From Desulfamplus sp. (GTDB taxonomy: Bacteria; Desulfobacterota; Desulfobacteria; Desulfobacterales; Desulfobacteraceae): 64,000 nucleotides of DNA. Numbering within the stretch: position 1 is the first letter of the stretch; each line of letters starts with the position of its first letter. Made by a program: the position numbers and the translations under genes. The notes under the pieces were generated by a model. It made no database searches. It had not been told where the DNA came from and worked only from the letters and a program-made list of their open reading frames with translations. This document shows positions 1-64,000 of the stretch, one piece after another. The stretch covers positions 1 to 64,000 of the forward strand of contig JADFZJ010000005.1 of assembly GCA_015232555.1 (NCBI GenBank). Direction: 5' to 3'.

Positions 1-255
1 ATGTCCGATTATCAGGTCAGAAAATGGAACGGATGGCATCATCATATGGCTCTCATAATCCTTGCACTCTCCTTTATTGTCAAGGAGAGAATTAAAAATA
101 AAACTGATTCTCCCCTGCTCAGCTGCCCAGACATCCGAATCTTGATTATTGCCTTGCTGACAGGGGACGAAGAGTTGATCCAAAAAAGAACAATTCAAAT
201 GGAATTCAGGCATCGGCAAAGAGATAAGGATATTAAAAGACATTTTAAAACGTAA
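1..255 (+). CDS. DDE transposase, C-terminal fragment (IS701/IS4-like)
   Basis: This is the C-terminal end of a transposase, whose family cuts and rejoins insertion sequence ends. The conserved block YQVRKWNGWHHHMALI near the start is the Tyr/Arg/Trp-His region I recognise from the C-terminal part of IS701- and IS4-type DDE transposases. The frame is open at base 1, so the ATG there need not be the real start and the gene may continue to the left of the window. The tail is basic and ends at a TAA. No partner inverted repeat for this element is visible inside the window. A MITE-like element begins 20 bp after the stop. The family call is by motif memory only. Confidence 0.65.
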   Translation: MSDYQVRKWNGWHHHMALIILALSFIVKERIKNKTDSPLLSCPDIRILIIALLTGDEELIQKRTIQMEFRHRQRDKDIKRHFKT

Positions 256-274
256 CCTAACAAAGTAGAACTAA

Positions 275-489
275 GAGCCTGTTTAAAAATTAATTGTAAC
301 CCTAAGTTTGCTTTGCAAGTAGTCACAAGTTTTAACATGTTTGCTCAAATGGAGTCTTTATATTGCAACCTTGTCCGTCTTAATGGATTACTGTGTAGAA
401 TCTGCTGGAGTCATAAAAGGTTCTTTTGGCTCTATATTGGTTCGTGAGCAAAGATTTTTACATGTTACATATAATTTTTAAACCGGCTC
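275..489. mobile_element. MITE-like element, copy 1
   Basis: A 215-bp unit has imperfect terminal inverted repeats: GAGCCTGTTTAAAAATTA at the left end and the complement of GAGCCGGTTTAAAAATTA at the right. TAA flanks both ends and may be a 3-bp target duplication. Its right 110 bp (380-489) is repeated in inverted orientation at 22021-22130 with one difference. No intact transposase lies inside, so it is probably an internally deleted derivative moved by a transposase elsewhere. Confidence 0.6.
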
Positions 490-556
490 TAAGGATTCAC
501 AAAAAGAAGAGGAATTTATAAAAAATAAGTTAAATCAACAGATAACAGGATAACTA

Positions 557-563
557 AGGAGGT
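557..563 (+). promoter_or_regulatory. Strong Shine-Dalgarno that fixes a TTG start for cobO
   Basis: AGGAGGT lies 4 bp before TTG at 568. The conserved N-terminal beta strand and P-loop follow immediately, so no downstream ATG could be the start. Confidence 0.75.
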
Positions 564-567
564 CTTT

Positions 568-1086
568 TTGAAAAAAGGATATGTTCAGATATACACAGGC
601 AATGGCAAGGGAAAAACTACAGCATCATTAGGGCTTGCACTTCGGGCGGCAGGAGCGGGTTTCAAGGTGTTTATTGCCCAGTTTCTCAAACAGGGAGATT
701 ACTCTGAAATCAAGGCATTGGCAAAGTTCAAAGAGCAGATTACAGTTGAGCAGTATGGTCTTGGAAAATTTGTAAAAGGCAAGCCTTCACCGGAAGATAT
801 TGAAGCTGGAAAAAAAGGTTATGAGCGTCTTATGGAGATTCTAAAAAAAGGAGAGCACGATCTTGTTATTGCAGAAGAGGCAAATGTCGCTGTGATGTGC
901 AATCTCTTTTCTGAAGAGGATTTGATAGCCATTATTGATTCAAAGCCTGAACAGACAGAGCTTGTAATAACAGGACGCGGTGCAACTCAATCTGTTATTG
1001 ACAAGGCTGATTTGGTTACAGAGATGCATGAGATAAAACACTACTACAAACAAGGTGTTATGGCACGTATTGGAATAGAAAAATAA
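568..1086 (+). CDS. cobO: Cob(I)yrinic acid a,c-diamide adenosyltransferase (CobO/BtuR type)
   Basis: The enzyme transfers the 5'-deoxyadenosyl group of ATP to cobalt(I) corrinoids in cytoplasmic adenosylcobalamin synthesis and salvage. The 172 residues match the usual length of the family. The nucleotide loop GNGKGKTT is at residues 11-18, after a short first strand, as in CobA/BtuR rather than the PduO type. Later blocks ATVEE-like (VIAEEANVA) and LVITGRGA are also typical. Translation starts at TTG with a strong ribosome site. The gene is followed after 60 bp by cobQ on the same strand, the next step in the pathway, so the two are probably cotranscribed. I see no cobalamin riboswitch upstream. 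Confidence 0.92.
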   Translation: MKKGYVQIYTGNGKGKTTASLGLALRAAGAGFKVFIAQFLKQGDYSEIKALAKFKEQITVEQYGLGKFVKGKPSPEDIEAGKKGYERLMEILKKGEHDLVIAEEANVAVMCNLFSEEDLIAIIDSKPEQTELVITGRGATQSVIDKADLVTEMHEIKHYYKQGVMARIGIEK

Positions 1087-1146
1087 TAAATCAAGGATGC
1101 AGAGATGCTACCCTCTAAATGATGACTAAATAAAGAATTTAATATT

Positions 1147-2820
1147 ATGAAAAAAAAGATGAAACCCCTTGCAATATTAGGCACAGGCTCTGATGTTGGT
1201 AAAAGTGTTGTTGCTGCTGCCATCTGTCGATATTTGGCTGATATGGGCGTATCTGTTGCCCCGTTTAAAGCACAGAATATGTCCAACAATTCGGGTATCA
1301 CACCAGAAGGGCTTGAAATGGGACGGGCACAGATTGTACAGGCGGAAGCTGCCCGAATCGCTCCGCATGTTGATATGAATCCTGTGCTCTTAAAACCCAC
1401 AGGAGAAAAAGGGTCTCAGGTGGTTCTAAATGGCGTAGCCTTTGAAAACAGCACAGCATTAAGTTACCATTCCCGCAAAGATTACTATTTTAAGGCTGCT
1501 TGTGATGCTTTTGACAGACTTCAACAACGCTTTGAGATGATAGTTCTTGAAGGGGCTGGCTCATGTGCCGAAGTCAATCTTATGCCGTCAGATATTGTCA
1601 ATTTCAGAATGGCTGAATATGCAGATGCTGATGTGATTCTTGTTGCTGATATCCATAGAGGTGGAGTGTTTGGGCAGATTGTTGGCACTCTTGAGTGTCT
1701 ACCTCAAAAATACCATGATATGATCAAGGGTTTCATCATAAACAGATTCAGAGGTGATATTGAGCTGTTCAAGGATGGTGTTAAGTGGATAGAAGAGAGA
1801 ACCTGCAAAAAAGTTTTAGGCGTTCTGCCCTGGTATAGCCACATCAAGATAGATGCCGAAGATTCGGTTGAGATTGAAAAGTGCCCGTCAATATCTTCGA
1901 TTGACTTTATTAATAAACCAGCTATTGCTGTGATTAAACTTAAACATATCTCTAATTTCACAGATTTTCATGCACTGTCAGAGTCGGTGTCAAATTTAAA
2001 TGGAGCAGCAAATTCAGATGCTATAAATTCAAGTACCCCTGAAATCAGGGTTGTTTTTATTGATACTCCTATTGATCTTGCACGATTTCAAGCAGTCATT
2101 ATTCCTGGGTCAAAAAATACCCGTTCAGATATTGCATGGCTCAAAGAGACTGGCTGGGATAAAAAAATCAAAGATTATGCAAAATCAGCTGGTCATACGC
2201 TTGGAATCTGCGGAGGGTATCAGATTTTAGGGGAGTATGTTGATGATCCTGAAGGGTTAGAAGGAGAGCCAGGACGCACAGAAGGGCTGAATCTTCTGCC
2301 TGTTCAGACAGTTCTAAAAGCACCGAAAACCACAACTTTAAGCCGTTTCTCATGGGAAGATGTTCAAGGTGAAGGATATGAGATTCACATGGGACAAACA
2401 TGTTTAGTCGCCCATACGGATAATGTCGAATTTTCTAAATCGCAATTCATGAAAATGGTTCATGATAAGGGGAAAATTACTATTTCTGCTTCACCGATGT
2501 TTCAAGTCCATGAGAGAAATCGACAACCCTGCTCTGACTATGATGGTGCAGTATCACAGTCGGGAAATATCTGCGGCACATACATGCACGGGCTTTTTGA
2601 CTCTTGGGGAATCAGAAAAAAATGGCTTGAACATATTGGAGTAAAAGGGGTTGTCAGTTCAAATTTATCAGATAATTCAAAATCCAATATAGCATTAGAC
2701 AGAGTGGCACGTAAAAACAGGGATTATGAACTGTTAAAAGAGCATTTTTTAAAATATGTGGATATTAATACTGTAGTATTTAATCAGAACCGAGAAATAG
2801 AGCGGACAATAAAACCATAA
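1147..2820 (+). CDS. cobQ: Cobyric acid synthase (glutamine-hydrolysing)
   Basis: CobQ amidates the b, d, e and g side chains of adenosylcobyrinic a,c-diamide with glutamine and ATP. The N-terminal domain is dethiobiotin-synthetase-like, with LGTGSDVGKS at residues 11-20 and the conserved QNMSNNS block. The C-terminal domain is a class I-like glutamine amidotransferase with the nucleophile Cys in LGICGGYQ (about residue 355) and the His in YMHGLFDS (about residue 480). At 557 residues it is somewhat longer than the common 490-510, with extra low-complexity Ser/Asn stretches around residues 275-300 and 505-520. It lies directly after cobO. An ATG four codons in is an alternative start. Confidence 0.93.
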   Translation: MKKKMKPLAILGTGSDVGKSVVAAAICRYLADMGVSVAPFKAQNMSNNSGITPEGLEMGRAQIVQAEAARIAPHVDMNPVLLKPTGEKGSQVVLNGVAFENSTALSYHSRKDYYFKAACDAFDRLQQRFEMIVLEGAGSCAEVNLMPSDIVNFRMAEYADADVILVADIHRGGVFGQIVGTLECLPQKYHDMIKGFIINRFRGDIELFKDGVKWIEERTCKKVLGVLPWYSHIKIDAEDSVEIEKCPSISSIDFINKPAIAVIKLKHISNFTDFHALSESVSNLNGAANSDAINSSTPEIRVVFIDTPIDLARFQAVIIPGSKNTRSDIAWLKETGWDKKIKDYAKSAGHTLGICGGYQILGEYVDDPEGLEGEPGRTEGLNLLPVQTVLKAPKTTTLSRFSWEDVQGEGYEIHMGQTCLVAHTDNVEFSKSQFMKMVHDKGKITISASPMFQVHERNRQPCSDYDGAVSQSGNICGTYMHGLFDSWGIRKKWLEHIGVKGVVSSNLSDNSKSNIALDRVARKNRDYELLKEHFLKYVDINTVVFNQNREIERTIKP

Positions 2821-2949
2821 AGAAACAGATAATATTGGTATTTGATGCTTTAGAACACCCCCCAACTCTCACCTTTTCAGGGAATAGGGTACAATTGAAC
2901 CTCTACCTTGATAAAGGGGAAGGAGGGGTAAAAGAATATTAAGCTCGAA

Positions 2950-3078
2950 TCAGTTTGAAACCTGCAGTCCTTCATAATCAGGATCAAGCTGAATATATAA
3001 TCCGTACTTCTTCCCGACACATCTGCTCGAACAGCCTTTCAAAACTACTTTTCCGTTAAACTGAAACTGTAAATCTCA
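2950..3078 (-). pseudogene. Decayed reading frame sharing a dispersed 51-bp repeat
   Basis: The stretch 2821-3249 has no intact gene. On the minus strand a frame of about 40 codons reads from DLQFQFNGKVV through SSRCVGKKYGLY to QVSN and a TGA. It has no start and an in-frame stop just upstream. Its upstream 51 bp (3044-3094) is repeated exactly at 23038-23088, also beside transposon debris. The protein-like composition suggests the tail of a dead gene. I cannot name the family. Confidence 0.3.
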
Positions 3079-3094
3079 TTCTGATTTGAGTTTA
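3044..3094. repeat. 51-bp exact direct repeat, copy 1
   Basis: The 51 bp starting ACTACTTTTCCGTTAAAC and ending TGATTTGAGTTTA are identical to 23038-23088 in the same orientation. Both copies sit in gene-poor debris. Confidence 0.85.
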
Positions 3095-3249
3095 ATACCA
3101 TTAATACAATTACAAAACAAGATGCAAAAGGTTGGTTTGAGCATTGCGGATATGTTGTCTAATAAATCGGGAAACGCTATAGATGTGCTGTTTCGTTCAG
3201 TTGCAACGGTTTATGACGGGTAGGGACATGATGGGCTATCTGGAGTTGC

Positions 3250-3336
3250 TGGTGCCGAAGGGGAGACTCGAACTCCCACAAACATATGTTTACTAGTCCC
3301 TGAAACTAGCGCGTCTACCAATTCCGCCACTTCGGC
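3250..3336 (-). tRNA. tRNA-Leu (anticodon CAG)
   Basis: The minus strand folds into a class II tRNA. The 7-bp acceptor stem is GCCGAAG with CTTCGGC, and the D arm contains GGAATTGGTAGACGC. The anticodon stem CTAGT/ACTAG encloses loop TTCAGGG with anticodon CAG. There is a long variable arm, and the T arm GGGAGTTCGAGTCTCCC carries the TTCGAGT block. The 3' CCA is genome-encoded (3250-3252). The anticodon plus the long variable arm identify leucine. A consensus promoter lies about 75 bp upstream on the minus strand. Confidence 0.95.
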
Positions 3337-3407
3337 TTTTAGTGGGCTTATAATGATTGTTCGTAAGGCAATTCAGAAAAAGGATTGCTTTGAACTGCTA
3401 AGTGTTT

Positions 3408-3436
3408 TATATATATCTGTTTACTGACTTTGTCAA
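3408..3436 (-). promoter_or_regulatory. Sigma-70 type promoter for tRNA-Leu
   Basis: On the minus strand a perfect -35 box TTGACA (3431-3436) is separated by 17 bp from TATATA (3408-3413). It would give a leader of roughly 65 nt before the mature tRNA end at 3336. Confidence 0.6.
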
Positions 3437-3466
3437 GCCTATTATTCTAAGAAAACAAAGGGACTT

Positions 3467-4408
3467 ATGGAACTTATAGAAGATATTCAAAAAATAGAAA
3501 AACCTTTTAAAAATGCAGTGATTACAATCGGTAATTTTGATGGAGTTCACAAGGGGCATCAGGCTCTTTTTGAGAAAGTAAAAGAGGAGTCTAATTTAAT
3601 ATCAGGAACATCAATTGCCATAACATTTGAACCACATCCTTTAAAAGTACTTGGTAAAAAAGCCCCCCCTCTTATTACAAGAAGAGACCAAAAATTTGAG
3701 CTTATCTCTGCATCAGGTCTTGATAAACTTATATGTATCCCATTTACAAGAGAGTTTGCAGCCATATCTGCCGAAGAATTTATTGATCGCTTGCTGCTTG
3801 AAAAAATTGGTATGAAAACAATAGTGGTAGGTCCTGATTATTCATTTGGACAAAACAGGGAAGGAACGCTTGAGTTTCTTGTGAAAGCAGGGAAACAAAA
3901 AGGATTTAAAGTGGTTATGCCTGACTGGGTTAAAGACCCTGAGACATCTAACAGCTCTGATGAGGCAAGAATCAGCAGCACCATGATTCGTAACCTTGTG
4001 ATGGACGGCAGGGTTGATGAGACAAAACGGTTTCTTGGCAGACACTATCAGATACGAGGCAAAGTGGTTAAAGGAAGGGAGAGAGGAGGCAGTAAACTTG
4101 GATTTCCAACAGCCAACATCAAACTTCATGATGAGCTTTGTCCCAAAATGGGTGTCTATGCCGTTACTGTAGAGACTGTAAAAGGTAATTTCAAAGGGGT
4201 TGCAAATATTGGTTACAGCCCGACCTTTGATGACCATCTTTTCACGATTGAAGTGCATATTCTTGATTTTAAAGATGATATTTACGGCTCAAGAATCAGG
4301 GTAAACATGATAAAGCGTCTTAGAGATGAGAAAAAATTTGCATCAATTGAAGAGCTGTCTGCACAGATTCGTTCAGATATTGAGACCGCAAGAAAAATAT
4401 TAAATTAA
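3467..4408 (+). CDS. ribF: Bifunctional riboflavin kinase / FAD synthetase
   Basis: RibF phosphorylates riboflavin to FMN and adenylylates FMN to FAD in the cytoplasm. The N-terminal adenylyltransferase domain shows ITIGNFDGVHKGHQ (about residues 20-33), the HxGH-type nucleotidyl transfer motif, and ISSTMIR near residue 170. The C-terminal kinase domain begins near residue 190 with GRHYQIRGKVVKGRERG and contains LGFPTANI. The 313-residue length is standard. It is the first plus-strand gene after the divergent tRNA and precedes def and fmt, so it may share transcription with these housekeeping genes. Confidence 0.95.
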   Translation: MELIEDIQKIEKPFKNAVITIGNFDGVHKGHQALFEKVKEESNLISGTSIAITFEPHPLKVLGKKAPPLITRRDQKFELISASGLDKLICIPFTREFAAISAEEFIDRLLLEKIGMKTIVVGPDYSFGQNREGTLEFLVKAGKQKGFKVVMPDWVKDPETSNSSDEARISSTMIRNLVMDGRVDETKRFLGRHYQIRGKVVKGRERGGSKLGFPTANIKLHDELCPKMGVYAVTVETVKGNFKGVANIGYSPTFDDHLFTIEVHILDFKDDIYGSRIRVNMIKRLRDEKKFASIEELSAQIRSDIETARKILN

Positions 4409-4480
4409 AGTATAAAAATAAAGCAAAGTTTTTATTATAATTACTGCTGAATTGAAATTACTGAGCAACAAAATAAAAAT

Positions 4481-5110
4481 GTGAACATAAATATGACAAT
4501 ATTAAAGATAATTGAATATCCAGACCCATGTTTGACACTGAAAGCAAAGCCTGTTGAGCATATAGACGACGAAACTTTAACACTTATTAAAGACATGGCA
4601 GAGACCATGTTTCATGCTCCGGGTGTCGGGCTTGCTGCTACTCAGGTTAGAAGCAACAAAAGAGTTATAGTCTATACTCCAGATGCACAAAGCAGATGCA
4701 ACGAAGAGAATGAAACAGAGACATCTATCAAGGATAATGATTCCAGTATAATAGAAGAATTTGAAAATAAAGATAATTCTACTAAAGAGAGTAATAATAA
4801 ACATCGAAATAATTACCGTGCAATTATCAATCCTGAAATAATAACAGCCTCTGGCTCATTAATATCTGAAAATGAGGCGTGTTTAAGCGTTCCTGACTAC
4901 TCTGCTGATGTAAAGCGATTCAGTAAAGTCACTGTAAAAGGACTGAATGTAGATGGTAAAAAAATTCAATTTGATGCAGAAGATATTCATGCCGTGATTC
5001 TCCAGCATGAGATTGATCATCTTAATGGTGTGTTGTACATTGACAGAATAAGCATGTTAAAACGGAACATGTATAAAAAAAGAATGCAGAAACGAGCAAA
5101 AGAAAATTGA
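4481..5110 (+). CDS. def: Peptide deformylase with an acidic insertion
   Basis: The enzyme removes the formyl group from nascent N-terminal fMet using a bound metal. Motif 1 GVGLAATQ is at residues 48-55. Motif 2 reads EACLS at 132-136 (usual EGCLS, Cys ligand kept). Motif 3 HEIDH is at 176-180, giving the two His ligands and the catalytic Glu. At 209 residues it is about 40 longer than usual because of a hydrophilic Glu/Asn/Ser/Asp-rich insert at about 71-111, between motifs 1 and 2. The frame opens at GTG 4481. ATG 4493 (protein starting [12 protein letters not shown]) agrees better with family N-termini, but neither has a clear ribosome site. The following gene fmt carries out the opposite reaction. 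Confidence 0.93.
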
Positions 5111-5136
5111 TTATAAAAGCTGATATCTATTTGATC

Positions 5137-5183
5137 ATTCAAGAATTTCAATCCAACAACAATTGCAGCGAAGCTGCTTATGT
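5137..5183 (+). repeat. 47-bp dispersed hairpin repeat, copy A
   Basis: One of a family of intergenic repeats with the core AATTTCAATCCAACAA and the small hairpin GCAGC-GAA-GCTGC. It lies between def and fmt. Related copies are at 17254-17300, 47838-47884 and, degenerate, at 63047-63101, all in the same orientation. Confidence 0.75.
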
Positions 5184-5222
5184 GCGAAGAGGCTGTAAAA
5201 TTGAGAAGAAAAGGAAAAAAAT

Positions 5223-6164
5223 TTGAACAGACCACTTAATATAATATTTATGGGGACACCTGACTTCTCTGTTCCAGCACTCAAGGCTTTGGCTCAGAAT
5301 GGATACAACATAAGTCTTGTAATCACTCAGCCAGACAGACCAAAAGGAAGAGGTAAAAAGATGATGCCTCCGCCTGTAAAACAGTCAGCTATAGAGCTTG
5401 GACTTCAAGTGTTTCAGCCTGAAAACATGAAAGGTTTTGAAATCAGAGATAAACTTGAAGCTTTAAAGCCCGATTTTTTTGTTGTAGTGGCATTTGGTCA
5501 TAAGTTAAGCAGAGAGCTACTTGATATTCCTGCAATTTACCCTATCAATATTCACGCATCACTCTTGCCCGCCTACAGAGGTTCATCTCCAATTCAGTCG
5601 GCAATTATGAATATGGATAAAATTTCTGGTGTAACCACAATGGTTATGGATACAGAGCTTGATACTGGAGATATCCTACTTAAAGCAACAACTTTTTTAT
5701 CTGATGATGAGACTGCTCAGACTCTGCATGACAGGCTCTCTTTGATGGGAGGCGAACTTATTATTGAGACGCTCGAAGCTGTAGTAAACAACAAAATCAC
5801 TCCAACCCCTCAGGACAACTCTATAGCAACTTACTCCCGTATGCTTAAAAAAAATGATGGAAAAATTGACTGGTGCAAAGAGCCTGAACATATCTCGGCA
5901 CAGGTTCGGGCAATGACTCCCTGGCCAGGAGCATTTACATTTATTAATGGCAGGCGAATCAAAGTGATGGCTGTAAGACCAATGGGGATTAAAACTCAAC
6001 TTCCCTCTGGTACAGTATTTTCTTGTGACTGTAATGAGATAAGAGTAAGTGCTGGCAACAGTTCGATTGCTATTCTTCAACTTCAAGGAGAGTCTGGTAA
6101 ATGTCTCTGCTCAGAAGATTTTCTTCGTGGAAATCGCCTTGATACAGGAGAGTGCTTTTTGTAA
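5223..6164 (+). CDS. fmt: Methionyl-tRNA formyltransferase
   Basis: Fmt formylates initiator Met-tRNA with 10-formyl-THF. The N-terminal Rossmann-like domain carries IFMGTPDFSVPAL (residues 8-20). The catalytic Asn/His occur in NIHASLLPAYRG (109-120) and the Asp in ELDTGDIL (about 147). The C-terminal tRNA-binding domain is present with MTPWPGAF. At 313 residues it is full length. Translation must start at TTG 5223, because the first ATG inside (MGTPDF) would remove the first beta strand; a purine-rich AAAAGGA precedes it. It follows def after 112 bp that contain a hairpin repeat. Confidence 0.95.
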   Translation: MNRPLNIIFMGTPDFSVPALKALAQNGYNISLVITQPDRPKGRGKKMMPPPVKQSAIELGLQVFQPENMKGFEIRDKLEALKPDFFVVVAFGHKLSRELLDIPAIYPINIHASLLPAYRGSSPIQSAIMNMDKISGVTTMVMDTELDTGDILLKATTFLSDDETAQTLHDRLSLMGGELIIETLEAVVNNKITPTPQDNSIATYSRMLKKNDGKIDWCKEPEHISAQVRAMTPWPGAFTFINGRRIKVMAVRPMGIKTQLPSGTVFSCDCNEIRVSAGNSSIAILQLQGESGKCLCSEDFLRGNRLDTGECFL

Positions 6165-6375
6165 TCATGCCACTTTTTTTTGTGGATGAATAGAGCCTGT
6201 ATCAGCGAGATTCATTTATAATACACTCCCCTTTACCGCTCCGTCTGCTCAATCTTAAGCATCGTTATATGACCTTTGCAGCACAACATCGACTGACTTA
6301 CAATCCCCAGCAGTCTTACAATTTGTTTAGGAAAACTCTGGCTTAAACACTCCAAATAGGGCATAATGTCTCAAC

Positions 6376-6437
6376 ATTAGGAACAACTCTGATAATATTG
6401 TATCTATCAATGCAATATTATCAGAGTTGTTCCTAAT
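6376..6437. terminator. 25-bp perfect inverted repeat followed by T-run
   Basis: The arms 6376-6400 and 6413-6437 are perfectly complementary over 25 bp around a 12-bp loop, and TTTTT follows on the plus strand (with one T in the arm). It is the strongest candidate terminator for the def-fmt side and lies 66 bp before the TSUP start. A perfect stem this long could equally be a transposon relic. The rest of 6165-6375 shows nothing I recognise. Confidence 0.6.
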
Positions 6438-6502
6438 TTTTAAGTAAATCTATGCTCTTAACTCATCACTGCTCTCAAGTTTTTTTGCGAAGGTATGGAT
6501 TA

Positions 6503-7267
6503 ATGCCTATCATAACAACCAATTTACTCATTATGCTGTTCGTTGCAGGTCTTTTTGCAGGTCTTGTAGATTCTATTGCAGGTGGCGGGGGGCTTATATC
6601 TCTACCTGCTCTTCTGTTTGCAGGGCTTCCTCCTCAGCTTGCTCTTGGAACAAATAAACTTCAAGGCTCTTTTGGGAGTTTTTCGGCAGCTTACAATTAT
6701 ATCAGAAAAGGTCAGGCATCACTTAAAGATGCAGGCAAAGGTATTGCTTTTACCTTTATTGGTGCTGGAATCGGTGCTTGGTCTGTACAGCAGTTGAATC
6801 CTGATTTTATAAAGCCGTTAATTCCTTTTATGCTGATTGTTGTATTCTTTTATACACTTTTTTCAAAAAAATTTGGGTATGAAGATCAAAATCCTAAATT
6901 ATCATGGAGTCTTTTCTGGATCGTATCTGGTGTTACGCTTGGATTTTATGATGGTTTTTTTGGTCCTGGAGCGGGATCATTTTGGGCTGTGGCAATCATC
7001 TATTTTTTAGGATTCAATATGACCAAAGCCTCTGGTTACACAAAAATAATGAATTTTGTAAGCAATGTTGTGGCATTGGCAATGTTCATCATGGGGGGAA
7101 ATGTCTGTTATACTGTGGGATTTATTATGGCTGCGGGACAGACTATAGGGGCAATTATCGGCTCTGGTCTTGCAATTAAAAATGGGGCGGCATTTATCCG
7201 CCCCGTCTTTTTGATGGTTGTTTTCTTAACTATTATACGGCTTGCCTATCTTAACTATTTTACCTAA
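6503..7267 (+). CDS. TSUP family permease (TauE/SafE-like sulfite/sulfonate exporter family)
   Basis: This is a polytopic inner-membrane protein of the TSUP (DUF81) family. Members export sulfite or sulfur-containing organic acids, or take up related anions; substrate here is unknown. The signature is GLVDSIAGGGGLISLPALL near the N-terminus, its second-half repeat GFYDGFFGPGAGSF in the middle, and about eight hydrophobic segments. Frame and ATG exist from 6452, but the first 17 residues are hydrophilic and unlike the family. I take ATG 6503 (MPIITTNLL), with GAAGGT about 8 bp upstream. The gene starts a same-strand run into the PHA cluster with only 15 bp to the next gene. Confidence 0.85.
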   Translation: MPIITTNLLIMLFVAGLFAGLVDSIAGGGGLISLPALLFAGLPPQLALGTNKLQGSFGSFSAAYNYIRKGQASLKDAGKGIAFTFIGAGIGAWSVQQLNPDFIKPLIPFMLIVVFFYTLFSKKFGYEDQNPKLSWSLFWIVSGVTLGFYDGFFGPGAGSFWAVAIIYFLGFNMTKASGYTKIMNFVSNVVALAMFIMGGNVCYTVGFIMAAGQTIGAIIGSGLAIKNGAAFIRPVFLMVVFLTIIRLAYLNYFT

Positions 7268-7282
7268 AATATCGGAGCATAC

Positions 7283-7888
7283 ATGGGACAGATAAACGAA
7301 AAACATGTGTTGGATAGAAAATTTTTAGAATTTTGGGGGAACATGTTTCTTAATATTGCCAAAGGACAGGAGCATATTGAGCAAATATCTTCTGTTATGA
7401 ACATGGATTCCATTACCAACATGGATTTTATGAACTTTAAAGAGATGGCAAGAATGTTCAGACAGAGTTATGGACTGCCCTTAGATGAGTCAGGCAAAAA
7501 GGAGTCTGAAAAACCTAATCTTAATGTAGATGGGACAGAAACATTGAAACTGAATGAATCCCTTGAGGCGTTTCAGTCATCTTTTACAAAATATGTAACT
7601 ATATGGGGCTGGATTCCCAAGAAAACTCATGATGAGCTAAAACAGAGTTATGAGAGCCTTCAGCAAGAGTATAATATCTTGAAAAAAGATTATGATAACT
7701 TAAAACAGAAATCAGATATTCAAGAGGAGATCATATCGCAGTTACGAGATATCCTCAATGCAAAGGGGATGGGGTCTGTTGAGCTTTTTCAGCATATTCA
7801 GAATCTAACCCGTAAACAGACAGATGAGGTACAAAATTTAATACAGAATCTACAAAATATTTTTAAAATCAGGGATAATAAAAGTTAA
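7283..7888 (+). CDS. Coiled-coil protein of the PHA cluster (phasin-like candidate)
   Basis: I do not recognise a named family with certainty. The 201-residue soluble protein has an N-terminal amphipathic part (FLEFWGNMFLNIAKGQEHIEQ), a Met/Asn/Asp-rich middle and a long heptad-rich coiled coil at about 115-160. There is no signal peptide. FWGNMFLNIAKGQ and the Trp-rich WGWIPKKTH recall PhaE and granule-associated proteins. It precedes phaE by 126 bp on the same strand, so a role as granule surface protein or PHA synthase accessory is inferred from context only. It could be a regulator instead. Confidence 0.55.
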   Translation: MGQINEKHVLDRKFLEFWGNMFLNIAKGQEHIEQISSVMNMDSITNMDFMNFKEMARMFRQSYGLPLDESGKKESEKPNLNVDGTETLKLNESLEAFQSSFTKYVTIWGWIPKKTHDELKQSYESLQQEYNILKKDYDNLKQKSDIQEEIISQLRDILNAKGMGSVELFQHIQNLTRKQTDEVQNLIQNLQNIFKIRDNKS

Positions 7889-8014
7889 TATTGGGGAGAT
7901 ATTAGAAAATCAAATTGGGATTATCCTTTTAAAAGAGACAAAAAATCATAGGCAATAAGATCGATAAGAAAGTCTGTAACATAAAAAATGAGGGCATAAA
8001 AATAGGAGGTGTGT

Positions 8015-9013
8015 ATGGCAGATACAACAAATGATCCTTTAGGAATTGAATCAATGATAAAAGGCTGGGCAGATTCTATGAATACGATGAGTGAAATGAT
8101 TTTTAAATCTCCATTTCAGCCTCTTTTTGACGAATCAGCTTTTAAATCTATGTTACAGCAACCATTTTTCAAATCATCCTCAAACAAAGATGCTAAGAGT
8201 AATTTTATCTGGCCATTTCAACAAGGAGAAGCCTCAGAAGAGACAGCGGGTAAGCGTAAGGATATAATGACCGCCATAAAAAATACCATGAAAAACTGGC
8301 AGACAATGGCGGGTGCAATGTCATCACCAGAATCTATGTCTGCACTTTTCAAGGGGGTGAGCACTATCCCTGAAATGCTCATAAATATTACTCAATCAAC
8401 TATATTTAGTATGGCTGAGATTAATCAAAAAATGGCGGAGAGTGCCAGCAGGATGGGGCAATCTGTTCAAGCCTATAAGTTTAACAATATAGACGAGAAT
8501 ATTTTTAAAGCATGGTCTGAAATATATGAGAAAGAGTTTAGAAAATTTCTTCGTATCCCCAAACTTGGACTAACAAGGGAGTATCAAGAAAAGCTCAATG
8601 ACATGACGGATAAGTTGAATATATGCCAGACAAACATGGCAGAATTTCTCCGTATGCTGTCTATTCCGTTCCAGCGTTCTGCAATTGTGATGCAAGATGA
8701 GATCGATAAACTTGCTGAAAAAGGGCAGCTCTCAGAAGACCCCCAATTTTACTACCAGATGTGGTTAAAAATTTTAGAAGGTCACTTTATGACGCTGTTT
8801 CAGACGTCTGAATATGTTGAAACATTGACAAAAACCGTCTATTCCATGAGTCAATTTACAAGTGCTAAGGAGAGTGTAGCTGAAGATATGCTTAAACACC
8901 TTCCGATTGCCAGCAGATCAGAGATGGATGATATGGCAAAGGAACTTCATCTGCTTAAACGAGATATACGTAATATTAAAAAGAAAATCTCACTTTCAGG
9001 AGGTAAGATATGA
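8015..9013 (+). CDS. phaE: Class III PHA synthase subunit PhaE
   Basis: PhaE is the non-catalytic partner that forms the active class III polyhydroxyalkanoate synthase with PhaC at the granule surface. The sequence is largely helical. It has the Pro/Phe/Trp-rich N-terminal segment WADSMNTMSEMIFKSPFQP and the family core SEIYEKEFRKFLRIPKLGL (about residues 165-185), followed by long amphipathic helices and a C-terminal coiled coil (LKRDIRNIKKKI). The frame opens at GTG 8009, but ATG 8015 has AGGAGG five bases upstream and is chosen, giving 332 residues. Its TGA overlaps the phaC start in ATGA, the usual sign of translational coupling of the two subunits. Confidence 0.85.
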   Translation: MADTTNDPLGIESMIKGWADSMNTMSEMIFKSPFQPLFDESAFKSMLQQPFFKSSSNKDAKSNFIWPFQQGEASEETAGKRKDIMTAIKNTMKNWQTMAGAMSSPESMSALFKGVSTIPEMLINITQSTIFSMAEINQKMAESASRMGQSVQAYKFNNIDENIFKAWSEIYEKEFRKFLRIPKLGLTREYQEKLNDMTDKLNICQTNMAEFLRMLSIPFQRSAIVMQDEIDKLAEKGQLSEDPQFYYQMWLKILEGHFMTLFQTSEYVETLTKTVYSMSQFTSAKESVAEDMLKHLPIASRSEMDDMAKELHLLKRDIRNIKKKISLSGGKI

Positions 9014-10320
9014 GTCAATTTAAAGTCCCAATTGATCTTATCATGTCAAAGATGGCTGAGGATGCCCAAAAGGTGCGGCAAAAAGCCAGCGAAGCATCAG
9101 AGGTTCTCCTGTCTGAACTTAACACAGAGCTTGCACAGACCCCTTACGATATTGTCTATCAGGAAGACAGGGTGAAACTAAAACACTACAAAGCAATAAA
9201 ACAGACAGAATATAAAACCCCTCTGCTTGTAGTTTATGCTCTTATCAATCGCGAAACTATGCTTGACCTTCAGCCCGGAAGAAGTGTTGTAGAGCGATTT
9301 CTTGAAAGCGGTATTGATCTTTACATGATTGACTGGGGGTATCCCACACGCAAAGATCGATTTCTCGATTTTGATGACCATATAAATGGATACATGGACA
9401 ATATTGTTGATTTTATAAGAGAACGAAACAATGTACCAAAGGTTAATCTTATGGGAATCTGCATGGGCGGTGCATTCAGTGTTATCTATTCAGCACTTCA
9501 TCCTGAGAAGATAAGAAATCTTATCACTACAGTTACACCAACAAGTTTTGACACCAACAAAGGACTTCTCCATTTATGGATGAGATATCTTAATGTTGAT
9601 TCTGTGGTCAATACTTATGGTAATCTCTCTGCTGATATGATGAACTTTGGTTTTTTGCTGCTAAACCCAGCACGCCTTATGATCGATAAATATGTAGGTT
9701 TCATGGAAAATATGGATAATAAGGAGTTTGTGGAGAACTTTATCCGTATGGAAAAGTGGATTTTTGATAGTCCCGATCTTCCTGGTGAAGTTTTCAGGCA
9801 ATTTGTAAAAGAGTGTTATCAGGAGAACAAGCTTATACAAAGTAAACTGGAAGTTGGTGGCAGAAGGGTTGATCTTAAAAATGTCACTATGCCTCTGCTC
9901 AATATTTATGGAAAATTTGACCATCTTGTTCCGCCAGAGGCATGCAACCAGCTTGTTAAAGCAGTAGGAAGCAAGGACACAGAAGATATATGTCTTAATA
10001 CAGGGCATATCGGAATATATGTCAGCTCAAAATGTCAGGAGGCATTTGCCCCGAAAATTGCATCGTGGCTAAAACAGAGAGATGAAGAACCAGAAGAGAA
10101 AAGTTATGATACAGAACAGAAAAATGGGGCGCATGAGGGTAAGGATAAAGATAGTGATTCCACAGAATCGGCACCTTTATCAGCATCTAAAAAGGATGTA
10201 ATAAATCGGTTCAAACTTGCTGAAACAGGTAAGCTTACTAATGCAGGAAAGCCTGACAAAACAGTAAAGAAAATTTCTAAAACTGCCCATTCCGCTAAAA
10301 AGACAAAAACAATTTTATAG
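9010..10320 (+). CDS. phaC: Class III poly(3-hydroxyalkanoate) synthase subunit PhaC
   Basis: PhaC polymerises hydroxyacyl-CoA into storage polyester. It is an alpha/beta hydrolase with the synthase lipase-like box GICMGG and nucleophile Cys151 (class III enzymes usually have a Gln after the Cys, Met here). The Asp is in YGKFDHLVPPEA (about 306) and the His in TGHIGIY (about 335). WGYPTRKDRF is also conserved. The catalytic core ends near residue 360, the normal class III size. A further 75 residues form a Lys/Ser/Asp-rich tail ending KKTKTIL, not expected in the family. It is coupled to phaE by overlapping ATGA. Confidence 0.93.
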   Translation: MSQFKVPIDLIMSKMAEDAQKVRQKASEASEVLLSELNTELAQTPYDIVYQEDRVKLKHYKAIKQTEYKTPLLVVYALINRETMLDLQPGRSVVERFLESGIDLYMIDWGYPTRKDRFLDFDDHINGYMDNIVDFIRERNNVPKVNLMGICMGGAFSVIYSALHPEKIRNLITTVTPTSFDTNKGLLHLWMRYLNVDSVVNTYGNLSADMMNFGFLLLNPARLMIDKYVGFMENMDNKEFVENFIRMEKWIFDSPDLPGEVFRQFVKECYQENKLIQSKLEVGGRRVDLKNVTMPLLNIYGKFDHLVPPEACNQLVKAVGSKDTEDICLNTGHIGIYVSSKCQEAFAPKIASWLKQRDEEPEEKSYDTEQKNGAHEGKDKDSDSTESAPLSASKKDVINRFKLAETGKLTNAGKPDKTVKKISKTAHSAKKTKTIL

Positions 10321-10333
10321 GAGATTAAAAGAG

Positions 10334-11380
10334 ATGGTACGGGAAACCGATTATTTTGATATATTTTGCAACATCAGCAGAGCTTTTGGCACAGCAGCCA
10401 CCCAAAACGAACTGCTTAATCTGATTGTTGACAGTGCAATAAAATCAATGGACGCAAAGGCAGCATGTCTTTTTTTATCTGATGAAAAAAATGACTTTTT
10501 TATACCAGTGGCACAGAAAGGGTTATCAGAAAAATATTTTCATGCAAGCCCATTAAAAGCTATGAACCTTGTAAAAGGAATTGAAAAAGAGGGGTATCTG
10601 CTTTTTAAAGATGCCACAACAGACCCTCGTTTAGAACACCATGATGCAAAAAAAGCGGAAGGAATTTCATCTTTGATATCTCTTCCTGTTCGCGTAAAAA
10701 ATAAAACTATAGGAATTCTATCCATATACACGGCAACACAGCGTGATTTTGGAGAGCGAGAAATAGCTTTTCTGACTGCCCTTGCGGATCAGGCTGGTAT
10801 TGCTATCCATAATAACCGTCTTCTTACAAGACTTGAAAAGAACTCCACTCTATTTCTTGAACTTGCCTCATCAATAAACTCAACTCTTGATATTCAAGAG
10901 CTTCTTAGACACATGACCGTTGAAGTATGCGATACCTTTAATATGAAAGGAGCTGCGATCAGGCTCCTAAATGAAGATACTCAGACCATGCAGCTTGTTG
11001 CAAGTTATGGATTGAGTGAAGAGTTTGTTAAGAATATTCAACCCATTAATACCAATACAACTTTACGGGCATTAAAGGGTGAGACTGTAATTGTAAATGA
11101 TACTGATAAAGATGATAGAGTGCAATTCAGGGAGGAGATGAAAAAAGAGGGAATTAAATCTATGATTGTAACTCCTATTATGTCAAGAGACAAGGCGATC
11201 GGTGTATTGAGGCTTTACAGCGAGGAGCAAAGAGAGTTTCCTAACGATCTTCTGATGATGGTGGAAGCTTTGGGGCATCAAGGCGGGCTTGCTATCCAAA
11301 ATGCCTCGATGTATATGAAACTTCAAGAAGATAAAAAGAATTTAGAACAAGATGTCTGGAGTCACAGGTCATGGTTTTAA
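10334..11380 (+). CDS. Tandem GAF-domain protein without output domain
   Basis: Two GAF domains fill the protein (about residues 20-165 and 185-325). They are recognised by repeated patterns such as ISSLISLPVRVKNKTIGILSIY with ALADQAGIAIHNNRL, and SMIVTPIMSRDKAIGVLRLYS with ALGHQGGLAIQNASM. GAF domains bind cyclic nucleotides, haem or small metabolites and mediate dimerisation. After the second domain only a short helix follows (LQEDKKNLEQDVWSHRSWF). No kinase, cyclase or HTH is present, so it probably signals by protein contact. It sits 13 bp after phaC on the same strand, which suggests a link to PHA metabolism. Confidence 0.8.
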   Translation: MVRETDYFDIFCNISRAFGTAATQNELLNLIVDSAIKSMDAKAACLFLSDEKNDFFIPVAQKGLSEKYFHASPLKAMNLVKGIEKEGYLLFKDATTDPRLEHHDAKKAEGISSLISLPVRVKNKTIGILSIYTATQRDFGEREIAFLTALADQAGIAIHNNRLLTRLEKNSTLFLELASSINSTLDIQELLRHMTVEVCDTFNMKGAAIRLLNEDTQTMQLVASYGLSEEFVKNIQPINTNTTLRALKGETVIVNDTDKDDRVQFREEMKKEGIKSMIVTPIMSRDKAIGVLRLYSEEQREFPNDLLMMVEALGHQGGLAIQNASMYMKLQEDKKNLEQDVWSHRSWF

Positions 11381-11425
11381 TCTGACATCTTAAAAAAAAT
11401 AACCATCCCGAATAAAGAAAAAGTT

Positions 11426-11487
11426 CAGAGTGAAACAGCCTTAAAACCTGAATAGTTAAGCAGGCTCTTCAATGCTGCTTCACTCTG
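11426..11487. terminator. Long inverted repeat between convergent genes
   Basis: Arms 11426-11439 (CAGAGTGAAACAGC) and 11474-11487 are complementary with one mismatch, enclosing a smaller CCTG/CAGG stem. It lies between the convergent GAF and shikimate kinase genes and may terminate both. There is no clean T-run, so confidence is low. Confidence 0.35.
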
Positions 11488-11489
11488 TC

Positions 11490-11993
11490 TTAATTTGCAG
11501 CATATAATTTTACAACCTGAATAGCCACCAAATCTTGATCTATGTTATTACAGTCAACCGTGATATCAGCATATCTTTTATAAAGTATCTGCCGCTCATC
11601 ATATAGCTCCCTGAATGTCTGCTTAGGTGATTTTGCAATGCCCCTTGTTGCAAAATTGTGGATACGCCTCTCAAGCTCCTCGTAACTCACATTAAGAAAT
11701 ATAATCTTTGATATGCTTTTAAGGTGCTCCATAGCTTTGGGACTGTAGGGGACACTGCCACCAGTGGCTATAATGTGCTTATCTATATTAAGTTTCAATA
11801 TCTCTTTTTCTTCAATTCTTCTTAAATTCAAGTGATCGCTTTCATTTATAATCTGTTGAAGAGATTTTTGCTGGTTGATTTGAATGAGCACATCAGTGTC
11901 GATAAACCCAAAAGTTAAATTTTTCGCAAGTATAATACCTACAGTGCTCTTGCCCGCACCGGGCATTCCAATTAATGTTAAATTTGATTTCAT
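11490..11993 (-). CDS. aroK: Shikimate kinase
   Basis: AroK phosphorylates shikimate at the 3-hydroxyl using ATP in aromatic amino acid synthesis. The Walker A loop GMPGAGKST is at residues 9-17. FIDTDVLIQ supplies the substrate Asp, LRRIEEKEI the Arg-Glu region and IATGGSVPY the glycine motif (GGS instead of the usual GGG). The lid region RGIAKSP is also present. At 167 residues it is normal for the family. It is a single gene converging with the PHA cluster and divergent from mnmG. The glycine-motif variation leaves open a related small-molecule kinase. Confidence 0.8.
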   Translation of the reverse strand: MKSNLTLIGMPGAGKSTVGIILAKNLTFGFIDTDVLIQINQQKSLQQIINESDHLNLRRIEEKEILKLNIDKHIIATGGSVPYSPKAMEHLKSISKIIFLNVSYEELERRIHNFATRGIAKSPKQTFRELYDERQILYKRYADITVDCNNIDQDLVAIQVVKLYAAN

Positions 11994-12071
11994 GCAGATG
12001 AATTTCCTTTACTGCCGCAAATGAGTTATGAGGTTTAAGATACAATAAAATGAAATATTAATTTGCAAACC

Positions 12072-12105
12072 TCTGCTTGACCAGAATATCAAGCAGATAT
12101 ATAGT
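12072..12105 (+). promoter_or_regulatory. mnmG promoter overlapping a 26-bp palindrome
   Basis: The -35 TTGACC (12077-12082) and -10 TATAGT (12100-12105) are 17 bp apart. The expected start of transcription is about 12111-12113, essentially at the ATG (12114), and no ribosome site is present, so the mRNA may be leaderless. A perfect inverted repeat TCTGCTTGA-N8-TCAAGCAGA (12072-12097) covers the -35 and spacer and could be an operator. Confidence 0.55.
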
Positions 12106-12113
12106 ATCCCCCT

Positions 12114-14003
12114 ATGAAACACTACAAAAAAAAATATGATATCATTGTTGTTGGGGCGGGTCATGCAGGCTGTGAAGCTGCCCTTGCGGCTGCAAGAATG
12201 GGCTGCTCTGTCCTTCTTATGACCATTGATCTTGATAAAATCGCTACCATGCCATGTAGCCCCTCAATTGGTGGTACTGCAAAGGGGCAGCTTGTCAAGG
12301 AGATCGATGCACTTGGCGGATTTATGGCAAAAGCGTCAGATGCATCTGCCATACAGTATCACACTCTCAACACCCGAAAAGGTCCAGCAGTTCAAGCTAC
12401 AAGAACTCAGAACGATAAGCAAAAATACCATCAAGTTATGAAATTTGCTTTAGAGAGTGCGGATAACCTTGATATAAAGCAGTCCATGGTTGAAGATATA
12501 GTGATCGAAAATTGCAGAATCAAGGGAATGACAGAGAGAACAGGTATGAGCTTTGAATCTGATGCTGTGATTCTTGCTACTGGAACATTTCTTGAAGGGC
12601 TTGTTCATATTGGAGACAAAGCTATTGATGCTGGCAGAGCAGGTGAATTTTCTTCAATTGCTCTTGCCCGATCTCTTGAAAAACACGGCTTTACCCTTGG
12701 CAGAATGAAAACTGGAACACCGCCAAGACTTCATAGAGACTCCATAGATTTTTCATGCTTTGCACCTCAAAACTCAGATCCTTTTCCAACTCCATTCTCT
12801 TTTTCAACAGAAACAGTAACCAATAAAACTCTACCAAGCTACATTGGACACACAAATCAAAAACTTCATGCATTTGTAAGAAATAATCTTCAATACTCTG
12901 CACTATATGGAGGTTATATTCACGGACGCTCTGCAAGATACTGTCCCTCATTTGAAGACAAGATAGTAAAATTTCCTGAAAGAGAGAGCCATCAGATAAT
13001 ATTAGAACATGAAGGGCTTAACACTCTTGAAATATACGCAAGTGGTCTTGGCAACAGTCTTCCATGGGAGATACAGGTTGAATTAGTACGTATGGTAAAA
13101 GGTCTTGAAAATGCTGAAATCATTAGACCTGCCTATGCAATTGAGTATGATTACTTAAATCCTCAGCAGCTCTATCCAACACTTGAGACCAAACGAATAA
13201 AGGGGCTTTTTCTTGCGGGACAGATAAACGGAACTTCAGGTTATGAGGAGGCAGCAGCTCAAGGAATCTGGGCTGGAATAAATGCAGCCTGTGCTGTTCA
13301 AAAACGACCTCCATTTATCCTTGACAGATCAGAGGCATACATGGGGGTTATGGTTGACGATCTTGTTACTAAAGGAACCCAGGAGCCTTACAGAATGTTT
13401 ACATCACGAGCTGAATACAGGCTGCTTTTAAGAGAGGATAATGCGGATTTAAGACTCGTAGAAAAGGCTTATGATTTGGGTCTTGTTGATTCCAATACTC
13501 TTGCAAGAACAAGAGAGATTGAGATATCTACGAGAAATGAGATAAATCGCATCAAATCATTTGTGGTTAAGCCCTCCGAAAGTGTCAATCAATGGCTTGA
13601 ATCTGCAGGTACTCCACCCATAACAAACGGAGTCAAATTAGATCAGATATTAAAAAGGGCACAGCTTGATTACTCAACTGTTGATCACATTTCTCCTTCA
13701 CCTGAAAACCTTGAATCTAGAGTAAAAACTCAGGTTGAAATTGAGATAAAATATGAAGGGTATATCTTCCGCCAGCAGAATGAGATCAAAAAATTCAAAG
13801 ACATGGAGAGAATTAGAATACCTGACAATATGGATTATACCACAATACATGGTCTTTCCAATGAAATCAGAGAAAAACTGATTAATATCATGCCAGAATC
13901 TTTAGGACAGGCTTCCAGGATTGACGGCATGACCCCTGCCGCCTTATCAGTCATTATGATTGGTATCACCACTCTTAAGAAAAAGTCAGCAAGCCTGAAT
14001 TGA
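12114..14003 (+). CDS. mnmG: tRNA uridine-5-carboxymethylaminomethyl modification enzyme MnmG
   Basis: MnmG (GidA) acts with MnmE to modify the wobble uridine of several tRNAs with FAD, NADH and methylene-THF. The FAD-binding Rossmann motif VVGAGHAGCEAALAAARMG starts at residue 12. PCSPSIGGTAKG, GTFLEG and the NGTSGYEEAAAQG block are all conserved. The C-terminal helical domain for MnmE and tRNA contact is complete. At 629 residues it is full length. The gene stands alone between a divergent aroK and cbpA, which has its own promoter. Its own promoter seems to leave almost no 5' leader. Confidence 0.96.
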   Translation: MKHYKKKYDIIVVGAGHAGCEAALAAARMGCSVLLMTIDLDKIATMPCSPSIGGTAKGQLVKEIDALGGFMAKASDASAIQYHTLNTRKGPAVQATRTQNDKQKYHQVMKFALESADNLDIKQSMVEDIVIENCRIKGMTERTGMSFESDAVILATGTFLEGLVHIGDKAIDAGRAGEFSSIALARSLEKHGFTLGRMKTGTPPRLHRDSIDFSCFAPQNSDPFPTPFSFSTETVTNKTLPSYIGHTNQKLHAFVRNNLQYSALYGGYIHGRSARYCPSFEDKIVKFPERESHQIILEHEGLNTLEIYASGLGNSLPWEIQVELVRMVKGLENAEIIRPAYAIEYDYLNPQQLYPTLETKRIKGLFLAGQINGTSGYEEAAAQGIWAGINAACAVQKRPPFILDRSEAYMGVMVDDLVTKGTQEPYRMFTSRAEYRLLLREDNADLRLVEKAYDLGLVDSNTLARTREIEISTRNEINRIKSFVVKPSESVNQWLESAGTPPITNGVKLDQILKRAQLDYSTVDHISPSPENLESRVKTQVEIEIKYEGYIFRQQNEIKKFKDMERIRIPDNMDYTTIHGLSNEIREKLINIMPESLGQASRIDGMTPAALSVIMIGITTLKKKSASLN

Positions 14004-14007
14004 AATC

Positions 14008-14035
14008 TTGACACATATTAAATTCAGTTTATTTT
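14008..14035 (+). promoter_or_regulatory. Candidate promoter for the cbpA-hpt pair
   Basis: TTGACA at 14008-14013 is followed after 16 bp by TATTTT at 14030-14035. It begins only 5 bp after mnmG and would leave a leader of about 90 nt. Confidence 0.4.
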
Positions 14036-14131
14036 AATTTCATCAATCAGGCTGGATAAGTTAAAACTCAATAATTGCAATATGTTGATTACATAATGAA
14101 ATATGTTTACATATAATGAGGTATATAAAAA

Positions 14132-15100
14132 ATGGCTGAGACAGATTACTATAAAATTTTGGGAGTAGATAAAACTGCAACCCCTCAGGAGCTTAAAAAA
14201 GCATATCATAAGTTAGCAGTTAAATATCATCCTGATAAAAACAAGGATGATAAGAATGCAGAGGCGAAATTCAAAGAGATAAGCGAAGCCTATGCTGTAT
14301 TAAGTGATAAAGAGAAGCGTCAGCAGTATGACACTTATGGTTCTGCTGGCTTTCAGCAGAGATACTCCAAAGAGGATATTTTCAGAGATTTTGACATTAG
14401 TGATATTTTACGCGAATTTGGTTTTGGACAAGGTTTTGGTGGTAGTAATTTTGGACGAACTTTTACAAGCGGCGGAGGTTTTTCAAATACTGGGGGATTT
14501 TCAGGCGGTGGAGGCTCAAGTCATGCAGGAAAAAATCCATTTGGGCAGGGGATGGGAAGCCAGCGAACACGTCAGACTCAGGGCAATGATATTGAATATG
14601 AAATAGGACTTACTCTTGACGAAATTATATATGGATGCCAGAAAACAGTTACAATCAACCAAGGTGGGAGTAGTGAAACTATCACAGTAAAAATACCAAA
14701 AGGAATGACTGCTGGTAAAAAAATCAGAGTTCCTGGCAAGGGTGAACCAAGCCCCTACGGTGGTTCAAGAGGAAATCTTATGATCAAATCTAAACCCCTG
14801 CCCAACCATGATTTTGAAATAGAGGGTAATGATATATCTACTATAAGAGAGATTAAATTGACCGAGGCACTGCTTGGAAGCAAAGTCGATATTTTAACCC
14901 CTTCTGGCAAGGCTATTACTATGAATATTCCACCAGGGACAAAACATAAATCAAGGTTGAGACTTGCACAGCAGGGTATTCCATATATGCAAAAAGAGGG
15001 TCATGGAGATCTGTTTGTGGTTATCCATGTAAATATTCCTAAAGAACTTAACAGCAAACAGAAAAAAATTGTTGAAAAACTTGCAGAAACAGGATTATAA
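14132..15100 (+). CDS. DnaJ-class co-chaperone, CbpA type (no zinc finger)
   Basis: A J-domain protein that stimulates DnaK ATPase. The J domain is residues 4-70 with HPD at 33-35 ([10 protein letters not shown]). A Gly/Phe-rich linker follows at about 90-150 and includes Gly/Ser-rich FSGGGGSS. The two-lobe C-terminal client-binding domain runs from about 155 with [13 protein letters not shown] to the end. No CxxCxGxG repeats exist, which separates it from classical DnaJ. At 322 residues it matches CbpA. It is followed 7 bp later by hpt, so the two are cotranscribed. Confidence 0.9.
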
Positions 15101-15107
15101 ATAAATT

Positions 15108-15623
15108 ATGACAAAACTGATTCCAATGATATCTGCAGAAGATATAGCAAAAAAGATTAAAGAGGTTGCTTCTCTTATTTCAAAAGATTACAATGGTAAA
15201 AAATTAGTAATAGTTGGTATTTTAAAAGGTTCATTTATATTTCTTGCAGATATCACGAGGCAGATCACAATTGAACATGAAATTGATTTTGTTGGAACAT
15301 CAAGCTACAGAGGTACAGAGACCACAGGAACTATTCAATTTACCAAACTACCAGATATAAATTTTGAAGGTAAACATATTTTAATTGTTGAAGATATTGT
15401 AGATACCGGAACAACTCTTACTGCTCTTATAAAATATTTTAAAACCTTAAAGCCCTCTTCTGTCAAAATATGTGCCTTGATTAATAAAAGTGAAAGGCGT
15501 GAGCTGCCAATTGATATTAATTACTCCTGCTTTAATGTTGAAAAGGGATTTATTGTAGGATATGGTCTTGACTATAATGAAAAATACAGAAATCTTTCCT
15601 CAATTTTTGACCTGAAGTTTTAA
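15108..15623 (+). CDS. hpt: Hypoxanthine phosphoribosyltransferase
   Basis: It salvages hypoxanthine (and usually guanine) with PRPP to IMP/GMP. The PRPP motif ILIVEDIVDTGTTLTAL is at about residues 91-107. The first loop VGILKGSFIFLADI (36-49), the flexible loop SSYRGTETTG (65-74) and a C-terminal FIVGYGLDYNEKYRNL purine-binding region are complete. Its 171 residues are normal. It overlaps the cbpA transcription unit by position (7-bp gap). Confidence 0.94.
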   Translation: MTKLIPMISAEDIAKKIKEVASLISKDYNGKKLVIVGILKGSFIFLADITRQITIEHEIDFVGTSSYRGTETTGTIQFTKLPDINFEGKHILIVEDIVDTGTTLTALIKYFKTLKPSSVKICALINKSERRELPIDINYSCFNVEKGFIVGYGLDYNEKYRNLSSIFDLKF

Positions 15624-15725
15624 AATTGGCATCAGCTTTAAATTGTCATTCAGCTTGACTTGGAATTTACCTTTTAAATAAAAAATTGTATTATATGCTG
15701 AACATCAGATGACAAGGGGAAAAGT

Positions 15726-17204
15726 ATGATTATCACCTGTGAAAAATGCTCGACAAAATTCAACCTTGATGAATCAATTTTGAAAAAAGAGGGTTCTAAA
15801 GTCCGTTGCAGCTCATGCAGACACGTATTTAAAGTATATCCCCTTTATGATGAAAAACTAGAATCCCCAAAAGTATTCTCCTCTGAATCGCCAATTTTGG
15901 AGAATAAAGATATTGTTAAACAGAATATAAGTAAAAATAATGATGACTTGAAGTTAGATGATAATTTTGTCCCAAATAAACAGGTTACAGCCAAAGTAGC
16001 ATCACCTCAAACTCTCCCCAAGTCTGTAGATACAGAAAATAATCTTGAGCTTGATATAGATTTCTCTCTTGATGATGATATTGATATCCCTGCACCGCCA
16101 ACAGCCAAAGTGTCATCACCTCAAACTCTCCCCAAGTCTGTAGATACAGAAAATGGTCTTGAGTTAGATATGGATTTTTCTACCACCACTGATGGAGAGT
16201 TACCTATTGATGCTTCGTCAGGTTCAAATCAAGGGCTTGAAATTGAAATAGAAGATGACTCTGAATTTGACTTTGATTTTTCCTCAGAAAATGAGCTGGG
16301 TAAAAACATAACAAAGGGAATAGATAAAACAGAAATTCAACACAAGAGCGAAAGCATCTCTCCAATGGATATGGATTTTTCCACTGATGATGAGTTTGAC
16401 AGCGATGACGATATGTTTGATGATGTTTATGTTCAACCAGATGCTCCTATATTAGAGACGAAAAATAATGATAATATAAAAGCAACAGATGCTAAACCAT
16501 CTATGATTAAATCTGAAAATCAGCAGACTACCTTAGGAGGTCAGCCTATTATAAGCACTAGTCCAAGTTCTACCCTTTTAGGAAACAGACCTAATCTTTT
16601 TGAAAATAGTGCACTGTTTGAAAAAAAGAGTAAATTCGGAATAGGTAGACTTGTCATTATACCGATTGTTTTGATTCTTCTTGTTATCGCAGGATATACT
16701 GCATCTATTATGACGGGCATAAAAATTCCTTACTTATCTGATGTAAAAATTCCATATATATTTGATATTAAAATCCCTTACATAGATAAAATTTTCTCTC
16801 CACAACCAGAACCTGTGAAACTTACGCCTGATCAAAAAACAGTTAATGGAAAATTCGTTAATAATACAATATCTGGGACACTGTTTGTTATAAATGGCGA
16901 GATTGTGAACCATTCAAAGATTTCATGTAAAGATGTAAGAGTTGAGGGAACTTTGATTGCAGCCAATAAGGTAAAAGTTAAAAACAAAACTGTTTTTTGT
17001 GGAAATATTATATCTGAAGAACAACTAAAAACACTGGATACCAATTCGATTAATTTAATTCTATCCAGTTCCGATGCAAAGAAAAAATTTACTGTTGAAC
17101 CTGGTAAATCCATTCCATTCATGGTTGTTTTTTCTGATTTTCCGGATAATCTCGAAAACTTCACTGTAGCAGTAACAGACTTTAAACGAGTTAGCGAAAA
17201 ATAA
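15726..17204 (+). CDS. Zinc-ribbon (MJ0042-type) membrane protein with DUF3426-like C-terminus
   Basis: The N-terminus is a small zinc ribbon with Cys5, Cys8, Cys28 and Cys31 (CEKC and CSSC), the MJ0042-type finger common in deltaproteobacterial proteins. A long acidic Asp/Ser-rich region follows (residues 40-290). It holds a duplicated unit TAKVASPQTLPKSVDTEN / TAKVSSPQTLPKSVDTEN, each copy followed by LELD(I/M)DFS. One transmembrane helix (GRLVIIPIVLILLVIAGY, about 305-325) is followed by three short VKIPY-type repeats and an extracytoplasmic beta-rich domain resembling DUF3426. Function is unknown; a cytoplasmic zinc-binding sensor tied to a periplasmic domain is only an inference. Confidence 0.75.
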   Translation: MIITCEKCSTKFNLDESILKKEGSKVRCSSCRHVFKVYPLYDEKLESPKVFSSESPILENKDIVKQNISKNNDDLKLDDNFVPNKQVTAKVASPQTLPKSVDTENNLELDIDFSLDDDIDIPAPPTAKVSSPQTLPKSVDTENGLELDMDFSTTTDGELPIDASSGSNQGLEIEIEDDSEFDFDFSSENELGKNITKGIDKTEIQHKSESISPMDMDFSTDDEFDSDDDMFDDVYVQPDAPILETKNNDNIKATDAKPSMIKSENQQTTLGGQPIISTSPSSTLLGNRPNLFENSALFEKKSKFGIGRLVIIPIVLILLVIAGYTASIMTGIKIPYLSDVKIPYIFDIKIPYIDKIFSPQPEPVKLTPDQKTVNGKFVNNTISGTLFVINGEIVNHSKISCKDVRVEGTLIAANKVKVKNKTVFCGNIISEEQLKTLDTNSINLILSSSDAKKKFTVEPGKSIPFMVVFSDFPDNLENFTVAVTDFKRVSEK

Positions 17205-17253
17205 TAGAATAAAAGCGAATATTTAATATTGGGCTTAAGGGTCTTATTTTATT

Positions 17254-17300
17254 GTTCAGGAATTTCAATCCAACAATAATTGCAGCGAAGCTGTTTATGT
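17254..17300 (+). repeat. 47-bp dispersed hairpin repeat, copy B
   Basis: This copy shares AGGAATTTCAATCCAACA and the GCAGCGAAGCTG hairpin core with copies A and C and sits 50 bp after the zinc-ribbon gene. Confidence 0.75.
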
Positions 17301-17320
17301 TCCAAGCAACTCAATTAAGG

Positions 17321-17445
17321 AATGATGTTGTATTCATTGAACATTTCGATCTTTTTCTGCGTAATGTTCTACCCTTTTCAGCCACGATATTAGGCTGCCT
17401 TTTATGTCCTGCTACAATATAGACCTCATCAAACTCGACTTATCC
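17321..17445 (-). pseudogene. IS1595 (ISXO2-like) transposase remnant
   Basis: On the minus strand a short frame reads VEFDEVYIVAGHKRQPNIV followed by AEKGRTLRRKRSK. This is the DEVY...AGHKGQP block around a catalytic Asp of ISXO2-like transposases. An in-frame TAA precedes it and the rest of the gene is absent, so this is a dead fragment. It occupies most of the gap before the secreted protease. Confidence 0.7.
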
Positions 17446-17543
17446 TTTAAATCTAAGACTCTGTTCGCTTATTCGTGGCTGACTTTTGTCGTCTTTTATC
17501 TTCTTACTCTAAATTATTGAGCAGTTACAAAAAGGTGAATAAA

Positions 17544-20500
17544 ATGAAAAAAAATAGTATATTGTACATTTTATGTCTTATTACTCTATCGCACTTCTCA
17601 ATGAGCAGTTCCAATGCAGTAGAAAATATTTTCTACATAGATGCATCTAACTATCCGTTTTCAGGACCATCAACAATTGTCAGCCTTGATGATGGTCTCT
17701 CTATGGCTGTTATTAACAGAGTATCTAAAAAAATATCTAAAATTAAACATGATCAGGTTGTCTTTGAAAGAGCCATTGAAAACTTTGAGCCATTCGATCT
17801 TCTTGCAATTAATGGTCAACTCTTTGTAAGCAGCAAGCAATCTGGTGAAGTGAGAGTATTATCGCAAATTGATTTTTCTTTAATGAAAATAATTTATGTA
17901 GATAAAAGCGTTAGTTACATGGTTTTATCATCAGACAGAACAAAAATTTTTGTCGCATCTTCTATTAGATCAGCAGACACAATACATATTATTGATGTGG
18001 CATCCAAAATAGTTCGATCCCCTCCTATTTATATTCCTGAACTGAATCAGGCAGACAAATTAGTTATAGGTAATGGCAAGCTGTTTGCGTCAAGCCAGAT
18101 ATCACCTTCAATCGTTGTTGTTGATGAAAAAAAACTTGAAAACGAAGTAATACAACTTAACTTTGGATTGATTCCAGATGACATGATAGTTACTGACAAA
18201 TATCTTTATCTCTCCTCTGTAGAAGAGAGCCTGATAAGAATTGTCGAGCTTAAAGATGATCTTAAAGAATCTGAAAAAATTAAGGATATTCATTTTATCG
18301 GCTCGCCCAGCAGTCCAAGCAGAATGATTTTTGATGGAAAACAGTATATTTATGCATTAAACAATGACAGGACAGGAAAAGTATTTCGTCTTGATATAAA
18401 TACAAATGAGTTTGATGATATATCTTGTTTTCAGTCTGGACACTGTTTTTATACAGGAGCAAAACCTGAAGATGGCGTTATTTCAAGAGACGGTAAAGTG
18501 CTCTATGTTTCCAATAACAGCGATGACAGCGTTACATACCATTATATATCAGGCAAGCTCTTTATTGAGCCAAGAACGATCACTGTAAAACCTTCTGATG
18601 ATTCAGGTTTTCAAACAGGTGGTAATACGACTCAAAAAGGTATTAAACTAAAAGCAGGCGGCGGCAGCGGCAGTTATATATGGTCAGCCCCTTATGGTAA
18701 GCTTTCATCATCATCAGGAGAAGAGGTATTTTTTACTCCTCCTTCAGATGAAGATATATATGAAGTAACTGTTACAGATGCAGATTCCCCAGCATCTCTT
18801 ACAGCAGAGGCAAAGATCATTGTGGTTAATATTCGTGTAACTCCTGAGCGTATTACAATGATGGATCAATCTCCTCAATTGTTCAATATTACTGGTGGAA
18901 CACCTCCTTACGAAATTTCTGCACTTCAAGGTGGAGTTGTTGAACACAGCCCTGGAGAATCGAGCTTTACATTTTCTCCTCCTGCAAAAGACGGCGTTTA
19001 CACAATCGAAGTTAAAGACCGAAATGAAGCAAAGGGTTATACAACAGTTGAATTTATTGGAGTTCCGCCTTTACCCGCAGATGCCTCAAGAGCTGCTATT
19101 ATTGTGGTAGGAGGACCTCCAACTGATAATATTATATGGTCTGAAGTCAGAGCTTCTGCTGAAAAATTATACTACGTATTAAATAAAAATAAAGGCTTTA
19201 GAAAAGAGGAAATTTATCTTCTCTCTCCAGTTGATATTGATATAGATTTAAACGGAGTTGCAGATATAAATATTATCCGCAATCCTAAAGCAGGTTTTGT
19301 TCAAAAAAAAGATGTTAAAGCAGCATTTGAATGGGCAGGCACTTTTAACAAATTAGATCAACCACTTTTCGTCTTTTTCCTTGGTCATGGCATTATAGAT
19401 GAGTTTATGCTCAATGATGATAAAAATAACCCTCAGTATAAGCATACGCTTACGGCTGCAAATCTAAAGCAATATATAGATGAGTATCAAAACGCTTCTG
19501 GCAGACAGGTTGTTATTGTTATGGATTCATGCCATTCAGGCTCTTTTATTGATGATCTCTCTGGTAAAAATAGAGCAGTTATCACAAGTACAGGATCTGA
19601 AAATTATGCCTTTTATACTTTAACTGAAAAAAAATCACTGCACTCATTTATCTCCTATTTTACAGATTTTTTATCCGGTGGGAGTAATTTTTTAGATTCA
19701 TATACTGAGGCTTGTAAAAAACTGAAAAACTTTTACAGGAAAGCACTCTGTGAAAATGAATCTGATGATACATATTTTCAAAATCCTCAATATGATGATA
19801 ATGGAGATAAGATTTATTTTGACTTTTTCATGGATACAACAAGCAGTCTTGATGGAGAGATGCTCAAAAAGATACAGATCAAAAATCTTAATAAAGAGCA
19901 GAATAGAAATCGTTTTGCTGATGCTTCAAGCATATTTGACTCAAACGTTTCTGATATGACTCTTTCTGTTGTCTCAATGAACAAACGTTCCGTAGATTTG
20001 TTTACTATTGGAAAGCCTGTCAGTTTAACAGCAACCGTTGGATCAGCACAAGGGGCTGTTAAAAATGTTTATGGAATACTAAAACCGCCCGGAATGGAAA
20101 ATATACCAGTTGTAGATGAAAATGGAGTTCCATACCGCTCATATCCACAGATAAAACTCTCAAAAACAGAAAAGTCAAAAGATTACAATATGACAGGTGA
20201 AGTGTGGGAAACAGAATGGAATGGTGCTGTATATAAGGGTTGTTATGAGATAAATTTTTATGCTGAATCTGAGAATGGCAGTATAACCTTTTCAGAACCG
20301 ATAGAGTTTGGAGTTTATGATCCATCTGCATTTGATCTACCTAAAACAAGCAGTATTGATCTGATCTTCAATGGTAATGAAAATAGCGGAGAATATTCAC
20401 CTGGCGACAGACTAAATATAAGTGTTATTGAACATCTAAATTGGGGATATGACCTTTATGTTGCACTTATTATGCCAGATGGGACATTTTTAAGTTTTTA

Positions 20501-20756
20501 TGATGCGATATCTGATTTAAATAAAGATTTAAATAAAATTTCTTTTTTTACAGCGGGAAATGAAGAAAGTGTTGTCAAATGGAAGGGAGAAAGGACTCAG
20601 GAGCACTATTTGACCGTTCTTGATTTTGAGATTCCAGTTGGTTTCCCAACTGGGCAATATTATTTCTATGCGGTAATGTCGCCGCAGATGAAAAATTTAT
20701 TTAATATAACAAATTATTGGAAATCGTCATACGGTTCGTTTGTTATTAAACCGTGA
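17544..20756 (+). CDS. Secreted caspase-fold (clan CD, C13/C14-like) peptidase with N-terminal propeller
   Basis: The predicted product is an exported cysteine peptidase. Start is ATG 17544 after AAGGTG; the longer frame upstream is non-coding. A signal peptide (NSILYILCLITLSHFSMSS) covers about residues 3-25. Residues 30-370 form repeated beta units like a YncE-type propeller. Two Ig-like segments rich in GGxxxY patterns follow (about 380-520). The catalytic domain spans about 525-760: the His is in FFLGHG (about 615) and the Cys in VMDSCHSGSF (about 662), the HG and DxCHSG signatures of metacaspase/legumain folds. The C-terminal 300 residues are beta-rich and unassigned. Likely cleaves after basic or Asn residues, but specificity is not visible. 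Confidence 0.8.
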   Translation: MKKNSILYILCLITLSHFSMSSSNAVENIFYIDASNYPFSGPSTIVSLDDGLSMAVINRVSKKISKIKHDQVVFERAIENFEPFDLLAINGQLFVSSKQSGEVRVLSQIDFSLMKIIYVDKSVSYMVLSSDRTKIFVASSIRSADTIHIIDVASKIVRSPPIYIPELNQADKLVIGNGKLFASSQISPSIVVVDEKKLENEVIQLNFGLIPDDMIVTDKYLYLSSVEESLIRIVELKDDLKESEKIKDIHFIGSPSSPSRMIFDGKQYIYALNNDRTGKVFRLDINTNEFDDISCFQSGHCFYTGAKPEDGVISRDGKVLYVSNNSDDSVTYHYISGKLFIEPRTITVKPSDDSGFQTGGNTTQKGIKLKAGGGSGSYIWSAPYGKLSSSSGEEVFFTPPSDEDIYEVTVTDADSPASLTAEAKIIVVNIRVTPERITMMDQSPQLFNITGGTPPYEISALQGGVVEHSPGESSFTFSPPAKDGVYTIEVKDRNEAKGYTTVEFIGVPPLPADASRAAIIVVGGPPTDNIIWSEVRASAEKLYYVLNKNKGFRKEEIYLLSPVDIDIDLNGVADINIIRNPKAGFVQKKDVKAAFEWAGTFNKLDQPLFVFFLGHGIIDEFMLNDDKNNPQYKHTLTAANLKQYIDEYQNASGRQVVIVMDSCHSGSFIDDLSGKNRAVITSTGSENYAFYTLTEKKSLHSFISYFTDFLSGGSNFLDSYTEACKKLKNFYRKALCENESDDTYFQNPQYDDNGDKIYFDFFMDTTSSLDGEMLKKIQIKNLNKEQNRNRFADASSIFDSNVSDMTLSVVSMNKRSVDLFTIGKPVSLTATVGSAQGAVKNVYGILKPPGMENIPVVDENGVPYRSYPQIKLSKTEKSKDYNMTGEVWETEWNGAVYKGCYEINFYAESENGSITFSEPIEFGVYDPSAFDLPKTSSIDLIFNGNENSGEYSPGDRLNISVIEHLNWGYDLYVALIMPDGTFLSFYDAISDLNKDLNKISFFTAGNEESVVKWKGERTQEHYLTVLDFEIPVGFPTGQYYFYAVMSPQMKNLFNITNYWKSSYGSFVIKP

Positions 20757-20843
20757 TGATTGGTGATATGAACCAGATAAATTTTCTCTTTCTAAAGTGA
20801 CCAGCGATTTATACAAAACCAATTGCCGAAAGTGAGGAAAATA

Positions 20844-21578
20844 ATGAGAATCGCTATATTTTCAGATATCCATTCCAATATGGAAGCTCTTCAGGCTTTT
20901 ATTGAGCACTCTTTAAAAAAGAGAATCGACCATTATATGTGTCTTGGTGATATTGTAGGATATGGTGCGAATCCTAATAGCTGTATAAAAATTTTGCAAA
21001 CCTTACCCTCTATGAATTTTATTCTTGGCAACCATGATAATGCGGCTGCAGGAGGCATTCATCAGATGAGAAGAGAAGCAGGAGAGGCTATTTCATGGAC
21101 AAAAATGAGGCTCTCTCCAAAAAGTATCGTTTTTCTTAAAAATCTTCGGGAAAATATTGCAGGTGACCACATGTTTTTTTGTCATGCAAATCCATGTGGT
21201 ACCTCAGACTGGTATTATATCTCTGAAAAATCTTTTATATCCCGTACTTTTTTTCTGACCGGAGCTAAAATTATTTTTGCAGGGCACACCCATGTAGCAG
21301 CAGTCATTACCCGCAAAAATTTCTTCTGTATCTATATCAGAAAACCAGGTGATGGTGCTGTTGTACCAACAGCAAGCCTAAACAGGCAGATATTCAACTG
21401 TGGCAGCATAGGGCAGCCCAGAGATGGTGATCCTCGAGCATCATATCTTATTTACGACACAAAAAAAAATGTTGTGGAGTTTCACAGAGTCGCTTATGAC
21501 CATGAGAGAGCTGCAAAAAAAATAGTAGATGCAGGTTTACCTGAAATGCTTGCATTAAGACTTGCAAGGGGGATGTAG
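20844..21578 (+). CDS. Metallophosphoesterase (calcineurin-like family)
   Basis: A cytoplasmic dinuclear-metal phosphoesterase of the YfcE/ApaH-like superfamily. Motifs appear in order: FSDIHSN (metal Asp and His), GDIVGYGANP, LGNHDNAA, CHANP and AGHTHVA. At 244 residues it is normal. ATG 20844 is preceded by GAGGAAAA and puts the first beta strand MRIAIF at the N-terminus; the TTG seven codons earlier is less likely. Substrate is unknown. It is an isolated gene between the secreted protease and transposon debris. Confidence 0.85.
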   Translation: MRIAIFSDIHSNMEALQAFIEHSLKKRIDHYMCLGDIVGYGANPNSCIKILQTLPSMNFILGNHDNAAAGGIHQMRREAGEAISWTKMRLSPKSIVFLKNLRENIAGDHMFFCHANPCGTSDWYYISEKSFISRTFFLTGAKIIFAGHTHVAAVITRKNFFCIYIRKPGDGAVVPTASLNRQIFNCGSIGQPRDGDPRASYLIYDTKKNVVEFHRVAYDHERAAKKIVDAGLPEMLALRLARGM

Positions 21579-21628
21579 CCGTTAAAATGTCCTATAACCT
21601 TTTAAAATAATTGAATAAAAAAATACTC

Positions 21629-21992
21629 TTAAAAAATACCCTCTCTTTGCCCTGAAAAATGCACCGCTTGAAATTTTTCAAGATACTTTTTTATTCTCTT
21701 CTGAACATTATTTATTTTGTCTTCTATAGCTCTTATAACTAAATATGCAATTTTAGTATTATTTATAATAGCATTGATATTAAAACTTTGTTATCAATGA
21801 GCTTTGCGCCTCTTCAATAGTAAGCTCTATCTTCGCAGGTGAGGTAAACAAAGTCAGTTTCACCTCTCTTGCTGTCTTCTCTCTAAAAACAGCTCTTCTC
21901 ATTTCTACGGCTGCCAGCCCTGATACAATCATGTTGTCGTGTTTCCTGCTTCCAGTTGACGAAAAACCATAAGGGGTAGGCTCTCCATACAT
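21629..21992 (-). pseudogene. Small frameshifted gene of unknown family
   Basis: A 70-codon minus-strand frame (21780-21992, starting MYGEPTPYGFSSTGSRKHD) stops at LITKF. An adjoining frame of about 48 codons continues with protein-like, charged sequence (IRAIEDKINNVQKRIKKYL) to a TAA at 21629-21631 and has no start of its own. One frameshift near 21780 would join them into about 120 residues. The 5' end abuts the second MITE-like copy at 22021. I do not recognise the family; it may instead be an intact 70-residue gene. Confidence 0.35.
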
Positions 21993-22020
21993 TGGAGTAT
22001 GAGACCTTTGATAACTCTTA

Positions 22021-22130
22021 GAGCCTGTTTAAAAATTATATGTAACATGTAAAAATCTTTGCTCACGAACCAATATAGAGCCAAAAGAACCTTTTATGAC
22101 TCCAGCAGATTCTACACAGTAATCCATTAA
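22021..22130 (-). repeat. MITE-like element, half copy 2 (inverted relative to copy 1)
   Basis: These 110 bp are the reverse complement of 380-489 with a single base difference. Only the right half of the 215-bp element is present, joined to transposase-like sequence that reads through it to a stop. This suggests that both copies derive from the end of one larger insertion sequence. Confidence 0.8.
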
Positions 22131-23037
22131 GCCAGACTGTTTGAGAACTGTCCGCAGCGTATTGCGGCTGACATGACGTCCCAGCGTGTCGGCAACCCGA
22201 TGTGCCTGAGTTTTTTCGGGGGGGGGGGCCTCCAGCCGTGACCGCTCAGCTCAATTGATGGTCTGCTGTTGATGACCACATCAACCAGTTCTACTCGCTC
22301 CCTCTGGTCAAAAGGGTCGATGCCATTAAGTTAAGGCTAAAAGTATGATAATATGATATAAATTAAGTAATTATCATAAATTAAAGGATTGGAAAATGAA
22401 AAAAAATCCATTGAAGAGAGTAGAAAATTATTGAGCAGCAATGAATTTAAAGAAGATCACCGTTCTGGGAAAAAGTTTTTTACTCGTGATCGAGTATTAA
22501 CATTTTATAGATTAGCCCCGTTAATTTTACAAAAGAGTGTAAAGTGAACGCAGCTTATATTGAATGAATTCACATCGTTTTTTGATCTAAAACCAGTAAT
22601 CAATAGTGCATTTACTCAAAGCAGATTTCATTTAATGACATACAGCATTTTATAGAATTAAATAAAAAGGCAATAGTAGATGTATTATATGGGAATGAAG
22701 AATATAAGAAATATAAAGGAAAACTCCGCCTTTTATCAATAGACGGTTCAAAAGTGATATCGCCAAATGAGAAAGATATAATCAAAGAGTTTGGTGCAAT
22801 AAGTTATACCAATGGTAAAGACGGAGAAATATTAGGAGCAAAGGCTCAAGGCACAGCATCTGTAATGTATGATGTGTTGAACAAGAAATTCGCTTAACTT
22901 AATGGCATTGGGCATCCACCAGTATGGCGGTATTCAAGACTCGTTGGCCATAACTGATTGTAACGCCGAACCCAATCCATTAGGTTCTGGCATTACGACC
23001 AATTATGCTCGCCCAATCGGTGGCGTTGCTGTTTTAC
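22029..23037 (-). pseudogene. Transposase remnant with HTH (IS630-like), split by an IS4-like element
   Basis: Outside the nested element the minus strand reads a broken frame. Before the insertion (22909-23037) it carries VTISYGQRVLNTAILVDA. After it (22029-22319) come HDPFDQRERVELVDVV and, one frame away, TQAHRVADTLGRHVSRN, an HTH-like segment, then VLKQSGLMDYC and a stop at 22029-22031. An 11-base G run (22218-22228) sits exactly at the frame change. The 22130-22320 part is visibly richer in G+C than its surroundings, consistent with acquisition. The IS630-like label rests on the HTH pattern only. Confidence 0.45.
22320..22908 (+). mobile_element. Internally deleted IS4-like element with intact ends
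   Basis: Perfect 16-bp terminal inverted repeats ATGCCATTAAGTTAAG (22320-22335) and its complement (22893-22908) bound a 589-bp element. Inside, a plus-strand transposase frame broken by stops and shifts reads EFKEDHRSGKKFFTRDRVL, then LRLLSIDGSKVISPNEKD with the first catalytic Asp of IS4 transposases, then IIKEFGAISYTNG. It ends at a TAA next to the right repeat. The region for the other catalytic residues is missing. I see no target duplication. Confidence 0.75.
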
Positions 23038-23088
23038 ACTACTTTTCCGTTAAACTGAAACTGTAAATCTCATTCTGATTTGAGTTTA
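23038..23088. repeat. 51-bp exact direct repeat, copy 2
   Basis: Identical to 3044-3094. It ends 3 bp before the stop of the secreted protein gene, at the edge of the transposon debris. Confidence 0.85.
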
Positions 23089-23090
23089 GA

Positions 23091-24053
23091 TCAATGTAAT
23101 ACAGCTTTAGGTGATAGGTAAAGCGAGCTGTATTCTGTAATTTTATATATACCGCACACTTTTTTTACAGTTGCTGGTCTTGCACTGTCTGCCCCAAGAG
23201 TCTCTACAAACAGTTTGATTCTTACCAATCCGTCACCTCCTGAAGCATAGCTGTAAGGGTTGGTGAACATGTTAAGCACATATGGATGTCCAGATGGAGT
23301 ATATGAATTGGTTGGAGATGCTCCTTTAAAATAGATCAATGGAAGGAATGGATAGCTTTTCATGTTCTCTGTCAATCTACTGATACTTGCACTATTAATG
23401 ATTTTCCCATCATAACTTCCTTCTGCTGTTGAATCTGATATCAATGGGTCAGTACTGGCAGCACTTAAGCACATTCTCCCTACAATGGCATCTTTCTGAT
23501 AGATTCTCATGGCAAGAATCATCATCGCCACTCCCCCTTGAGGTGTGCTGGCGATTTGATTCTGAAGTGCCAAAAATTCATCAAGAGTGTTAGGCATACT
23601 GCTCAGAGTAATTCTTGTTAAGGATTCAGCCTCACTATATTCAGACTCATTTATAACGCCTGATATCTGGTCTGTCACTGGTTTAGGCACAAGTGCCATA
23701 ACTTGATCAACAGTTCCGATCTCCAAAACACACTGGTTGGAGAGCGGACCGATATAGACAATCTTTGTTTGATAACTCTGTACAGCGGCTAAAATTACAT
23801 TTGTATCTGAATAGTATCTAAAAGAAAGAAAATCATAAACAACCGACTCTGCATGTGGTGATACAAAATCAGGAAAAGCTCGCTCTAACCAGTCATAGAT
23901 TGTGTTGATATCAGTTATCTGTTGGGAAGTCAGAGCACCCTGAGGGGGGGTGTTCATCAGCCAATCATCAATACAGCCGGCACTTACAGCTACGGACTGT
24001 CCAATAATTATCAGAAATACCATAAATTTGACCATCGTTTTTCTAAAAAGCAT
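23091..24053 (-). CDS. Secreted protein of unknown family
   Basis: The 320-residue product starts with a clear signal peptide (KFMVFLIIIGQSVAVSAG, cut near residue 26) and a Cys right after it (GCIDDW). The Cys suggests either a disulfide or lipid attachment, although the preceding SAG is not an ideal lipobox. AAGGAGG precedes the ATG. The N-terminal third resembles a small domain found before secreted hydrolases (DINTIYDWLERAFPDF). The middle contains MPNTLDEFLALQNQIASTP and GGVAMMILAMRIYQKD, then Tyr/Pro/Gly-rich sequence. I cannot assign a function. It is probably monocistronic: the next minus-strand gene downstream is dead, and IorB lies upstream behind a 277-bp gap in which I recognise nothing. 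Confidence 0.65.
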   Translation of the reverse strand: MLFRKTMVKFMVFLIIIGQSVAVSAGCIDDWLMNTPPQGALTSQQITDINTIYDWLERAFPDFVSPHAESVVYDFLSFRYYSDTNVILAAVQSYQTKIVYIGPLSNQCVLEIGTVDQVMALVPKPVTDQISGVINESEYSEAESLTRITLSSMPNTLDEFLALQNQIASTPQGGVAMMILAMRIYQKDAIVGRMCLSAASTDPLISDSTAEGSYDGKIINSASISRLTENMKSYPFLPLIYFKGASPTNSYTPSGHPYVLNMFTNPYSYASGGDGLVRIKLFVETLGADSARPATVKKVCGIYKITEYSSLYLSPKAVLH

Positions 24054-24330
24054 TGTGAACCTCCTTCAATTTTGTTGTTTGTTGTTAAACCTTCTCCTGC
24101 TATCTATTATTTATTCATGTTACACCACTTACTTAACAAACCATATATAGTTTCTGATTCTAATGTTTTTGTGGTTAGCCGCCGTTCCAAGGAATTGAAA
24201 CTAAAATAAGGAAACTATGTAACTAATTTTGATTGTATTTTAGCACGAAATTACACTAATATTCGCAGCAAATACCCAAGAGTTTGCCTAAACCACAAAA
24301 CAAATCAGAATCAGCAACTATTTATTAACA

Positions 24331-24936
24331 TTATTGCATAGAGCAGCAGTCAACCGCCGCATCAAAACCTAAATTAAAAGCCTTTATATTCATATCAGCA
24401 AATCCCTTTTTGGTTCTAAGTTTTATAGCCTCTTCTACTGTCTCACGAGTAAGAGGAAGAACATTTGATTGAACCAAAGCACCCACCAGCACAATATTGA
24501 GCGTCATTGAGCTTCCAGCCTCTTTGGCAAGTTTCATGGCATCAAATGCAATAAGAGCTGGAGTTCTTTGGCGGATAAGAGAGACCATATCATCAATCTC
24601 AGGATAGATCCCTTTTCCAATTGCCACAGTAAATGGTGGAACAGGAGAGAGGCTTGTGATGACTTTTGTGTTTGAGTTACATCTATTCATTGCACGAAGT
24701 GTCTCAGAAGGTTCAAAACCCAAAAGAACATCAGCCTCGCCATCAGAAATAATGGTACTTTGTGCATCGCCAAATATAATTGCAGACTCAACAACTCCGC
24801 CTCGCTGTGCCATTCCATGAATTTCACTCATACGCACAGGCACACCAGCTAAAAGTGCTGCCTCTCCAAGCACTTTGGAGGCTAATAGATTTCCCTGCCC
24901 TCCAACTGCTACAATAATCAATCTTTTAGTATCCAT
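24331..24936 (-). CDS. iorB: Indolepyruvate:ferredoxin oxidoreductase, beta subunit
   Basis: IorB is the gamma-type (POR_N/catalytic) partner of IorA in the ferredoxin-linked oxidation of aryl-2-oxoacids to aryl-acetyl-CoA, a route of aromatic amino acid breakdown in anaerobes. The signature VAVGGQGNLLASKVLGEAAL opens the protein, followed by EIHGMAQRGGVVES and the LLGFEPSET block. At 201 residues it is normal. It follows iorA by 21 bp on the same strand, so the two subunits form one operon. Confidence 0.92.
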   Translation of the reverse strand: MDTKRLIIVAVGGQGNLLASKVLGEAALLAGVPVRMSEIHGMAQRGGVVESAIIFGDAQSTIISDGEADVLLGFEPSETLRAMNRCNSNTKVITSLSPVPPFTVAIGKGIYPEIDDMVSLIRQRTPALIAFDAMKLAKEAGSSMTLNIVLVGALVQSNVLPLTRETVEEAIKLRTKKGFADMNIKAFNLGFDAAVDCCSMQ

Positions 24937-24957
24937 ATTTTATAAAATCCTTTTGAT

Positions 24958-26991
24958 TTACTCTCTGTTTTTCAACGGCATAATGGCATTTTCAGGGCAT
25001 ATCTGGGCACAGACAGCACAGCCGACACAAGTATCAGCATCAATTTTTACACGACCTTTTTCAATATAAAAAGATGGGCAGGCAATCGTGTCAATGCAGT
25101 CTCTGTGATCTACACACTTAGCTGTAACATGAAATGGTCTTGGTTTTAAAATTTTGATGCTTTTGGCAAATAGAGCACATGGCTCTTGAGAGATGATAAC
25201 TGAGACACCTTTGAACGCAAGAGCCTCTTTAATCGCTTCAATGCTCTTTCTAACCTTAAATGGCTTTATAATAGTAATATGCTCAACGCCAATTGCCCTT
25301 ACCAAATTTTCTATTGAGATAGATTTGTATCCTTCAAAATTCATGCGAGTCATATCAACCCCTGGATTTGGCTGATGTCCTGTCATAGCTGTAATTCCAT
25401 TATCCAATATCACCAATGTAAAATTGTGGTTATTGAAAACAGCATTTACAAGACCAGTAATGCCAGAGTGAAAAAATGTAGAATCTCCGATAAAGGAGAC
25501 AACTTTATGGTCAGTTGCCTTTGAAAAACCGCAGGAGCTGCTGACAGATGCACCCATGCAGATTACAAAATCTCCAGTTGAAAGAGGCGGAAGAAATCCA
25601 AGCGTGTAACAGCCAATATCTGAAGGATAGATAACATCCATACCCTCAGCAGCCTTTTTAATCTCATAGAATGTAGCCCTATGTGAACAGCCAGAACAGA
25701 GATTTGGTGGACGCTGCGGAATATCTGGTATCCCTTTTGTATCTACTGGTTTAACAGGTGTATAATCAGTCTTACAATTTCCTGCTTGAGAAGAGTTTGT
25801 CCTAAAATAATCAATACCAAAGAAAGAGGCGATTTTTTGTCTTACCATTGCAGGGTCAAACTCATAGAGCCTTGAGAATAGCGTATCTTGGTCTGCTGGT
25901 AAGAGACACCCGTCTGTCTGCTCGCTTGAAGCAGAGACACAAGGAGGGGCAACCTCATCAACATTTTTCCCTTTTATCGGAATTACAATCCCAGCCTCTT
26001 GTGCAAACGCTTTTACAGCCTCCTCCATAAACGGCTCGCCCTCTTCAATCACAAGAATCTTTTCGCACTCTTTTGCAAACGCTTTGATAAGATTTCCCGG
26101 CATTGGGTTTGAAAAGCCGATACGCAAAATCTTAGTTTTATCTTGAATGGCTAAATCCTTTACAGCATCTGAGGCATAAAGAAAACTTACGCCGTTGCAG
26201 ATAATTCCAAACTTCCCCTTGTCTGTTTGTGTAGTTGTGCACCTGCAAGCAGTATTGCTGTTACAAGAGCTTTTTGAGTCCACAATAAAATTATGAATTG
26301 AGGACTCTGACAGTTCAGAGGCTTTTTTAAGATTTGCAAGAAGTTTGACATGAAGTTTACGAGATACTGCAGGCACAGTTACATAGCTCATTGGGTCCCG
26401 TTCAAAAATGCCCTTTGTCTTTCTCTCTCGAATTTTACCTATTTTTACAAACGCAGTTGAGTGGTTGATTCTTGTTGTGGTTCTTAGAATAACCGGCTCT
26501 TGCAAAATCTCTGAAAGCTCAAACGCTGCAATAGTCATCTCTTTTGCTTCACTAACAGAAGATGGCTCAAGCATGGGAAGCCCTGCAAGTTTAGCGTAAT
26601 AACGGTTATCTTGCTCGTTCTGACTTGAAAACATAGCTGGATCATCGGCTGTTAGAATCACCATGCCGGCTTTTACTCCAATGTAAGCTAACGTCATTAA
26701 AGGGTCTGCTGCAACATTAAGCCCAACATGTTTCATCATGCACATTGTTCTCAATCCTGAATTTGCCGCTGCTGCTGCAACCTCCATCGCAACTTTTTCG
26801 TTTGTGCTGTATTCAAAATAGAGGTCTGTCTCTTTGGAAATCTGAAAGAGATTTAAAGATAACTCGGAAGATGGTGTTCCAGGATAAGTTGTAGCAAAGG
26901 CAACTCCAGCTTCAATTGCACCTCTTGCAATTGCTTCGTTACCTAAAAGCATTATCTCTTCACCTGTTTTGTCGATCAATAGTTTATGCAT
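24958..26991 (-). CDS. iorA: Indolepyruvate:ferredoxin oxidoreductase, alpha subunit
   Basis: IorA binds thiamine diphosphate and Fe-S clusters. The N-terminal pyrimidine-binding part shows TYPGTPSSELS and NEKVAMEVAAAAA. The TPP domain has FCSGCSH-like LCSGCSHRATF, DIGCYTLG, and GDSTFFHSGITGLVNAV with ILDNGITAMTGHQPNPG. The C-terminus has CVDHRDCIDTIACP and a ferredoxin motif CVGCAVCAQICPENAI. At 677 residues it is longer than many homologues, with extra sequence around residues 330-410. The upstream 152-bp gap separates it from the megasynthase on the same strand. Confidence 0.93.
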   Translation of the reverse strand: MHKLLIDKTGEEIMLLGNEAIARGAIEAGVAFATTYPGTPSSELSLNLFQISKETDLYFEYSTNEKVAMEVAAAAANSGLRTMCMMKHVGLNVAADPLMTLAYIGVKAGMVILTADDPAMFSSQNEQDNRYYAKLAGLPMLEPSSVSEAKEMTIAAFELSEILQEPVILRTTTRINHSTAFVKIGKIRERKTKGIFERDPMSYVTVPAVSRKLHVKLLANLKKASELSESSIHNFIVDSKSSCNSNTACRCTTTQTDKGKFGIICNGVSFLYASDAVKDLAIQDKTKILRIGFSNPMPGNLIKAFAKECEKILVIEEGEPFMEEAVKAFAQEAGIVIPIKGKNVDEVAPPCVSASSEQTDGCLLPADQDTLFSRLYEFDPAMVRQKIASFFGIDYFRTNSSQAGNCKTDYTPVKPVDTKGIPDIPQRPPNLCSGCSHRATFYEIKKAAEGMDVIYPSDIGCYTLGFLPPLSTGDFVICMGASVSSSCGFSKATDHKVVSFIGDSTFFHSGITGLVNAVFNNHNFTLVILDNGITAMTGHQPNPGVDMTRMNFEGYKSISIENLVRAIGVEHITIIKPFKVRKSIEAIKEALAFKGVSVIISQEPCALFAKSIKILKPRPFHVTAKCVDHRDCIDTIACPSFYIEKGRVKIDADTCVGCAVCAQICPENAIMPLKNRE

Positions 26992-27143
26992 ATCGTTTTT
27001 ATAGTTCCTTGTTTTGTTGATTAAAACCGACCTGTTTTATCTCAATCTTTACCTAATTTTTAAAAAAGAGTTGAGCATAAAGTAATTTGCATCTTATAGC
27101 CTATCAAAAAGGCTCACTCAAGGCAATTTATAACACTCTTCTT

Positions 27144-30100
27144 TTAAAAAGCGATTGTAAGAAGAGATTGTATACCATCAATTCTCATATTATAAGGTAG
27201 TCGATTAAGTTTCACCATCTCAAATCCAACAAGCTCCATCAGATAATTTCCATCTTCATCAATAAGATCAATGTTGAATGTGTCTGTCTCACTGTCAGAA
27301 GCTGTACGGGTTGTGATGCACAAATATTCTCTATCTTTTTGCGATCTGTCAAAGAATTTCAGGCTTTTAATTTTATACGGCAGAACAATATAGTTGTCAG
27401 TTAAAAACTCAAAAACTCCGCCTGTCTGGAACATGCCGTCTAAAAGAACAACATCAGTTAAAAATTGAGGGCATGGATCGTCTGTAAAAAAGCTATCCCT
27501 GCTGCGATCAGCAATTTTTGTGATAAGATTTTTTCCATCAAAAGAGATAATATCTTCAATAGTTCTAAAAACTCCGTCCATAAAGAGCCTCTGCGGGTGG
27601 TAAATCAATCCAGTGTTTTTATCGCCTATTGGATTTGATCTTAATAGCTGAGGCACATCTCTTTTTTTCCTGATCTCTTTATTGCCCTCTATCCCTTCGC
27701 TGTTCTCTTTCTCTTTATTGCTCTCTATTACAATCTCTTTATTGCCCTCTATTACAAAATCAGATTGATAGTGGAGTTTTGGCTCTCCCATTGCAACTCC
27801 CGCACTATTTACAAATTGAGAGGTTATTTTGCAGTGGATACCATTTTTATCTTCATTTACAGAAATTTTAATATCTTTTGGTTTATTTTGGAGAAGTTTT
27901 ATTCCATAAGGTATTGAAAAATTCTTAACCTCTGAAATCCTGCCGTTTTTATGGGCTGCCATCGCTGCTTCTGCCATAGTCTCAACACCAGTTGCACCTA
28001 AAAATATTGGTGTTCCCTCCATAGCGTGATCAAGCAGAAATCTATCTTGTTCTATATCTAATCTTCTTGTAAATGCCCGATAATTAGAGCTGTTTTTTTG
28101 TGCATCTTCTAAAGAAAGAATTTCGGAATTTGAATTTAATAGAGTAACATCGCTGTCTAAAAACGGAGCGATTTTAAGGATTTTGTCTCTATCAAACGAG
28201 TGATCTAAACCAGTAATAACAACTTCTGGAGTTGTTGAATCTTCCATTTCGTCCATAAAAAACTTCACTCCAGCCTCTAACGGCAGGAATTTAAGCCCTC
28301 GCTCAGTTAAAACTTTCTGAACAGTCTCACGGGTTGCCATGCCTGCCCCGCTCCACGCTGTCCAGTCAATTATCTTGCATTTTGGCAGAGAATCTTCTCT
28401 ATCAAGACCAAGCAGAATCGCTGCCATCATCTCATTTGCAGCAGTGTAGTCAGTCTGTCCTTCATTGCCGAATTTGGCTGTTACTGAAGAAAATCCAACG
28501 TAAAATCTTACACCTTTCTCTTCAAGAGCCTCTATCACATTAAGACAGCCATAAACCTTTGTGTTAAAAACCCTCTCAAACGAATCTAAAGTTTTCTTCT
28601 CAAACGGCATACTCTCCTCAACTCCAGCAGCATGAATAACTCCATCAACATGGTAAACATCAACTGATTCAAGGGCAGATTTTATAGCGTTTTTATCTGT
28701 AACATCTGCTGCAATGTAAGAGACATAAACCCCGAATGATTTTAAAATCTCAATATTCTTGCGGGATTCCAAAGCTGATAGGATTCGGTTTGCAGCCTGT
28801 TTCAGCTCAACAGGTTTTGCCCCTTTCATAGTCAGTTTCAGCTTTTCCATTACAGTTTTTTCATCAATAGATGAAATGCTTTCAACACCAGCAATAATAT
28901 CAGAAAGAGTATCAATATTGTAAATATCGCTTCTTCCAAGGATAATTAGATTTGTCTGATATTTCTTCACAACTGCCTTGAGAATCTCAAAAGTTATTCC
29001 TCTTGCTCCGCCTGTAACAAGAATGGTGTCGCCATTTGCAATCAAGCTTTTTTGACTGAAATCCGTTTCCGTTTTGCTCAATGGGCTATCTTTTAAATGC
29101 ACAACATATTTTTCATTGTTGCGATAAGATATTTCAACTCGTGGGTCAGTTGATCTTATTTCGTCCATGAATATTTGAACAGGCTGCGATTTTAGACTGT
29201 TATTAATTTGAGCGTTATTTTTTGATGAAGTATTATCTATAGAGTTATTTAATATACTTACAACCTTAACAATGGTGTTGGGCATCTCTTTTGCAAGGCT
29301 TTTCATTATTCCGCAGATACCAGCAAAAGATGGGTTTTTATCTACTGCTGAAAACGCCGCAATAAATTTATCTTGTTGATTAAGAGAGCTAAACAGCTTT
29401 TTTACGATTATAAAGAATGATTTAACATCAAACGGCGTAATGCAGATTAATCCATCTAAATTGTTTAAACTCTCCTCTAACTGTGCTGAATTTATCTGAC
29501 GCTCAAACGGCTCTTTAAGAGTATTGCTAATCTCAACGACTTTTCCGCCGTCAGCATTGATAAAATCACCAATTCCATACGTATCATCACCAGCGACCAA
29601 AACCGTTTTTCCTGCAAAGCTCCACTTTTCTGTTATAGGCAGACCAGTTTTCCGCCATACTGGAACAAGACGATGAATATCGTGAGGCTCTTCTTTTGTG
29701 ATATTAACGCTTTTAAAATTTGGATTAAGTTGTTCGTTCTGTGTCATATTTTTATCAGAATCTTCAACAACATCACTGCTGCCTACTGGTTCAACTTTAG
29801 ACGCAATATCTGCTGATTCAACTTTAGGCACAATATCTACTGGTTCAACTTTAGATGCAACACCTGCTGGTGCAACCTTGGACGCAATATATTCTGTAAG
29901 TTTTGCGATTGTATTTAAATCTCTCAGTTTTAAATCTTCTGGAACAGGAAAACCAAAATGAGAGGCTGTGTTTGCAAAAATCTCAACCTGCTTGACTGTA
30001 TCAATTCCAAGATCAGCCTCAAGATCAAGCTCAGGATCAAGCATATCTTCGGTATATCCTGTCTGTTTGGCAATTATCCCTGTGATTACCTGCATAACCT

Positions 30101-33100
30101 GACTCTCTTGATTAACTGGTGCAGATGGCTGAGAATTAGATGAAAGAGCGGTTTTAGTCTCAGGCTCCATGGAAATTTGAATCTCTTTTTGTATGATGTT
30201 GGAAGTTCCAACTTTGGTGTCAATGTAAGCTGCAAGCCTTGCAATTGTGTTTAAATCTCTCAATTTTAAATCTTCTGGAACAGGAAAACCAAAATGAGAG
30301 GCTGTATTTGCAAAAATCTCAACCTGCTTGACAGTATCAATTCCAAGATCAGCTTCAAGGTCAAGCTCAGGATCAAGCATATCTTCGGTATATCCTGTCT
30401 GTTTAGCGATTATCTCTGTAATTACAGTCATAACGCCTTTATTTTGTTCTAACTCTACCGTAGGTGTTTTAACTATTTCTTTATTAATATGCGCTTGAAT
30501 CTCTGCTTTCTTTTGACTTACTTTAGGAGATAGATCAACTTTCAAAGGTGTAGTTTCTGCAATTAGAGCAGATCGTTCTCCTACAACGCAGAGCATATTA
30601 TCAATAATTTTCAACTCTGGCTTATTGCTTCTGCTTATTCGTTTAAGCCATGCGTTGTATGCCTCAGTGTTTACCCTCTCTTCAATCCGTCTGATAAACA
30701 AAAACGCAAAATGAGAACCAAAACCAGCAGCAAGATGAAGCCCATACTCTGCCTTTTCGCCCCGTGCTCCAGCAGAACTTCCTGAACTTATGTTAGATGT
30801 TGCAAAGTTAAGCTCTTTAAAATGTTCTGGAATCTTTACTAAATTTGCAATTGGAGGGGCTTTTCTTCGCTGCAACGCCTTTACCATTACAACATCTTCA
30901 ATTGCTGCACCAAGCGTATGACCTGTAAAGCCTTTTGTATTGGTGATGCAGATATTTTTAAGGTGGCTGCCGAATGTGTTTTTTAGTGCTGTAACTTCTG
31001 CATCTGCACTGCCTCCTCTTGCCGGCGTGTAGGTCTCATGTGACATAAACAGCAATTTATCTGCATAATCAGATTGATTTAAGTTATGCTCTTTTTCCAT
31101 CTTTGAGATAAACTTTTTCATCTGGCTTGCCATGTGCTCAACATCAATATTGAATGTGTGATACGCACTGTTTGCCATGTGTGTTCCAAGAACTACAGCC
31201 TGACCTCTCATTCCTCTTGCATGAACTTCTGACGCTTTTTCAACCACAAGCCCTACAGCACCGCAGCCTAAAATCGTGCCGTTGCGATCGCTGTCAAAAG
31301 GTTTTGCAGCTTCAGATATCCGTTTTTTCACAGTAGCAGCACCAAGTGCAAGAAATCCTGAACCAATCCACTGATTTTGTGCTGATGATGTTGCATTTTC
31401 GCCGCCGATTACAACAACCCGTTTGCAGCGTCCAAGTTTTATCCAATCTTCTGCAATTCCAACCGCTTGAGTGGTTGATGCACATGCACTGCTTACAAGC
31501 ACATTTGGTCCTTTTGCCTTTATAATCTGGGCAAGATGGGCAGAACCTAAAGGACATGCGTTGACCATAAAATTGCGATCAAATTTATATGCTCCAAAAT
31601 CGTCTCTTTTTCTCTTTCTGATGTTGAAAAACCAATCTGTAACCTGCTGTTTTACTGCTGTGTCTTTTACATTCTCCATAAGATAAAAATAGATGCTCTG
31701 GAACTCCTCATAAGGCTTTAAAAAGAGTCTGTCGTAAAAATATTTCTCCATCTCGTTGATTAAGGTCTCATTGCTTGGAAACAAAGATGTTATGATAACA
31801 CCGGTATCTTCTTGCATCACTTCAGGAAGGGCAAAACCATTAGGAATCAACTCTATAGAATCAGATTTATCAGGTTCTTGATTATTTTCCTCCCCGCCGC
31901 TGCTTTTATTAACACTAAAACCGTTATCTCCGTCATTGTAACCTTTATCTGTTCTCTTAAATCTTGACGGCGTTTTATACTGCATAACAAGCGGAATGGC
32001 TGCATCTTTTAACGCCTCAATTCCAGCAGCAACTGCCAACGCCATGCTGATATCGTATTGGGCTTTTATTCCATACTCTTCATTAAGGTTGAAATATCCA
32101 AGCTGTCCTGCAAGATGAATTACATCTTCAGTATTGGAGATTTCAACAAAACGGGCATTTCCATCTGGCTCTTTTAAAATTCTGGTTATATTTTTATCAA
32201 CAATTCTCTCTTGATCTTCTACGCTTAACGGATCGATAAAATTTCGTCCATCAAGAATCATATCAAAGTTATCTGATGAAAATACACGTCTTGCCTTGCC
32301 CGGAAGCCCTACAGATACGCCGGAAATCACAACAGCATTCTCATTTACGACTGATAAAATCTCACTCTCTACTGTTCCAGATGCAATAGAATCTAAAGCC
32401 ACTGAGATGCTGTAATCTTTAATATTGATATGTTTTAGCAGATTAACAAGAAGTTTTCGCGGTCCTATCTCTATAAAATGGGTATTGCCGCTGCCGCTAA
32501 ATACAGATTTAATTTGGTTGTTAGTATTGGTTGAAATTCCGCCTTTACCGATACTATTTACATATTCGATTGATTTTATAAACTCAACAGGAGTTGTAAT
32601 CTGTTTTGCAAGAAGAGCTTTTACCTGTTCTGCATTCTGAGGATATGGTCTTGCAGTAACGTTTGATATAACTTTTGCGAAATCGACATTATTAAATGTT
32701 ATATTTTTTAAATAGCTCTTTAGCTTTTCTGCTGCATTTCCAAAAAGCGGGGTGTGGAACGCACCAGAGAGGTTAAGACGCTTATATACAACGTTTTTAG
32801 ATGCAAGAAATTTACAGAAAATATCAATATCTTGTTCACTGCCAGATACTGCGGTCTGCCTCTCACTATTTTTATTGGTGATGTAGAGCCATGATGCGCC
32901 TGATTCTCTTATAAGTGACGCTGTCTCCTGTTCATTGCCAAACACGACCATAATTTTGCCAGGATACTCTATTGCTGCCTCTCTCATCAGATCAGAGCGT
33001 TTTATAATGAGCCTCATTGCATCGTCAAAATTGAGCATTCCGCTGCAAAAGAGTGCTGTATATTCGCCCACACTGTGACCGATAAAAAAGTCAGGATTAA

Positions 33101-36100
33101 AATTATCAGATTGAGACCCTGAACTATTTTTCTTTGGAGTGCTGCTAAGTTTATTAAAGATTGCTGCTGACGATAAAAATACAGCAGGCTGTGTGTTTTC
33201 AGTTAAGTTGAGCCTGCTGTCATCGTTAAACATGATATTTAAAAGAGAATAGCCTCTCTCTTTTACAAATATCGCCTCTCCCTGCTCCATAATCTGCCTA
33301 ATATCAGCATCTTCCTCAAATATCTCTTTCATCATGCCCGCACTTTGTGAGCCTTGACCAGATAGAAGAGCAACGAGAGTCTGTTTAGATGGTTTTACGA
33401 TTTGAGATTGGTCTGTCCTTTGTGAAGCAAGATTTTGTGAATGGCTATTTTGAGAGATATCTATAATTTCACCATCTTGAGCTTGCTGGCTATCTGATTT
33501 TCCAAGAGCTTCTGCATGTCCAAAGATCATAGCACGATTTACCATGCTTAAAACTGCATGTCCGTGATTTCCGCCGATTCCATTTACATTAAACGCAAAT
33601 CGCAAAGGGGTCTCATACTCTTTTCCCTGAATAATCGGATTTTGCAGGGTTGAGAATTTTTGATCATATTCAAAATTTGGCAGAAGAGTTCTTTGTTTAT
33701 TCATTAGAGCCATTTTTGCCAATGCAACCGCAGGGTTAGCAGATTTAAAATATCCAAACTGTGTTTTAACATTGCCAAAATGGAGATTAGGATTGTTAAG
33801 ATCAAAACATTTCTCAACAACTTGGCGTTCAATCATATCGCCCATGATGTTTGAGAAGGCAAAAAGATCAAGATATCCAACATCTTGCTTTCTTATTCCG
33901 CTTCGTCTGTAGCACTCGTTTATTGCAGATACAAAGGTTGTTTCAGACGGAGAGAGCAGGTGATCAGGAGCACTTGATTTAACGACAAAATCGCTTAATT
34001 CTCCTAAAATCTCCATGCCTGACTCTTTTGCTCTTTTTAAGGTGGTCAGAACATGAATTGCAGCACCTTCAGACATTGCATAGCCATCAGCTCTTGAGTC
34101 AAAGAATCTCGGCTCTGTCGGCGATAAAAGCCCGATTCGTTTAAATGCCATTAAAAATGCAGGATATAAATTTGCATCAACACCTCCTGCAAGTGCAAAA
34201 TCAAGCTGTTTTGAAGATATTTCTCTCATAGCATTACGAATCGCAATTACAGCAGAGGCACAAGATGCGTCCACTACATAGTTTACACCGTTAAGACCAA
34301 AATGGTTGGCAATGCGTCCTGATATTATGTTTGAGAGAAGCCCGGGCGTTGTATCTTCGTTGTTTTCAGGCAATATCTGCCGTATTGCCTCAACAAGCTC
34401 AGATGCAATAATTTTTGCTCGTTCAGAATCAATAGAGCTGCTCGTTGCAATTGTTTCAGCAAGCAGATTTTTTCTAACACGCAAAATATTTTTGCTCTGC
34501 CGCTCACCCTGAATTGTGCCAAGAATAACGCCTATTTTGTTTGACGAAACACCTGACGATGATTGTATGGCTGATGATGGTTGCGGGGCTGACGACTGAG
34601 TAAATTGTGCAAGACCTGATGAAGTTATCGCATCATCTGCTGCCTCTAAACCAAGAAGCTGTCCACGCTCTAAAGATCGCACAATTGATGGAGGCATTCT
34701 ATATTTGATGTTGTTGAACTTAAAATCTTGAATTATTCCAGCTTTAACTATCGGCAGATAGTAATGCGATTTTTTATCAAACTCAGCATACGCTTCATTA
34801 TCAAAACGCTCCTTTGGAATCGGGGAAAATTGCTTTTTTCCTGATTGTAGATTCTGCCAGAACTGTTCAGAACCTTGTCCGCCGGGCAGGCATACGCCAA
34901 TTCCAGCAATTACGATTCTATCATCATTAAAATCGTAATTTGGATCAGCAAATATTCTGCGGGGAAGAGGCTCGTATAATTTACCTCGAAACTCTTCAAC
35001 AACAAGATGGTAGTTGATTCCGCCAAAACCATAAGAGCTTACAGCAGCCTTTCTGGTCTTGTTTTCTGGAGTAACCCAAGTTTCAGGACGCTCAATTATA
35101 TAAAGATTTGTGTTCGAGAGATCGTGGTTGTGGGAGAGCTTTTCAAAATTTGCATTTGGGGGCAGAACACCCTTTTGAACAGCAAGCAGAGCCTTTACAA
35201 GTCCAGCAGCACCAGCACCGCCAAGCAGATGACCAATTTGAGATTTAACAGAACTTATACCTATCTTGAAGCCTTGAACAAAATCGTAAATATCGGGTTT
35301 ATTTGCATTATTAGCGATATTTTCATCTTTTAAAGAACTTTTAACCACATAAACATCTTTAAGAGTCTGAAGCTCTGCCTGATCGCCCATGATTGTAGAT
35401 GTTCCATGAGCCTCAATAAATCCGATATCCTGCGGTTTAACTCTTCCAGCCATGCGTTCATAACATCGCTCTAACGCCAAAATCTGCCCTTTAACATTCG
35501 GGGCTGCAATTGCCTTGCCTCTGCCGTCAGAACTCCCGCCGATTCCTTTAATCACGCCGATAATATTGTCGTTATCTCGTAAAGCATCTTTTACCCTTTT
35601 TAGAACAAAGACAGCAGCACCTTCTCCTAAAATAAAGCCGTCTGCCCGCTCATCAAACGGAAATGACCCTTTTGCAGATAACGCACCCATCTTGCAGAAT
35701 CCAATAAATGATTCAGGTGCAAGGTGGGTGTTTACGCCTCCAACCACAACATGATCGCAATCTCCAGAAAGAAGTTCTTTAACAGCAGCATCTATTGCAC
35801 TAAATGAAGAGGCACAAGCAGCATCAACAACATAATTGACACCTCTAATTCCAAGATGTTTTGCAACTCTTGAGGCTTCAATGTTTAAAAGCATACCATG
35901 AACAGGATCGTAACCACAGTGCCGTCCCTCCATGCCGGCTTGTAAATCTGCTGTAAGTGCTGCTTTCTCCTCTTGGCTCAATTTATTGAACTCTTCAGTT
36001 TTTCTAAGCATGGAGAGAACTTCTGGAAAGTGGTATTTAAATTGTAACTCGTTTCCCAACTCATTGCCAAGGCAGGTCGCTATAATTACCGCTGTCCGTT

Positions 36101-38873
36101 CAGGATTTACAACCACCTTTTTTTGTGGAGTTTTAGTCTGTTTATCCTCTAAATTAGAAAAATCTGAACTATGTTCTTTATGTGCTGGAATACCAAAACG
36201 GAGATTTTCATCTAAATAACCCGCATTTTCAACCGCCTGATATGCAGCCATAAGAAGTATTTGCTGGCTTCGAGAAAGATGTGCAGCTTTTTGCTCATCA
36301 TATCCAAAGCGATCGCTATCAAACACAAAATCCTTTATATAACCAGCAAGCATTGTGTAGGCTTTATCTTCTGCTGTTTTATCTGGATCGTAGTATAAAT
36401 CTTTTCTTATTCTGCTATCTTCCATCTCTCGTATTGAGTAGCGTTTTGCAAGGATATTTTCCCAAAGCTCTTCTGGATTTTTTGCATCAGGCAGAATACA
36501 CCCCATACCAATTACAGCGATTTCGTCATTAATGCTCTTTGTTTCAGAAGATAAAACTTCAAGTCGGTTGAGATTACTGAACAATTTTTCTTTAACACTG
36601 AATAAGGTGGTTGATGCAGCGTGCTCAGGCGTGACACGATGGGTAGGTGTGAAATTTGTCCCTACAACATGTGGAATATCAAAAAACATTCCATGAATCT
36701 GATCAATTGTGGTTGTATCTTTGAAAAACGCAAGAGCATCGCCAGAGAGAAAATTTCCCCTTGTTTTATGCTCCTCTCCTTCAAACCATCTATAATTTTC
36801 TTCACCCGGATTTTTAAAATCAGGCAGAAAGCCTTTTGAACCAATCAGAAGAGAGCCGATATTATTCTTCTCAAATGCTCGTTTACGATCTTCGAGCTTT
36901 TCGCCCTTTTTGATCATCTCTTTTTCTTTCTGGATCATTTTTTTCGCAAATTCAGTTGGTGCAGTTCTTGAAGCAAGACCGACGCTGTTTCCAATAACCA
37001 TTGTCTCATCTTCTTCGCATAAAATTGTCTGATACTGCTCTTTTATGCTTTTGGTCTCAACAATTTCTTTAGAAAAAAGATATGCGGTTCCAACCTGAAT
37101 GCCGATCTTAACTCCTTTTGCAGCAAGACAAGATGCAATACCAGAGATAAAACATGATGCAAAACAGGTTGATATTCCGCCTGCAAACACAAGGCTTAAC
37201 TTTGAAAGAAGATTGTTATTAATATCAGCAGTACCGCCGTTTTGAGTTGAATCTGCAGAATTTAGAGAAGCTGACGCTGATCGCTCTTTTATTTTGGCAA
37301 TTGCAGCTTCCCACAGAACAAGACTTGAAAGAGAGCCGACATGACCTCCAGCCTCTCTGCCTTCAAATATAAAACGGGTGCAGCCGCCTTTAATTGCGTT
37401 TTCCATCATTGAGATTGACGGAGTGTGAAGATAGGTTTTAGTGCCAGCCTTTTCAAGCTCAATAACTTGAGACGGAATACCGCCTGCAAATAGTGCAAAA
37501 GGAGCTTTATATTTTCTTACAATTTCAAGATGTTTTTCAACTGCTGGATTAAATGCCTCAATTCCAACAAGCCCTGCACCAAAAACAGGAACTTTTTCAG
37601 CACCTCTTTTTATCATATTCTCTGCAAGAGCTGGTGGAAGGCTTCCTACAGCAAAAAAAGGCAAAGCACCAGCCTCTAAAACTTTTGCTGCGAAATCTGG
37701 ATTATCACTTACATTTGCCATTGGTCCTTGAATCAGAGGAAGGCGTGTGCCGTGCTCTTTTGCCATTGGAGAGTCAACTCTCATCGGGTCAAATGAGTCA
37801 ACATAGTTAAGCTGCTCTCCAATATCTTTAAAAAATTCTGAAATCATATCTTTTAGATTTGGAGAGATAAGGGCAAAGTTTTTGGCAAAAAATCCATCTT
37901 GTCCAATAAAAAATAGTGACTGCACTGCTGGAGCATCTGATTTATCAAGAGGGGTGATATGTTCTCCAATCTCTTTATAGATTAGAGCGGCACAATTTTC
38001 TTTAGAGTTACTGTTTTTAGTGGTGTTTGAAGTGCTTTCAATTAAATTGTCATCAATTAACTTATCATCAACACCATTAGCAGAGATAAGAATCGCTTTA
38101 TCTTTAAGCTCTTTGGCTATTTTAGTGCCAAGTTTTGCAAACACGCGAAATATATTTCTGCTGTCAGTTGTGATCTCAATAGAATCGCTCTCATCAAGGC
38201 TTGACAATAGAGTTCTAAAATTTTCAGACAGAGGAGACTCTTTTGCAAGCCATACTTGACTGTCCAAAACAACTCCGCTCACTCCAGCAGAAAACATGCC
38301 TGATGCAGTGTTTCTGCCCACACCGCCATGAATAAAAACAGGCAGATCGCTGTTTTTTAGATACCACTGCATCAGTATAAATGATGAGTAGTTTGAGACC
38401 CTTCCGCCAGCCTCGTTGCCGCGGAGAATGAGTGCGTGCGGGTTAATTGCTTTGATGCGATCGTTTATGTTGATCTCACGAACTTCAAGAATGATTTTTG
38501 AGTGGGGGAAGTTTTTATTAATTGATTTAACTGATTCAAAAACTTTATTGCGGACAGATTCGTTATCATCTGCCTTATCATCAGCGTTTATATTATCTAA
38601 TGATATTACGATGCTGTCTAATCTTGCTGCATTAAGCTCTTTGATGTCGTAAATAAGCTCTAAATTTGGATCGACAAGCCTTAAACCAAATAAAATATCT
38701 GCACTGATAAGAGCTTTAATCCCCTCAATTATCTCGTAATGAGATAGAAATTCAGTATCAAATACGGGCAGACCACCTGCGTTGAAAACAGCTTTAAAGA
38801 AGTTAAGAGAAAATACTTTTGACGGGTTATATACTATTAATGGAAGTCGTGAAGTTAGTATTCTTGTAAACAT
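27144..38873 (-). CDS. Single-chain PUFA-synthase-like megasynthase (NMO-NMO-KS-KS-AT-KS-ACP-ACP-KR-DH)
   Basis: A 3909-residue iterative lipid or polyketide synthase. From the N-terminus (approximate residues): two FMN-type nitronate-monooxygenase/PfaD-like domains (1-240 and 370-700; LPLIQGPMANVSDNP, FEGREAGGHVGS); KS1 780-1300 (Cys in DAACASS ~1019, His in EAHGTST and IGHLLGGAG); KS2 1315-1800, which keeps DASCASAV but has lost both His; an acyltransferase 1825-2130 (GHSVGEY ~1934, AFHTPL); KS3 2175-2720 (SSACAST, SHETYT, TGHTLGAA); two nearly identical carrier domains ~2800-2990 with LGIDTVKQ; a ketoreductase 3275-3560 (TGGARGIT, FSSVTAKFGN, TDYTAAN); and a hot-dog dehydratase 3600-3909 (LLDHAMEGTP). 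GGAGA precedes the ATG. No phosphopantetheinyl transferase lies nearby. The order recalls Pfa synthases with the trans enoyl reductase PfaD fused at the front. The product is unknown. Confidence 0.9.
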   Translation of the reverse strand: MFTRILTSRLPLIVYNPSKVFSLNFFKAVFNAGGLPVFDTEFLSHYEIIEGIKALISADILFGLRLVDPNLELIYDIKELNAARLDSIVISLDNINADDKADDNESVRNKVFESVKSINKNFPHSKIILEVREININDRIKAINPHALILRGNEAGGRVSNYSSFILMQWYLKNSDLPVFIHGGVGRNTASGMFSAGVSGVVLDSQVWLAKESPLSENFRTLLSSLDESDSIEITTDSRNIFRVFAKLGTKIAKELKDKAILISANGVDDKLIDDNLIESTSNTTKNSNSKENCAALIYKEIGEHITPLDKSDAPAVQSLFFIGQDGFFAKNFALISPNLKDMISEFFKDIGEQLNYVDSFDPMRVDSPMAKEHGTRLPLIQGPMANVSDNPDFAAKVLEAGALPFFAVGSLPPALAENMIKRGAEKVPVFGAGLVGIEAFNPAVEKHLEIVRKYKAPFALFAGGIPSQVIELEKAGTKTYLHTPSISMMENAIKGGCTRFIFEGREAGGHVGSLSSLVLWEAAIAKIKERSASASLNSADSTQNGGTADINNNLLSKLSLVFAGGISTCFASCFISGIASCLAAKGVKIGIQVGTAYLFSKEIVETKSIKEQYQTILCEEDETMVIGNSVGLASRTAPTEFAKKMIQKEKEMIKKGEKLEDRKRAFEKNNIGSLLIGSKGFLPDFKNPGEENYRWFEGEEHKTRGNFLSGDALAFFKDTTTIDQIHGMFFDIPHVVGTNFTPTHRVTPEHAASTTLFSVKEKLFSNLNRLEVLSSETKSINDEIAVIGMGCILPDAKNPEELWENILAKRYSIREMEDSRIRKDLYYDPDKTAEDKAYTMLAGYIKDFVFDSDRFGYDEQKAAHLSRSQQILLMAAYQAVENAGYLDENLRFGIPAHKEHSSDFSNLEDKQTKTPQKKVVVNPERTAVIIATCLGNELGNELQFKYHFPEVLSMLRKTEEFNKLSQEEKAALTADLQAGMEGRHCGYDPVHGMLLNIEASRVAKHLGIRGVNYVVDAACASSFSAIDAAVKELLSGDCDHVVVGGVNTHLAPESFIGFCKMGALSAKGSFPFDERADGFILGEGAAVFVLKRVKDALRDNDNIIGVIKGIGGSSDGRGKAIAAPNVKGQILALERCYERMAGRVKPQDIGFIEAHGTSTIMGDQAELQTLKDVYVVKSSLKDENIANNANKPDIYDFVQGFKIGISSVKSQIGHLLGGAGAAGLVKALLAVQKGVLPPNANFEKLSHNHDLSNTNLYIIERPETWVTPENKTRKAAVSSYGFGGINYHLVVEEFRGKLYEPLPRRIFADPNYDFNDDRIVIAGIGVCLPGGQGSEQFWQNLQSGKKQFSPIPKERFDNEAYAEFDKKSHYYLPIVKAGIIQDFKFNNIKYRMPPSIVRSLERGQLLGLEAADDAITSSGLAQFTQSSAPQPSSAIQSSSGVSSNKIGVILGTIQGERQSKNILRVRKNLLAETIATSSSIDSERAKIIASELVEAIRQILPENNEDTTPGLLSNIISGRIANHFGLNGVNYVVDASCASAVIAIRNAMREISSKQLDFALAGGVDANLYPAFLMAFKRIGLLSPTEPRFFDSRADGYAMSEGAAIHVLTTLKRAKESGMEILGELSDFVVKSSAPDHLLSPSETTFVSAINECYRRSGIRKQDVGYLDLFAFSNIMGDMIERQVVEKCFDLNNPNLHFGNVKTQFGYFKSANPAVALAKMALMNKQRTLLPNFEYDQKFSTLQNPIIQGKEYETPLRFAFNVNGIGGNHGHAVLSMVNRAMIFGHAEALGKSDSQQAQDGEIIDISQNSHSQNLASQRTDQSQIVKPSKQTLVALLSGQGSQSAGMMKEIFEEDADIRQIMEQGEAIFVKERGYSLLNIMFNDDSRLNLTENTQPAVFLSSAAIFNKLSSTPKKNSSGSQSDNFNPDFFIGHSVGEYTALFCSGMLNFDDAMRLIIKRSDLMREAAIEYPGKIMVVFGNEQETASLIRESGASWLYITNKNSERQTAVSGSEQDIDIFCKFLASKNVVYKRLNLSGAFHTPLFGNAAEKLKSYLKNITFNNVDFAKVISNVTARPYPQNAEQVKALLAKQITTPVEFIKSIEYVNSIGKGGISTNTNNQIKSVFSGSGNTHFIEIGPRKLLVNLLKHINIKDYSISVALDSIASGTVESEILSVVNENAVVISGVSVGLPGKARRVFSSDNFDMILDGRNFIDPLSVEDQERIVDKNITRILKEPDGNARFVEISNTEDVIHLAGQLGYFNLNEEYGIKAQYDISMALAVAAGIEALKDAAIPLVMQYKTPSRFKRTDKGYNDGDNGFSVNKSSGGEENNQEPDKSDSIELIPNGFALPEVMQEDTGVIITSLFPSNETLINEMEKYFYDRLFLKPYEEFQSIYFYLMENVKDTAVKQQVTDWFFNIRKRKRDDFGAYKFDRNFMVNACPLGSAHLAQIIKAKGPNVLVSSACASTTQAVGIAEDWIKLGRCKRVVVIGGENATSSAQNQWIGSGFLALGAATVKKRISEAAKPFDSDRNGTILGCGAVGLVVEKASEVHARGMRGQAVVLGTHMANSAYHTFNIDVEHMASQMKKFISKMEKEHNLNQSDYADKLLFMSHETYTPARGGSADAEVTALKNTFGSHLKNICITNTKGFTGHTLGAAIEDVVMVKALQRRKAPPIANLVKIPEHFKELNFATSNISSGSSAGARGEKAEYGLHLAAGFGSHFAFLFIRRIEERVNTEAYNAWLKRISRSNKPELKIIDNMLCVVGERSALIAETTPLKVDLSPKVSQKKAEIQAHINKEIVKTPTVELEQNKGVMTVITEIIAKQTGYTEDMLDPELDLEADLGIDTVKQVEIFANTASHFGFPVPEDLKLRDLNTIARLAAYIDTKVGTSNIIQKEIQISMEPETKTALSSNSQPSAPVNQESQVMQVITGIIAKQTGYTEDMLDPELDLEADLGIDTVKQVEIFANTASHFGFPVPEDLKLRDLNTIAKLTEYIASKVAPAGVASKVEPVDIVPKVESADIASKVEPVGSSDVVEDSDKNMTQNEQLNPNFKSVNITKEEPHDIHRLVPVWRKTGLPITEKWSFAGKTVLVAGDDTYGIGDFINADGGKVVEISNTLKEPFERQINSAQLEESLNNLDGLICITPFDVKSFFIIVKKLFSSLNQQDKFIAAFSAVDKNPSFAGICGIMKSLAKEMPNTIVKVVSILNNSIDNTSSKNNAQINNSLKSQPVQIFMDEIRSTDPRVEISYRNNEKYVVHLKDSPLSKTETDFSQKSLIANGDTILVTGGARGITFEILKAVVKKYQTNLIILGRSDIYNIDTLSDIIAGVESISSIDEKTVMEKLKLTMKGAKPVELKQAANRILSALESRKNIEILKSFGVYVSYIAADVTDKNAIKSALESVDVYHVDGVIHAAGVEESMPFEKKTLDSFERVFNTKVYGCLNVIEALEEKGVRFYVGFSSVTAKFGNEGQTDYTAANEMMAAILLGLDREDSLPKCKIIDWTAWSGAGMATRETVQKVLTERGLKFLPLEAGVKFFMDEMEDSTTPEVVITGLDHSFDRDKILKIAPFLDSDVTLLNSNSEILSLEDAQKNSSNYRAFTRRLDIEQDRFLLDHAMEGTPIFLGATGVETMAEAAMAAHKNGRISEVKNFSIPYGIKLLQNKPKDIKISVNEDKNGIHCKITSQFVNSAGVAMGEPKLHYQSDFVIEGNKEIVIESNKEKENSEGIEGNKEIRKKRDVPQLLRSNPIGDKNTGLIYHPQRLFMDGVFRTIEDIISFDGKNLITKIADRSRDSFFTDDPCPQFLTDVVLLDGMFQTGGVFEFLTDNYIVLPYKIKSLKFFDRSQKDREYLCITTRTASDSETDTFNIDLIDEDGNYLMELVGFEMVKLNRLPYNMRIDGIQSLLTIAF
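29885..30430 (-). repeat. Duplicated carrier-domain segment inside the megasynthase
   Basis: Two direct DNA copies (about 29885-30085 and 30225-30430) encode the two carrier domains and are nearly identical even at silent positions over roughly 190 bp. This points to recent duplication or ongoing gene conversion. Confidence 0.85.
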
Positions 38874-39279
38874 ATTGCCTGTTCTCCATGTATTATATTT
38901 TTTGTTATTGTTATTTAAATTCCACCTTCTGAATCAGCCATCATTTCAATTCTGAATTAAATACACAGATTATGATGCTTAGACTTAAAAGGACAAAAGA
39001 TATAAACAAAAAACATGCCATGGATTAAATAATTTTCTTATAATATTGAAATAAATAGATATTATCTGAATTAATTTCACTTTTGTTATGTAAAAAGAGG
39101 CTTATTAAGACATGTTCTCGTTTGTTGAGATATGCATAAAATGAATATTTATGAGCATAAGATGTAAGTTAGTCTGTACATTGATGGGAGTAGAACATTC
39201 ATATAAAATTATGAATTAGAGTTTAAAATATTCTAAAGGTTCATTCTTTTTACGTGCCATATTTCCTTATTTAGTATAA

Positions 39280-39319
39280 AAACAAGAATAAAATTTGCGT
39301 GATGATTTTATTCTTGTTT
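39280..39319. promoter_or_regulatory. 15-bp inverted repeat between divergent genes
   Basis: AAACAAGAATAAAAT (39280-39294) and its exact complement (39305-39319) flank a 10-bp loop in the 489-bp AT-rich gap between the megasynthase and the clostripain-like gene. It lies 44 bp before the protease ATG, so it could be an operator or a leader hairpin. The T-run is poor, so a terminator is less likely. I see no gene in the rest of 38874-39362. Confidence 0.5.
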
Positions 39320-39362
39320 GTGCCTGTCAGGGCATGGTCATTTTATAAGGAGAAGCAAAATA

Positions 39363-41888
39363 ATGTCTAAAAATAAAAATCTTACCTATAGTTTTCTTAA
39401 TAGCAGCCATAACTTTAAAAACAGATTTAATTACAATCACTTATTATCAAAATTGATAGTTTTAATGATTATACTTATAAGTTTTATCTTATTATCGCCT
39501 TTTGAAGCTCTCTGCATATATGATCAAGTTGCTTTTGATATAAAGATTAAAGATAGTAAAATATCCATATCTTTGAAGCCAGATTACAATCAATATACAA
39601 AACCATTCACAAATATGTATGTTGCTGCTGTAATTGGAAGCGATATCTATTTTCTCTATAAAAACGGGGATAATCTTAGTCTTGAACAGTTCAATTCTGC
39701 GACAGAGCCGCCATCTTTTATCAAAAAGAATGAAAAAGGTGAAATTCCAGAAATAGAGCTTATGAATCAATGGGATATAAACTGGCTTGATAATATTCTC
39801 TTGTTTGCAGGTATCGGTTCATCTTTAACAGATATGTTGAACAGTGGCAGTCTTGTCTGTTTTTATGACGGTCAGCAGGTGGTACTTCCACAGCCAGCAC
39901 GCAAATGGACTGTAATGGTATATATGGTAGGCTCTGATCTTGAAGGAGGATTAGGTTCGTCAGACCGGAAAGCCACAAATGACATCATGCAGATGATTCA
40001 AGGTTCGATTGGTCTAAATCCTGATACAGTAAACGTGGTTCTCACAACAGGAGGCTCTACTCGTAAAGGGTGGGATAGCGTAAGACGCTCATGGATATAC
40101 AATGGGCAGTATTATAACATTGAAGATATGAAAAATCTAAACATGGGTAATCCTGATACTCTGTCTGATTTTGTCCTATGGTCAAAAGAGCAGTTTCCAG
40201 CAGAACATTACGCATTGATTATGTGGGATCACGGCATGGGCACTGATGGTTTTGGTATAGATATGAACCATATCAACCCTGCAATAAAATATAATAATAC
40301 TCTTGTATTTTCAAAACTTAATGATGCTTTCAACAAAATCAGCAGAGATGCACAGCCGAATGTCTCTACACAAAATCCTCTTGATATTGTTCTGTATGAT
40401 GCCTGTTTAATGGGCACAATTGAAGTTGCACAACTTGTTTCAAAGATTACTGGAGTGATGGGTGGTTCCGCAAATACTGAGCCTGGTTTTGGTTTTGATT
40501 ACAAAGCCCTTTTGCAAGGAATTGAGACAAAACAGATAAATAACGGCATTGATTTTGGGCGAAATGCATCAGATGCCTATATTCTTGAATGTACAAATAA
40601 TGGAAAATTTGACAGCTCTAAAACGAAGATTACATACTCTATATTTGATCTTACAAAACTAAATGACTTTAATCAGGAGTTTGATCTTTTATCTGATGAA
40701 TTTTTGAATATAATGCAAGAGAATTCTTCGAGTAGCTATAATGCTATCTCAGTAGGTCTTATAAGGACAATAACTTATCCCATAGGAAAAATTCAGGGTA
40801 ATTTAGATAGAGGTGTTTCTATTCCTAATCCAGTTGATTTGGTTGGTTTTTTGGAAAATGTAGGAGAGAGATTTCCATCTTTGAGTAACAGAGCAGAAAG
40901 TCTTATTAAAATTATTTTAGAAAAACTTGTTGTTTACTACAATGGAAATATAGCAGCCGGTGAAGGGGTAAATGAAAACGCTGGAAGATTAACCATAGAT
41001 ATAGGAAAAGAGAGCGGTCATATAAAATTTAATGATTTGACAACAGGCAAAACTACAATGCTGCTGCCTGAGTCATACAGCAGGCTCAATCAGGCTATGA
41101 TATCATATTATGAAAAGCGGGCAATGGACGATTATGAGGTCGGAGGTATAAAGGGGGTTCAGACAACCTGCCCTGGTGAGCTACAAAGCTGTGCAGCAGG
41201 ACCTAATTGGCTTTATCTATCTCAGGAATTATCTTATGAAGATGATAGTGTAATCAATGTCAATACACTTCTGTGCCAAATGAGTGGTGATAACTATCCT
41301 GATGCTCGCGATATTTTTTACTCTAAACAGATATACAATGGCCAATACATTAATACTGCAAAAGAGTATCCTATTTATCAGCAAGATATCTGCTCGTATT
41401 CTATCTGTACAGATGAAAACTGCGAATTGATAACAGTAAAAGATATTGGTAATGATATCCTGACTGCTGAAGCTCATGTAAACGGCTCGCCGTCAATTTT
41501 AACTTTTGCTCTAAGAGATGACGGCACAAACGCCAAAATCAATAGTTCAGATGTATGGGAGCTATCCAGCTTTACCAAGTATGCAGATGGAATATGGGGA
41601 AGAGATGATGATATAATGAATGGGGATATTATCATACCTATATTGAGCAGGTTAGTTGTTGATACTGACGTTAATAATATAACAAAATATTCAGGAAAAA
41701 GCATAGATGTTAAAGATTATAAAAGACTATATCTTAAAAAAGAGTGTAATATAAAATTCCCTTCTGTTATAGCATCTTTTTTTGGATATAACGGGAAAGT
41801 TCAATATAAGGCTCTTTGCAACAGCGTTCAAGAGTGTTTTCCAATCAGTGAAGATGATCCTTATCCTGCAATAGTTATTAAACAATGA
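39363..41888 (+). CDS. Clostripain-family (C11) cysteine peptidase, secreted or anchored
   Basis: The product is a clan CD peptidase of the C11 type, which usually cleaves after Arg and often self-activates. ATG 39363 is preceded by AAGGAG; a longer frame from 39318 lacks such a site. An N-terminal hydrophobic segment (KLIVLMIILISFILLSPFEA, about 31-50) is a signal or anchor. The catalytic pair is visible as His in LIMWDHGMGTDGFG (about 289) and Cys in VLYDACLMGTIEVA (about 346), with WTVMVYMVGSDLEGG opening the domain. The C-terminal 300 residues are beta-rich with several Cys. It is followed on the same strand by a papain-type peptidase. Confidence 0.9.
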   Translation: MSKNKNLTYSFLNSSHNFKNRFNYNHLLSKLIVLMIILISFILLSPFEALCIYDQVAFDIKIKDSKISISLKPDYNQYTKPFTNMYVAAVIGSDIYFLYKNGDNLSLEQFNSATEPPSFIKKNEKGEIPEIELMNQWDINWLDNILLFAGIGSSLTDMLNSGSLVCFYDGQQVVLPQPARKWTVMVYMVGSDLEGGLGSSDRKATNDIMQMIQGSIGLNPDTVNVVLTTGGSTRKGWDSVRRSWIYNGQYYNIEDMKNLNMGNPDTLSDFVLWSKEQFPAEHYALIMWDHGMGTDGFGIDMNHINPAIKYNNTLVFSKLNDAFNKISRDAQPNVSTQNPLDIVLYDACLMGTIEVAQLVSKITGVMGGSANTEPGFGFDYKALLQGIETKQINNGIDFGRNASDAYILECTNNGKFDSSKTKITYSIFDLTKLNDFNQEFDLLSDEFLNIMQENSSSSYNAISVGLIRTITYPIGKIQGNLDRGVSIPNPVDLVGFLENVGERFPSLSNRAESLIKIILEKLVVYYNGNIAAGEGVNENAGRLTIDIGKESGHIKFNDLTTGKTTMLLPESYSRLNQAMISYYEKRAMDDYEVGGIKGVQTTCPGELQSCAAGPNWLYLSQELSYEDDSVINVNTLLCQMSGDNYPDARDIFYSKQIYNGQYINTAKEYPIYQQDICSYSICTDENCELITVKDIGNDILTAEAHVNGSPSILTFALRDDGTNAKINSSDVWELSSFTKYADGIWGRDDDIMNGDIIIPILSRLVVDTDVNNITKYSGKSIDVKDYKRLYLKKECNIKFPSVIASFFGYNGKVQYKALCNSVQECFPISEDDPYPAIVIKQ

Positions 41889-41929
41889 CCAAATGGTTTG
41901 AGTGCAGCCTGTTTGTGTGTTTATTAAAA

Positions 41930-41957
41930 GTAGAGACGCACGGCGGTGCGTCTCTAC
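41930..41957. repeat. Perfect 12-bp palindrome GTAGAGACGCAC with 4-bp loop
   Basis: GTAGAGACGCAC, loop GGCG, then the exact complement. It lies 42 bp after the clostripain-like gene and may terminate its mRNA. From memory, palindromes beginning GTAGAGACG recur between genes in cyanobacteria and other phyla, so it may be a mobile palindromic unit. Confidence 0.7.
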
Positions 41958-42061
41958 AGATTGGATTGAATCTAAAAAGGCTACACTCAAATGATTTAAT
42001 ATAATTTCAATTTTAGTTACTCAAAAATTTACAATACAAACACTCAAAAGGAGATCGATTT

Positions 42062-44812
42062 ATGAAGCAGTGCAGCAAAAATTTAAAGGCTTTAGCATTA
42101 GTTATTCTGATTCAATCTTTTTTTATTGTTATGGGAGGAGCATCTATTGGACAGGCAGACTCACTTTTTGAGACTGCCCCGCTTAACGAAAAATTTGAGA
42201 AATATATTGATGACCCAAAAGATGAACCGATTTTTGATGATGCAGGCAACTACTTTGGCTTTATCCCACTGCCTTTTATGCAGGAAAAGCATACTGCCCC
42301 ATCAGGACTTTTAAAAGGTCTCTCTCTTTTACGAGCCTCTGTTACATCATCTGTTTATGACATGAGAGACCCAAATAATGATGGAAACACCTCAGACTCT
42401 TTGTTATCTCCAGTCAAACGTCAAGGTAACTGCGGATCGTGTTGGTCATTTGCATCTTTAGATGTTTTAGAGAGTCATCTTAGAGCTAAAAATGTTAATT
42501 ACGATTTTTCTGAAAATCATCTTATTAACAAACATCGTTTCGATCTCGGTCCCTGTGATGGAGGCAATATTATTTTTACATCAGCATATATGGCTGGTTA
42601 TAGAGGAATGGTAACTGAGCAGGATGATCCTTACAAATTGGGAAGTTCAGGAAACTACTGTATAAACTGTAGTCCTGTCCAATATATTGACAACATTATT
42701 CTTGTACCAGTACGTTATGATACAAATGATAATCAATATATAAAAGAACTTATCATTGATCATGGTGCGTTATACACATCAATATATTATGATAACAATA
42801 GCTATGCCCCTTCAAGTGCTACATATTACTATAATGATATAAATAACTCATTTGATGATTCAAACCATGCCGTGGTTATAGTTGGATGGGATGATAATAA
42901 AGTTGTTGAAGGGATTAATAAGCAAGGGGCTTTTATTGTTAAAAACAGTTGGGGCAGCGATTGGGGAGACGCTGGTTATTTTTATGTCTCATATTATGAC
43001 GAGAGCATTGCATTATCTGCTCTTGCATATTTTGATGATAAAGATAGTTCTGAACTGCGATTTAACAGAGTCTATCAGCATGACGAAATTGGCTGGATAG
43101 GCGGAGCAATTGGCAGAGACAACGGCTGGGGAGCAAACTGGTTTATTCCTGAAAATGACGGCGTGTTAAATGCTGTGAGTTTTGCAGCTACCAATTCCAA
43201 GCTCTCTTACGAGATAATCATATACGATGAACATAAGGAGTCTGGTGATTCAGTAATTTTTACAAATGTTCTTGGCAACATCCAGACTGGGATTATTCAA
43301 AATGAAGGATGGTACACCATTCCACTTAAAAATCCTGTAAATCTGACCGCTGGTGACGGGTTTGCTGTTGCCGTTAAATTCACGACTCCTGACAAACAAT
43401 ATCCAGTTCCGGTTGAGAGTAAAATTGAAGGATTTACTTCAGATATAACGATTAATGAGGGGGAAAGTTATGTTTCAGGAGATGGTGGAGAGTGGTTTGA
43501 CACATACAACCTGAATAATCCATACACAGTTTGTATTAAGGCTTTAGTTCAATCAGAAGGAGAACCAGCAAACGAAGAGTGCCAAGATCGACCATTACAA
43601 CCTGAAATAAGTATCAGAATAGATGGCACAAAGGTAGATATTTTCTGGCAGCAAGACTCATGCTCTAAGACAGAATATAATCTCTATTATGGTGATTATC
43701 CATATATTATAAAAAGCGATACAGTTCATATGGGCAATAAAACCTCTTTTTCCACAAATTTTAGCCACGGCTCTAATTTGTGTGCTGTAGTATGTGCAAA
43801 AAACACCAAAGGATATGCGTATTCCAGTCTTAAATCTTTTGAGGTTGGATGCTATGGCAAACAGATTTGCTCTACAAACAAAAGAGTTGCAGACGTTACA
43901 GACTCTGTGGAAAAAGATCAAGAAACTGTCAATTTAAACTGGTCTATTGTAACAATGTCAGAAAATACTGGCTCGCAGTTTATCAAGAATTTTTACAGCA
44001 ACAATCCAGACTATGAAAAACATCTTACAGATATGAATATTGTTCTGTCACAAGATAAAGCAAATCTTCTGCCTTTACAAAAATCTATCTGGATATATGA
44101 GGTAACAAAAGAAATACCATATATTGGAGATATATATTTTAGTAATGAAATATTGACATCAGAGAGCGGGGCAGCAGCCATTGCAACAGTTGACAATCAA
44201 GGGAATAGAGGTCTTACATTTTATGGTAATCTGCCTTATGAAGGCGGAGGTTCTGGTTTCATAACAGCAATAAAAGAGGCAGATTGTACAGCATACTATT
44301 TTTTTGGATTTAACGATTCAGGTTCACCTTTATCAGGCAGATATCAGCAAAAATGGTGCGATTCAGATTCGGATGAATTAGATAAATATTACACTCTTAC
44401 AGCCAGTAAGATAAACACTTCTCTTGCTGTATCTCTTATTAATGCAGATAAAATTAATATTGAAAATATCACGGGTGAAACTATTCCTGATGACAGTTTA
44501 AGCCATATAAAATTTGACTATCTATTTCCAGCAATGGGAAAATCTGTAGATATTTATATTGCGACCTATACACCTTCTGGTCAGTTACTTTTCATTGATG
44601 ATAAAGGAGATTTTACAGAGGAGTTTGGTAAAGCATTTAAAGTCTCAACTACAGATACTATTAGAGAGACCAATCTGTTTAAAAAAGCGTATTTTGAAGC
44701 AGGCATTTATACAGCATACTGGTTGATTGTACCAACCAATGGTGGCAATATAAATAGTATAAATTTTGACGCCAACGATTATATTCTGGACGCAATTGAG
44801 TTTAATTTATAA
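42062..44812 (+). CDS. Papain-family (C1A) cysteine peptidase with lectin-like and FN3-like modules
   Basis: A secreted clan CA peptidase. AAAGGAG precedes the ATG. The signal peptide is ALALVILIQSFFIVMGGAS. The C1 domain spans about residues 100-330: Cys in VKRQGNCGSCWSFA (about 126), His in DSNHAVVIVGW (about 268) and Asn in IVKNSWGSDWGDAGYF (about 295). A beta-sandwich of the 'lectin-like' type that follows many prokaryotic C1 peptidases begins after it (GWGANWFIPENDG). An FN3-like module lies near 510-600, and an unassigned C-terminal domain reaches residue 916. No long propeptide is evident: only about 75 residues separate signal and protease domains. Confidence 0.92.
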   Translation: MKQCSKNLKALALVILIQSFFIVMGGASIGQADSLFETAPLNEKFEKYIDDPKDEPIFDDAGNYFGFIPLPFMQEKHTAPSGLLKGLSLLRASVTSSVYDMRDPNNDGNTSDSLLSPVKRQGNCGSCWSFASLDVLESHLRAKNVNYDFSENHLINKHRFDLGPCDGGNIIFTSAYMAGYRGMVTEQDDPYKLGSSGNYCINCSPVQYIDNIILVPVRYDTNDNQYIKELIIDHGALYTSIYYDNNSYAPSSATYYYNDINNSFDDSNHAVVIVGWDDNKVVEGINKQGAFIVKNSWGSDWGDAGYFYVSYYDESIALSALAYFDDKDSSELRFNRVYQHDEIGWIGGAIGRDNGWGANWFIPENDGVLNAVSFAATNSKLSYEIIIYDEHKESGDSVIFTNVLGNIQTGIIQNEGWYTIPLKNPVNLTAGDGFAVAVKFTTPDKQYPVPVESKIEGFTSDITINEGESYVSGDGGEWFDTYNLNNPYTVCIKALVQSEGEPANEECQDRPLQPEISIRIDGTKVDIFWQQDSCSKTEYNLYYGDYPYIIKSDTVHMGNKTSFSTNFSHGSNLCAVVCAKNTKGYAYSSLKSFEVGCYGKQICSTNKRVADVTDSVEKDQETVNLNWSIVTMSENTGSQFIKNFYSNNPDYEKHLTDMNIVLSQDKANLLPLQKSIWIYEVTKEIPYIGDIYFSNEILTSESGAAAIATVDNQGNRGLTFYGNLPYEGGGSGFITAIKEADCTAYYFFGFNDSGSPLSGRYQQKWCDSDSDELDKYYTLTASKINTSLAVSLINADKINIENITGETIPDDSLSHIKFDYLFPAMGKSVDIYIATYTPSGQLLFIDDKGDFTEEFGKAFKVSTTDTIRETNLFKKAYFEAGIYTAYWLIVPTNGGNINSINFDANDYILDAIEFNL

Positions 44813-44887
44813 TAAAAATAACCATAGGGGGGCACACAGCGGTTTGTTCCCCCCATAACCCAACCCTAAGAGCATAAGTCCAGCAAC

Positions 44888-45787
44888 TTAATGTATTGGA
44901 CTTTTCAGCAGGCGGCTGATTTTCATATCCTTATCTTTCCAAAGAGTATTAATCCATGTGCAAAATCTCTCTCTGAATTGAGCATCATTAAAATAATCTC
45001 CTTTAATATCTGAAGTTATTGGAAGTATGTCAACATCAACTATAACTCTCCGTATTCTTCCTGATATAAATCCCCAGAATGTGTCTGCCCCGTCTGGATA
45101 GACAATAGTCACATTAATAATTTTGTGCATACAATCTCCCATAGCACTTATTACAAATGCCACCCCTCCAGCTTTAGGGGTTAGCAGGTGGGTGTATGGA
45201 GATTTCTGTCTTTTATGTTTTTCTGGTTTAAAACGGGTGCCTTCAACAAAGTTGACCACACAAACAGGAATTGTTTTGAATTTTTCACACGCCTTTTTAG
45301 TGCTCTCAAGGTCTTTTCCCTTCAAATGGGGGTTTTTTTCAAGAAACTTGCTTGAATAACGTCTCATAAACGGGAAATCCAGTGCCCACCATGCAAGCCC
45401 AAGGATAGGAACCCATATCAGCTCTTTTTTCAGAAAGAATTTGAGCATCGGCACTTTACCCATGAACATCTTTTGAAGTACTAAAATATCTACCCATGAC
45501 TGATGATTACAAAGAAGCAGATACCACTCTTCTTTTTCCAACCGTTCTGCCCCTTTAAATGTCCACTCAATCCTGTTGAAAAGATCAGTATTAAAGGCAT
45601 TGATTCCAACCCATCTCATAGCAATATAAATAAGCATACTATCATAGTATTTTTTTAAAGAGGGAACTGGGAAAATTAATTTAACTAATGCTACACAAAA
45701 CAGAAGAGAGCAAAGCACTATTGTATTAATAAGATATAATAAAAACGACAAACTCCCTTTTACAAATCTTGGTAAAAAATCAAGCAT
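44888..45787 (-). CDS. Lysophospholipid acyltransferase (PlsC/YihG-like)
   Basis: An inner-membrane acyltransferase that adds a fatty acyl chain to lysophosphatidic acid or a related lipid. A hydrophobic N-terminus (SFLLYLINTIVLCSLLFCVALV) is followed by the catalytic NHQSWVD (HX4D) and the substrate block VNFVEGTRF, the pattern of the YihG branch. At 299 residues it fits. It is single on the minus strand and converges with the papain-type peptidase gene. A short G6/C6 stem in the 75-bp gap between them is a weak terminator candidate. Confidence 0.85.
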   Translation of the reverse strand: MLDFLPRFVKGSLSFLLYLINTIVLCSLLFCVALVKLIFPVPSLKKYYDSMLIYIAMRWVGINAFNTDLFNRIEWTFKGAERLEKEEWYLLLCNHQSWVDILVLQKMFMGKVPMLKFFLKKELIWVPILGLAWWALDFPFMRRYSSKFLEKNPHLKGKDLESTKKACEKFKTIPVCVVNFVEGTRFKPEKHKRQKSPYTHLLTPKAGGVAFVISAMGDCMHKIINVTIVYPDGADTFWGFISGRIRRVIVDVDILPITSDIKGDYFNDAQFRERFCTWINTLWKDKDMKISRLLKSPIH

Positions 45788-45906
45788 TCTTCAACCTCGT
45801 GATAATTTATTTTTTATTTATAACGGATTTTGTGTATGGCTACTTCAAATAAGGAAATAGCACTAAAAATATCCTTGCTATGATTTGCATCTTACTGGAT
45901 CATTAC

Positions 45907-46905
45907 TTATGGAGATACTATAATAATTACCCGGCACCTCTTCATAAATATATGACGTTCAGCCATTTTCTGAAGTCTATCTGCATCAGACATATTGATA
46001 ACAATTAAATGGCTCACGTCATTATCTTTTCTAAGAGCTTTTATTATAACTGGATTATTACCAACTTTTTGAGAGATAATAGCAGGATTAGGAGAGCATA
46101 TATAACTGCATACCCCCCGTTCAACAGCATATTTACGGCTTATGAACAGAGGGGTGTATATCTCTTCTCCCTGCTCACTCACAATAACAGGACAAATTAC
46201 AGGCTTAAATTTAATCCCTCTTGCATCAATAACTAAGCCAGTATATTGCAGTTTTTGGTTAGCATGAAAGGGTGTATCTGTTTCAAGCCAGCTTTCGTCA
46301 GAATAAATACTGCTTGAATTAAGGTTCTGCTGATTTTTTAAATAATTATCTTCTGGCTCAAAGAGTTGAATATCATGAATTTCTTCTATTTCAGCAGTTA
46401 GAACAGAATCAAGGAAATCACCATATATTCGGGTTTCAACTTCTACCTCTACGATCTGTCCCAAAACAGAAATATAGTGGCTTTTGACCATTTTTGCTCC
46501 AAATGCTTTTTTTTTGATCTGTGCGGTAAGAGTGTAATCTGGCTGTTTGACAATCTCTCTGTTTTCAGAAGCTGAGTGCTTTTGCAGCCCGACTGATTTA
46601 AGAATCTGAAACAGATGTTCTCTTGCATTTTCTATTGCTGATTCTACAAGCATTGTATCTGTAGTTGTATCTGAAAACTCCTTTTTTACAGCACTGTTCC
46701 TCCCTTTTGCCCGAGCTACTCCTGTTGTCCAGTTTATACTCCCATATTCTAATTTCACTATACATTCTTGTTTATGATCGTCTTTAATTTTTGTTTTTTT
46801 AACTGTTTCTACTGCATCAACAGTTGAAGATGAAATTACTGAAACATGCATTAAAAACAGCAGCATAATAAACAGCTTTTCACGAATTTGTCTTGATATA
46901 GTCAT
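45907..46905 (-). CDS. Secreted LPP20-like protein of unknown function
   Basis: The family is known to me only as conserved deltaproteobacterial exported proteins. I start it at ATG 46905, which gives a basic N-terminus and a signal peptide (EKLFIMLLFLMHVSVISSS). The open frame reaches 46977 but would overlap the HD gene by 98 bp; ATG 46866 is an alternative. The first half has KLEYGSINWTTGVARAKG with an amphipathic helix, like LPP20 lipoproteins. The C-terminal half carries the recurring TGLVIDARGIKFKPVICPVI and AERHIFMKRCRVIIIV. No lipobox Cys is seen. The 26-bp overlap with the HD gene suggests coupled translation. Confidence 0.65.
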   Translation of the reverse strand: MTISRQIREKLFIMLLFLMHVSVISSSTVDAVETVKKTKIKDDHKQECIVKLEYGSINWTTGVARAKGRNSAVKKEFSDTTTDTMLVESAIENAREHLFQILKSVGLQKHSASENREIVKQPDYTLTAQIKKKAFGAKMVKSHYISVLGQIVEVEVETRIYGDFLDSVLTAEIEEIHDIQLFEPEDNYLKNQQNLNSSSIYSDESWLETDTPFHANQKLQYTGLVIDARGIKFKPVICPVIVSEQGEEIYTPLFISRKYAVERGVCSYICSPNPAIISQKVGNNPVIIKALRKDNDVSHLIVINMSDADRLQKMAERHIFMKRCRVIIIVSP

Positions 46906-47728
46906 AAACACATTCAATGGCATTTGTAAGTTCATCACAGCCGTTTGCAACAGAGAGTGTTGAAGCGAGCTGCTCAATATAATTGCGTTCTTTTACCAGT
47001 CTGAGAGATTGTGGAAAATTGAGATCAAATGCCCAGCTTATCTGCATAAGTTTAAGATCATTAAGTTCCCTTATTAAGTTTATCTTTACATAAGTGTGGT
47101 TCAAAATTGACTTTAAAGCCTCAGAAGAGCAGCCTCTATGATCTTTCAGTCCAAGACTAATTACCTCCTGAGTCTGGGCATCAGGAAACATGTAATTATT
47201 AATAACCACACGCCAGATATCAAGTTTGTCTGCATCTCTTAGCAATTTCATAAACAGCACCATCTCCATATCGTCAAGATTAGGAACCTGAGCAGCATTA
47301 TGAACAGCAATAGCACCTTTTATCAGTGATTGTTCACGTTCTGTACAGACACTTAAGATGTCATGTTCATCTATTTCAATAATGGATAAACCAGCATGGT
47401 TGGCAGATTTTTGATCTGAGAATGTTCTGTAGGTTTCAAACTGCCTGAATCTCCCAATATCGTGGAAAAGTGCCATTGTGCGTGCAAGCAGAAGAGATTC
47501 AGAATTAAGAACAACGGGTTTGTTGTTTAAAATATTATTATTGCAATTTAAAAAAATATTGTCGTTCTTTATTAGAAGCGATTTGACAAGACCTTCAATT
47601 TCACAGCATACCCTTATAGTGTGCTCTTTTTTCAATATCATAGGGGCAGGCTCTGAGGAATTGCTGATATATCTGTCAACATAATCCAAAAATTTCTGTT
47701 CAAGGATTTTTAACTTTTCAGGGGTCAT
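46880..47728 (-). CDS. HD-domain phosphohydrolase
   Basis: A cytoplasmic metal-dependent phosphohydrolase. The HD signature is in ALFHDIGRFRQ (about residues 88-98), with an upstream His in EHTIRVCCEIEG and a further HNAAQVPNL and LLRDADKLDIWR, giving the full set of metal ligands. At 282 residues it has no attached sensory domain. The natural substrate is unknown; (p)ppGpp or dNTP hydrolysis are possibilities in the superfamily. It overlaps the LPP20-like gene downstream. Confidence 0.82.
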   Translation of the reverse strand: MTPEKLKILEQKFLDYVDRYISNSSEPAPMILKKEHTIRVCCEIEGLVKSLLIKNDNIFLNCNNNILNNKPVVLNSESLLLARTMALFHDIGRFRQFETYRTFSDQKSANHAGLSIIEIDEHDILSVCTEREQSLIKGAIAVHNAAQVPNLDDMEMVLFMKLLRDADKLDIWRVVINNYMFPDAQTQEVISLGLKDHRGCSSEALKSILNHTYVKINLIRELNDLKLMQISWAFDLNFPQSLRLVKERNYIEQLASTLSVANGCDELTNAIECVYDYIKTNS

Positions 47729-47837
47729 TTTTTTTAAGCTATCTGTTTATACGCTCTGATTTTATTGAATATCTTAAATTTGATGCACCATGGTTATTAT
47801 CAGAATCGTAATATCATATCGTAATTTTTATATTTTT

Positions 47838-47884
47838 ATTCAGGAATTTCAATTCGACAAGAATCGCAGCGAAGCTGCTTATGT
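47838..47884 (+). repeat. 47-bp dispersed hairpin repeat, copy C
   Basis: This copy has CAGGAATTTCAATTCGACAA and the perfect hairpin GCAGC-GAA-GCTGC. It overlaps the last 6 bp of mobB, so the repeat supplies that gene's stop region. Confidence 0.75.
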
Positions 47885-48415
47885 TTCTAAAATAAATTTT
47901 TTTTCAATAAAATTTGCGACATCCTCAGCATCATCAAGTCCGAATATAGGAAGGGTTGTGCGATAATCTGAATCTGTAATAAATGCCGCAAGATTTTTAT
48001 CTTCAAGAAAAAGAGGCGTATCATGCTCAGCGTTAACTCTGAAAATCTCAAGTTTTGGCAAAAAGGCATATTTAAAACCCTCTACAATTATTATATCCAT
48101 ATCAGAAAGATAATCTTTTACTCTTTCAATAGTTGTTGATTCATTTTCAATCGTATCTGGCTCTTCATAATCTTTTACCATTGAAATTAAACCGGGAGAT
48201 ATCACAATAGTTGCAGCGGCTCCCGCATTTTTATGCCTCCAGCTATCTTTTCCCTTTTTATCCATCTCAACACCACAATGGGCATGTTTAATAATCCCCA
48301 TTCGGTAGCCTTTCTTTTTAAGATGAGGTATCAGTTTTTCTAAAAAAGTGGTTTTACCTGACCCTGATCGTCCGACAACTGATATAATATTAGGCTTATT
48401 CTCTCTGACCGTCAT
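47879..48415 (-). CDS. mobB: Molybdopterin-guanine dinucleotide biosynthesis protein MobB
   Basis: MobB is a GTP-binding adapter that helps MobA attach GMP to molybdopterin. The Walker A loop VVGRSGSGKTTFLEKLI (residues 13-29) and the family block GIIKHAHCGVEMDKKGKDSWRH follow in order, with IIVEGFKYAFLPKLE as the Walker B region. At 178 residues it is normal. It stands alone; the upstream 297 bp contain no gene I can support. A pterin-dependent enzyme (AOR) is encoded later in the window. Confidence 0.92.
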   Translation of the reverse strand: MTVRENKPNIISVVGRSGSGKTTFLEKLIPHLKKKGYRMGIIKHAHCGVEMDKKGKDSWRHKNAGAAATIVISPGLISMVKDYEEPDTIENESTTIERVKDYLSDMDIIIVEGFKYAFLPKLEIFRVNAEHDTPLFLEDKNLAAFITDSDYRTTLPIFGLDDAEDVANFIEKKFILET

Positions 48416-48712
48416 TTTTTTATATCCTGATATTTAATATTTTTTATTACCTTTGCATTTTGAATCAAAAATAAAGCTACAAAATGGTTTAAGTTGACAG
48501 GAAACATGGATAATGTCAAGAATGATCAGAAAATCGACATCGTAAACCTTAATTTATCTTATGTAAAAGATGATTTTATATGATCATCAATATGTTACTT
48601 ATACAATATTTTCAGATCAACTATCTATCATTGGAACCTTTTATATTCGTCAACTCGTATATCCAACCATGAAGAGACTTGGGGGGAAGACAGTGCAAGA
48701 CAGTATAAGTGA

Positions 48713-49471
48713 TCAAAAACAGTTTATACTCTTTTCAATTCTAAGGATATCTTCAGGAATATCGACTTCAAGCGAGTCATGTTCAGTGATTAATAAGCGG
48801 ATTCGATAGCCATATTCAAGCACCCGTAACTGCTCAAGTTTTTCAATCTTCTCAAGGTAACCCTCATCAAGAGGTGCAGCCACATCAAGAAAAGACTTTT
48901 TGTAAGCGTAAAATCCTAAGTGTTTATAATAATCAACCGAAGTTTCTAAATCTCGTGGAAATGGTATCTGTGCTCTTGAAAAATATAGTGCGTAACCATC
49001 TTTATCCATAACCACTTTAACATCTTTGGGATCTGTTATTTCACGGGGGTTGGTTATTTTACAGGCAAGCGTTGACATATAAACTCCCTGCTCTGAAACA
49101 AAAGGGGCAACCATCTGATTAATGCAGACAGGATTAAATACAGGCTGATCTCCTTGTATGTTTACAACAATAGCATCATCAGGGAGATTTAGCAGATTAG
49201 CAGCTTGTGCAACTCTATCTGTGCCTGACCTGAGTGATGAATCGGTTAGGATTGCCTTTCCACCGAAATTTTCAACTGCTTTAAATATTCTTTCGTCATC
49301 AGTTGCTACCAGCACAGTCTCAATGTTATCTGCTTTAAGAGCCTGTTCATAAACTCTCTGTATCATCGTTTTTCCAGCGACATTGGCAAGAGGTTTGCCT
49401 TCAAATCTTTTTGAGCCATATCTTGATGGTATGATTGCTGTTATTTTTAATTGTGTCAGTAGGTTAGCCAT
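48713..49471 (-). CDS. kdsB: 3-deoxy-manno-octulosonate cytidylyltransferase
   Basis: KdsB activates Kdo with CTP for lipid A-core synthesis, which marks the organism as lipopolysaccharide-bearing. The nucleotide-binding start IIPSRYGSKRFEGKPLA, the block VLVATDDERIF, VVNIQGDQPVF and FYAYKKSFLD are all diagnostic. The 252-residue length is standard. It lies 22 bp downstream of the cysteine desulfidase gene on the same strand, so they may be cotranscribed. Confidence 0.95.
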   Translation of the reverse strand: MANLLTQLKITAIIPSRYGSKRFEGKPLANVAGKTMIQRVYEQALKADNIETVLVATDDERIFKAVENFGGKAILTDSSLRSGTDRVAQAANLLNLPDDAIVVNIQGDQPVFNPVCINQMVAPFVSEQGVYMSTLACKITNPREITDPKDVKVVMDKDGYALYFSRAQIPFPRDLETSVDYYKHLGFYAYKKSFLDVAAPLDEGYLEKIEKLEQLRVLEYGYRIRLLITEHDSLEVDIPEDILRIEKSINCF

Positions 49472-49493
49472 ATTGTTTAAGTATCTCCAGTTG

Positions 49494-50891
49494 CTAAAAA
49501 GTAGGAATAGAAGATTTTTGCAAGATTTTATCGAGCATTATTTTAAGTATAACTTTGTCAGTTTCAGCCATTCCTTGTGAGCTTAAAATGCCGATATTTC
49601 GTATGGTTCTTTCTGGCGTCTCTCCAACAATGCCATCTGTTGTCTTTACATTAAGACCATTGAGTGCAAACAGAGCGGCCTTTACTGCTGTGGCTGCTGC
49701 TGTATCAAGTTTTAAAGCACAACTGTTTTTTGCACCATCACATATAACACCTGCAAGGTCCTCAATTATATTTTCAATAGCCCAAGCAATCTGATTAGAT
49801 GTTCCTCCAAGAAGACAGGCAATACCAGCAGCAGCACCTGCACCAGCAGCAACTGAACAGGCACAGATTGCTGCAAGTCTGCCTGTATGGGCTTTAATGC
49901 AGGCTGTAACTATATGGCTTAAACCAACTGCTTTGCATAGCTCATTTCTTTCTGCCTTGATATGATCTGCTACAGCTTTTACAGGAATTATTGCTGTCAA
50001 TCCATGGTTACCGCTTCCAGCAGAACTCATGGCTGGCAGCCTTGCCCCTGACATTCTTGCATCTCCAGCAGCCGCAGTTAAAAAGCGTGCTGTGTGGATC
50101 ATATCTTTTGCAATTAATCCTTTATCTGAAAGTTTTTTAAGCGTTGCACCTACTTGAAGACCACAATCGTGTTCAAGACCATAGATAGCAAGAGCCATGT
50201 TCATCTCAATTCCTTGCTCAATAAAATCAAGATCATCGCTGTCAAACTTTTCTGCAAGAGCTATTACTTCTTGAATTGTTATCTCTTTCAGCTCTTTTTC
50301 AAGCTCTACGGCATTGCCTCTTTTATGCCTGCTGTCTTTATTACTTGTTTTATCGTTATTGTAAATAGGGTGTTCTGCAATAATGCTGCCATTTAATTCA
50401 AGATTTGTGATGTTGTCATGCAGAACTTCAATAGTGGAAACAGCAGTATCTTTGCCTGATTGAACGGCTGTTTTGACATACAGCCCTCTATGGTTATCAA
50501 GCAGATTAACCTTAACTTTGCCGCTGCTGACAAGTTGTGATGCTCTTTTAACGTCATCGTCAGTAATATTAAGCAATACCTCCATTCTAAGCAGAGGATC
50601 GCCTGCTATTGCTCCAATTGCAGATGCAAGTTCAAGACCAGAAAGACCCCCTGTTCCGGGAATAGCAACTGCAAGACCATTTTTAAAGATATTTGGATCA
50701 AGCCAAAGTTCAATAAAGTCTATACAGCCTCTGTTACTAAAACCGCCTTTTAAAGACGGATTGCTGAAACCACCTTTGAAAGAGAGGAGAGATACAGCAG
50801 CCGCAGCTCCAAAAGCAATCGCAGTAGGTTCTGTGCATCCAAGTGCTGGTGAGACCTCAAGTTGCAAAATATCTTTAACTGTATATTCCAT
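49494..50891 (-). CDS. cyuA: L-cysteine desulfidase family protein (CyuA/UPF0597)
   Basis: Members use a [4Fe-4S] cluster to break L-cysteine into pyruvate, ammonia and sulfide. The N-terminal VSPALGCTEPTAIAFGAAAA carries the first cluster Cys; the serine-dehydratase alpha-like body has ACSVAAGAGAAAGIACLLGG and ICDGAKNSCALK with further Cys. At 465 residues it is about 30 longer than typical. The extra includes a small internal repeat, FKGGFSNPSLKGGFSNRG (about 36-53), and a Lys/Asn/Asp-rich loop near 185. Its AAAAGGAA site and start codon are part of a 59-bp tandem duplication. Confidence 0.8.
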   Translation of the reverse strand: MEYTVKDILQLEVSPALGCTEPTAIAFGAAAAVSLLSFKGGFSNPSLKGGFSNRGCIDFIELWLDPNIFKNGLAVAIPGTGGLSGLELASAIGAIAGDPLLRMEVLLNITDDDVKRASQLVSSGKVKVNLLDNHRGLYVKTAVQSGKDTAVSTIEVLHDNITNLELNGSIIAEHPIYNNDKTSNKDSRHKRGNAVELEKELKEITIQEVIALAEKFDSDDLDFIEQGIEMNMALAIYGLEHDCGLQVGATLKKLSDKGLIAKDMIHTARFLTAAAGDARMSGARLPAMSSAGSGNHGLTAIIPVKAVADHIKAERNELCKAVGLSHIVTACIKAHTGRLAAICACSVAAGAGAAAGIACLLGGTSNQIAWAIENIIEDLAGVICDGAKNSCALKLDTAAATAVKAALFALNGLNVKTTDGIVGETPERTIRNIGILSSQGMAETDKVILKIMLDKILQKSSIPTF

Positions 50892-51005
50892 AAGTTCCTT
50901 TTAAAGGTTCATAATTTTTCGTATCTGTTGGATTACAAATTATGAAATTCCATAAGTTCCTTTTAAAGATTGATTGTTTTTCATATCTGCTGGATTACAA
51001 ATTAT
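50885..51005 (-). repeat. Tandem 59-bp duplication covering the cyuA start region
   Basis: Copies 50885-50943 and 50947-51005 share all but about six positions. Each holds AAAAGGAACTTATGGAAT, so the ribosome site and ATG of cyuA are duplicated; the upstream copy opens only a short frame. Confidence 0.8.
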
Positions 51006-51034
51006 CTATCAAAATATAGGTTGTTAATGGCATT

Positions 51035-51634
51035 TTAACATTCAAAATCATAACCGTTTGGACCAGCGTTAATCACAGGTATATTGTTTATATAAGCCTG
51101 TTCGTTCCACCTCTCATGGATATGACCACATGCTACAAACATAGGTTTTGACTCTTCAATAAAAGCTCTGATGGTTCGGCTGCCGATATGTTTATTATTG
51201 TGCAGCGTATCTAAACAGCCAAATGGAGGAGAGTGGGTTATAAATACAAAATTTTTATTAGGTTTTGGCAGAAAATTCCATGCACTCTCTTCAGAAAGAT
51301 CAACAGACCATGATGGAAAGGGTGTCTTAGGTATGGCACAGCCAATCCCTATAAAAAGAACTTGGTTTATCTCTATTGAATTTCCATGTAAAATATGAAA
51401 ATTATCTAAACCTCGACAGGCATCTGCCAATTCGCTATAACTTTCGTGATTGCCATGAATTAAGATAACAGGAATTTTTATAAGAGAGAGAGACTCAATC
51501 GTCTTTTTGAGTCCTTTTCTAAACAGTGCATAATCACCAGAACCTATTGCAAAATCTGCTTTGTTTGCCTTTTGAACTATTGATTCGCAAGATTTAGTGT
51601 TGCAATGAACATCACTGAAAAGTATATATTTCAT
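51035..51634 (-). CDS. Metallophosphoesterase (calcineurin-like, small)
   Basis: A cytoplasmic metal-dependent phosphoesterase. It shows LFSDVHCN, GSGDYALF (instead of the usual GD-D spacing with Leu), LIHGNHESY, TEHS-like FITHSPPFG, and CGHIHERW with the final His ligands. At 199 residues it is compact, similar to archaeal and bacterial Icc-like enzymes. It overlaps the DUF3786 gene by 23 bp, which suggests a two-gene operon. Confidence 0.85.
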   Translation of the reverse strand: MKYILFSDVHCNTKSCESIVQKANKADFAIGSGDYALFRKGLKKTIESLSLIKIPVILIHGNHESYSELADACRGLDNFHILHGNSIEINQVLFIGIGCAIPKTPFPSWSVDLSEESAWNFLPKPNKNFVFITHSPPFGCLDTLHNNKHIGSRTIRAFIEESKPMFVACGHIHERWNEQAYINNIPVINAGPNGYDFEC

Positions 51635-52235
51635 CTCTTCCTATTCTTGAACAGATACCAACTGCCAAAGCAAATATAACATCTAAAGCTAAATGATCTG
51701 CAATTGATTTGTCATACAATATTTTAGATTCAGGGGGAAAATCATCATCGCCGTCCCAAAAGAGAACAGCTACTGGAATTCTGGGGGTTATTGTGAAAGA
51801 GTAGGCTGCGTCAGCCATGTTGTTTATAGGAGTGCCTTTAAGCTGCCCACAGACTCGTTTGAATTGTTCAATATTGCCACTATAACGTTTTGATATCAGA
51901 TATGTTGGAATTTCATGCGGACCGCGAAAAAATGTTGAGCCTCCCGGAATATCTTTCTCAGATATCCACTCTTGACAGATTTTTCTCTCTTTTGTTTGAA
52001 GAAGATAATTTATAATAAAAACATAGAAATAATCATGAAGGGGAGGTGCATCTTCTCTTGTGTCAATACGATCGATCTTTAAATCTTGATGATATATAGC
52101 ATAATCATCATTCCATACAGACAAAATATAACATTTTTTTATCTCATCATATCTGCACAATGCCCGTTTGCAAACATCTTCGGGATTTTGTTCTGCTAAA
52201 TCCTTAAAGTTAGCTGCATCAACCATATATCTCAT
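51612..52235 (-). CDS. DUF3786 protein
   Basis: The family is common in anaerobes and is sometimes found with corrinoid or Fe-S proteins; its biochemical role is not established. Diagnostic parts are PGGSTFFRGPHEIPT, FGG-like LKGTPINNMADAAYSF, and VLFWDGDDDFPPESKIL with DKSIADHLALDVIFALAV. At 207 residues it is full length. It begins a short minus-strand pair with the phosphoesterase. Confidence 0.8.
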   Translation of the reverse strand: MRYMVDAANFKDLAEQNPEDVCKRALCRYDEIKKCYILSVWNDDYAIYHQDLKIDRIDTREDAPPLHDYFYVFIINYLLQTKERKICQEWISEKDIPGGSTFFRGPHEIPTYLISKRYSGNIEQFKRVCGQLKGTPINNMADAAYSFTITPRIPVAVLFWDGDDDFPPESKILYDKSIADHLALDVIFALAVGICSRIGRDEIYTFQ

Positions 52236-52353
52236 AATATATCAACCTCTGATTTTTATCATTATAACGCCCATGCAATGACTTACACAACGAGAAATGA
52301 AAGTTAGTTAAGTGACTTTCACATAAAACTATTGCTAAGATTTTATAATATTC

Positions 52354-53559
52354 TTAACTGTCACTTGATCCCCAAATATCAACAATTTTTTTGTTACCTG
52401 GATAGTCAACTGTCTTGTAACTTGTAATAGTTGCGAGCCTTTGAGTTATCCGTGCAATTCTCTCAATATTTTTTTTAATTGCAGCCATATCCTTGCTTAT
52501 CTGGCTGTCTGGTCTCTGATCCATCATAATCAGCTCAGAGTATCCGACCAAAGCTTGAAGAGGCTGGTTAAGTTCGTGGCAAACAGCCCCTGCCATCTCA
52601 AGAACTCCTTGCAGTTTTTCATTTTTTATCTTCTCTGCATCTGCAATTTTTCTTGTAGAGAGATCGGTAAATGTGGCAATAATCCACGCCATTGGGTTTT
52701 CAGGAGCAGCGGCACTGATATGAATGCTTGCTGGAAATATACTGCCGTCTTTTTTCTTTAAATTTATCTCAATCTCTGTTCTTTTGCCTTCATAAATTGT
52801 TGAGTATATTGTTTTCCCATTTTCTATAAAACTTTCATTAGATTCATAGAGCATATCAGTTGTGTTTCCTTCAAAATCCTCTTTTTTGTCATACCCAAAC
52901 AGGGTCAGCATTTCAGGATTTACCCATTTAAATATTCTATTTTCAAGCAGAGCAATTCCTACTGGTGAAGTTTGAAGGATTTTTTCAAGAATTTTTCGCT
53001 GGTTTTTATATGCCTCGTCAGACTTTTTTCGTTCAACAGCAAGTGCAATATATTGAGATACAATATTGAGAATGTTTAGGTCGCTTTTTTGATACATATC
53101 TCTATAAGCATAACTCTGAACAGCAATTACCCCTATAACACCTTTCTTAGTTTTAAGAGGTGCTCCAAGCCACACTTGACTCACACTTCCTAACGGAGGC
53201 AGACCTTGTGATTCTGCAATACGCAAGGTATCCTCTTTGTAGAATATCATTGGTTTTTTTTCGTTTATAACTTGGGCAGTAAGAGAGGCAGTTTTGCTTA
53301 TATTGTATAGCGGTTTGATATCATAAATATCTTTTTGATCAAAATAGTAGGGAAAGCTGATACAATCTTTATTCTCATCGTATATGGCAATAAAAAAGTT
53401 ATCAACATTAATGATTCTTGAAAGAGATTTGTGTATAGCCTCATAAAATTCATCAAGACTATCTGTTCTATTGACAGCATCTGCAATTTCAATCATCACG
53501 TCGATGGTTTTATTGGTATTTCTTATATCAGGGTTCTCTGTCTTCTTATTTTGTCTCAT
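52354..53559 (-). CDS. GAF-PAS-HisKA sensor protein lacking the kinase ATPase domain
   Basis: A GAF domain (about residues 20-170), a PAS domain with a PAC end (about 190-305: ILQTSPVGIALLENRIFKWV, then KKDGSIFPASIHISA) and a HisKA helix hairpin with phosphoacceptor His in VCHELNQPLQALVG (about 328) are present. The protein then ends after KTVDYPGNKKIVDI and GSSDS at residue 401, with no N, G1 or G2 boxes. It can receive but not make phosphate unless a separate ATPase acts. No transmembrane helix. It is transcribed away from the NifA-like gene across a 294-bp gap. Confidence 0.82.
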   Translation of the reverse strand: MRQNKKTENPDIRNTNKTIDVMIEIADAVNRTDSLDEFYEAIHKSLSRIINVDNFFIAIYDENKDCISFPYYFDQKDIYDIKPLYNISKTASLTAQVINEKKPMIFYKEDTLRIAESQGLPPLGSVSQVWLGAPLKTKKGVIGVIAVQSYAYRDMYQKSDLNILNIVSQYIALAVERKKSDEAYKNQRKILEKILQTSPVGIALLENRIFKWVNPEMLTLFGYDKKEDFEGNTTDMLYESNESFIENGKTIYSTIYEGKRTEIEINLKKKDGSIFPASIHISAAAPENPMAWIIATFTDLSTRKIADAEKIKNEKLQGVLEMAGAVCHELNQPLQALVGYSELIMMDQRPDSQISKDMAAIKKNIERIARITQRLATITSYKTVDYPGNKKIVDIWGSSDS

Positions 53560-53708
53560 TTATAATATCCATGCTGTGTAAATCATAATAACAGTCTTAT
53601 TAAGCGAGAATAAACAAATAGATAAGTGATAACAAACAAATAAAATTGTATATATAGTTGCTAATGTAATAAAGCCAGTTATTTTTAATAAGTATCTCAT
53701 TAAAGGTG

Positions 53709-53728
53709 TCATAAATCAAGATTTATGA
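53709..53728. promoter_or_regulatory. 20-bp palindrome upstream of the NifA-like gene
   Basis: TCATAAATC-AA-GATTTATGA is a perfect inverted repeat 126 bp before the sigma-54 activator start, in the divergent gap. It is a candidate operator. No NifA-type TGT-N10-ACA site was seen. Confidence 0.45.
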
Positions 53729-53853
53729 TAATGTGTCGGACAGCTTAAAAAGTAGGTATTTAGATGGCAATGACCGTATCCTGAACAGCTTTATTGTTTA
53801 AGAGTCGATGTATGTGATAGCTGTATCAGAAGTTTTTATTAAGGTGATATTAG

Positions 53854-55377
53854 ATGAAGTCTATAGAAGAGATTTCCCTTCTTTACGAAATAAATGAAGC
53901 TTTAAATGACAATACAGATATGAAAAAAGCTCTGTATAAGGTTTTGGATATCCTTTCAGAATCCCTTGAGCTTATAAGAGGTACAGTTACTATACTTGAT
54001 TCTGTGACAAAGGAGATAAGAATAGAGGTAGCACACGGTATTTCTGAACGAGCCATGAAACGGGCAAAGTATCAACTCGGAGAGGGTATTACAGGAAAAG
54101 TTATCCAAACTGGAGAGCCTGCAGTTGTGCCAGTTATTAATGACGAACCACTATTTCTTGACAGAACTGCTGCTCATAAAGGAGACTCAGGACAGGATTA
54201 CTCATTTATCTGCGTGCCTGTTAAAAAAGGAAACCACGTAGTTGGTGCTTTAAGTGCTGACAGACCATATCAGGGTAAAACTGCTCTTCAGCAGGGAGAG
54301 AAGATTTTGTCTGTTGTTGCAACAATGATTGCACGTCATGTTATAAACCTTGAGCGAATTCATAAGGAAAAGGATAAGCTTAAACAGGAGAATATTCGGC
54401 TCAAAGGTGAGCTTGAAAACAGGTACAGCTTTTCCAACATCATTGGCAACAGCAACAAGATGCGGGAGGTGTTTCAGATGATCTCTCAGGTTTCAAGAAG
54501 CAATGCCACCGTACTGATAAGGGGAGAGAGCGGCACAGGCAAAGAGCTGATTGCAAATTCAATCCACTATAACAGCCACCGAAACAACCACCCTTTTGTT
54601 AAAATCAACTGTGCAGCACTTCCTTCCAACCTTATAGAAAGTGAGTTGTTTGGGCATGAAAAAGGCTCTTTTACAGGAGCACTTCAGCAGAAGAAAGGTA
54701 AGTTTGAGATGGCTCATCAAGGAACCATCTTTTTAGATGAAATTGGGACTATGGAGCCTGCTGTTCAAGTGAAACTTCTGAGAGTGCTTCAGGAAAAAGA
54801 GTTTGAAAGGGTGGGAGGATGTGCAACTATTAAGGTAGATGTAAGAATAATTGCTGCCACAAACAGCAATCTTGAGGATATGGTTGAAAAGGGGACATTT
54901 CGAGATGATCTATATTTTAGACTCAATGTTTTTCCTATTTATGTGCCAAGCCTTAGGATGCGTAAAACAGATGTGATCCTTCTTGCTGACTACTTTCTTG
55001 AAAAATATTCAAAAGAGCATTTCAAAGATATCAAACGTTTTTCAACACCCGCAATTGATATGCTTATGGAATATCACTGGCCGGGGAATGTAAGAGAGCT
55101 TGAGAACTGCATTGAACGTGCAGTCATTCTTTGCAATGAAGGTGCTATTCACAGCTACCATCTTCCTCCAAGCCTCCAAACTGGCAAAACATCTCAGACT
55201 CTTACCCCAATAACAATGGAACAGGCTGTTGCAAACCTTGAACGGGAGATGATAATTGACGCTCTTAAAAATACACGCGGTAATATTAAAAAAGCTGCTG
55301 AACTTATAGGTACTACTATCAGAAAATTTGCCTATAAAGCAGGAAAATATAATGTGGAATATAAAGATTACAGATAG
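53854..55377 (+). CDS. Sigma-54-dependent transcriptional activator, NifA-like (GAF-AAA-HTH)
   Basis: The N-terminal GAF domain (about residues 20-170) follows the NifA pattern ([19 protein letters not shown]). The AAA+ domain has Walker A GESGTGKE (224-231), the sigma-54 contact loop as GSFTGA (about 271-276, Ser for Ala), TIFLDEIG as Walker B, and the R-finger region [13 protein letters not shown]. The C-terminal Fis-like HTH is [20 protein letters not shown]. Family order and the HTH sequence suit NifA, but no nif gene is present, so the regulated genes are unknown. DUF554 follows after 12 bp. Confidence 0.88.
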
Positions 55378-55389
55378 GAGTAATTAAGT

Positions 55390-56082
55390 ATGCTTGGAAC
55401 AATAGTGAATGCATCTGCTATAATTGCCGGAGGTCTTGTCGGTATGATGTTCAGAGGAGGCATTCCTGAAAAATATAACAAAACTATAATGCACGCTATA
55501 AGTCTTGCGGTTCTTGTTATTGGTATTAAAGGTGCTATTAAAAGCGATGATCTTTTGGTTGTGATATTCAGTTTGGCACTTGGCAGCCTTTTAGGGGAGC
55601 TTATGCACATTGAAGATGGCCTTGAAAGGGTTGGACGTGTTTTAGAAAAGAGATTTTCAAAAGGAGAAGATGACCGTTTTTATCAGGGATTTATTACAGC
55701 AACGCTTATCTTCTGCGTAGGATCAATGGCTATTGTAGGTTCGCTCGAAAGCGGACTTACAGGCAACCATCAGACCTTGTTTGCAAAATCAGCGTTAGAT
55801 GGTATCACTTCAATTATACTTGGCTCGTCTTTTGGTATGGGGGTTATATTTTCTGGTGTTCCGATACTTTTATATCAAGGGGCAATCACTATGGCGGCAG
55901 TATTTGTCAAACCATTTCTTCAGCCTGAGGTGGTAAGCCAGATGTCGTCAGTCGGCGGTGTGCTTATTATGGCAATTGGCATCAACCTTTTAGGTGCGGC
56001 AAAGATAAGAATTGGAAGCATGCTGCCTGCCATTTTTCTCCCTATGGTGTGGTATATTATTCTTTTAATATATCCTTGGTAA
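55390..56082 (+). CDS. DUF554 membrane protein (YdfK-like)
   Basis: A polytopic membrane protein of a family without a proven function. It opens with GTIVNASAIIAGGLVGMMF and has six to seven hydrophobic segments. Family blocks are FCVGSMAIVGSLESGLTG, LDGITSIILGSSFGMGV and MAIGINLLGAAKIRIGSMLPA. At 230 residues it is full length. It lies 12 bp after the sigma-54 activator and 45 bp before the OYE-type gene, so the three probably form an operon. Confidence 0.85.
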   Translation: MLGTIVNASAIIAGGLVGMMFRGGIPEKYNKTIMHAISLAVLVIGIKGAIKSDDLLVVIFSLALGSLLGELMHIEDGLERVGRVLEKRFSKGEDDRFYQGFITATLIFCVGSMAIVGSLESGLTGNHQTLFAKSALDGITSIILGSSFGMGVIFSGVPILLYQGAITMAAVFVKPFLQPEVVSQMSSVGGVLIMAIGINLLGAAKIRIGSMLPAIFLPMVWYIILLIYPW

Positions 56083-56127
56083 CTAAAAATTATACTTACA
56101 ACATTAAGCATAAGGACAGATAACCCA

Positions 56128-58299
56128 ATGACAAATTTTCCTCATATTTTTAACCCAATTAAAATTGGCTCTATGATTTCTAAAAACAGGCTTATGATGT
56201 CTGCAATGAGCATAAATTTTGGTGTTGATGATAAATGCCATGTCACTGATCAGTTGACTCAATATTTTGTTGAAAGGGCAAAAGGGGGCGTTGGCATGAT
56301 GCTTGTAGGCGGGGGCAGCGTGCACCCTGGAGGGCAGGAGCTGCCTGATCTTCCTGTGCTGTATGAGGATAGCTGTATCCCTTCACTGCAACGGATGGTT
56401 AAAGCAGTTAAAGAGGCTTGTGAATGTTCTACTATTGATAAATCATCTATAGAAGCTTATAAAATTGATAAACAAGCCATAAGTGAGGTTAAATTCGGAG
56501 TTCAGTTAATGCACGGGGGGCGTCAATCCTATCTGCCTCAAAAGGTTGCACCATCTCCTATTCCTGCACCAGCAGTTGTAAAAGGTGAAGTTAGAGCACT
56601 TGAGATTGACGAGATACAAGAACTTACAGAGTGCTTTGGCAGTGCATCAAGAAGGTGCAAAGATGCGGGATTTGATTTTGTAGAGATTCATGCAGCACAT
56701 GGATATCTGATAAACCAGTTTATGTCACCCAACTCAAACATCAGGCAGGATCAATACGGAGGCACATTTGAGAACAGAACACGCTTTTTATTTGAGATTA
56801 TTGAGGATATCAAGCGAAAAGCAGGGGCAGATTTTCCCGTTGGTATCCGTATAAACGGTAGAGATTACATTAAAAACGGATGGGAACTTGAAGATGCCGT
56901 CATGCTTGCTCCTATGCTTGAACAGGCGGGCGTTGCCTATCTGCACGTTTCAGGCGGAGTTTATGGCTCAACCGAGCTTACAATCCCCTCCATGTACTCT
57001 GAGCACGGCTGTTTTGTCCATATGGCTCAAGAGGTAAAAAAACATGTCTCCATTCCTGTAATTACAGTCGGCAGAATCAAATCTCCTGTGCTTGCAGATG
57101 ATATATTACGAGATGGAAAGGCTGACGTTGTCTCAATGGGACGTGCTCTGCTTGCTGATCCATATCTACCGCTAAAAGCTAAGCAGGGCAGACTATCAGA
57201 GATACGCCCATGTATCGGATGCTGCTTAGGCTGTATCCATGCTGTTCTTGCAAAAGAGCCTGGTTCATGTGTTGCAAATCCAGATGTTGGAAGAGAGTAT
57301 AAACTTAAAGAGGAATATCAGAAAGAGAATCATAGCACGATCCCTAACCCCTCCCACATGGGGATATATGGGATTAGGCAAAATGCTTATCCAGAAAACG
57401 ATATATCTGACCGCAGTAAAATTCTGGTGGTTGGGGCTGGTCCGGCTGGTATGGCTTGTGCCCGACTCTTTGCCGTAAGAGGGCATAAAGTTTTAGTTGT
57501 GGAAAAAAAGCAGAACTCAGGAGGTCTATTATCTCTTGCAGCTAAAGCACCTGGACGCGGCGAGCTTGGAGATATTCTTGAGTTTTTCAAAAATGAGCTT
57601 GAAAGGCTTAATGTTGAGATACTCTATGGGAAACCTCTTGATGAGCATATTCTCGAATCATTTAATCCTGACAAAGTGGTTGTGGCAACTGGCTCAATGC
57701 CAGATATGCCGATGATTAAAGGGCTGTTTCAGAGTAAAATGGATGTTGTAACAAGTGTGGATATTTTAGAAGAGTCAAATCAAAATAGTTCAACTAACGA
57801 GAGTCAAAATAAAAATTCTATAGATGATTCAAAAAAAGCGGGCAAACGGGTTATTGTTATTGGCGGAGGAATGACGGGTCTTATTGCGGCTGATTACATA
57901 GCTGCAAAGGGAAATGAGGTTTATGTGCTCAACCGCAAAAAGAGCTATGCAGAGGAGATGTCGGCTAATGACCGCTATTATTTAAGGGAGAGCCTGAAAA
58001 AGCGAGGGGTTACGCTTTATAAAAATGTCGCTATTGATCGCTTTACAGGAGATGGTGTTGAGTTTCATATTACTAAAAATCAAGCTGCGGATAAAGAAGA
58101 GCAAGTTTCTAAAGAAGAGACATCGCTCTCAATAGATAAATGCGATATGGTTGTGATTTCAGAAAAACATATTTCAATTAGAGATATAAAAAAATTCGAA
58201 TCTCTGACGAAAGCAGAATTTCATTTTATTGGAGATGCTAAATCTCCTCGCCATCTTATGTATTGCATAAGCGAAGCGGAAGAGATTGCAAGATGTTGA
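56128..58299 (+). CDS. Fe-S flavoenzyme of the old yellow enzyme / 2-enoate reductase family
   Basis: A cytoplasmic reductase of the FldZ/BaiC/DienR type. The N-terminal TIM barrel binds FMN (NRLMMSAMSINF, VEIHAAHGYLINQFMSPNSN, RFLFEIIEDIK). A [4Fe-4S] motif CIGCCLGCIHAV...GSC is near residue 361. The C-terminal FAD and NAD domains have VVGAGPAGMACA (about 434) and VIGGGMTGLIAADY (about 577). At 723 residues it is somewhat long, with two low-complexity loops (near 95-115 and 550-570). The substrate, an enoate or enoyl-CoA, is not visible. It ends the sigma-54 activator operon. Confidence 0.88.
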   Translation: MTNFPHIFNPIKIGSMISKNRLMMSAMSINFGVDDKCHVTDQLTQYFVERAKGGVGMMLVGGGSVHPGGQELPDLPVLYEDSCIPSLQRMVKAVKEACECSTIDKSSIEAYKIDKQAISEVKFGVQLMHGGRQSYLPQKVAPSPIPAPAVVKGEVRALEIDEIQELTECFGSASRRCKDAGFDFVEIHAAHGYLINQFMSPNSNIRQDQYGGTFENRTRFLFEIIEDIKRKAGADFPVGIRINGRDYIKNGWELEDAVMLAPMLEQAGVAYLHVSGGVYGSTELTIPSMYSEHGCFVHMAQEVKKHVSIPVITVGRIKSPVLADDILRDGKADVVSMGRALLADPYLPLKAKQGRLSEIRPCIGCCLGCIHAVLAKEPGSCVANPDVGREYKLKEEYQKENHSTIPNPSHMGIYGIRQNAYPENDISDRSKILVVGAGPAGMACARLFAVRGHKVLVVEKKQNSGGLLSLAAKAPGRGELGDILEFFKNELERLNVEILYGKPLDEHILESFNPDKVVVATGSMPDMPMIKGLFQSKMDVVTSVDILEESNQNSSTNESQNKNSIDDSKKAGKRVIVIGGGMTGLIAADYIAAKGNEVYVLNRKKSYAEEMSANDRYYLRESLKKRGVTLYKNVAIDRFTGDGVEFHITKNQAADKEEQVSKEETSLSIDKCDMVVISEKHISIRDIKKFESLTKAEFHFIGDAKSPRHLMYCISEAEEIARC

Positions 58300-58387
58300 A
58301 TTCATTAGAATTAATTTGTTTGAATATTTGAAAACCTATTTATTTTAAGTAGTTATAAGGCTATATGAAATATTGTGATTGAATACG

Positions 58388-58403
58388 GTTCAATATTTTG
58401 AAC
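58388..58403. promoter_or_regulatory. Palindrome GTTCAA-TATT-TTGAAC, site 1
   Basis: A 16-bp perfect inverted repeat in the first 89-bp repeat, about 280 bp upstream of the sigma-54 promoter -12 element at 58696. It is a plausible activator enhancer site. Confidence 0.55.
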
Positions 58404-58476
58404 TTTTACGATTATAATAAAAATCTATTTATTTTAAATAGTTATGATTATATATAAAATATTTTAATTAAGTGTG

Positions 58477-58492
58477 GTTCAAAATTTTGAAC
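58477..58492. promoter_or_regulatory. Palindrome GTTCAA-AATT-TTGAAC, site 2
   Basis: The same 16-bp palindrome as site 1, exactly 89 bp further, with only the central bases altered. Conservation of the arms in a diverged repeat supports function. Confidence 0.55.
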
Positions 58493-58681
58493 TTTAACAG
58501 CATAAATTTTAAAAATTGAATTTGAATTCGATTAAATCAATTTAATTCTAATGTATTAATGCAATATAGGTAACCCAAAGAAATGCAAAATAGTATAAAC
58601 TTTGTATAAAATCTACTAAAATAGATTAGTTTTAAATTTTATTTTGAGTATTTTATAATTTTTTAAGATTAAAATGAGATG

Positions 58682-58698
58682 TTGGCAAGATATTTGCA
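58682..58698 (+). promoter_or_regulatory. Sigma-54 promoter
   Basis: TTGGCAAGATATTTGCA matches the -24/-12 consensus YTGGCACGRNNNTTGCW at every defined position except C7 (A). GG and GC have the correct spacing. The transcript would start near 58709. Confidence 0.65.
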
Positions 58699-58708
58699 TT
58701 TATAAATA

Positions 58709-58803
58709 TTCAAACACTAACATTCAGTTAGTTTTCATCTTTTTCCTCCTTTTAAAAAGGCTGGTATCAGAAATTGTTCTGATATCGGCCTTTTTAAGTT
58801 TTA
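58709..58803 (+). ncRNA. Candidate sigma-54-dependent small RNA
   Basis: From the predicted start the plus strand has a 5' hairpin CTAAC-ATTCA-GTTAG (58717-58731), then an unstructured pyrimidine stretch (58732-58753) containing CCTCC, which is complementary to a Shine-Dalgarno sequence. A 19-bp terminator hairpin (58754-58795) follows, with a T-rich tail. No open reading frame of use lies within. The size of about 90 nt, promoter class and layout resemble Qrr-type regulatory RNAs. Existence of the RNA is inferred from sequence only. Confidence 0.5.
58754..58795. terminator. 19-bp terminator hairpin shared by both strands
   Basis: Arms 58754-58772 and 58777-58795 with loop ATTG. All pairs are Watson-Crick except T58762/G58787 and G58764/T58785. 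In plus-strand RNA these are G-U wobbles; in minus-strand RNA they would be A-C mismatches. It starts 5 bp after the AOR stop, so it also ends the minus-strand operon. Confidence 0.85.
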
Positions 58804-60825
58804 TGCTATACTGCACGGTTCTGATGGTATTTGTAATTGTTCAAACAATTTAGCAACTGGAATGCCATCTGAGTTATAACCTCTTAATTTATAATACTTT
58901 TTAAGCATCTCTTTTAGAGGAACAATTCGCTTTTTATCATCTCCTATAATTGTCTCCATAACCATTCTTTCAGGAAGTGCATCATCTTTGCTTCTGATTC
59001 CCTCTCTTGTGTTCATATATCTTTCAAGAACATGAATCCGCTCTCCCGCCTTGATAAAATCCCCTGATGACATCTTGATTCCAGTGATTGCGGAAAAGAA
59101 CGCTGGATAAATTGAGAAATCAAAAAGAGCCAACGCAACTTCTGGAAGCCAGAGCATCAAATTTTTCAATACAAATTTTGGCGTATATTTGGTAAGCATC
59201 GGCTCAAGAGTGTAGGCGTACATGGTAAAATGGCAAGTCTGAAGTGCATTTATACTGCATGTTAAATCTTCGACAAACTTAACAAATTGAGGTTTTGCCC
59301 TTGCTGTATCAGGTTTTAGAAGACCCAAAAAGACCTCAAAAGCCATAAGTGATGCAGATAGATGACACGCACCCCTATTTGCAACAGCATAAGCAAGACC
59401 GAGACCATAAGAACCTCTTGGGTCATAACCTGCCATCTCAAGCCCTTTTACCTGAATTGCGAACTCTTTGCCCCCATATTTTTGGGAAAGTGCCCTTGAG
59501 CCAAGCCCCATCTCTTTCCCAAAACCTTCAGCCTTTGTAATGCTCTCCAACGCCTCCTCAATTCCACAAGGAGAACCAAACATAAGGGGGTATTGAGCAG
59601 ATTTATCAGACTCACTCTGTTGCAATCCGTCAGAAGCTACTTGATGAGAGTTGTCAGGATAGGCAAAAACATCATGCGGAACTAAACCTTTTTCAACAGC
59701 CTCCATAACCCATGCAAGAGTTCCACCTGCTGAAATGGTATCCATTCCACCCCTGTTGCAGATATCATTAAATCTTGAAATAGCATCTCTGTCAAAGATA
59801 CCAAGATTTGAACCAAGAAGTGTGAGCGTCTCATATTCAGGCACAGGGGCATCCTTACCGTTAAATTTACCTTTGTGTCCGCACATGATTGAGCACGGTT
59901 TGCAGGTGTTCAGCTTTGTATCATGTTTCTCTTTAATCATTTCACCTGAGATTCTGAACGCCTGATCGTGCTCACCAAATGAGTAGTTCCACACTGGCAG
60001 CATCTTTGCTTTATTTACAAATTTAACGTTGGTTGCTGTGCCAACTTTTCCCATTGAGATGGTTACAGCTTCACGTTTTATGAACAGGTTTGCCTTTTTC
60101 TTCAACCTTTCAAATAGTTCGGAATCTACAGGAACAATCTTGTAGTGGCTTCCTTTTGCCACAATTGCTTTGAGATTTTTTGACCCCATTACAGCACCAA
60201 GCCCGCCTCTGCCAAGAAATCGGTGTCCTGATGCTATATTTGCAAATCGAACTAAGTTCTCTCCAGCAGGTCCTATTGCAAGTATAGCCTCTTTTTTTGA
60301 ATCTGCTGACTCTACCTTAACTGAATCTAACAAATTAGATTTAGTGTTTTTTACGGTAGATGAAGCTAAAAGGAGTTTTTGTGTTTCGGCTGTATCAAGA
60401 CCCCACAAATCAGAGGCATCCAGAAACTCAACGGTTTCATGGTCAAACCAGAGAACACATCTGTGTGCTGATTTTCCACGAATCACAAGACCGCCATATC
60501 CTGCTGTTTTAAGCTGAATCCCAAAGGGTCCGCCGCATGATGCAGTTGCAATAATTCCTGTCAACGGCGATTTGGCGATTGCCTCAAATCTTCCTGAACA
60601 AGGTGCCCCTGTTCCAGTCATAACTCCCGGCATGATAATCAGAATATTATCTTCACCAAGTGGGTCAACTCCTGGTTTTAATCTGTCATACAAAAGTTTC
60701 ATACCCAAACCCTTGCCGCCTATATACATCTCTCTATCTTTTATTGATGCCTCAGATATAGACCACGATTTATCTGTAAGATTAATCTCAAGAATTTTAT
60801 TAGAAAACCCTTTTATCTCTTCCAT
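58801..60825 (-). CDS. Aldehyde:ferredoxin oxidoreductase (tungsten/molybdenum pterin)
   Basis: AOR oxidises aldehydes to acids, or reduces acids, with ferredoxin through a W- or Mo-bis-pterin and one [4Fe-4S] cluster in the cytoplasm. The N-terminal domain has MYIGGKGLGMKLLYD, GPAGE and RGGLGAVMGSKNLKAI for pterin binding. Cluster ligands appear as CKPCSIMC (CxxCxxxC, about 307) and a distal Cys in NALQTCHF (about 528). At 674 residues it is longer than the 605-residue archaeal enzyme, with loops at about 150-170 and 390-410. It is the last gene of a minus-strand set (SCP2, ADH, AOR) and is followed at once by a strong terminator. Confidence 0.93.
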   Translation of the reverse strand: MEEIKGFSNKILEINLTDKSWSISEASIKDREMYIGGKGLGMKLLYDRLKPGVDPLGEDNILIIMPGVMTGTGAPCSGRFEAIAKSPLTGIIATASCGGPFGIQLKTAGYGGLVIRGKSAHRCVLWFDHETVEFLDASDLWGLDTAETQKLLLASSTVKNTKSNLLDSVKVESADSKKEAILAIGPAGENLVRFANIASGHRFLGRGGLGAVMGSKNLKAIVAKGSHYKIVPVDSELFERLKKKANLFIKREAVTISMGKVGTATNVKFVNKAKMLPVWNYSFGEHDQAFRISGEMIKEKHDTKLNTCKPCSIMCGHKGKFNGKDAPVPEYETLTLLGSNLGIFDRDAISRFNDICNRGGMDTISAGGTLAWVMEAVEKGLVPHDVFAYPDNSHQVASDGLQQSESDKSAQYPLMFGSPCGIEEALESITKAEGFGKEMGLGSRALSQKYGGKEFAIQVKGLEMAGYDPRGSYGLGLAYAVANRGACHLSASLMAFEVFLGLLKPDTARAKPQFVKFVEDLTCSINALQTCHFTMYAYTLEPMLTKYTPKFVLKNLMLWLPEVALALFDFSIYPAFFSAITGIKMSSGDFIKAGERIHVLERYMNTREGIRSKDDALPERMVMETIIGDDKKRIVPLKEMLKKYYKLRGYNSDGIPVAKLFEQLQIPSEPCSIA

Positions 60826-60894
60826 ATTTTCACCTTTATTAAAACTTTACAACCACGTACTCTGGGCGTGGATAGGTAGATTCAAGCACTTTTT

Positions 60895-62079
60895 TTACTC
60901 AAAAGCCTTTTTCAAAATAACAAGAGCATCATTTACATCCATCTCTCTTGGATTCATAATCAAACTTGGATCGTTCATAGCAGCCTGAGCTATTTCAGGA
61001 AGGTGATCTTCAGTTACTCCAGCCTGTTTAAGATTTATGGGAAGACCGCACAGATCGTTAAGAGCTTTTCTCAACTCTATCAGATAGTGGATCATCTGCT
61101 CTGCTCTTCGTGGTTCAGGAGTTCTTGCATAGACATCAGCACCAGCAATTGGAAGAAGAAGTTTTGCTATATTTTCTCTGCATTTTGGCATGTTATACTC
61201 CAATCCAAACGGCAGAAAAATATTCATGGCAACACCGTGAGGAATATGACAGATGCCGCCAGCAGCGTGTCCTAAAGCATGAACAACTCCAACCATTGAG
61301 TTTGAAAATGCAATTCCAGCCATTGTTGAGGCGTTTGCCATTGCAAGCCTGACTTCTGAGTTATTCCCATCACTTACAGCCTTGAGCACATTTTTTCTGA
61401 TAAGCTCAATTGCAGCAACAGCATAGGCGTCACTCATTGGGTTTTTTTGAAGATTTATGTAAGCCTCAACAGCATGAGACATTGCGTCCATTGCAGTTGC
61501 AGCGGTCATTTTTGGAGGAAGAGTAAGGGTCATTCTCGGGTCAAGAAGGGCAATATCAGGCAGCAGATGGGTTGAGGTAAAAGCCATTTTAAGATTCCGT
61601 TTAACATCAGATATTACAGCAACCACTGTAACCTCTGAGCCAGTTCCTGATGTTGTAGGAATGACAACAAGGGGTTTCATCGGTTTTTTGAGCATCTCGG
61701 CACCTGAAAATTCAAGCAGATCATCAGAGTTTTCTGTTACTAAAATATTAACCCCTTTAGCTGTATCAATTACAGAGCCTCCGCCTAAAGCAACAAGAGA
61801 GTCACACTTATTCTGTCTGAATATGGATGTTATCTTCTCCACTACTTCGCTTGAGGAATCAGGCGGGACATCATCAAATATTGCACCAATAGTCATGCCA
61901 GAACTTGCAAAGCTATCAATAAAAATTTTTGTAAGACCAGCACCGCTGACACCTTTATCTGTGATTACCATTGGGCGTTTTGCACCAAGAGTCTCAAATT
62001 CTGAAGGAAGGTTATCAAGTGCCTTATTGCCAGATACGATTTTAACTGGATTGTGAAACTCATAGTATGAAGGTAACAT
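60895..62079 (-). CDS. Iron-containing alcohol dehydrogenase
   Basis: A group III NAD(P)-dependent dehydrogenase that interconverts alcohols and aldehydes. The nucleotide block LVALGGGSVIDTAKG and the family signatures TSGTGSEVT, DAMSHAVEAYI (metal Asp and His) and HALGHAAGGICHIPHGVAMNI (two further His) are present. At 394 residues it is normal. The product aldehyde would be a natural substrate for the AOR gene 69 bp downstream, so together they could run alcohol to acid with ferredoxin and NAD(P)H. Confidence 0.93.
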   Translation of the reverse strand: MLPSYYEFHNPVKIVSGNKALDNLPSEFETLGAKRPMVITDKGVSGAGLTKIFIDSFASSGMTIGAIFDDVPPDSSSEVVEKITSIFRQNKCDSLVALGGGSVIDTAKGVNILVTENSDDLLEFSGAEMLKKPMKPLVVIPTTSGTGSEVTVVAVISDVKRNLKMAFTSTHLLPDIALLDPRMTLTLPPKMTAATAMDAMSHAVEAYINLQKNPMSDAYAVAAIELIRKNVLKAVSDGNNSEVRLAMANASTMAGIAFSNSMVGVVHALGHAAGGICHIPHGVAMNIFLPFGLEYNMPKCRENIAKLLLPIAGADVYARTPEPRRAEQMIHYLIELRKALNDLCGLPINLKQAGVTEDHLPEIAQAAMNDPSLIMNPREMDVNDALVILKKAFE

Positions 62080-62176
62080 ATTTAACTCCTTTTATTGTTT
62101 GTCCAAAATTAATTCCCTCTTCCTGCTTCTTAATTTCTTGTTTGTTTAAAAAGAGGGGGATAGAGATTCTATTTAT

Positions 62177-62701
62177 TTAACGACCAAGAAGTATTCCAAT
62201 TGTATAAAGCCATATTCTGAGTCCAAACCTTTTGAAGGTCAGGGGCGGAACTCTTTTTACAAGCCTTTTGACGATAAATTCAGGATAAAGTGTTGACATC
62301 ACTATTACTAAAGTTCTGGTAAATGCTGTTGCAATGTTAAGATCACCTTTTATGCTCATACGCCGCTCTGCAAATGCCTGATGCGAACCCATCTGAGGAG
62401 TCATAATCATAAAGGCAGACTCGACATTTCTGAAATATATCTCAAGATCGGCTTTTTTGAGCTTTGAGCCTTTAAACTCAAGCATGTTGTCTCGTTTTTC
62501 AAGCCCCATGTAAGGACCGTCTGGCATAACTTTCATAAGCAGAGTAAAGCCATTACGCCATGACGAAATCTCCTTTTTTATCTCCTCGTCATGCTGTGAT
62601 GCAGATTGAAATGCTCTTCCTAATACAATAAAGATAATTTTAATAACAAGAATTTTAAATCGCTTTATACCAGGGACTACGGGACGATACTGCACTGACA
62701 T
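62177..62701 (-). CDS. SCP2-like lipid-binding protein
   Basis: A 174-residue soluble protein with the sterol-carrier-type pattern: an N-terminal helix, then strands with KVMPDGPYMGLEKRDNMLEF, LKKADLEIYFRNVESAFMIM and a final MSIKGDLNIATAF. SCP2 folds bind acyl chains or sterol-like lipids; the ligand here is unknown. It opens the ADH-AOR set, 97 bp before the dehydrogenase, under a region with a large palindrome. A ribosome site AAGGAGG precedes the ATG. Confidence 0.75.
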   Translation of the reverse strand: MSVQYRPVVPGIKRFKILVIKIIFIVLGRAFQSASQHDEEIKKEISSWRNGFTLLMKVMPDGPYMGLEKRDNMLEFKGSKLKKADLEIYFRNVESAFMIMTPQMGSHQAFAERRMSIKGDLNIATAFTRTLVIVMSTLYPEFIVKRLVKRVPPLTFKRFGLRIWLYTIGILLGR

Positions 62702-62810
62702 ACTGCCTCCTTTAATTTTAAATAAATGACTCTAAATGCCTGTTTCAATAGATTCAACATATATTGAAAAAAGAATCTATATCTACATTTTATCGGAATA
62801 ATTGTCTCTT

Positions 62811-62845
62811 AATCACTATAATAAACAATGTTTATTATAGTGATT
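62811..62845. promoter_or_regulatory. 35-bp perfect palindrome, candidate TetR operator
   Basis: AATCACTATAATAAACA (62811-62827), one central base, then the exact 17-bp complement (62829-62845). TATAAT within each arm could serve as a -10 box, so bound protein would block it. It lies 110 bp before the SCP2 gene and 254 bp after the TetR gene's stop, in the 397-bp gap 62702-63098. Confidence 0.65.
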
Positions 62846-62872
62846 GACACTGTTTAATATAGTAGAAATTTT

Positions 62873-62902
62873 GTGTCAAGACGCAATGTGTCAAAACGCA
62901 AT
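62873..62902. repeat. Tandem 15-bp repeat GTGTCAA(G/A)ACGCAAT
   Basis: Two head-to-tail copies (62873-62887 and 62888-62902) differ by one base and lie 28 bp from the 35-bp palindrome. They are a possible second protein-binding site. Confidence 0.6.
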
Positions 62903-63046
62903 TTATTATTAAAACAGATAGTAATAGACGAGGCTATATTTTGTTGAAAGCAAAATTGTGAGGATAGTTGAGTGTTAATTTAGCGGGGATAGCAATTAGT
63001 AGGAAACATCAAGAGTGCTCCCTACTGTTATTTTATCTCTATTTTT

Positions 63047-63101
63047 ATTGTTCGGCAATTTCAATCTAACATAAATGACATGAATTGTAAAAAGCTGTTT
63101 A
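63047..63101 (+). repeat. 47-bp dispersed hairpin repeat, degenerate copy D
   Basis: ATTGTTCGGCAATTTCAATCTAACA matches the left part of the repeat family. The right part has lost the GCAGC hairpin and gained about 8 bp, ending AAGCTGTTTA. It overlaps the TetR stop codon region by 3 bp. Confidence 0.5.
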
Positions 63102-63743
63102 TTTTCTCTTAAAACCATTGACCATTATCTCAAAAGCAGTATCAAGAGTCTGTTTAACAAAATCTTTTTCATTGTTTAAAAGACGCTTGCTGTCAACCCA
63201 GAGCACAACGCCTGAATATGTTGCCCATATAATATCTGCAAGTGCTACAGGATGTTTCTCTACAAATAATCCCCGTTCAATGCCTTCGGTAACAACAGAA
63301 GTTATTGCAGACAATGCATCGGCAGATGTCTGTTTTAGCTCTTCAAGAACTTCGGCAGATAGATTTGTCAAAGTTTCACCTGATTGAAGATGAAAAAGAT
63401 TGATCAATACCATAGGATCATACTCATAGACATCAATAAAAGTATCTTTTAACAGGTGCATCTTCTGTTCAGCGTTGATATCATGGCGGTTAATGAACTT
63501 TTTCATCTGCACACTGATATACTCTAAAATATCAATCGAAAGTGATGTATGAAGCTCCTCTTTGTTCTTAAAATAGAGATATATAGTACCCGGGCTTAAT
63601 TCTGCCTCCCCTGCAATCTCCTCCATTGTGGCTCTGTTGAACCCTTTTGCGGAAAAAACTTTTCTGGCAGCCTCCATTATCTGCTTACGTCTCTGTTCTT
63701 TTTCCCGCTGTTTTCTTTCGTGTATTCCCATTTCTTCCCTCAT
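63099..63743 (-). CDS. TetR/AcrR family regulator
   Basis: A 214-residue one-component repressor. The N-terminal HTH is seen in QIMEAARKVFSAKGFNRATMEEIAGEAELSPGTIYLYFKNKEEL (about residues 20-63, only named blocks are diagnostic). The C-terminal ligand domain is helical (ITSVVTEGIERGLF). Such members often respond to acyl-CoA or other lipids and bind a palindrome of 15-35 bp. The large palindrome 254 bp downstream, ahead of the SCP2-ADH-AOR set, is the likely target. Start is ATG 63743; a second ATG lies three codons in. Confidence 0.9.
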   Translation of the reverse strand: MREEMGIHERKQREKEQRRKQIMEAARKVFSAKGFNRATMEEIAGEAELSPGTIYLYFKNKEELHTSLSIDILEYISVQMKKFINRHDINAEQKMHLLKDTFIDVYEYDPMVLINLFHLQSGETLTNLSAEVLEELKQTSADALSAITSVVTEGIERGLFVEKHPVALADIIWATYSGVVLWVDSKRLLNNEKDFVKQTLDTAFEIMVNGFKRK

Positions 63744-63901
63744 TATTATTTTTTGAACATCATTTAGTATCTGTCAAATGCTTCATAAAATATATCTTTT
63801 TTTAAAAAATCTCAAGAAAAATCGGGAATAACAAATATGATGCGGGCAACTCCCTCACGATGCGGATAGCAGAAGGTGTCAAAATTGGCAAAGTTGAAAG
63901 A

Positions 63902-64000
63902 TTACAGTTGCGGATATATCTGCCAGATATCTTCAGCATACTCTCTGATTGTTCTGTCACTTGAAAATTTTCCAGTTCGGGCGATATTTACAAGTGATTT
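63902..64000 (-). CDS. glgP: Glycogen phosphorylase, C-terminal end (cut by window)
   Basis: The last 32 codons of a minus-strand gene read [18 protein letters not shown] then [10 protein letters not shown] and a TAA at 63902. The SDRTI-EYA-DIW block is the conserved C-terminus of glycogen/starch phosphorylase, which releases glucose-1-phosphate from glycogen. The rest of the gene lies to the right of the window. Confidence 0.9.

What the first reader, a model, noticed from the sequence alone, without database searches (positions are those of the whole stretch)
27144..38873. All-in-one PUFA-synthase-like megasynthase of 3909 residues
Pfa systems usually split into several proteins, with the FMN enoyl reductase PfaD separate. 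Here two PfaD/NMO-like domains lead a chain with three KS, AT, two ACP, KR and DH. The chain may make an unusual reduced or polyunsaturated lipid in an anaerobe.
Basis: partly seen in the sequence, partly recalled or inferred. Interest (0 to 1): 0.8.

Follow-up and report, generated by a model that had tools for sequence, protein, structure and literature searches.

The report
One-protein fatty acid synthase, threonine carriers
A giant single protein in sulfate-reducing bacteria appears to have replaced the usual set of separate enzymes that make membrane fatty acids, and its built-in carriers have threonine at the spot where the carrying arm is attached, a change that disables the E. coli carrier.

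Summary
A 3909-residue ORF (27144-38873, minus strand) carries two FMN-reductase-type domains, three ketosynthases, AT, two ACPs, KR and a PKS-type dehydratase. It is not a PUFA synthase by the tests tried: it scores under the PfaA cut-off, the reductase resembles FabK rather than PfaD, and no FabA-type dehydratase/isomerase was found. Its family is conserved in the host's family (20 of 21 genomes at least 90% complete). There FabF and FabZ over cut-off are missing (0 of 35 each), against 19 and 17 of 23 in sister families. In five family genomes read, fabF and fabG are gone from the acpP locus; one relative keeps a 57-residue fabF remnant. I conclude that it is the cell's core type I fatty acid synthase (inferred, not assayed). 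Shulse and Allen (2011) suggested this for one relative, D. autotrophicum. Not found in the literature searched: the tandem ACPs have threonine at the phosphopantetheine site (79 of 79 in 27 homologues; 209 of 213 readable sites in a wider set), where S36T disables E. coli ACP. Related one-chain synthases occur in Spirochaetes, Elusimicrobia and Heimdallarchaeota. The most testable novelty is a threonine-linked carrier.

The parts
27144..38873 (-). Megasynthase gene, 3909 aa: ER1-ER2-KS1-KS2-AT-KS3-ACP-ACP-psiKR-KR-DH
38079..38873 (-). ER1 (res. 1-265): degenerate FMN-reductase-like barrel; His of the xEAGGH motif replaced by R/K/Q/N/L/M in 25 of 25 proteins aligned
   Evidence: NMO 24.8 bits, under cut-off 28; model
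36639..37766 (-). ER2 (res. 370-745): FabK/NMO-type enoyl reductase with the motif GREAGGH, His511 invariant in 25 of 25
34974..36521 (-). KS1 (res. 785-1300): condensing ketosynthase, Cys1020-His1156-His1215 invariant in 25 of 25
33504..34940 (-). KS2 (res. 1312-1790): ketosynthase fold without the two catalytic His (25 of 25), Cys1538 kept in 24 of 25
32424..33401 (-). AT (res. 1825-2150): malonyl-transferase-like, Ser1934
   Evidence: (fabD model 188.1 bits, cut-off 260.9)
30594..32336 (-). KS3 (res. 2180-2760): second intact ketosynthase, Cys2464-His2612-His2652 invariant in 25 of 25; at the position of the 'CLF' of Type R clusters
30204..30461 (-). ACP1 with Thr2847 at the phosphopantetheine site (EADLGIDTVKQVE)
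29868..30125 (-). ACP2 with Thr2959 at the same site
29064..29786 (-). Region before the KR (res. 3030-3270), taken as structural pseudo-KR (name inferred)
   Evidence: own profile, conserved in homologues
28194..29051 (-). KR (res. 3275-3560), ketoreductase; only the nucleotide-binding motif was compared
27159..28106 (-). DH (res. 3590-3905): PKS-type dehydratase, His3616 and Asp3812 invariant in 25 of 25
   Evidence: PKS_DH_N and PS-DH over cut-off
44888..45787 (-). PlsC-like acyltransferase, 57-74% identical to the acyltransferase near the megasynthase in 13 relatives
   Evidence: PF01553

Best explanation
It is the core fatty acid synthase of the cell: a self-contained, iterative type I synthase that has taken over from the dissociated type II system (FASII). 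Shown here by sequence: domains for all steps (condensation, malonyl loading, ketoreduction, dehydration, enoyl reduction) lie on one chain, with the KS1, KS3, AT, DH and ER2 residues conserved; FabF and FabZ over cut-off are missing from the genome and its family; fabF and fabG are missing from their locus in five family genomes read. Inferred: the AT loads malonyl units onto the tandem ACPs; KS1 elongates; KR, DH and ER2 reduce fully; ER1 and KS2 are non-catalytic partners (pseudo-dimer halves or scaffold); KS3 is a second active ketosynthase, perhaps for priming or late elongation; the acyl chain passes to a PlsC-like acyltransferase. The carrier arm should be phosphopantetheine on threonine, installed by a dedicated Sfp-type transferase, whose gene lies beside the synthase in 8 relatives.
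For: Own genome: the KS search finds no free-standing FabF/FabB, only KSs in frames of 1,082 aa or more and three weak matches of 20-30 bits in 282-450-aa frames. Relatives set: FabZ over cut-off 0 of 35 and FabF 0 of 35 in the family, 17 of 23 and 19 of 23 outside. Controls: type I FAS C. glutamicum and four archaea silent for both, nine FASII bacteria ring. Order sample of 211: 13 own-family genomes and 8 genomes of family f18 have KS3 and neither FabF nor FabZ; of 175 KS3-negative genomes 168 have at least one. Locus: fabG-acpP-fabF-rpiB in 8 of 12 other-family genomes read, acpP-rpiB without fabG and fabF in 5 of 5 own-family genomes read; G048 keeps 57 aa of fabF and a broken fabG. Active sites. 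PlsC-like neighbour. PPTases: 2-3 in all 21 family genomes at least 90% complete, 0-1 in 14 of 17 relatives without the megasynthase.
Against: No assay. FabH (34 of 35) and free AcpP (32 of 35; Ser in the own copy) are kept in the family. 11 of 35 family genomes (not the own one) have FabF-like matches at E<=1e-60 under the cut-off, most in frames of about 400 aa, and G028 has two sub-cut-off FabZ matches (104 and 110 bits); I take them for other pathways, untested. 10 of 35 family genomes show no N-terminal match; nine are 52-89% complete, but G031 is 100% complete (7% contamination, 1270 contigs). 14 of 36 KS3-positive genomes of the order have both FabF and FabZ. G047, without KS3, also lacks fabF in the locus. 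The own genome has a second Pfa-like set (C28, C73). PPTase counts do not always fit: megasynthase carriers G038 and G051 have one. The window has no adjacent PPTase, though the genome has two. FabD and FabI were not searched.
Confidence: 0.82

Rival explanations
1. It is a PUFA/secondary-lipid synthase, making an unusual lipid on top of normal fatty acid synthesis.
For: Closest NCBIfam model is PfaA; 14 of 36 KS3-positive genomes keep both FabF and FabZ.
Against: Own family lacks FabF/FabZ over cut-off, so no known system would make the normal fatty acids; PfaA cut-off not reached; no FabA-type DH (PF07977) in the protein, whereas the same genome's C28/C73 Pfa-like proteins have it.
Confidence: 0.07
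2. The second Pfa-like set of the genome (C28: KS-AT-ACP2 and KR-FabA; C73: KS-KS-FabA), with serine ACPs, is the core synthase, and the megasynthase is accessory.
For: It has FabA-like dehydratases and serine carriers; HRM2 has a true PfaA over cut-off (1417.1 vs 1010.1 bits).
Against: Large frames with FabA/Z-like stretches also occur in FASII genomes of sister families, so they do not track FASII loss; G007 (same genus, 98% complete) has the megasynthase but no FabZ-model match at E<=0.001. That last point rests on a threshold.
Confidence: 0.07
3. The threonine ACPs are not phosphopantetheinylated; the kept free AcpP (Ser) carries the chain in trans and the tandem domains are only docking platforms.
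For: E. coli ACP(S36T) cannot be modified and is not functional (PMC3340395, passages); AcpP is kept in 32 of 35 family genomes.
Against: Two to six tandem copies in uncut proteins with an almost invariant motif exactly around the site; a PPTase gene beside the synthase in 8 loci and an extra PPTase in the family; a Heimdallarchaeal homologue (L173) mixes Ser and Thr ACPs in one array. AcpP would be needed anyway for lipid A and lipoate (recalled).
Confidence: 0.3
4. FASII is present but too divergent, or lost from the assemblies, and cells scavenge fatty acids.
For: Many family genomes are metagenome bins; 11 of 35 have sub-cut-off FabF-like proteins.
Against: G024 (2 contigs; chromosome length that of D. 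autotrophicum HRM2), G023 and G033 (1 contig each) also have neither over cut-off (G023 has five sub-cut-off FabF-like proteins, best 371 bits); the acpP locus is there but lacks fabF in G024 and G023.
Confidence: 0.04

Closest known systems
Type S (Desulfobacterium autotrophicum HRM2) and Type R (Elusimicrobium, Roseiflexus, Solibacter, Koribacter) Pfa-like clusters of Shulse and Allen 2011 (PMC3098273, abstract and passages seen)
   Same: Type R is described as KS-MAT-CLF-ACP(3-6)-KR followed by a PPTase gene, the same core order as KS1-AT-KS3-ACPn-KR. The authors already suggested Type S as 'core' FAS because fabA and fabZ are missing.
   Different: The passages seen do not mention tandem ER, a third KS or family-wide FASII loss, and the words serine and threonine do not occur in the text. 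HRM2 also has a true PfaA (L067), so which gene is 'Type S' could not be settled from the text.
PUFA synthases (PfaABCD; thraustochytrid PFA1-3)
   Same: Tandem ACPs, KS-AT-ACPn-KR order, FMN TIM-barrel enoyl reductase; in thraustochytrids two ERs pair as a heterodimer (PMC13311796, abstract and section 2.5).
   Different: One chain, FabK-like ER2 with a degenerate partner, PKS-type DH instead of FabA-type DH/isomerase, extra intact KS3, Thr for Ser in ACPs.
FabK enoyl-ACP reductases
   Same: Best structural match of the ER1-ER2 model (9pl0_B, E 1.7e-18, TM 0.82 by target) and only NCBIfam match of the N-terminus.
   Different: Score far below the FabK cut-off (89.2 vs 453.1); fused tandem with a degenerate copy.
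Type I FAS of mycobacteria/corynebacteria and fungi (recalled)
   Same: Would work like it: one-chain FAS in place of FASII, FMN-type ER (recalled).
   Different: Domain order and domain set differ from the recalled AT-ER-DH-MPT-ACP-KR-KS order; the parts here resemble Pfa/PKS domains.

Membership tests
PUFA (Pfa) synthase | PfaA model TIGR02813 over curated cut-off | tested here: not met
   723.6 vs 1010.1 bits
PUFA (Pfa) synthase | FabA-type dehydratase/isomerase (PF07977) | tested here: not met
   Not among the Pfam matches of P0001; DH is PKS_DH_N + PS-DH
PUFA (Pfa) synthase | PfaD-family enoyl reductase | tested here: not met
   Only TIGR03151 FabK matches residues 1-760; PfaD structures from rank 39
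PUFA (Pfa) synthase | Tandem ACPs after KS-AT, followed by KR | tested here: met
PUFA (Pfa) synthase | Makes long-chain PUFA | not testable with these tools
   no product data
Acyl carrier protein (PP-binding) | ACP family match | tested here: met
   PF00550 two stretches, 50.5 bits
Acyl carrier protein (PP-binding) | Serine at the phosphopantetheine site | tested here: not met
   Thr in 79 of 79 copies of 27 proteins; the broken protein of G033 (L059) showed no motif in its largest frame and is not counted
Type I fatty acid synthase (functional class) | All FAS activities on one chain | tested here: met
   KS, AT, ACP, KR, DH and ER domains; KS1, KS3, AT, DH and ER2 catalytic residues conserved; KR catalytic residues not examined
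Type I fatty acid synthase (functional class) | Host lacks FASII elongation enzymes | tested here: met
   FabF 0 of 35, FabZ 0 of 35 over cut-off in the family; sub-cut-off FabF-like proteins in 11 of 35, none in the own genome; FabD, FabI not searched
Type I fatty acid synthase (functional class) | Essential; makes membrane fatty acids | not testable with these tools
   needs genetics and biochemistry
Shulse-Allen Type R/S secondary lipid synthase | KS-MAT-CLF(KS3)-ACPn-KR core with PPTase gene downstream | tested here: inconclusive
   Core order present, with KS2 and ERs added; PPTase adjacent in 8 loci but not in the window
Shulse-Allen Type R/S secondary lipid synthase | Non-catalytic CLF after the MAT (that a CLF is non-catalytic is recalled) | tested here: not met
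   KS3 keeps Cys-His-His in 25 of 25; KS2, before the AT, is the one that lost both His
Shulse-Allen Type R/S secondary lipid synthase | Same gene as the HRM2 Type S entry | tested here: inconclusive
   HRM2 has both a megasynthase (L037) and a PfaA (L067); no locus tag found in the text

The most novel reading that the evidence does not exclude
A class of one-chain fatty acid synthases, spread over Desulfobacterota, Spirochaetes, Elusimicrobia and Heimdallarchaeota, carries its growing chains on phosphopantetheine attached to threonine, through a matching transferase, and serves as the only fatty acid synthase in whole bacterial families.
Probability: 0.55. Interest if true: 0.88.

Novelty: new variant of a known kind. 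Interest (0 to 1): 0.8.

Why it matters
Fatty acid synthesis by FASII is treated as near-universal in bacteria and is an antibiotic target (recalled). A major anaerobic family of sulfate reducers seems to have replaced its elongation enzymes with one giant protein of a different lineage. The carriers break what looks like a fixed rule, serine at the phosphopantetheine site, at a position where Ser-to-Thr inactivates E. coli ACP (PMC3340395). Both claims can be tested with one deletion and one mass spectrum. A relative with a full set of FAS domains in Heimdallarchaeota may also bear on where archaeal and eukaryotic fatty acid synthesis came from.

Tried and rejected
PUFA or special-lipid synthase as main reading: rejected on the missing FabA-type DH, missing PfaD match and the FASII loss. 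PlsX loss as a marker: no PlsX match at E<=1e-40 in any of the 58 genomes, FASII ones included, so it says nothing. IorAB (24331-26991) as part of the system: no match in the flanks of the relatives read. An ACP pattern was wrong and found none; corrected. Herlemann 2009 on Elusimicrobium not held. Not done: FabD, FabI, LpxA and lipoate searches (genome search cap reached), prediction of DH isomerisation, structures of KS2/KS3.

The Fisher p-value (8e-14) ignores shared ancestry and should not be read as independent evidence. That count used FabF at E<=1e-125 and FabZ at E<=1e-28; G028, whose two FabZ matches were under the curated cut-off, was set to FabZ-negative, while the other sub-cut-off FabZ and FabF genomes were left as positive (169 of 211 over the FabZ cut-off, 160 of 211 over the FabF cut-off by the tallies). 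If G028 is counted positive, 20 instead of 21 KS3-positive genomes lack both. The sample was limited to genomes at least 85% complete; the rows without a match are only partly listed, so I cannot tell whether further f18 genomes are among them, nor name all 7 KS3-negative genomes that lack both.

Full report
WHAT IS THERE. The ORF of the finding is real: 27144-38873 on the minus strand, 3909 aa, ATG to TAA. Pfam places two NMO stretches, KS x3, AT, PP-binding x2, KR and a PKS-type dehydratase. Domain order by residue: ER1 1-265, ER2 370-745, KS1 785-1300, KS2 1312-1790, AT 1825-2150, KS3 2180-2760, ACPs around 2805-2890 and 2917-3002, pseudo-KR 3030-3270, KR 3275-3560, DH 3590-3905 (boundaries mine).

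ACTIVE SITES. In an alignment of 25 full-length proteins the KS1 triad Cys1020-His1156-His1215, AT Ser1934, the KS3 triad Cys2464-His2612-His2652, ER2 His511 and DH His3616/Asp3812 are invariant. KS2 keeps Cys1538 in 24 of 25 and lacks both histidines in 25 of 25 (the exception for Cys, L052, aligns poorly there). ER1 has R, K, Q, N, L or M where the catalytic His of the xEAGGH motif should be; the role of that His in FabK and PfaD is given in PMC13311796 (abstract and section 2.5 seen). KR catalytic residues were not examined. An AlphaFold2 model of residues 1-750 from 30 related sequences (mean pLDDT 87.1, pTM 0.90) has strand-helix repeats consistent with two barrels; its best PDB match is FabK, with PfaD from rank 39. 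The N-terminus matches only FabK in NCBIfam.

FAMILY AND HOST. Named relatives place the host in or near Desulfamplus, family Desulfobacteraceae (L099 and L100 are nearest in the KS3 tree). The N-terminal 760 aa match in 34 of 58 genomes of the relatives set at E<=0.001, some weakly. Within the host's family 25 of 35 genomes match, and 20 of 21 that are at least 90% complete; the exception is G031.

LOSS OF FASII. With curated cut-offs FabZ is found in 0 of 35 family genomes and 17 of 23 others, FabF in 0 of 35 and 19 of 23. In 14 control genomes both searches ring in nine FASII bacteria and are silent in C. glutamicum and the four archaea. Against this, 11 of 35 family genomes have FabF-like matches at E<=1e-60 under the cut-off (best 379 bits against 493.75; most in frames of about 400 aa), and G028 has two FabZ matches under the cut-off; I take these for other pathways, untested. 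The own genome has none. In a sample of 211 genomes of the order at least 85% complete, 36 have the KS3 domain; 21 of these (13 own family, 8 of family f18) have neither FabF nor FabZ, 14 have both and 1 (G048) has FabZ only. Of 175 without KS3, 168 have at least one. FabH is kept in 34 of 35 family genomes and AcpP in 32 of 35. The acpP locus shows how FASII went: of 12 other-family genomes read, 8 have fabG-acpP-fabF-rpiB; G044 has fabG-acpP-fabF without rpiB beside it, G054 lacks a fabG match, G047 (no KS3) lacks fabF, and G048 has remnants only. The five own-family genomes read have acpP-rpiB-glyA with fabG and fabF missing; G051 (f18) has fabG-acpP-rpiB. G048, which carries the megasynthase, keeps 57 residues of FabF (72% identical) and fabG pieces in two frames. 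Loss of fabF there is thus not unique to megasynthase carriers.

THREONINE CARRIERS. All 79 ACP copies read in 27 homologues have LGIDT instead of LGIDS (the broken G033 protein, L059, is not counted). In the 80 loci, chosen by KS3 and not by ACP, the residue is Thr 209 times, Ser 3 (L164, L173), Ala 1 (L170), with 6 ACP matches lacking a readable motif, over 75 loci with a motif; these loci overlap in part with the 27. Pfa-like proteins of family genomes have Ser (L060, L064, L066, L067, L068). In E. coli, ACP(S36T) is used as a negative control that cannot be modified and does not support growth (PMC3340395, passages); a sorghum paper cites loss of function for spinach Ser38 changed to Thr or Cys (PMC9310384, passage). 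Literature searches for threonine carriers gave no such natural family; the library holds open-licence PMC papers only. A PPTase gene lies beside the synthase in 8 loci, directly downstream in 7 of them, HRM2 included. PPTase counts are 2-3 in all 21 family genomes at least 90% complete, 0-1 in 14 of 17 relatives without the megasynthase, and 1, 1, 2, 2, 2, 3 in the six other-family carriers, so the link is not strict.

NEIGHBOURHOOD. A PlsC-like acyltransferase sits near the megasynthase in 13 relatives, and the window's own copy (44888-45787) is 57-74% identical to them. A sigma-54-activator-type gene clusters in 24 loci (the cluster includes a few further activators), none found in the part of the window compared (20-50 kb). 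IorAB next door is not conserved in the flanks read.

WIDER DISTRIBUTION. Profiles made from the 25 proteins find ER1-ER2-KS1-KS2-AT-KS3-ACPn-KR-DH in Spirochaetes (L142, L147, L150; L137 cut by its contig end), ER1-ER2-KS1-AT-KS3-ACP-KR-DH on one open frame of 3,519-3,604 aa in Heimdallarchaeota or Asgard bins (L156, L157, L165, L173), and KS1-AT-KS3-ACPn-KR-DH in Elusimicrobia (e.g. L155, L158, L161). FabF over cut-off occurs in 2 of 26 genomes behind a sample of those loci; eight of the 26 are archaea, where none is expected, four are Desulfobacterota, completeness is not given, 9 more have matches under the cut-off, and one Spirochaete match (453 bits) is close to it. The KS3 tree (quick method) puts Desulfobacter apart from the rest of its family, which suggests replacement of one version by another, as expected of a gene that cannot simply be lost; this is inference. 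A KS1 tree of 25 rows separates the megasynthases from the serine-ACP Pfa-like proteins; two rows have very long branches.

WHAT IT DOES. Best reading: core type I FAS (confidence 0.82). It works like a type I FAS and is not a member of the Pfa family by the tests tried. Closest in print is the catalogue of Shulse and Allen 2011 (PMC3098273; abstract and passages), who noted missing fabA/fabZ in HRM2 and suggested its Type S cluster as core synthase. The text seen does not tell which of two HRM2 genes Type S is. Other papers: PMC2702500 (abstract and passages), PMC4882568, PMC13291983, PMC7472256 and PMC13343975 (passages); the rest of the listings were seen as listings only. PMC7472256 already reports PKS-like KS domains in a Heimdallarchaeota bin with PUFA as nearest hits. 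Searches for type I FAS or PUFA-type synthases in these sulfate reducers and for archaeal FAS/PKS returned nothing closer.

Noticed in passing
L156:4175-14902, L157:4133-14944, L165:4160-14917, L173:4694-15250: Heimdallarchaeota/Asgard contigs encode a one-chain protein with ER-ER-KS-AT-KS-ACP-KR-DH, i.e. a full set of FAS domains in an archaeon; L173 mixes Ser and Thr ACPs.
   Followed up: partly
L092:6752-6922 and 7399-7586: G048: truncated fabF and broken fabG beside acpP in a genome that carries the megasynthase; a fossil of FASII loss.
   Followed up: partly
L064 (G000 C28), L065 (G000 C73): The host genome has a second, Pfa-like set with serine ACPs and FabA-type dehydratases, on two contigs.
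   Followed up: partly
G000 C51:51780-74507 (L085, L086): Five strong KS domains in large frames: a modular PKS-type cluster in the host genome.
   Followed up: no
L059: In G033 (one contig) the megasynthase reads in several broken frames; decay or sequencing error not distinguished.
   Followed up: no
window 24331-26991: IorAB-like ferredoxin oxidoreductase pair directly downstream of the megasynthase, same strand; not found there in the relatives read.
   Followed up: partly
window 39318-44812: Two large secreted cysteine-peptidase-like proteins (by eye) lie between the synthase and the acyltransferase.
   Followed up: no
window 8009-10320: By eye, a PhaE/PhaC-like polyhydroxyalkanoate synthase pair.
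   Followed up: no
L050, L051, L055 (genus g7, Desulfobacter): Desulfobacter megasynthases group outside the rest of their family in the KS3 tree (L051, L055, L145 shown), as if one version had replaced another.
   Followed up: partly
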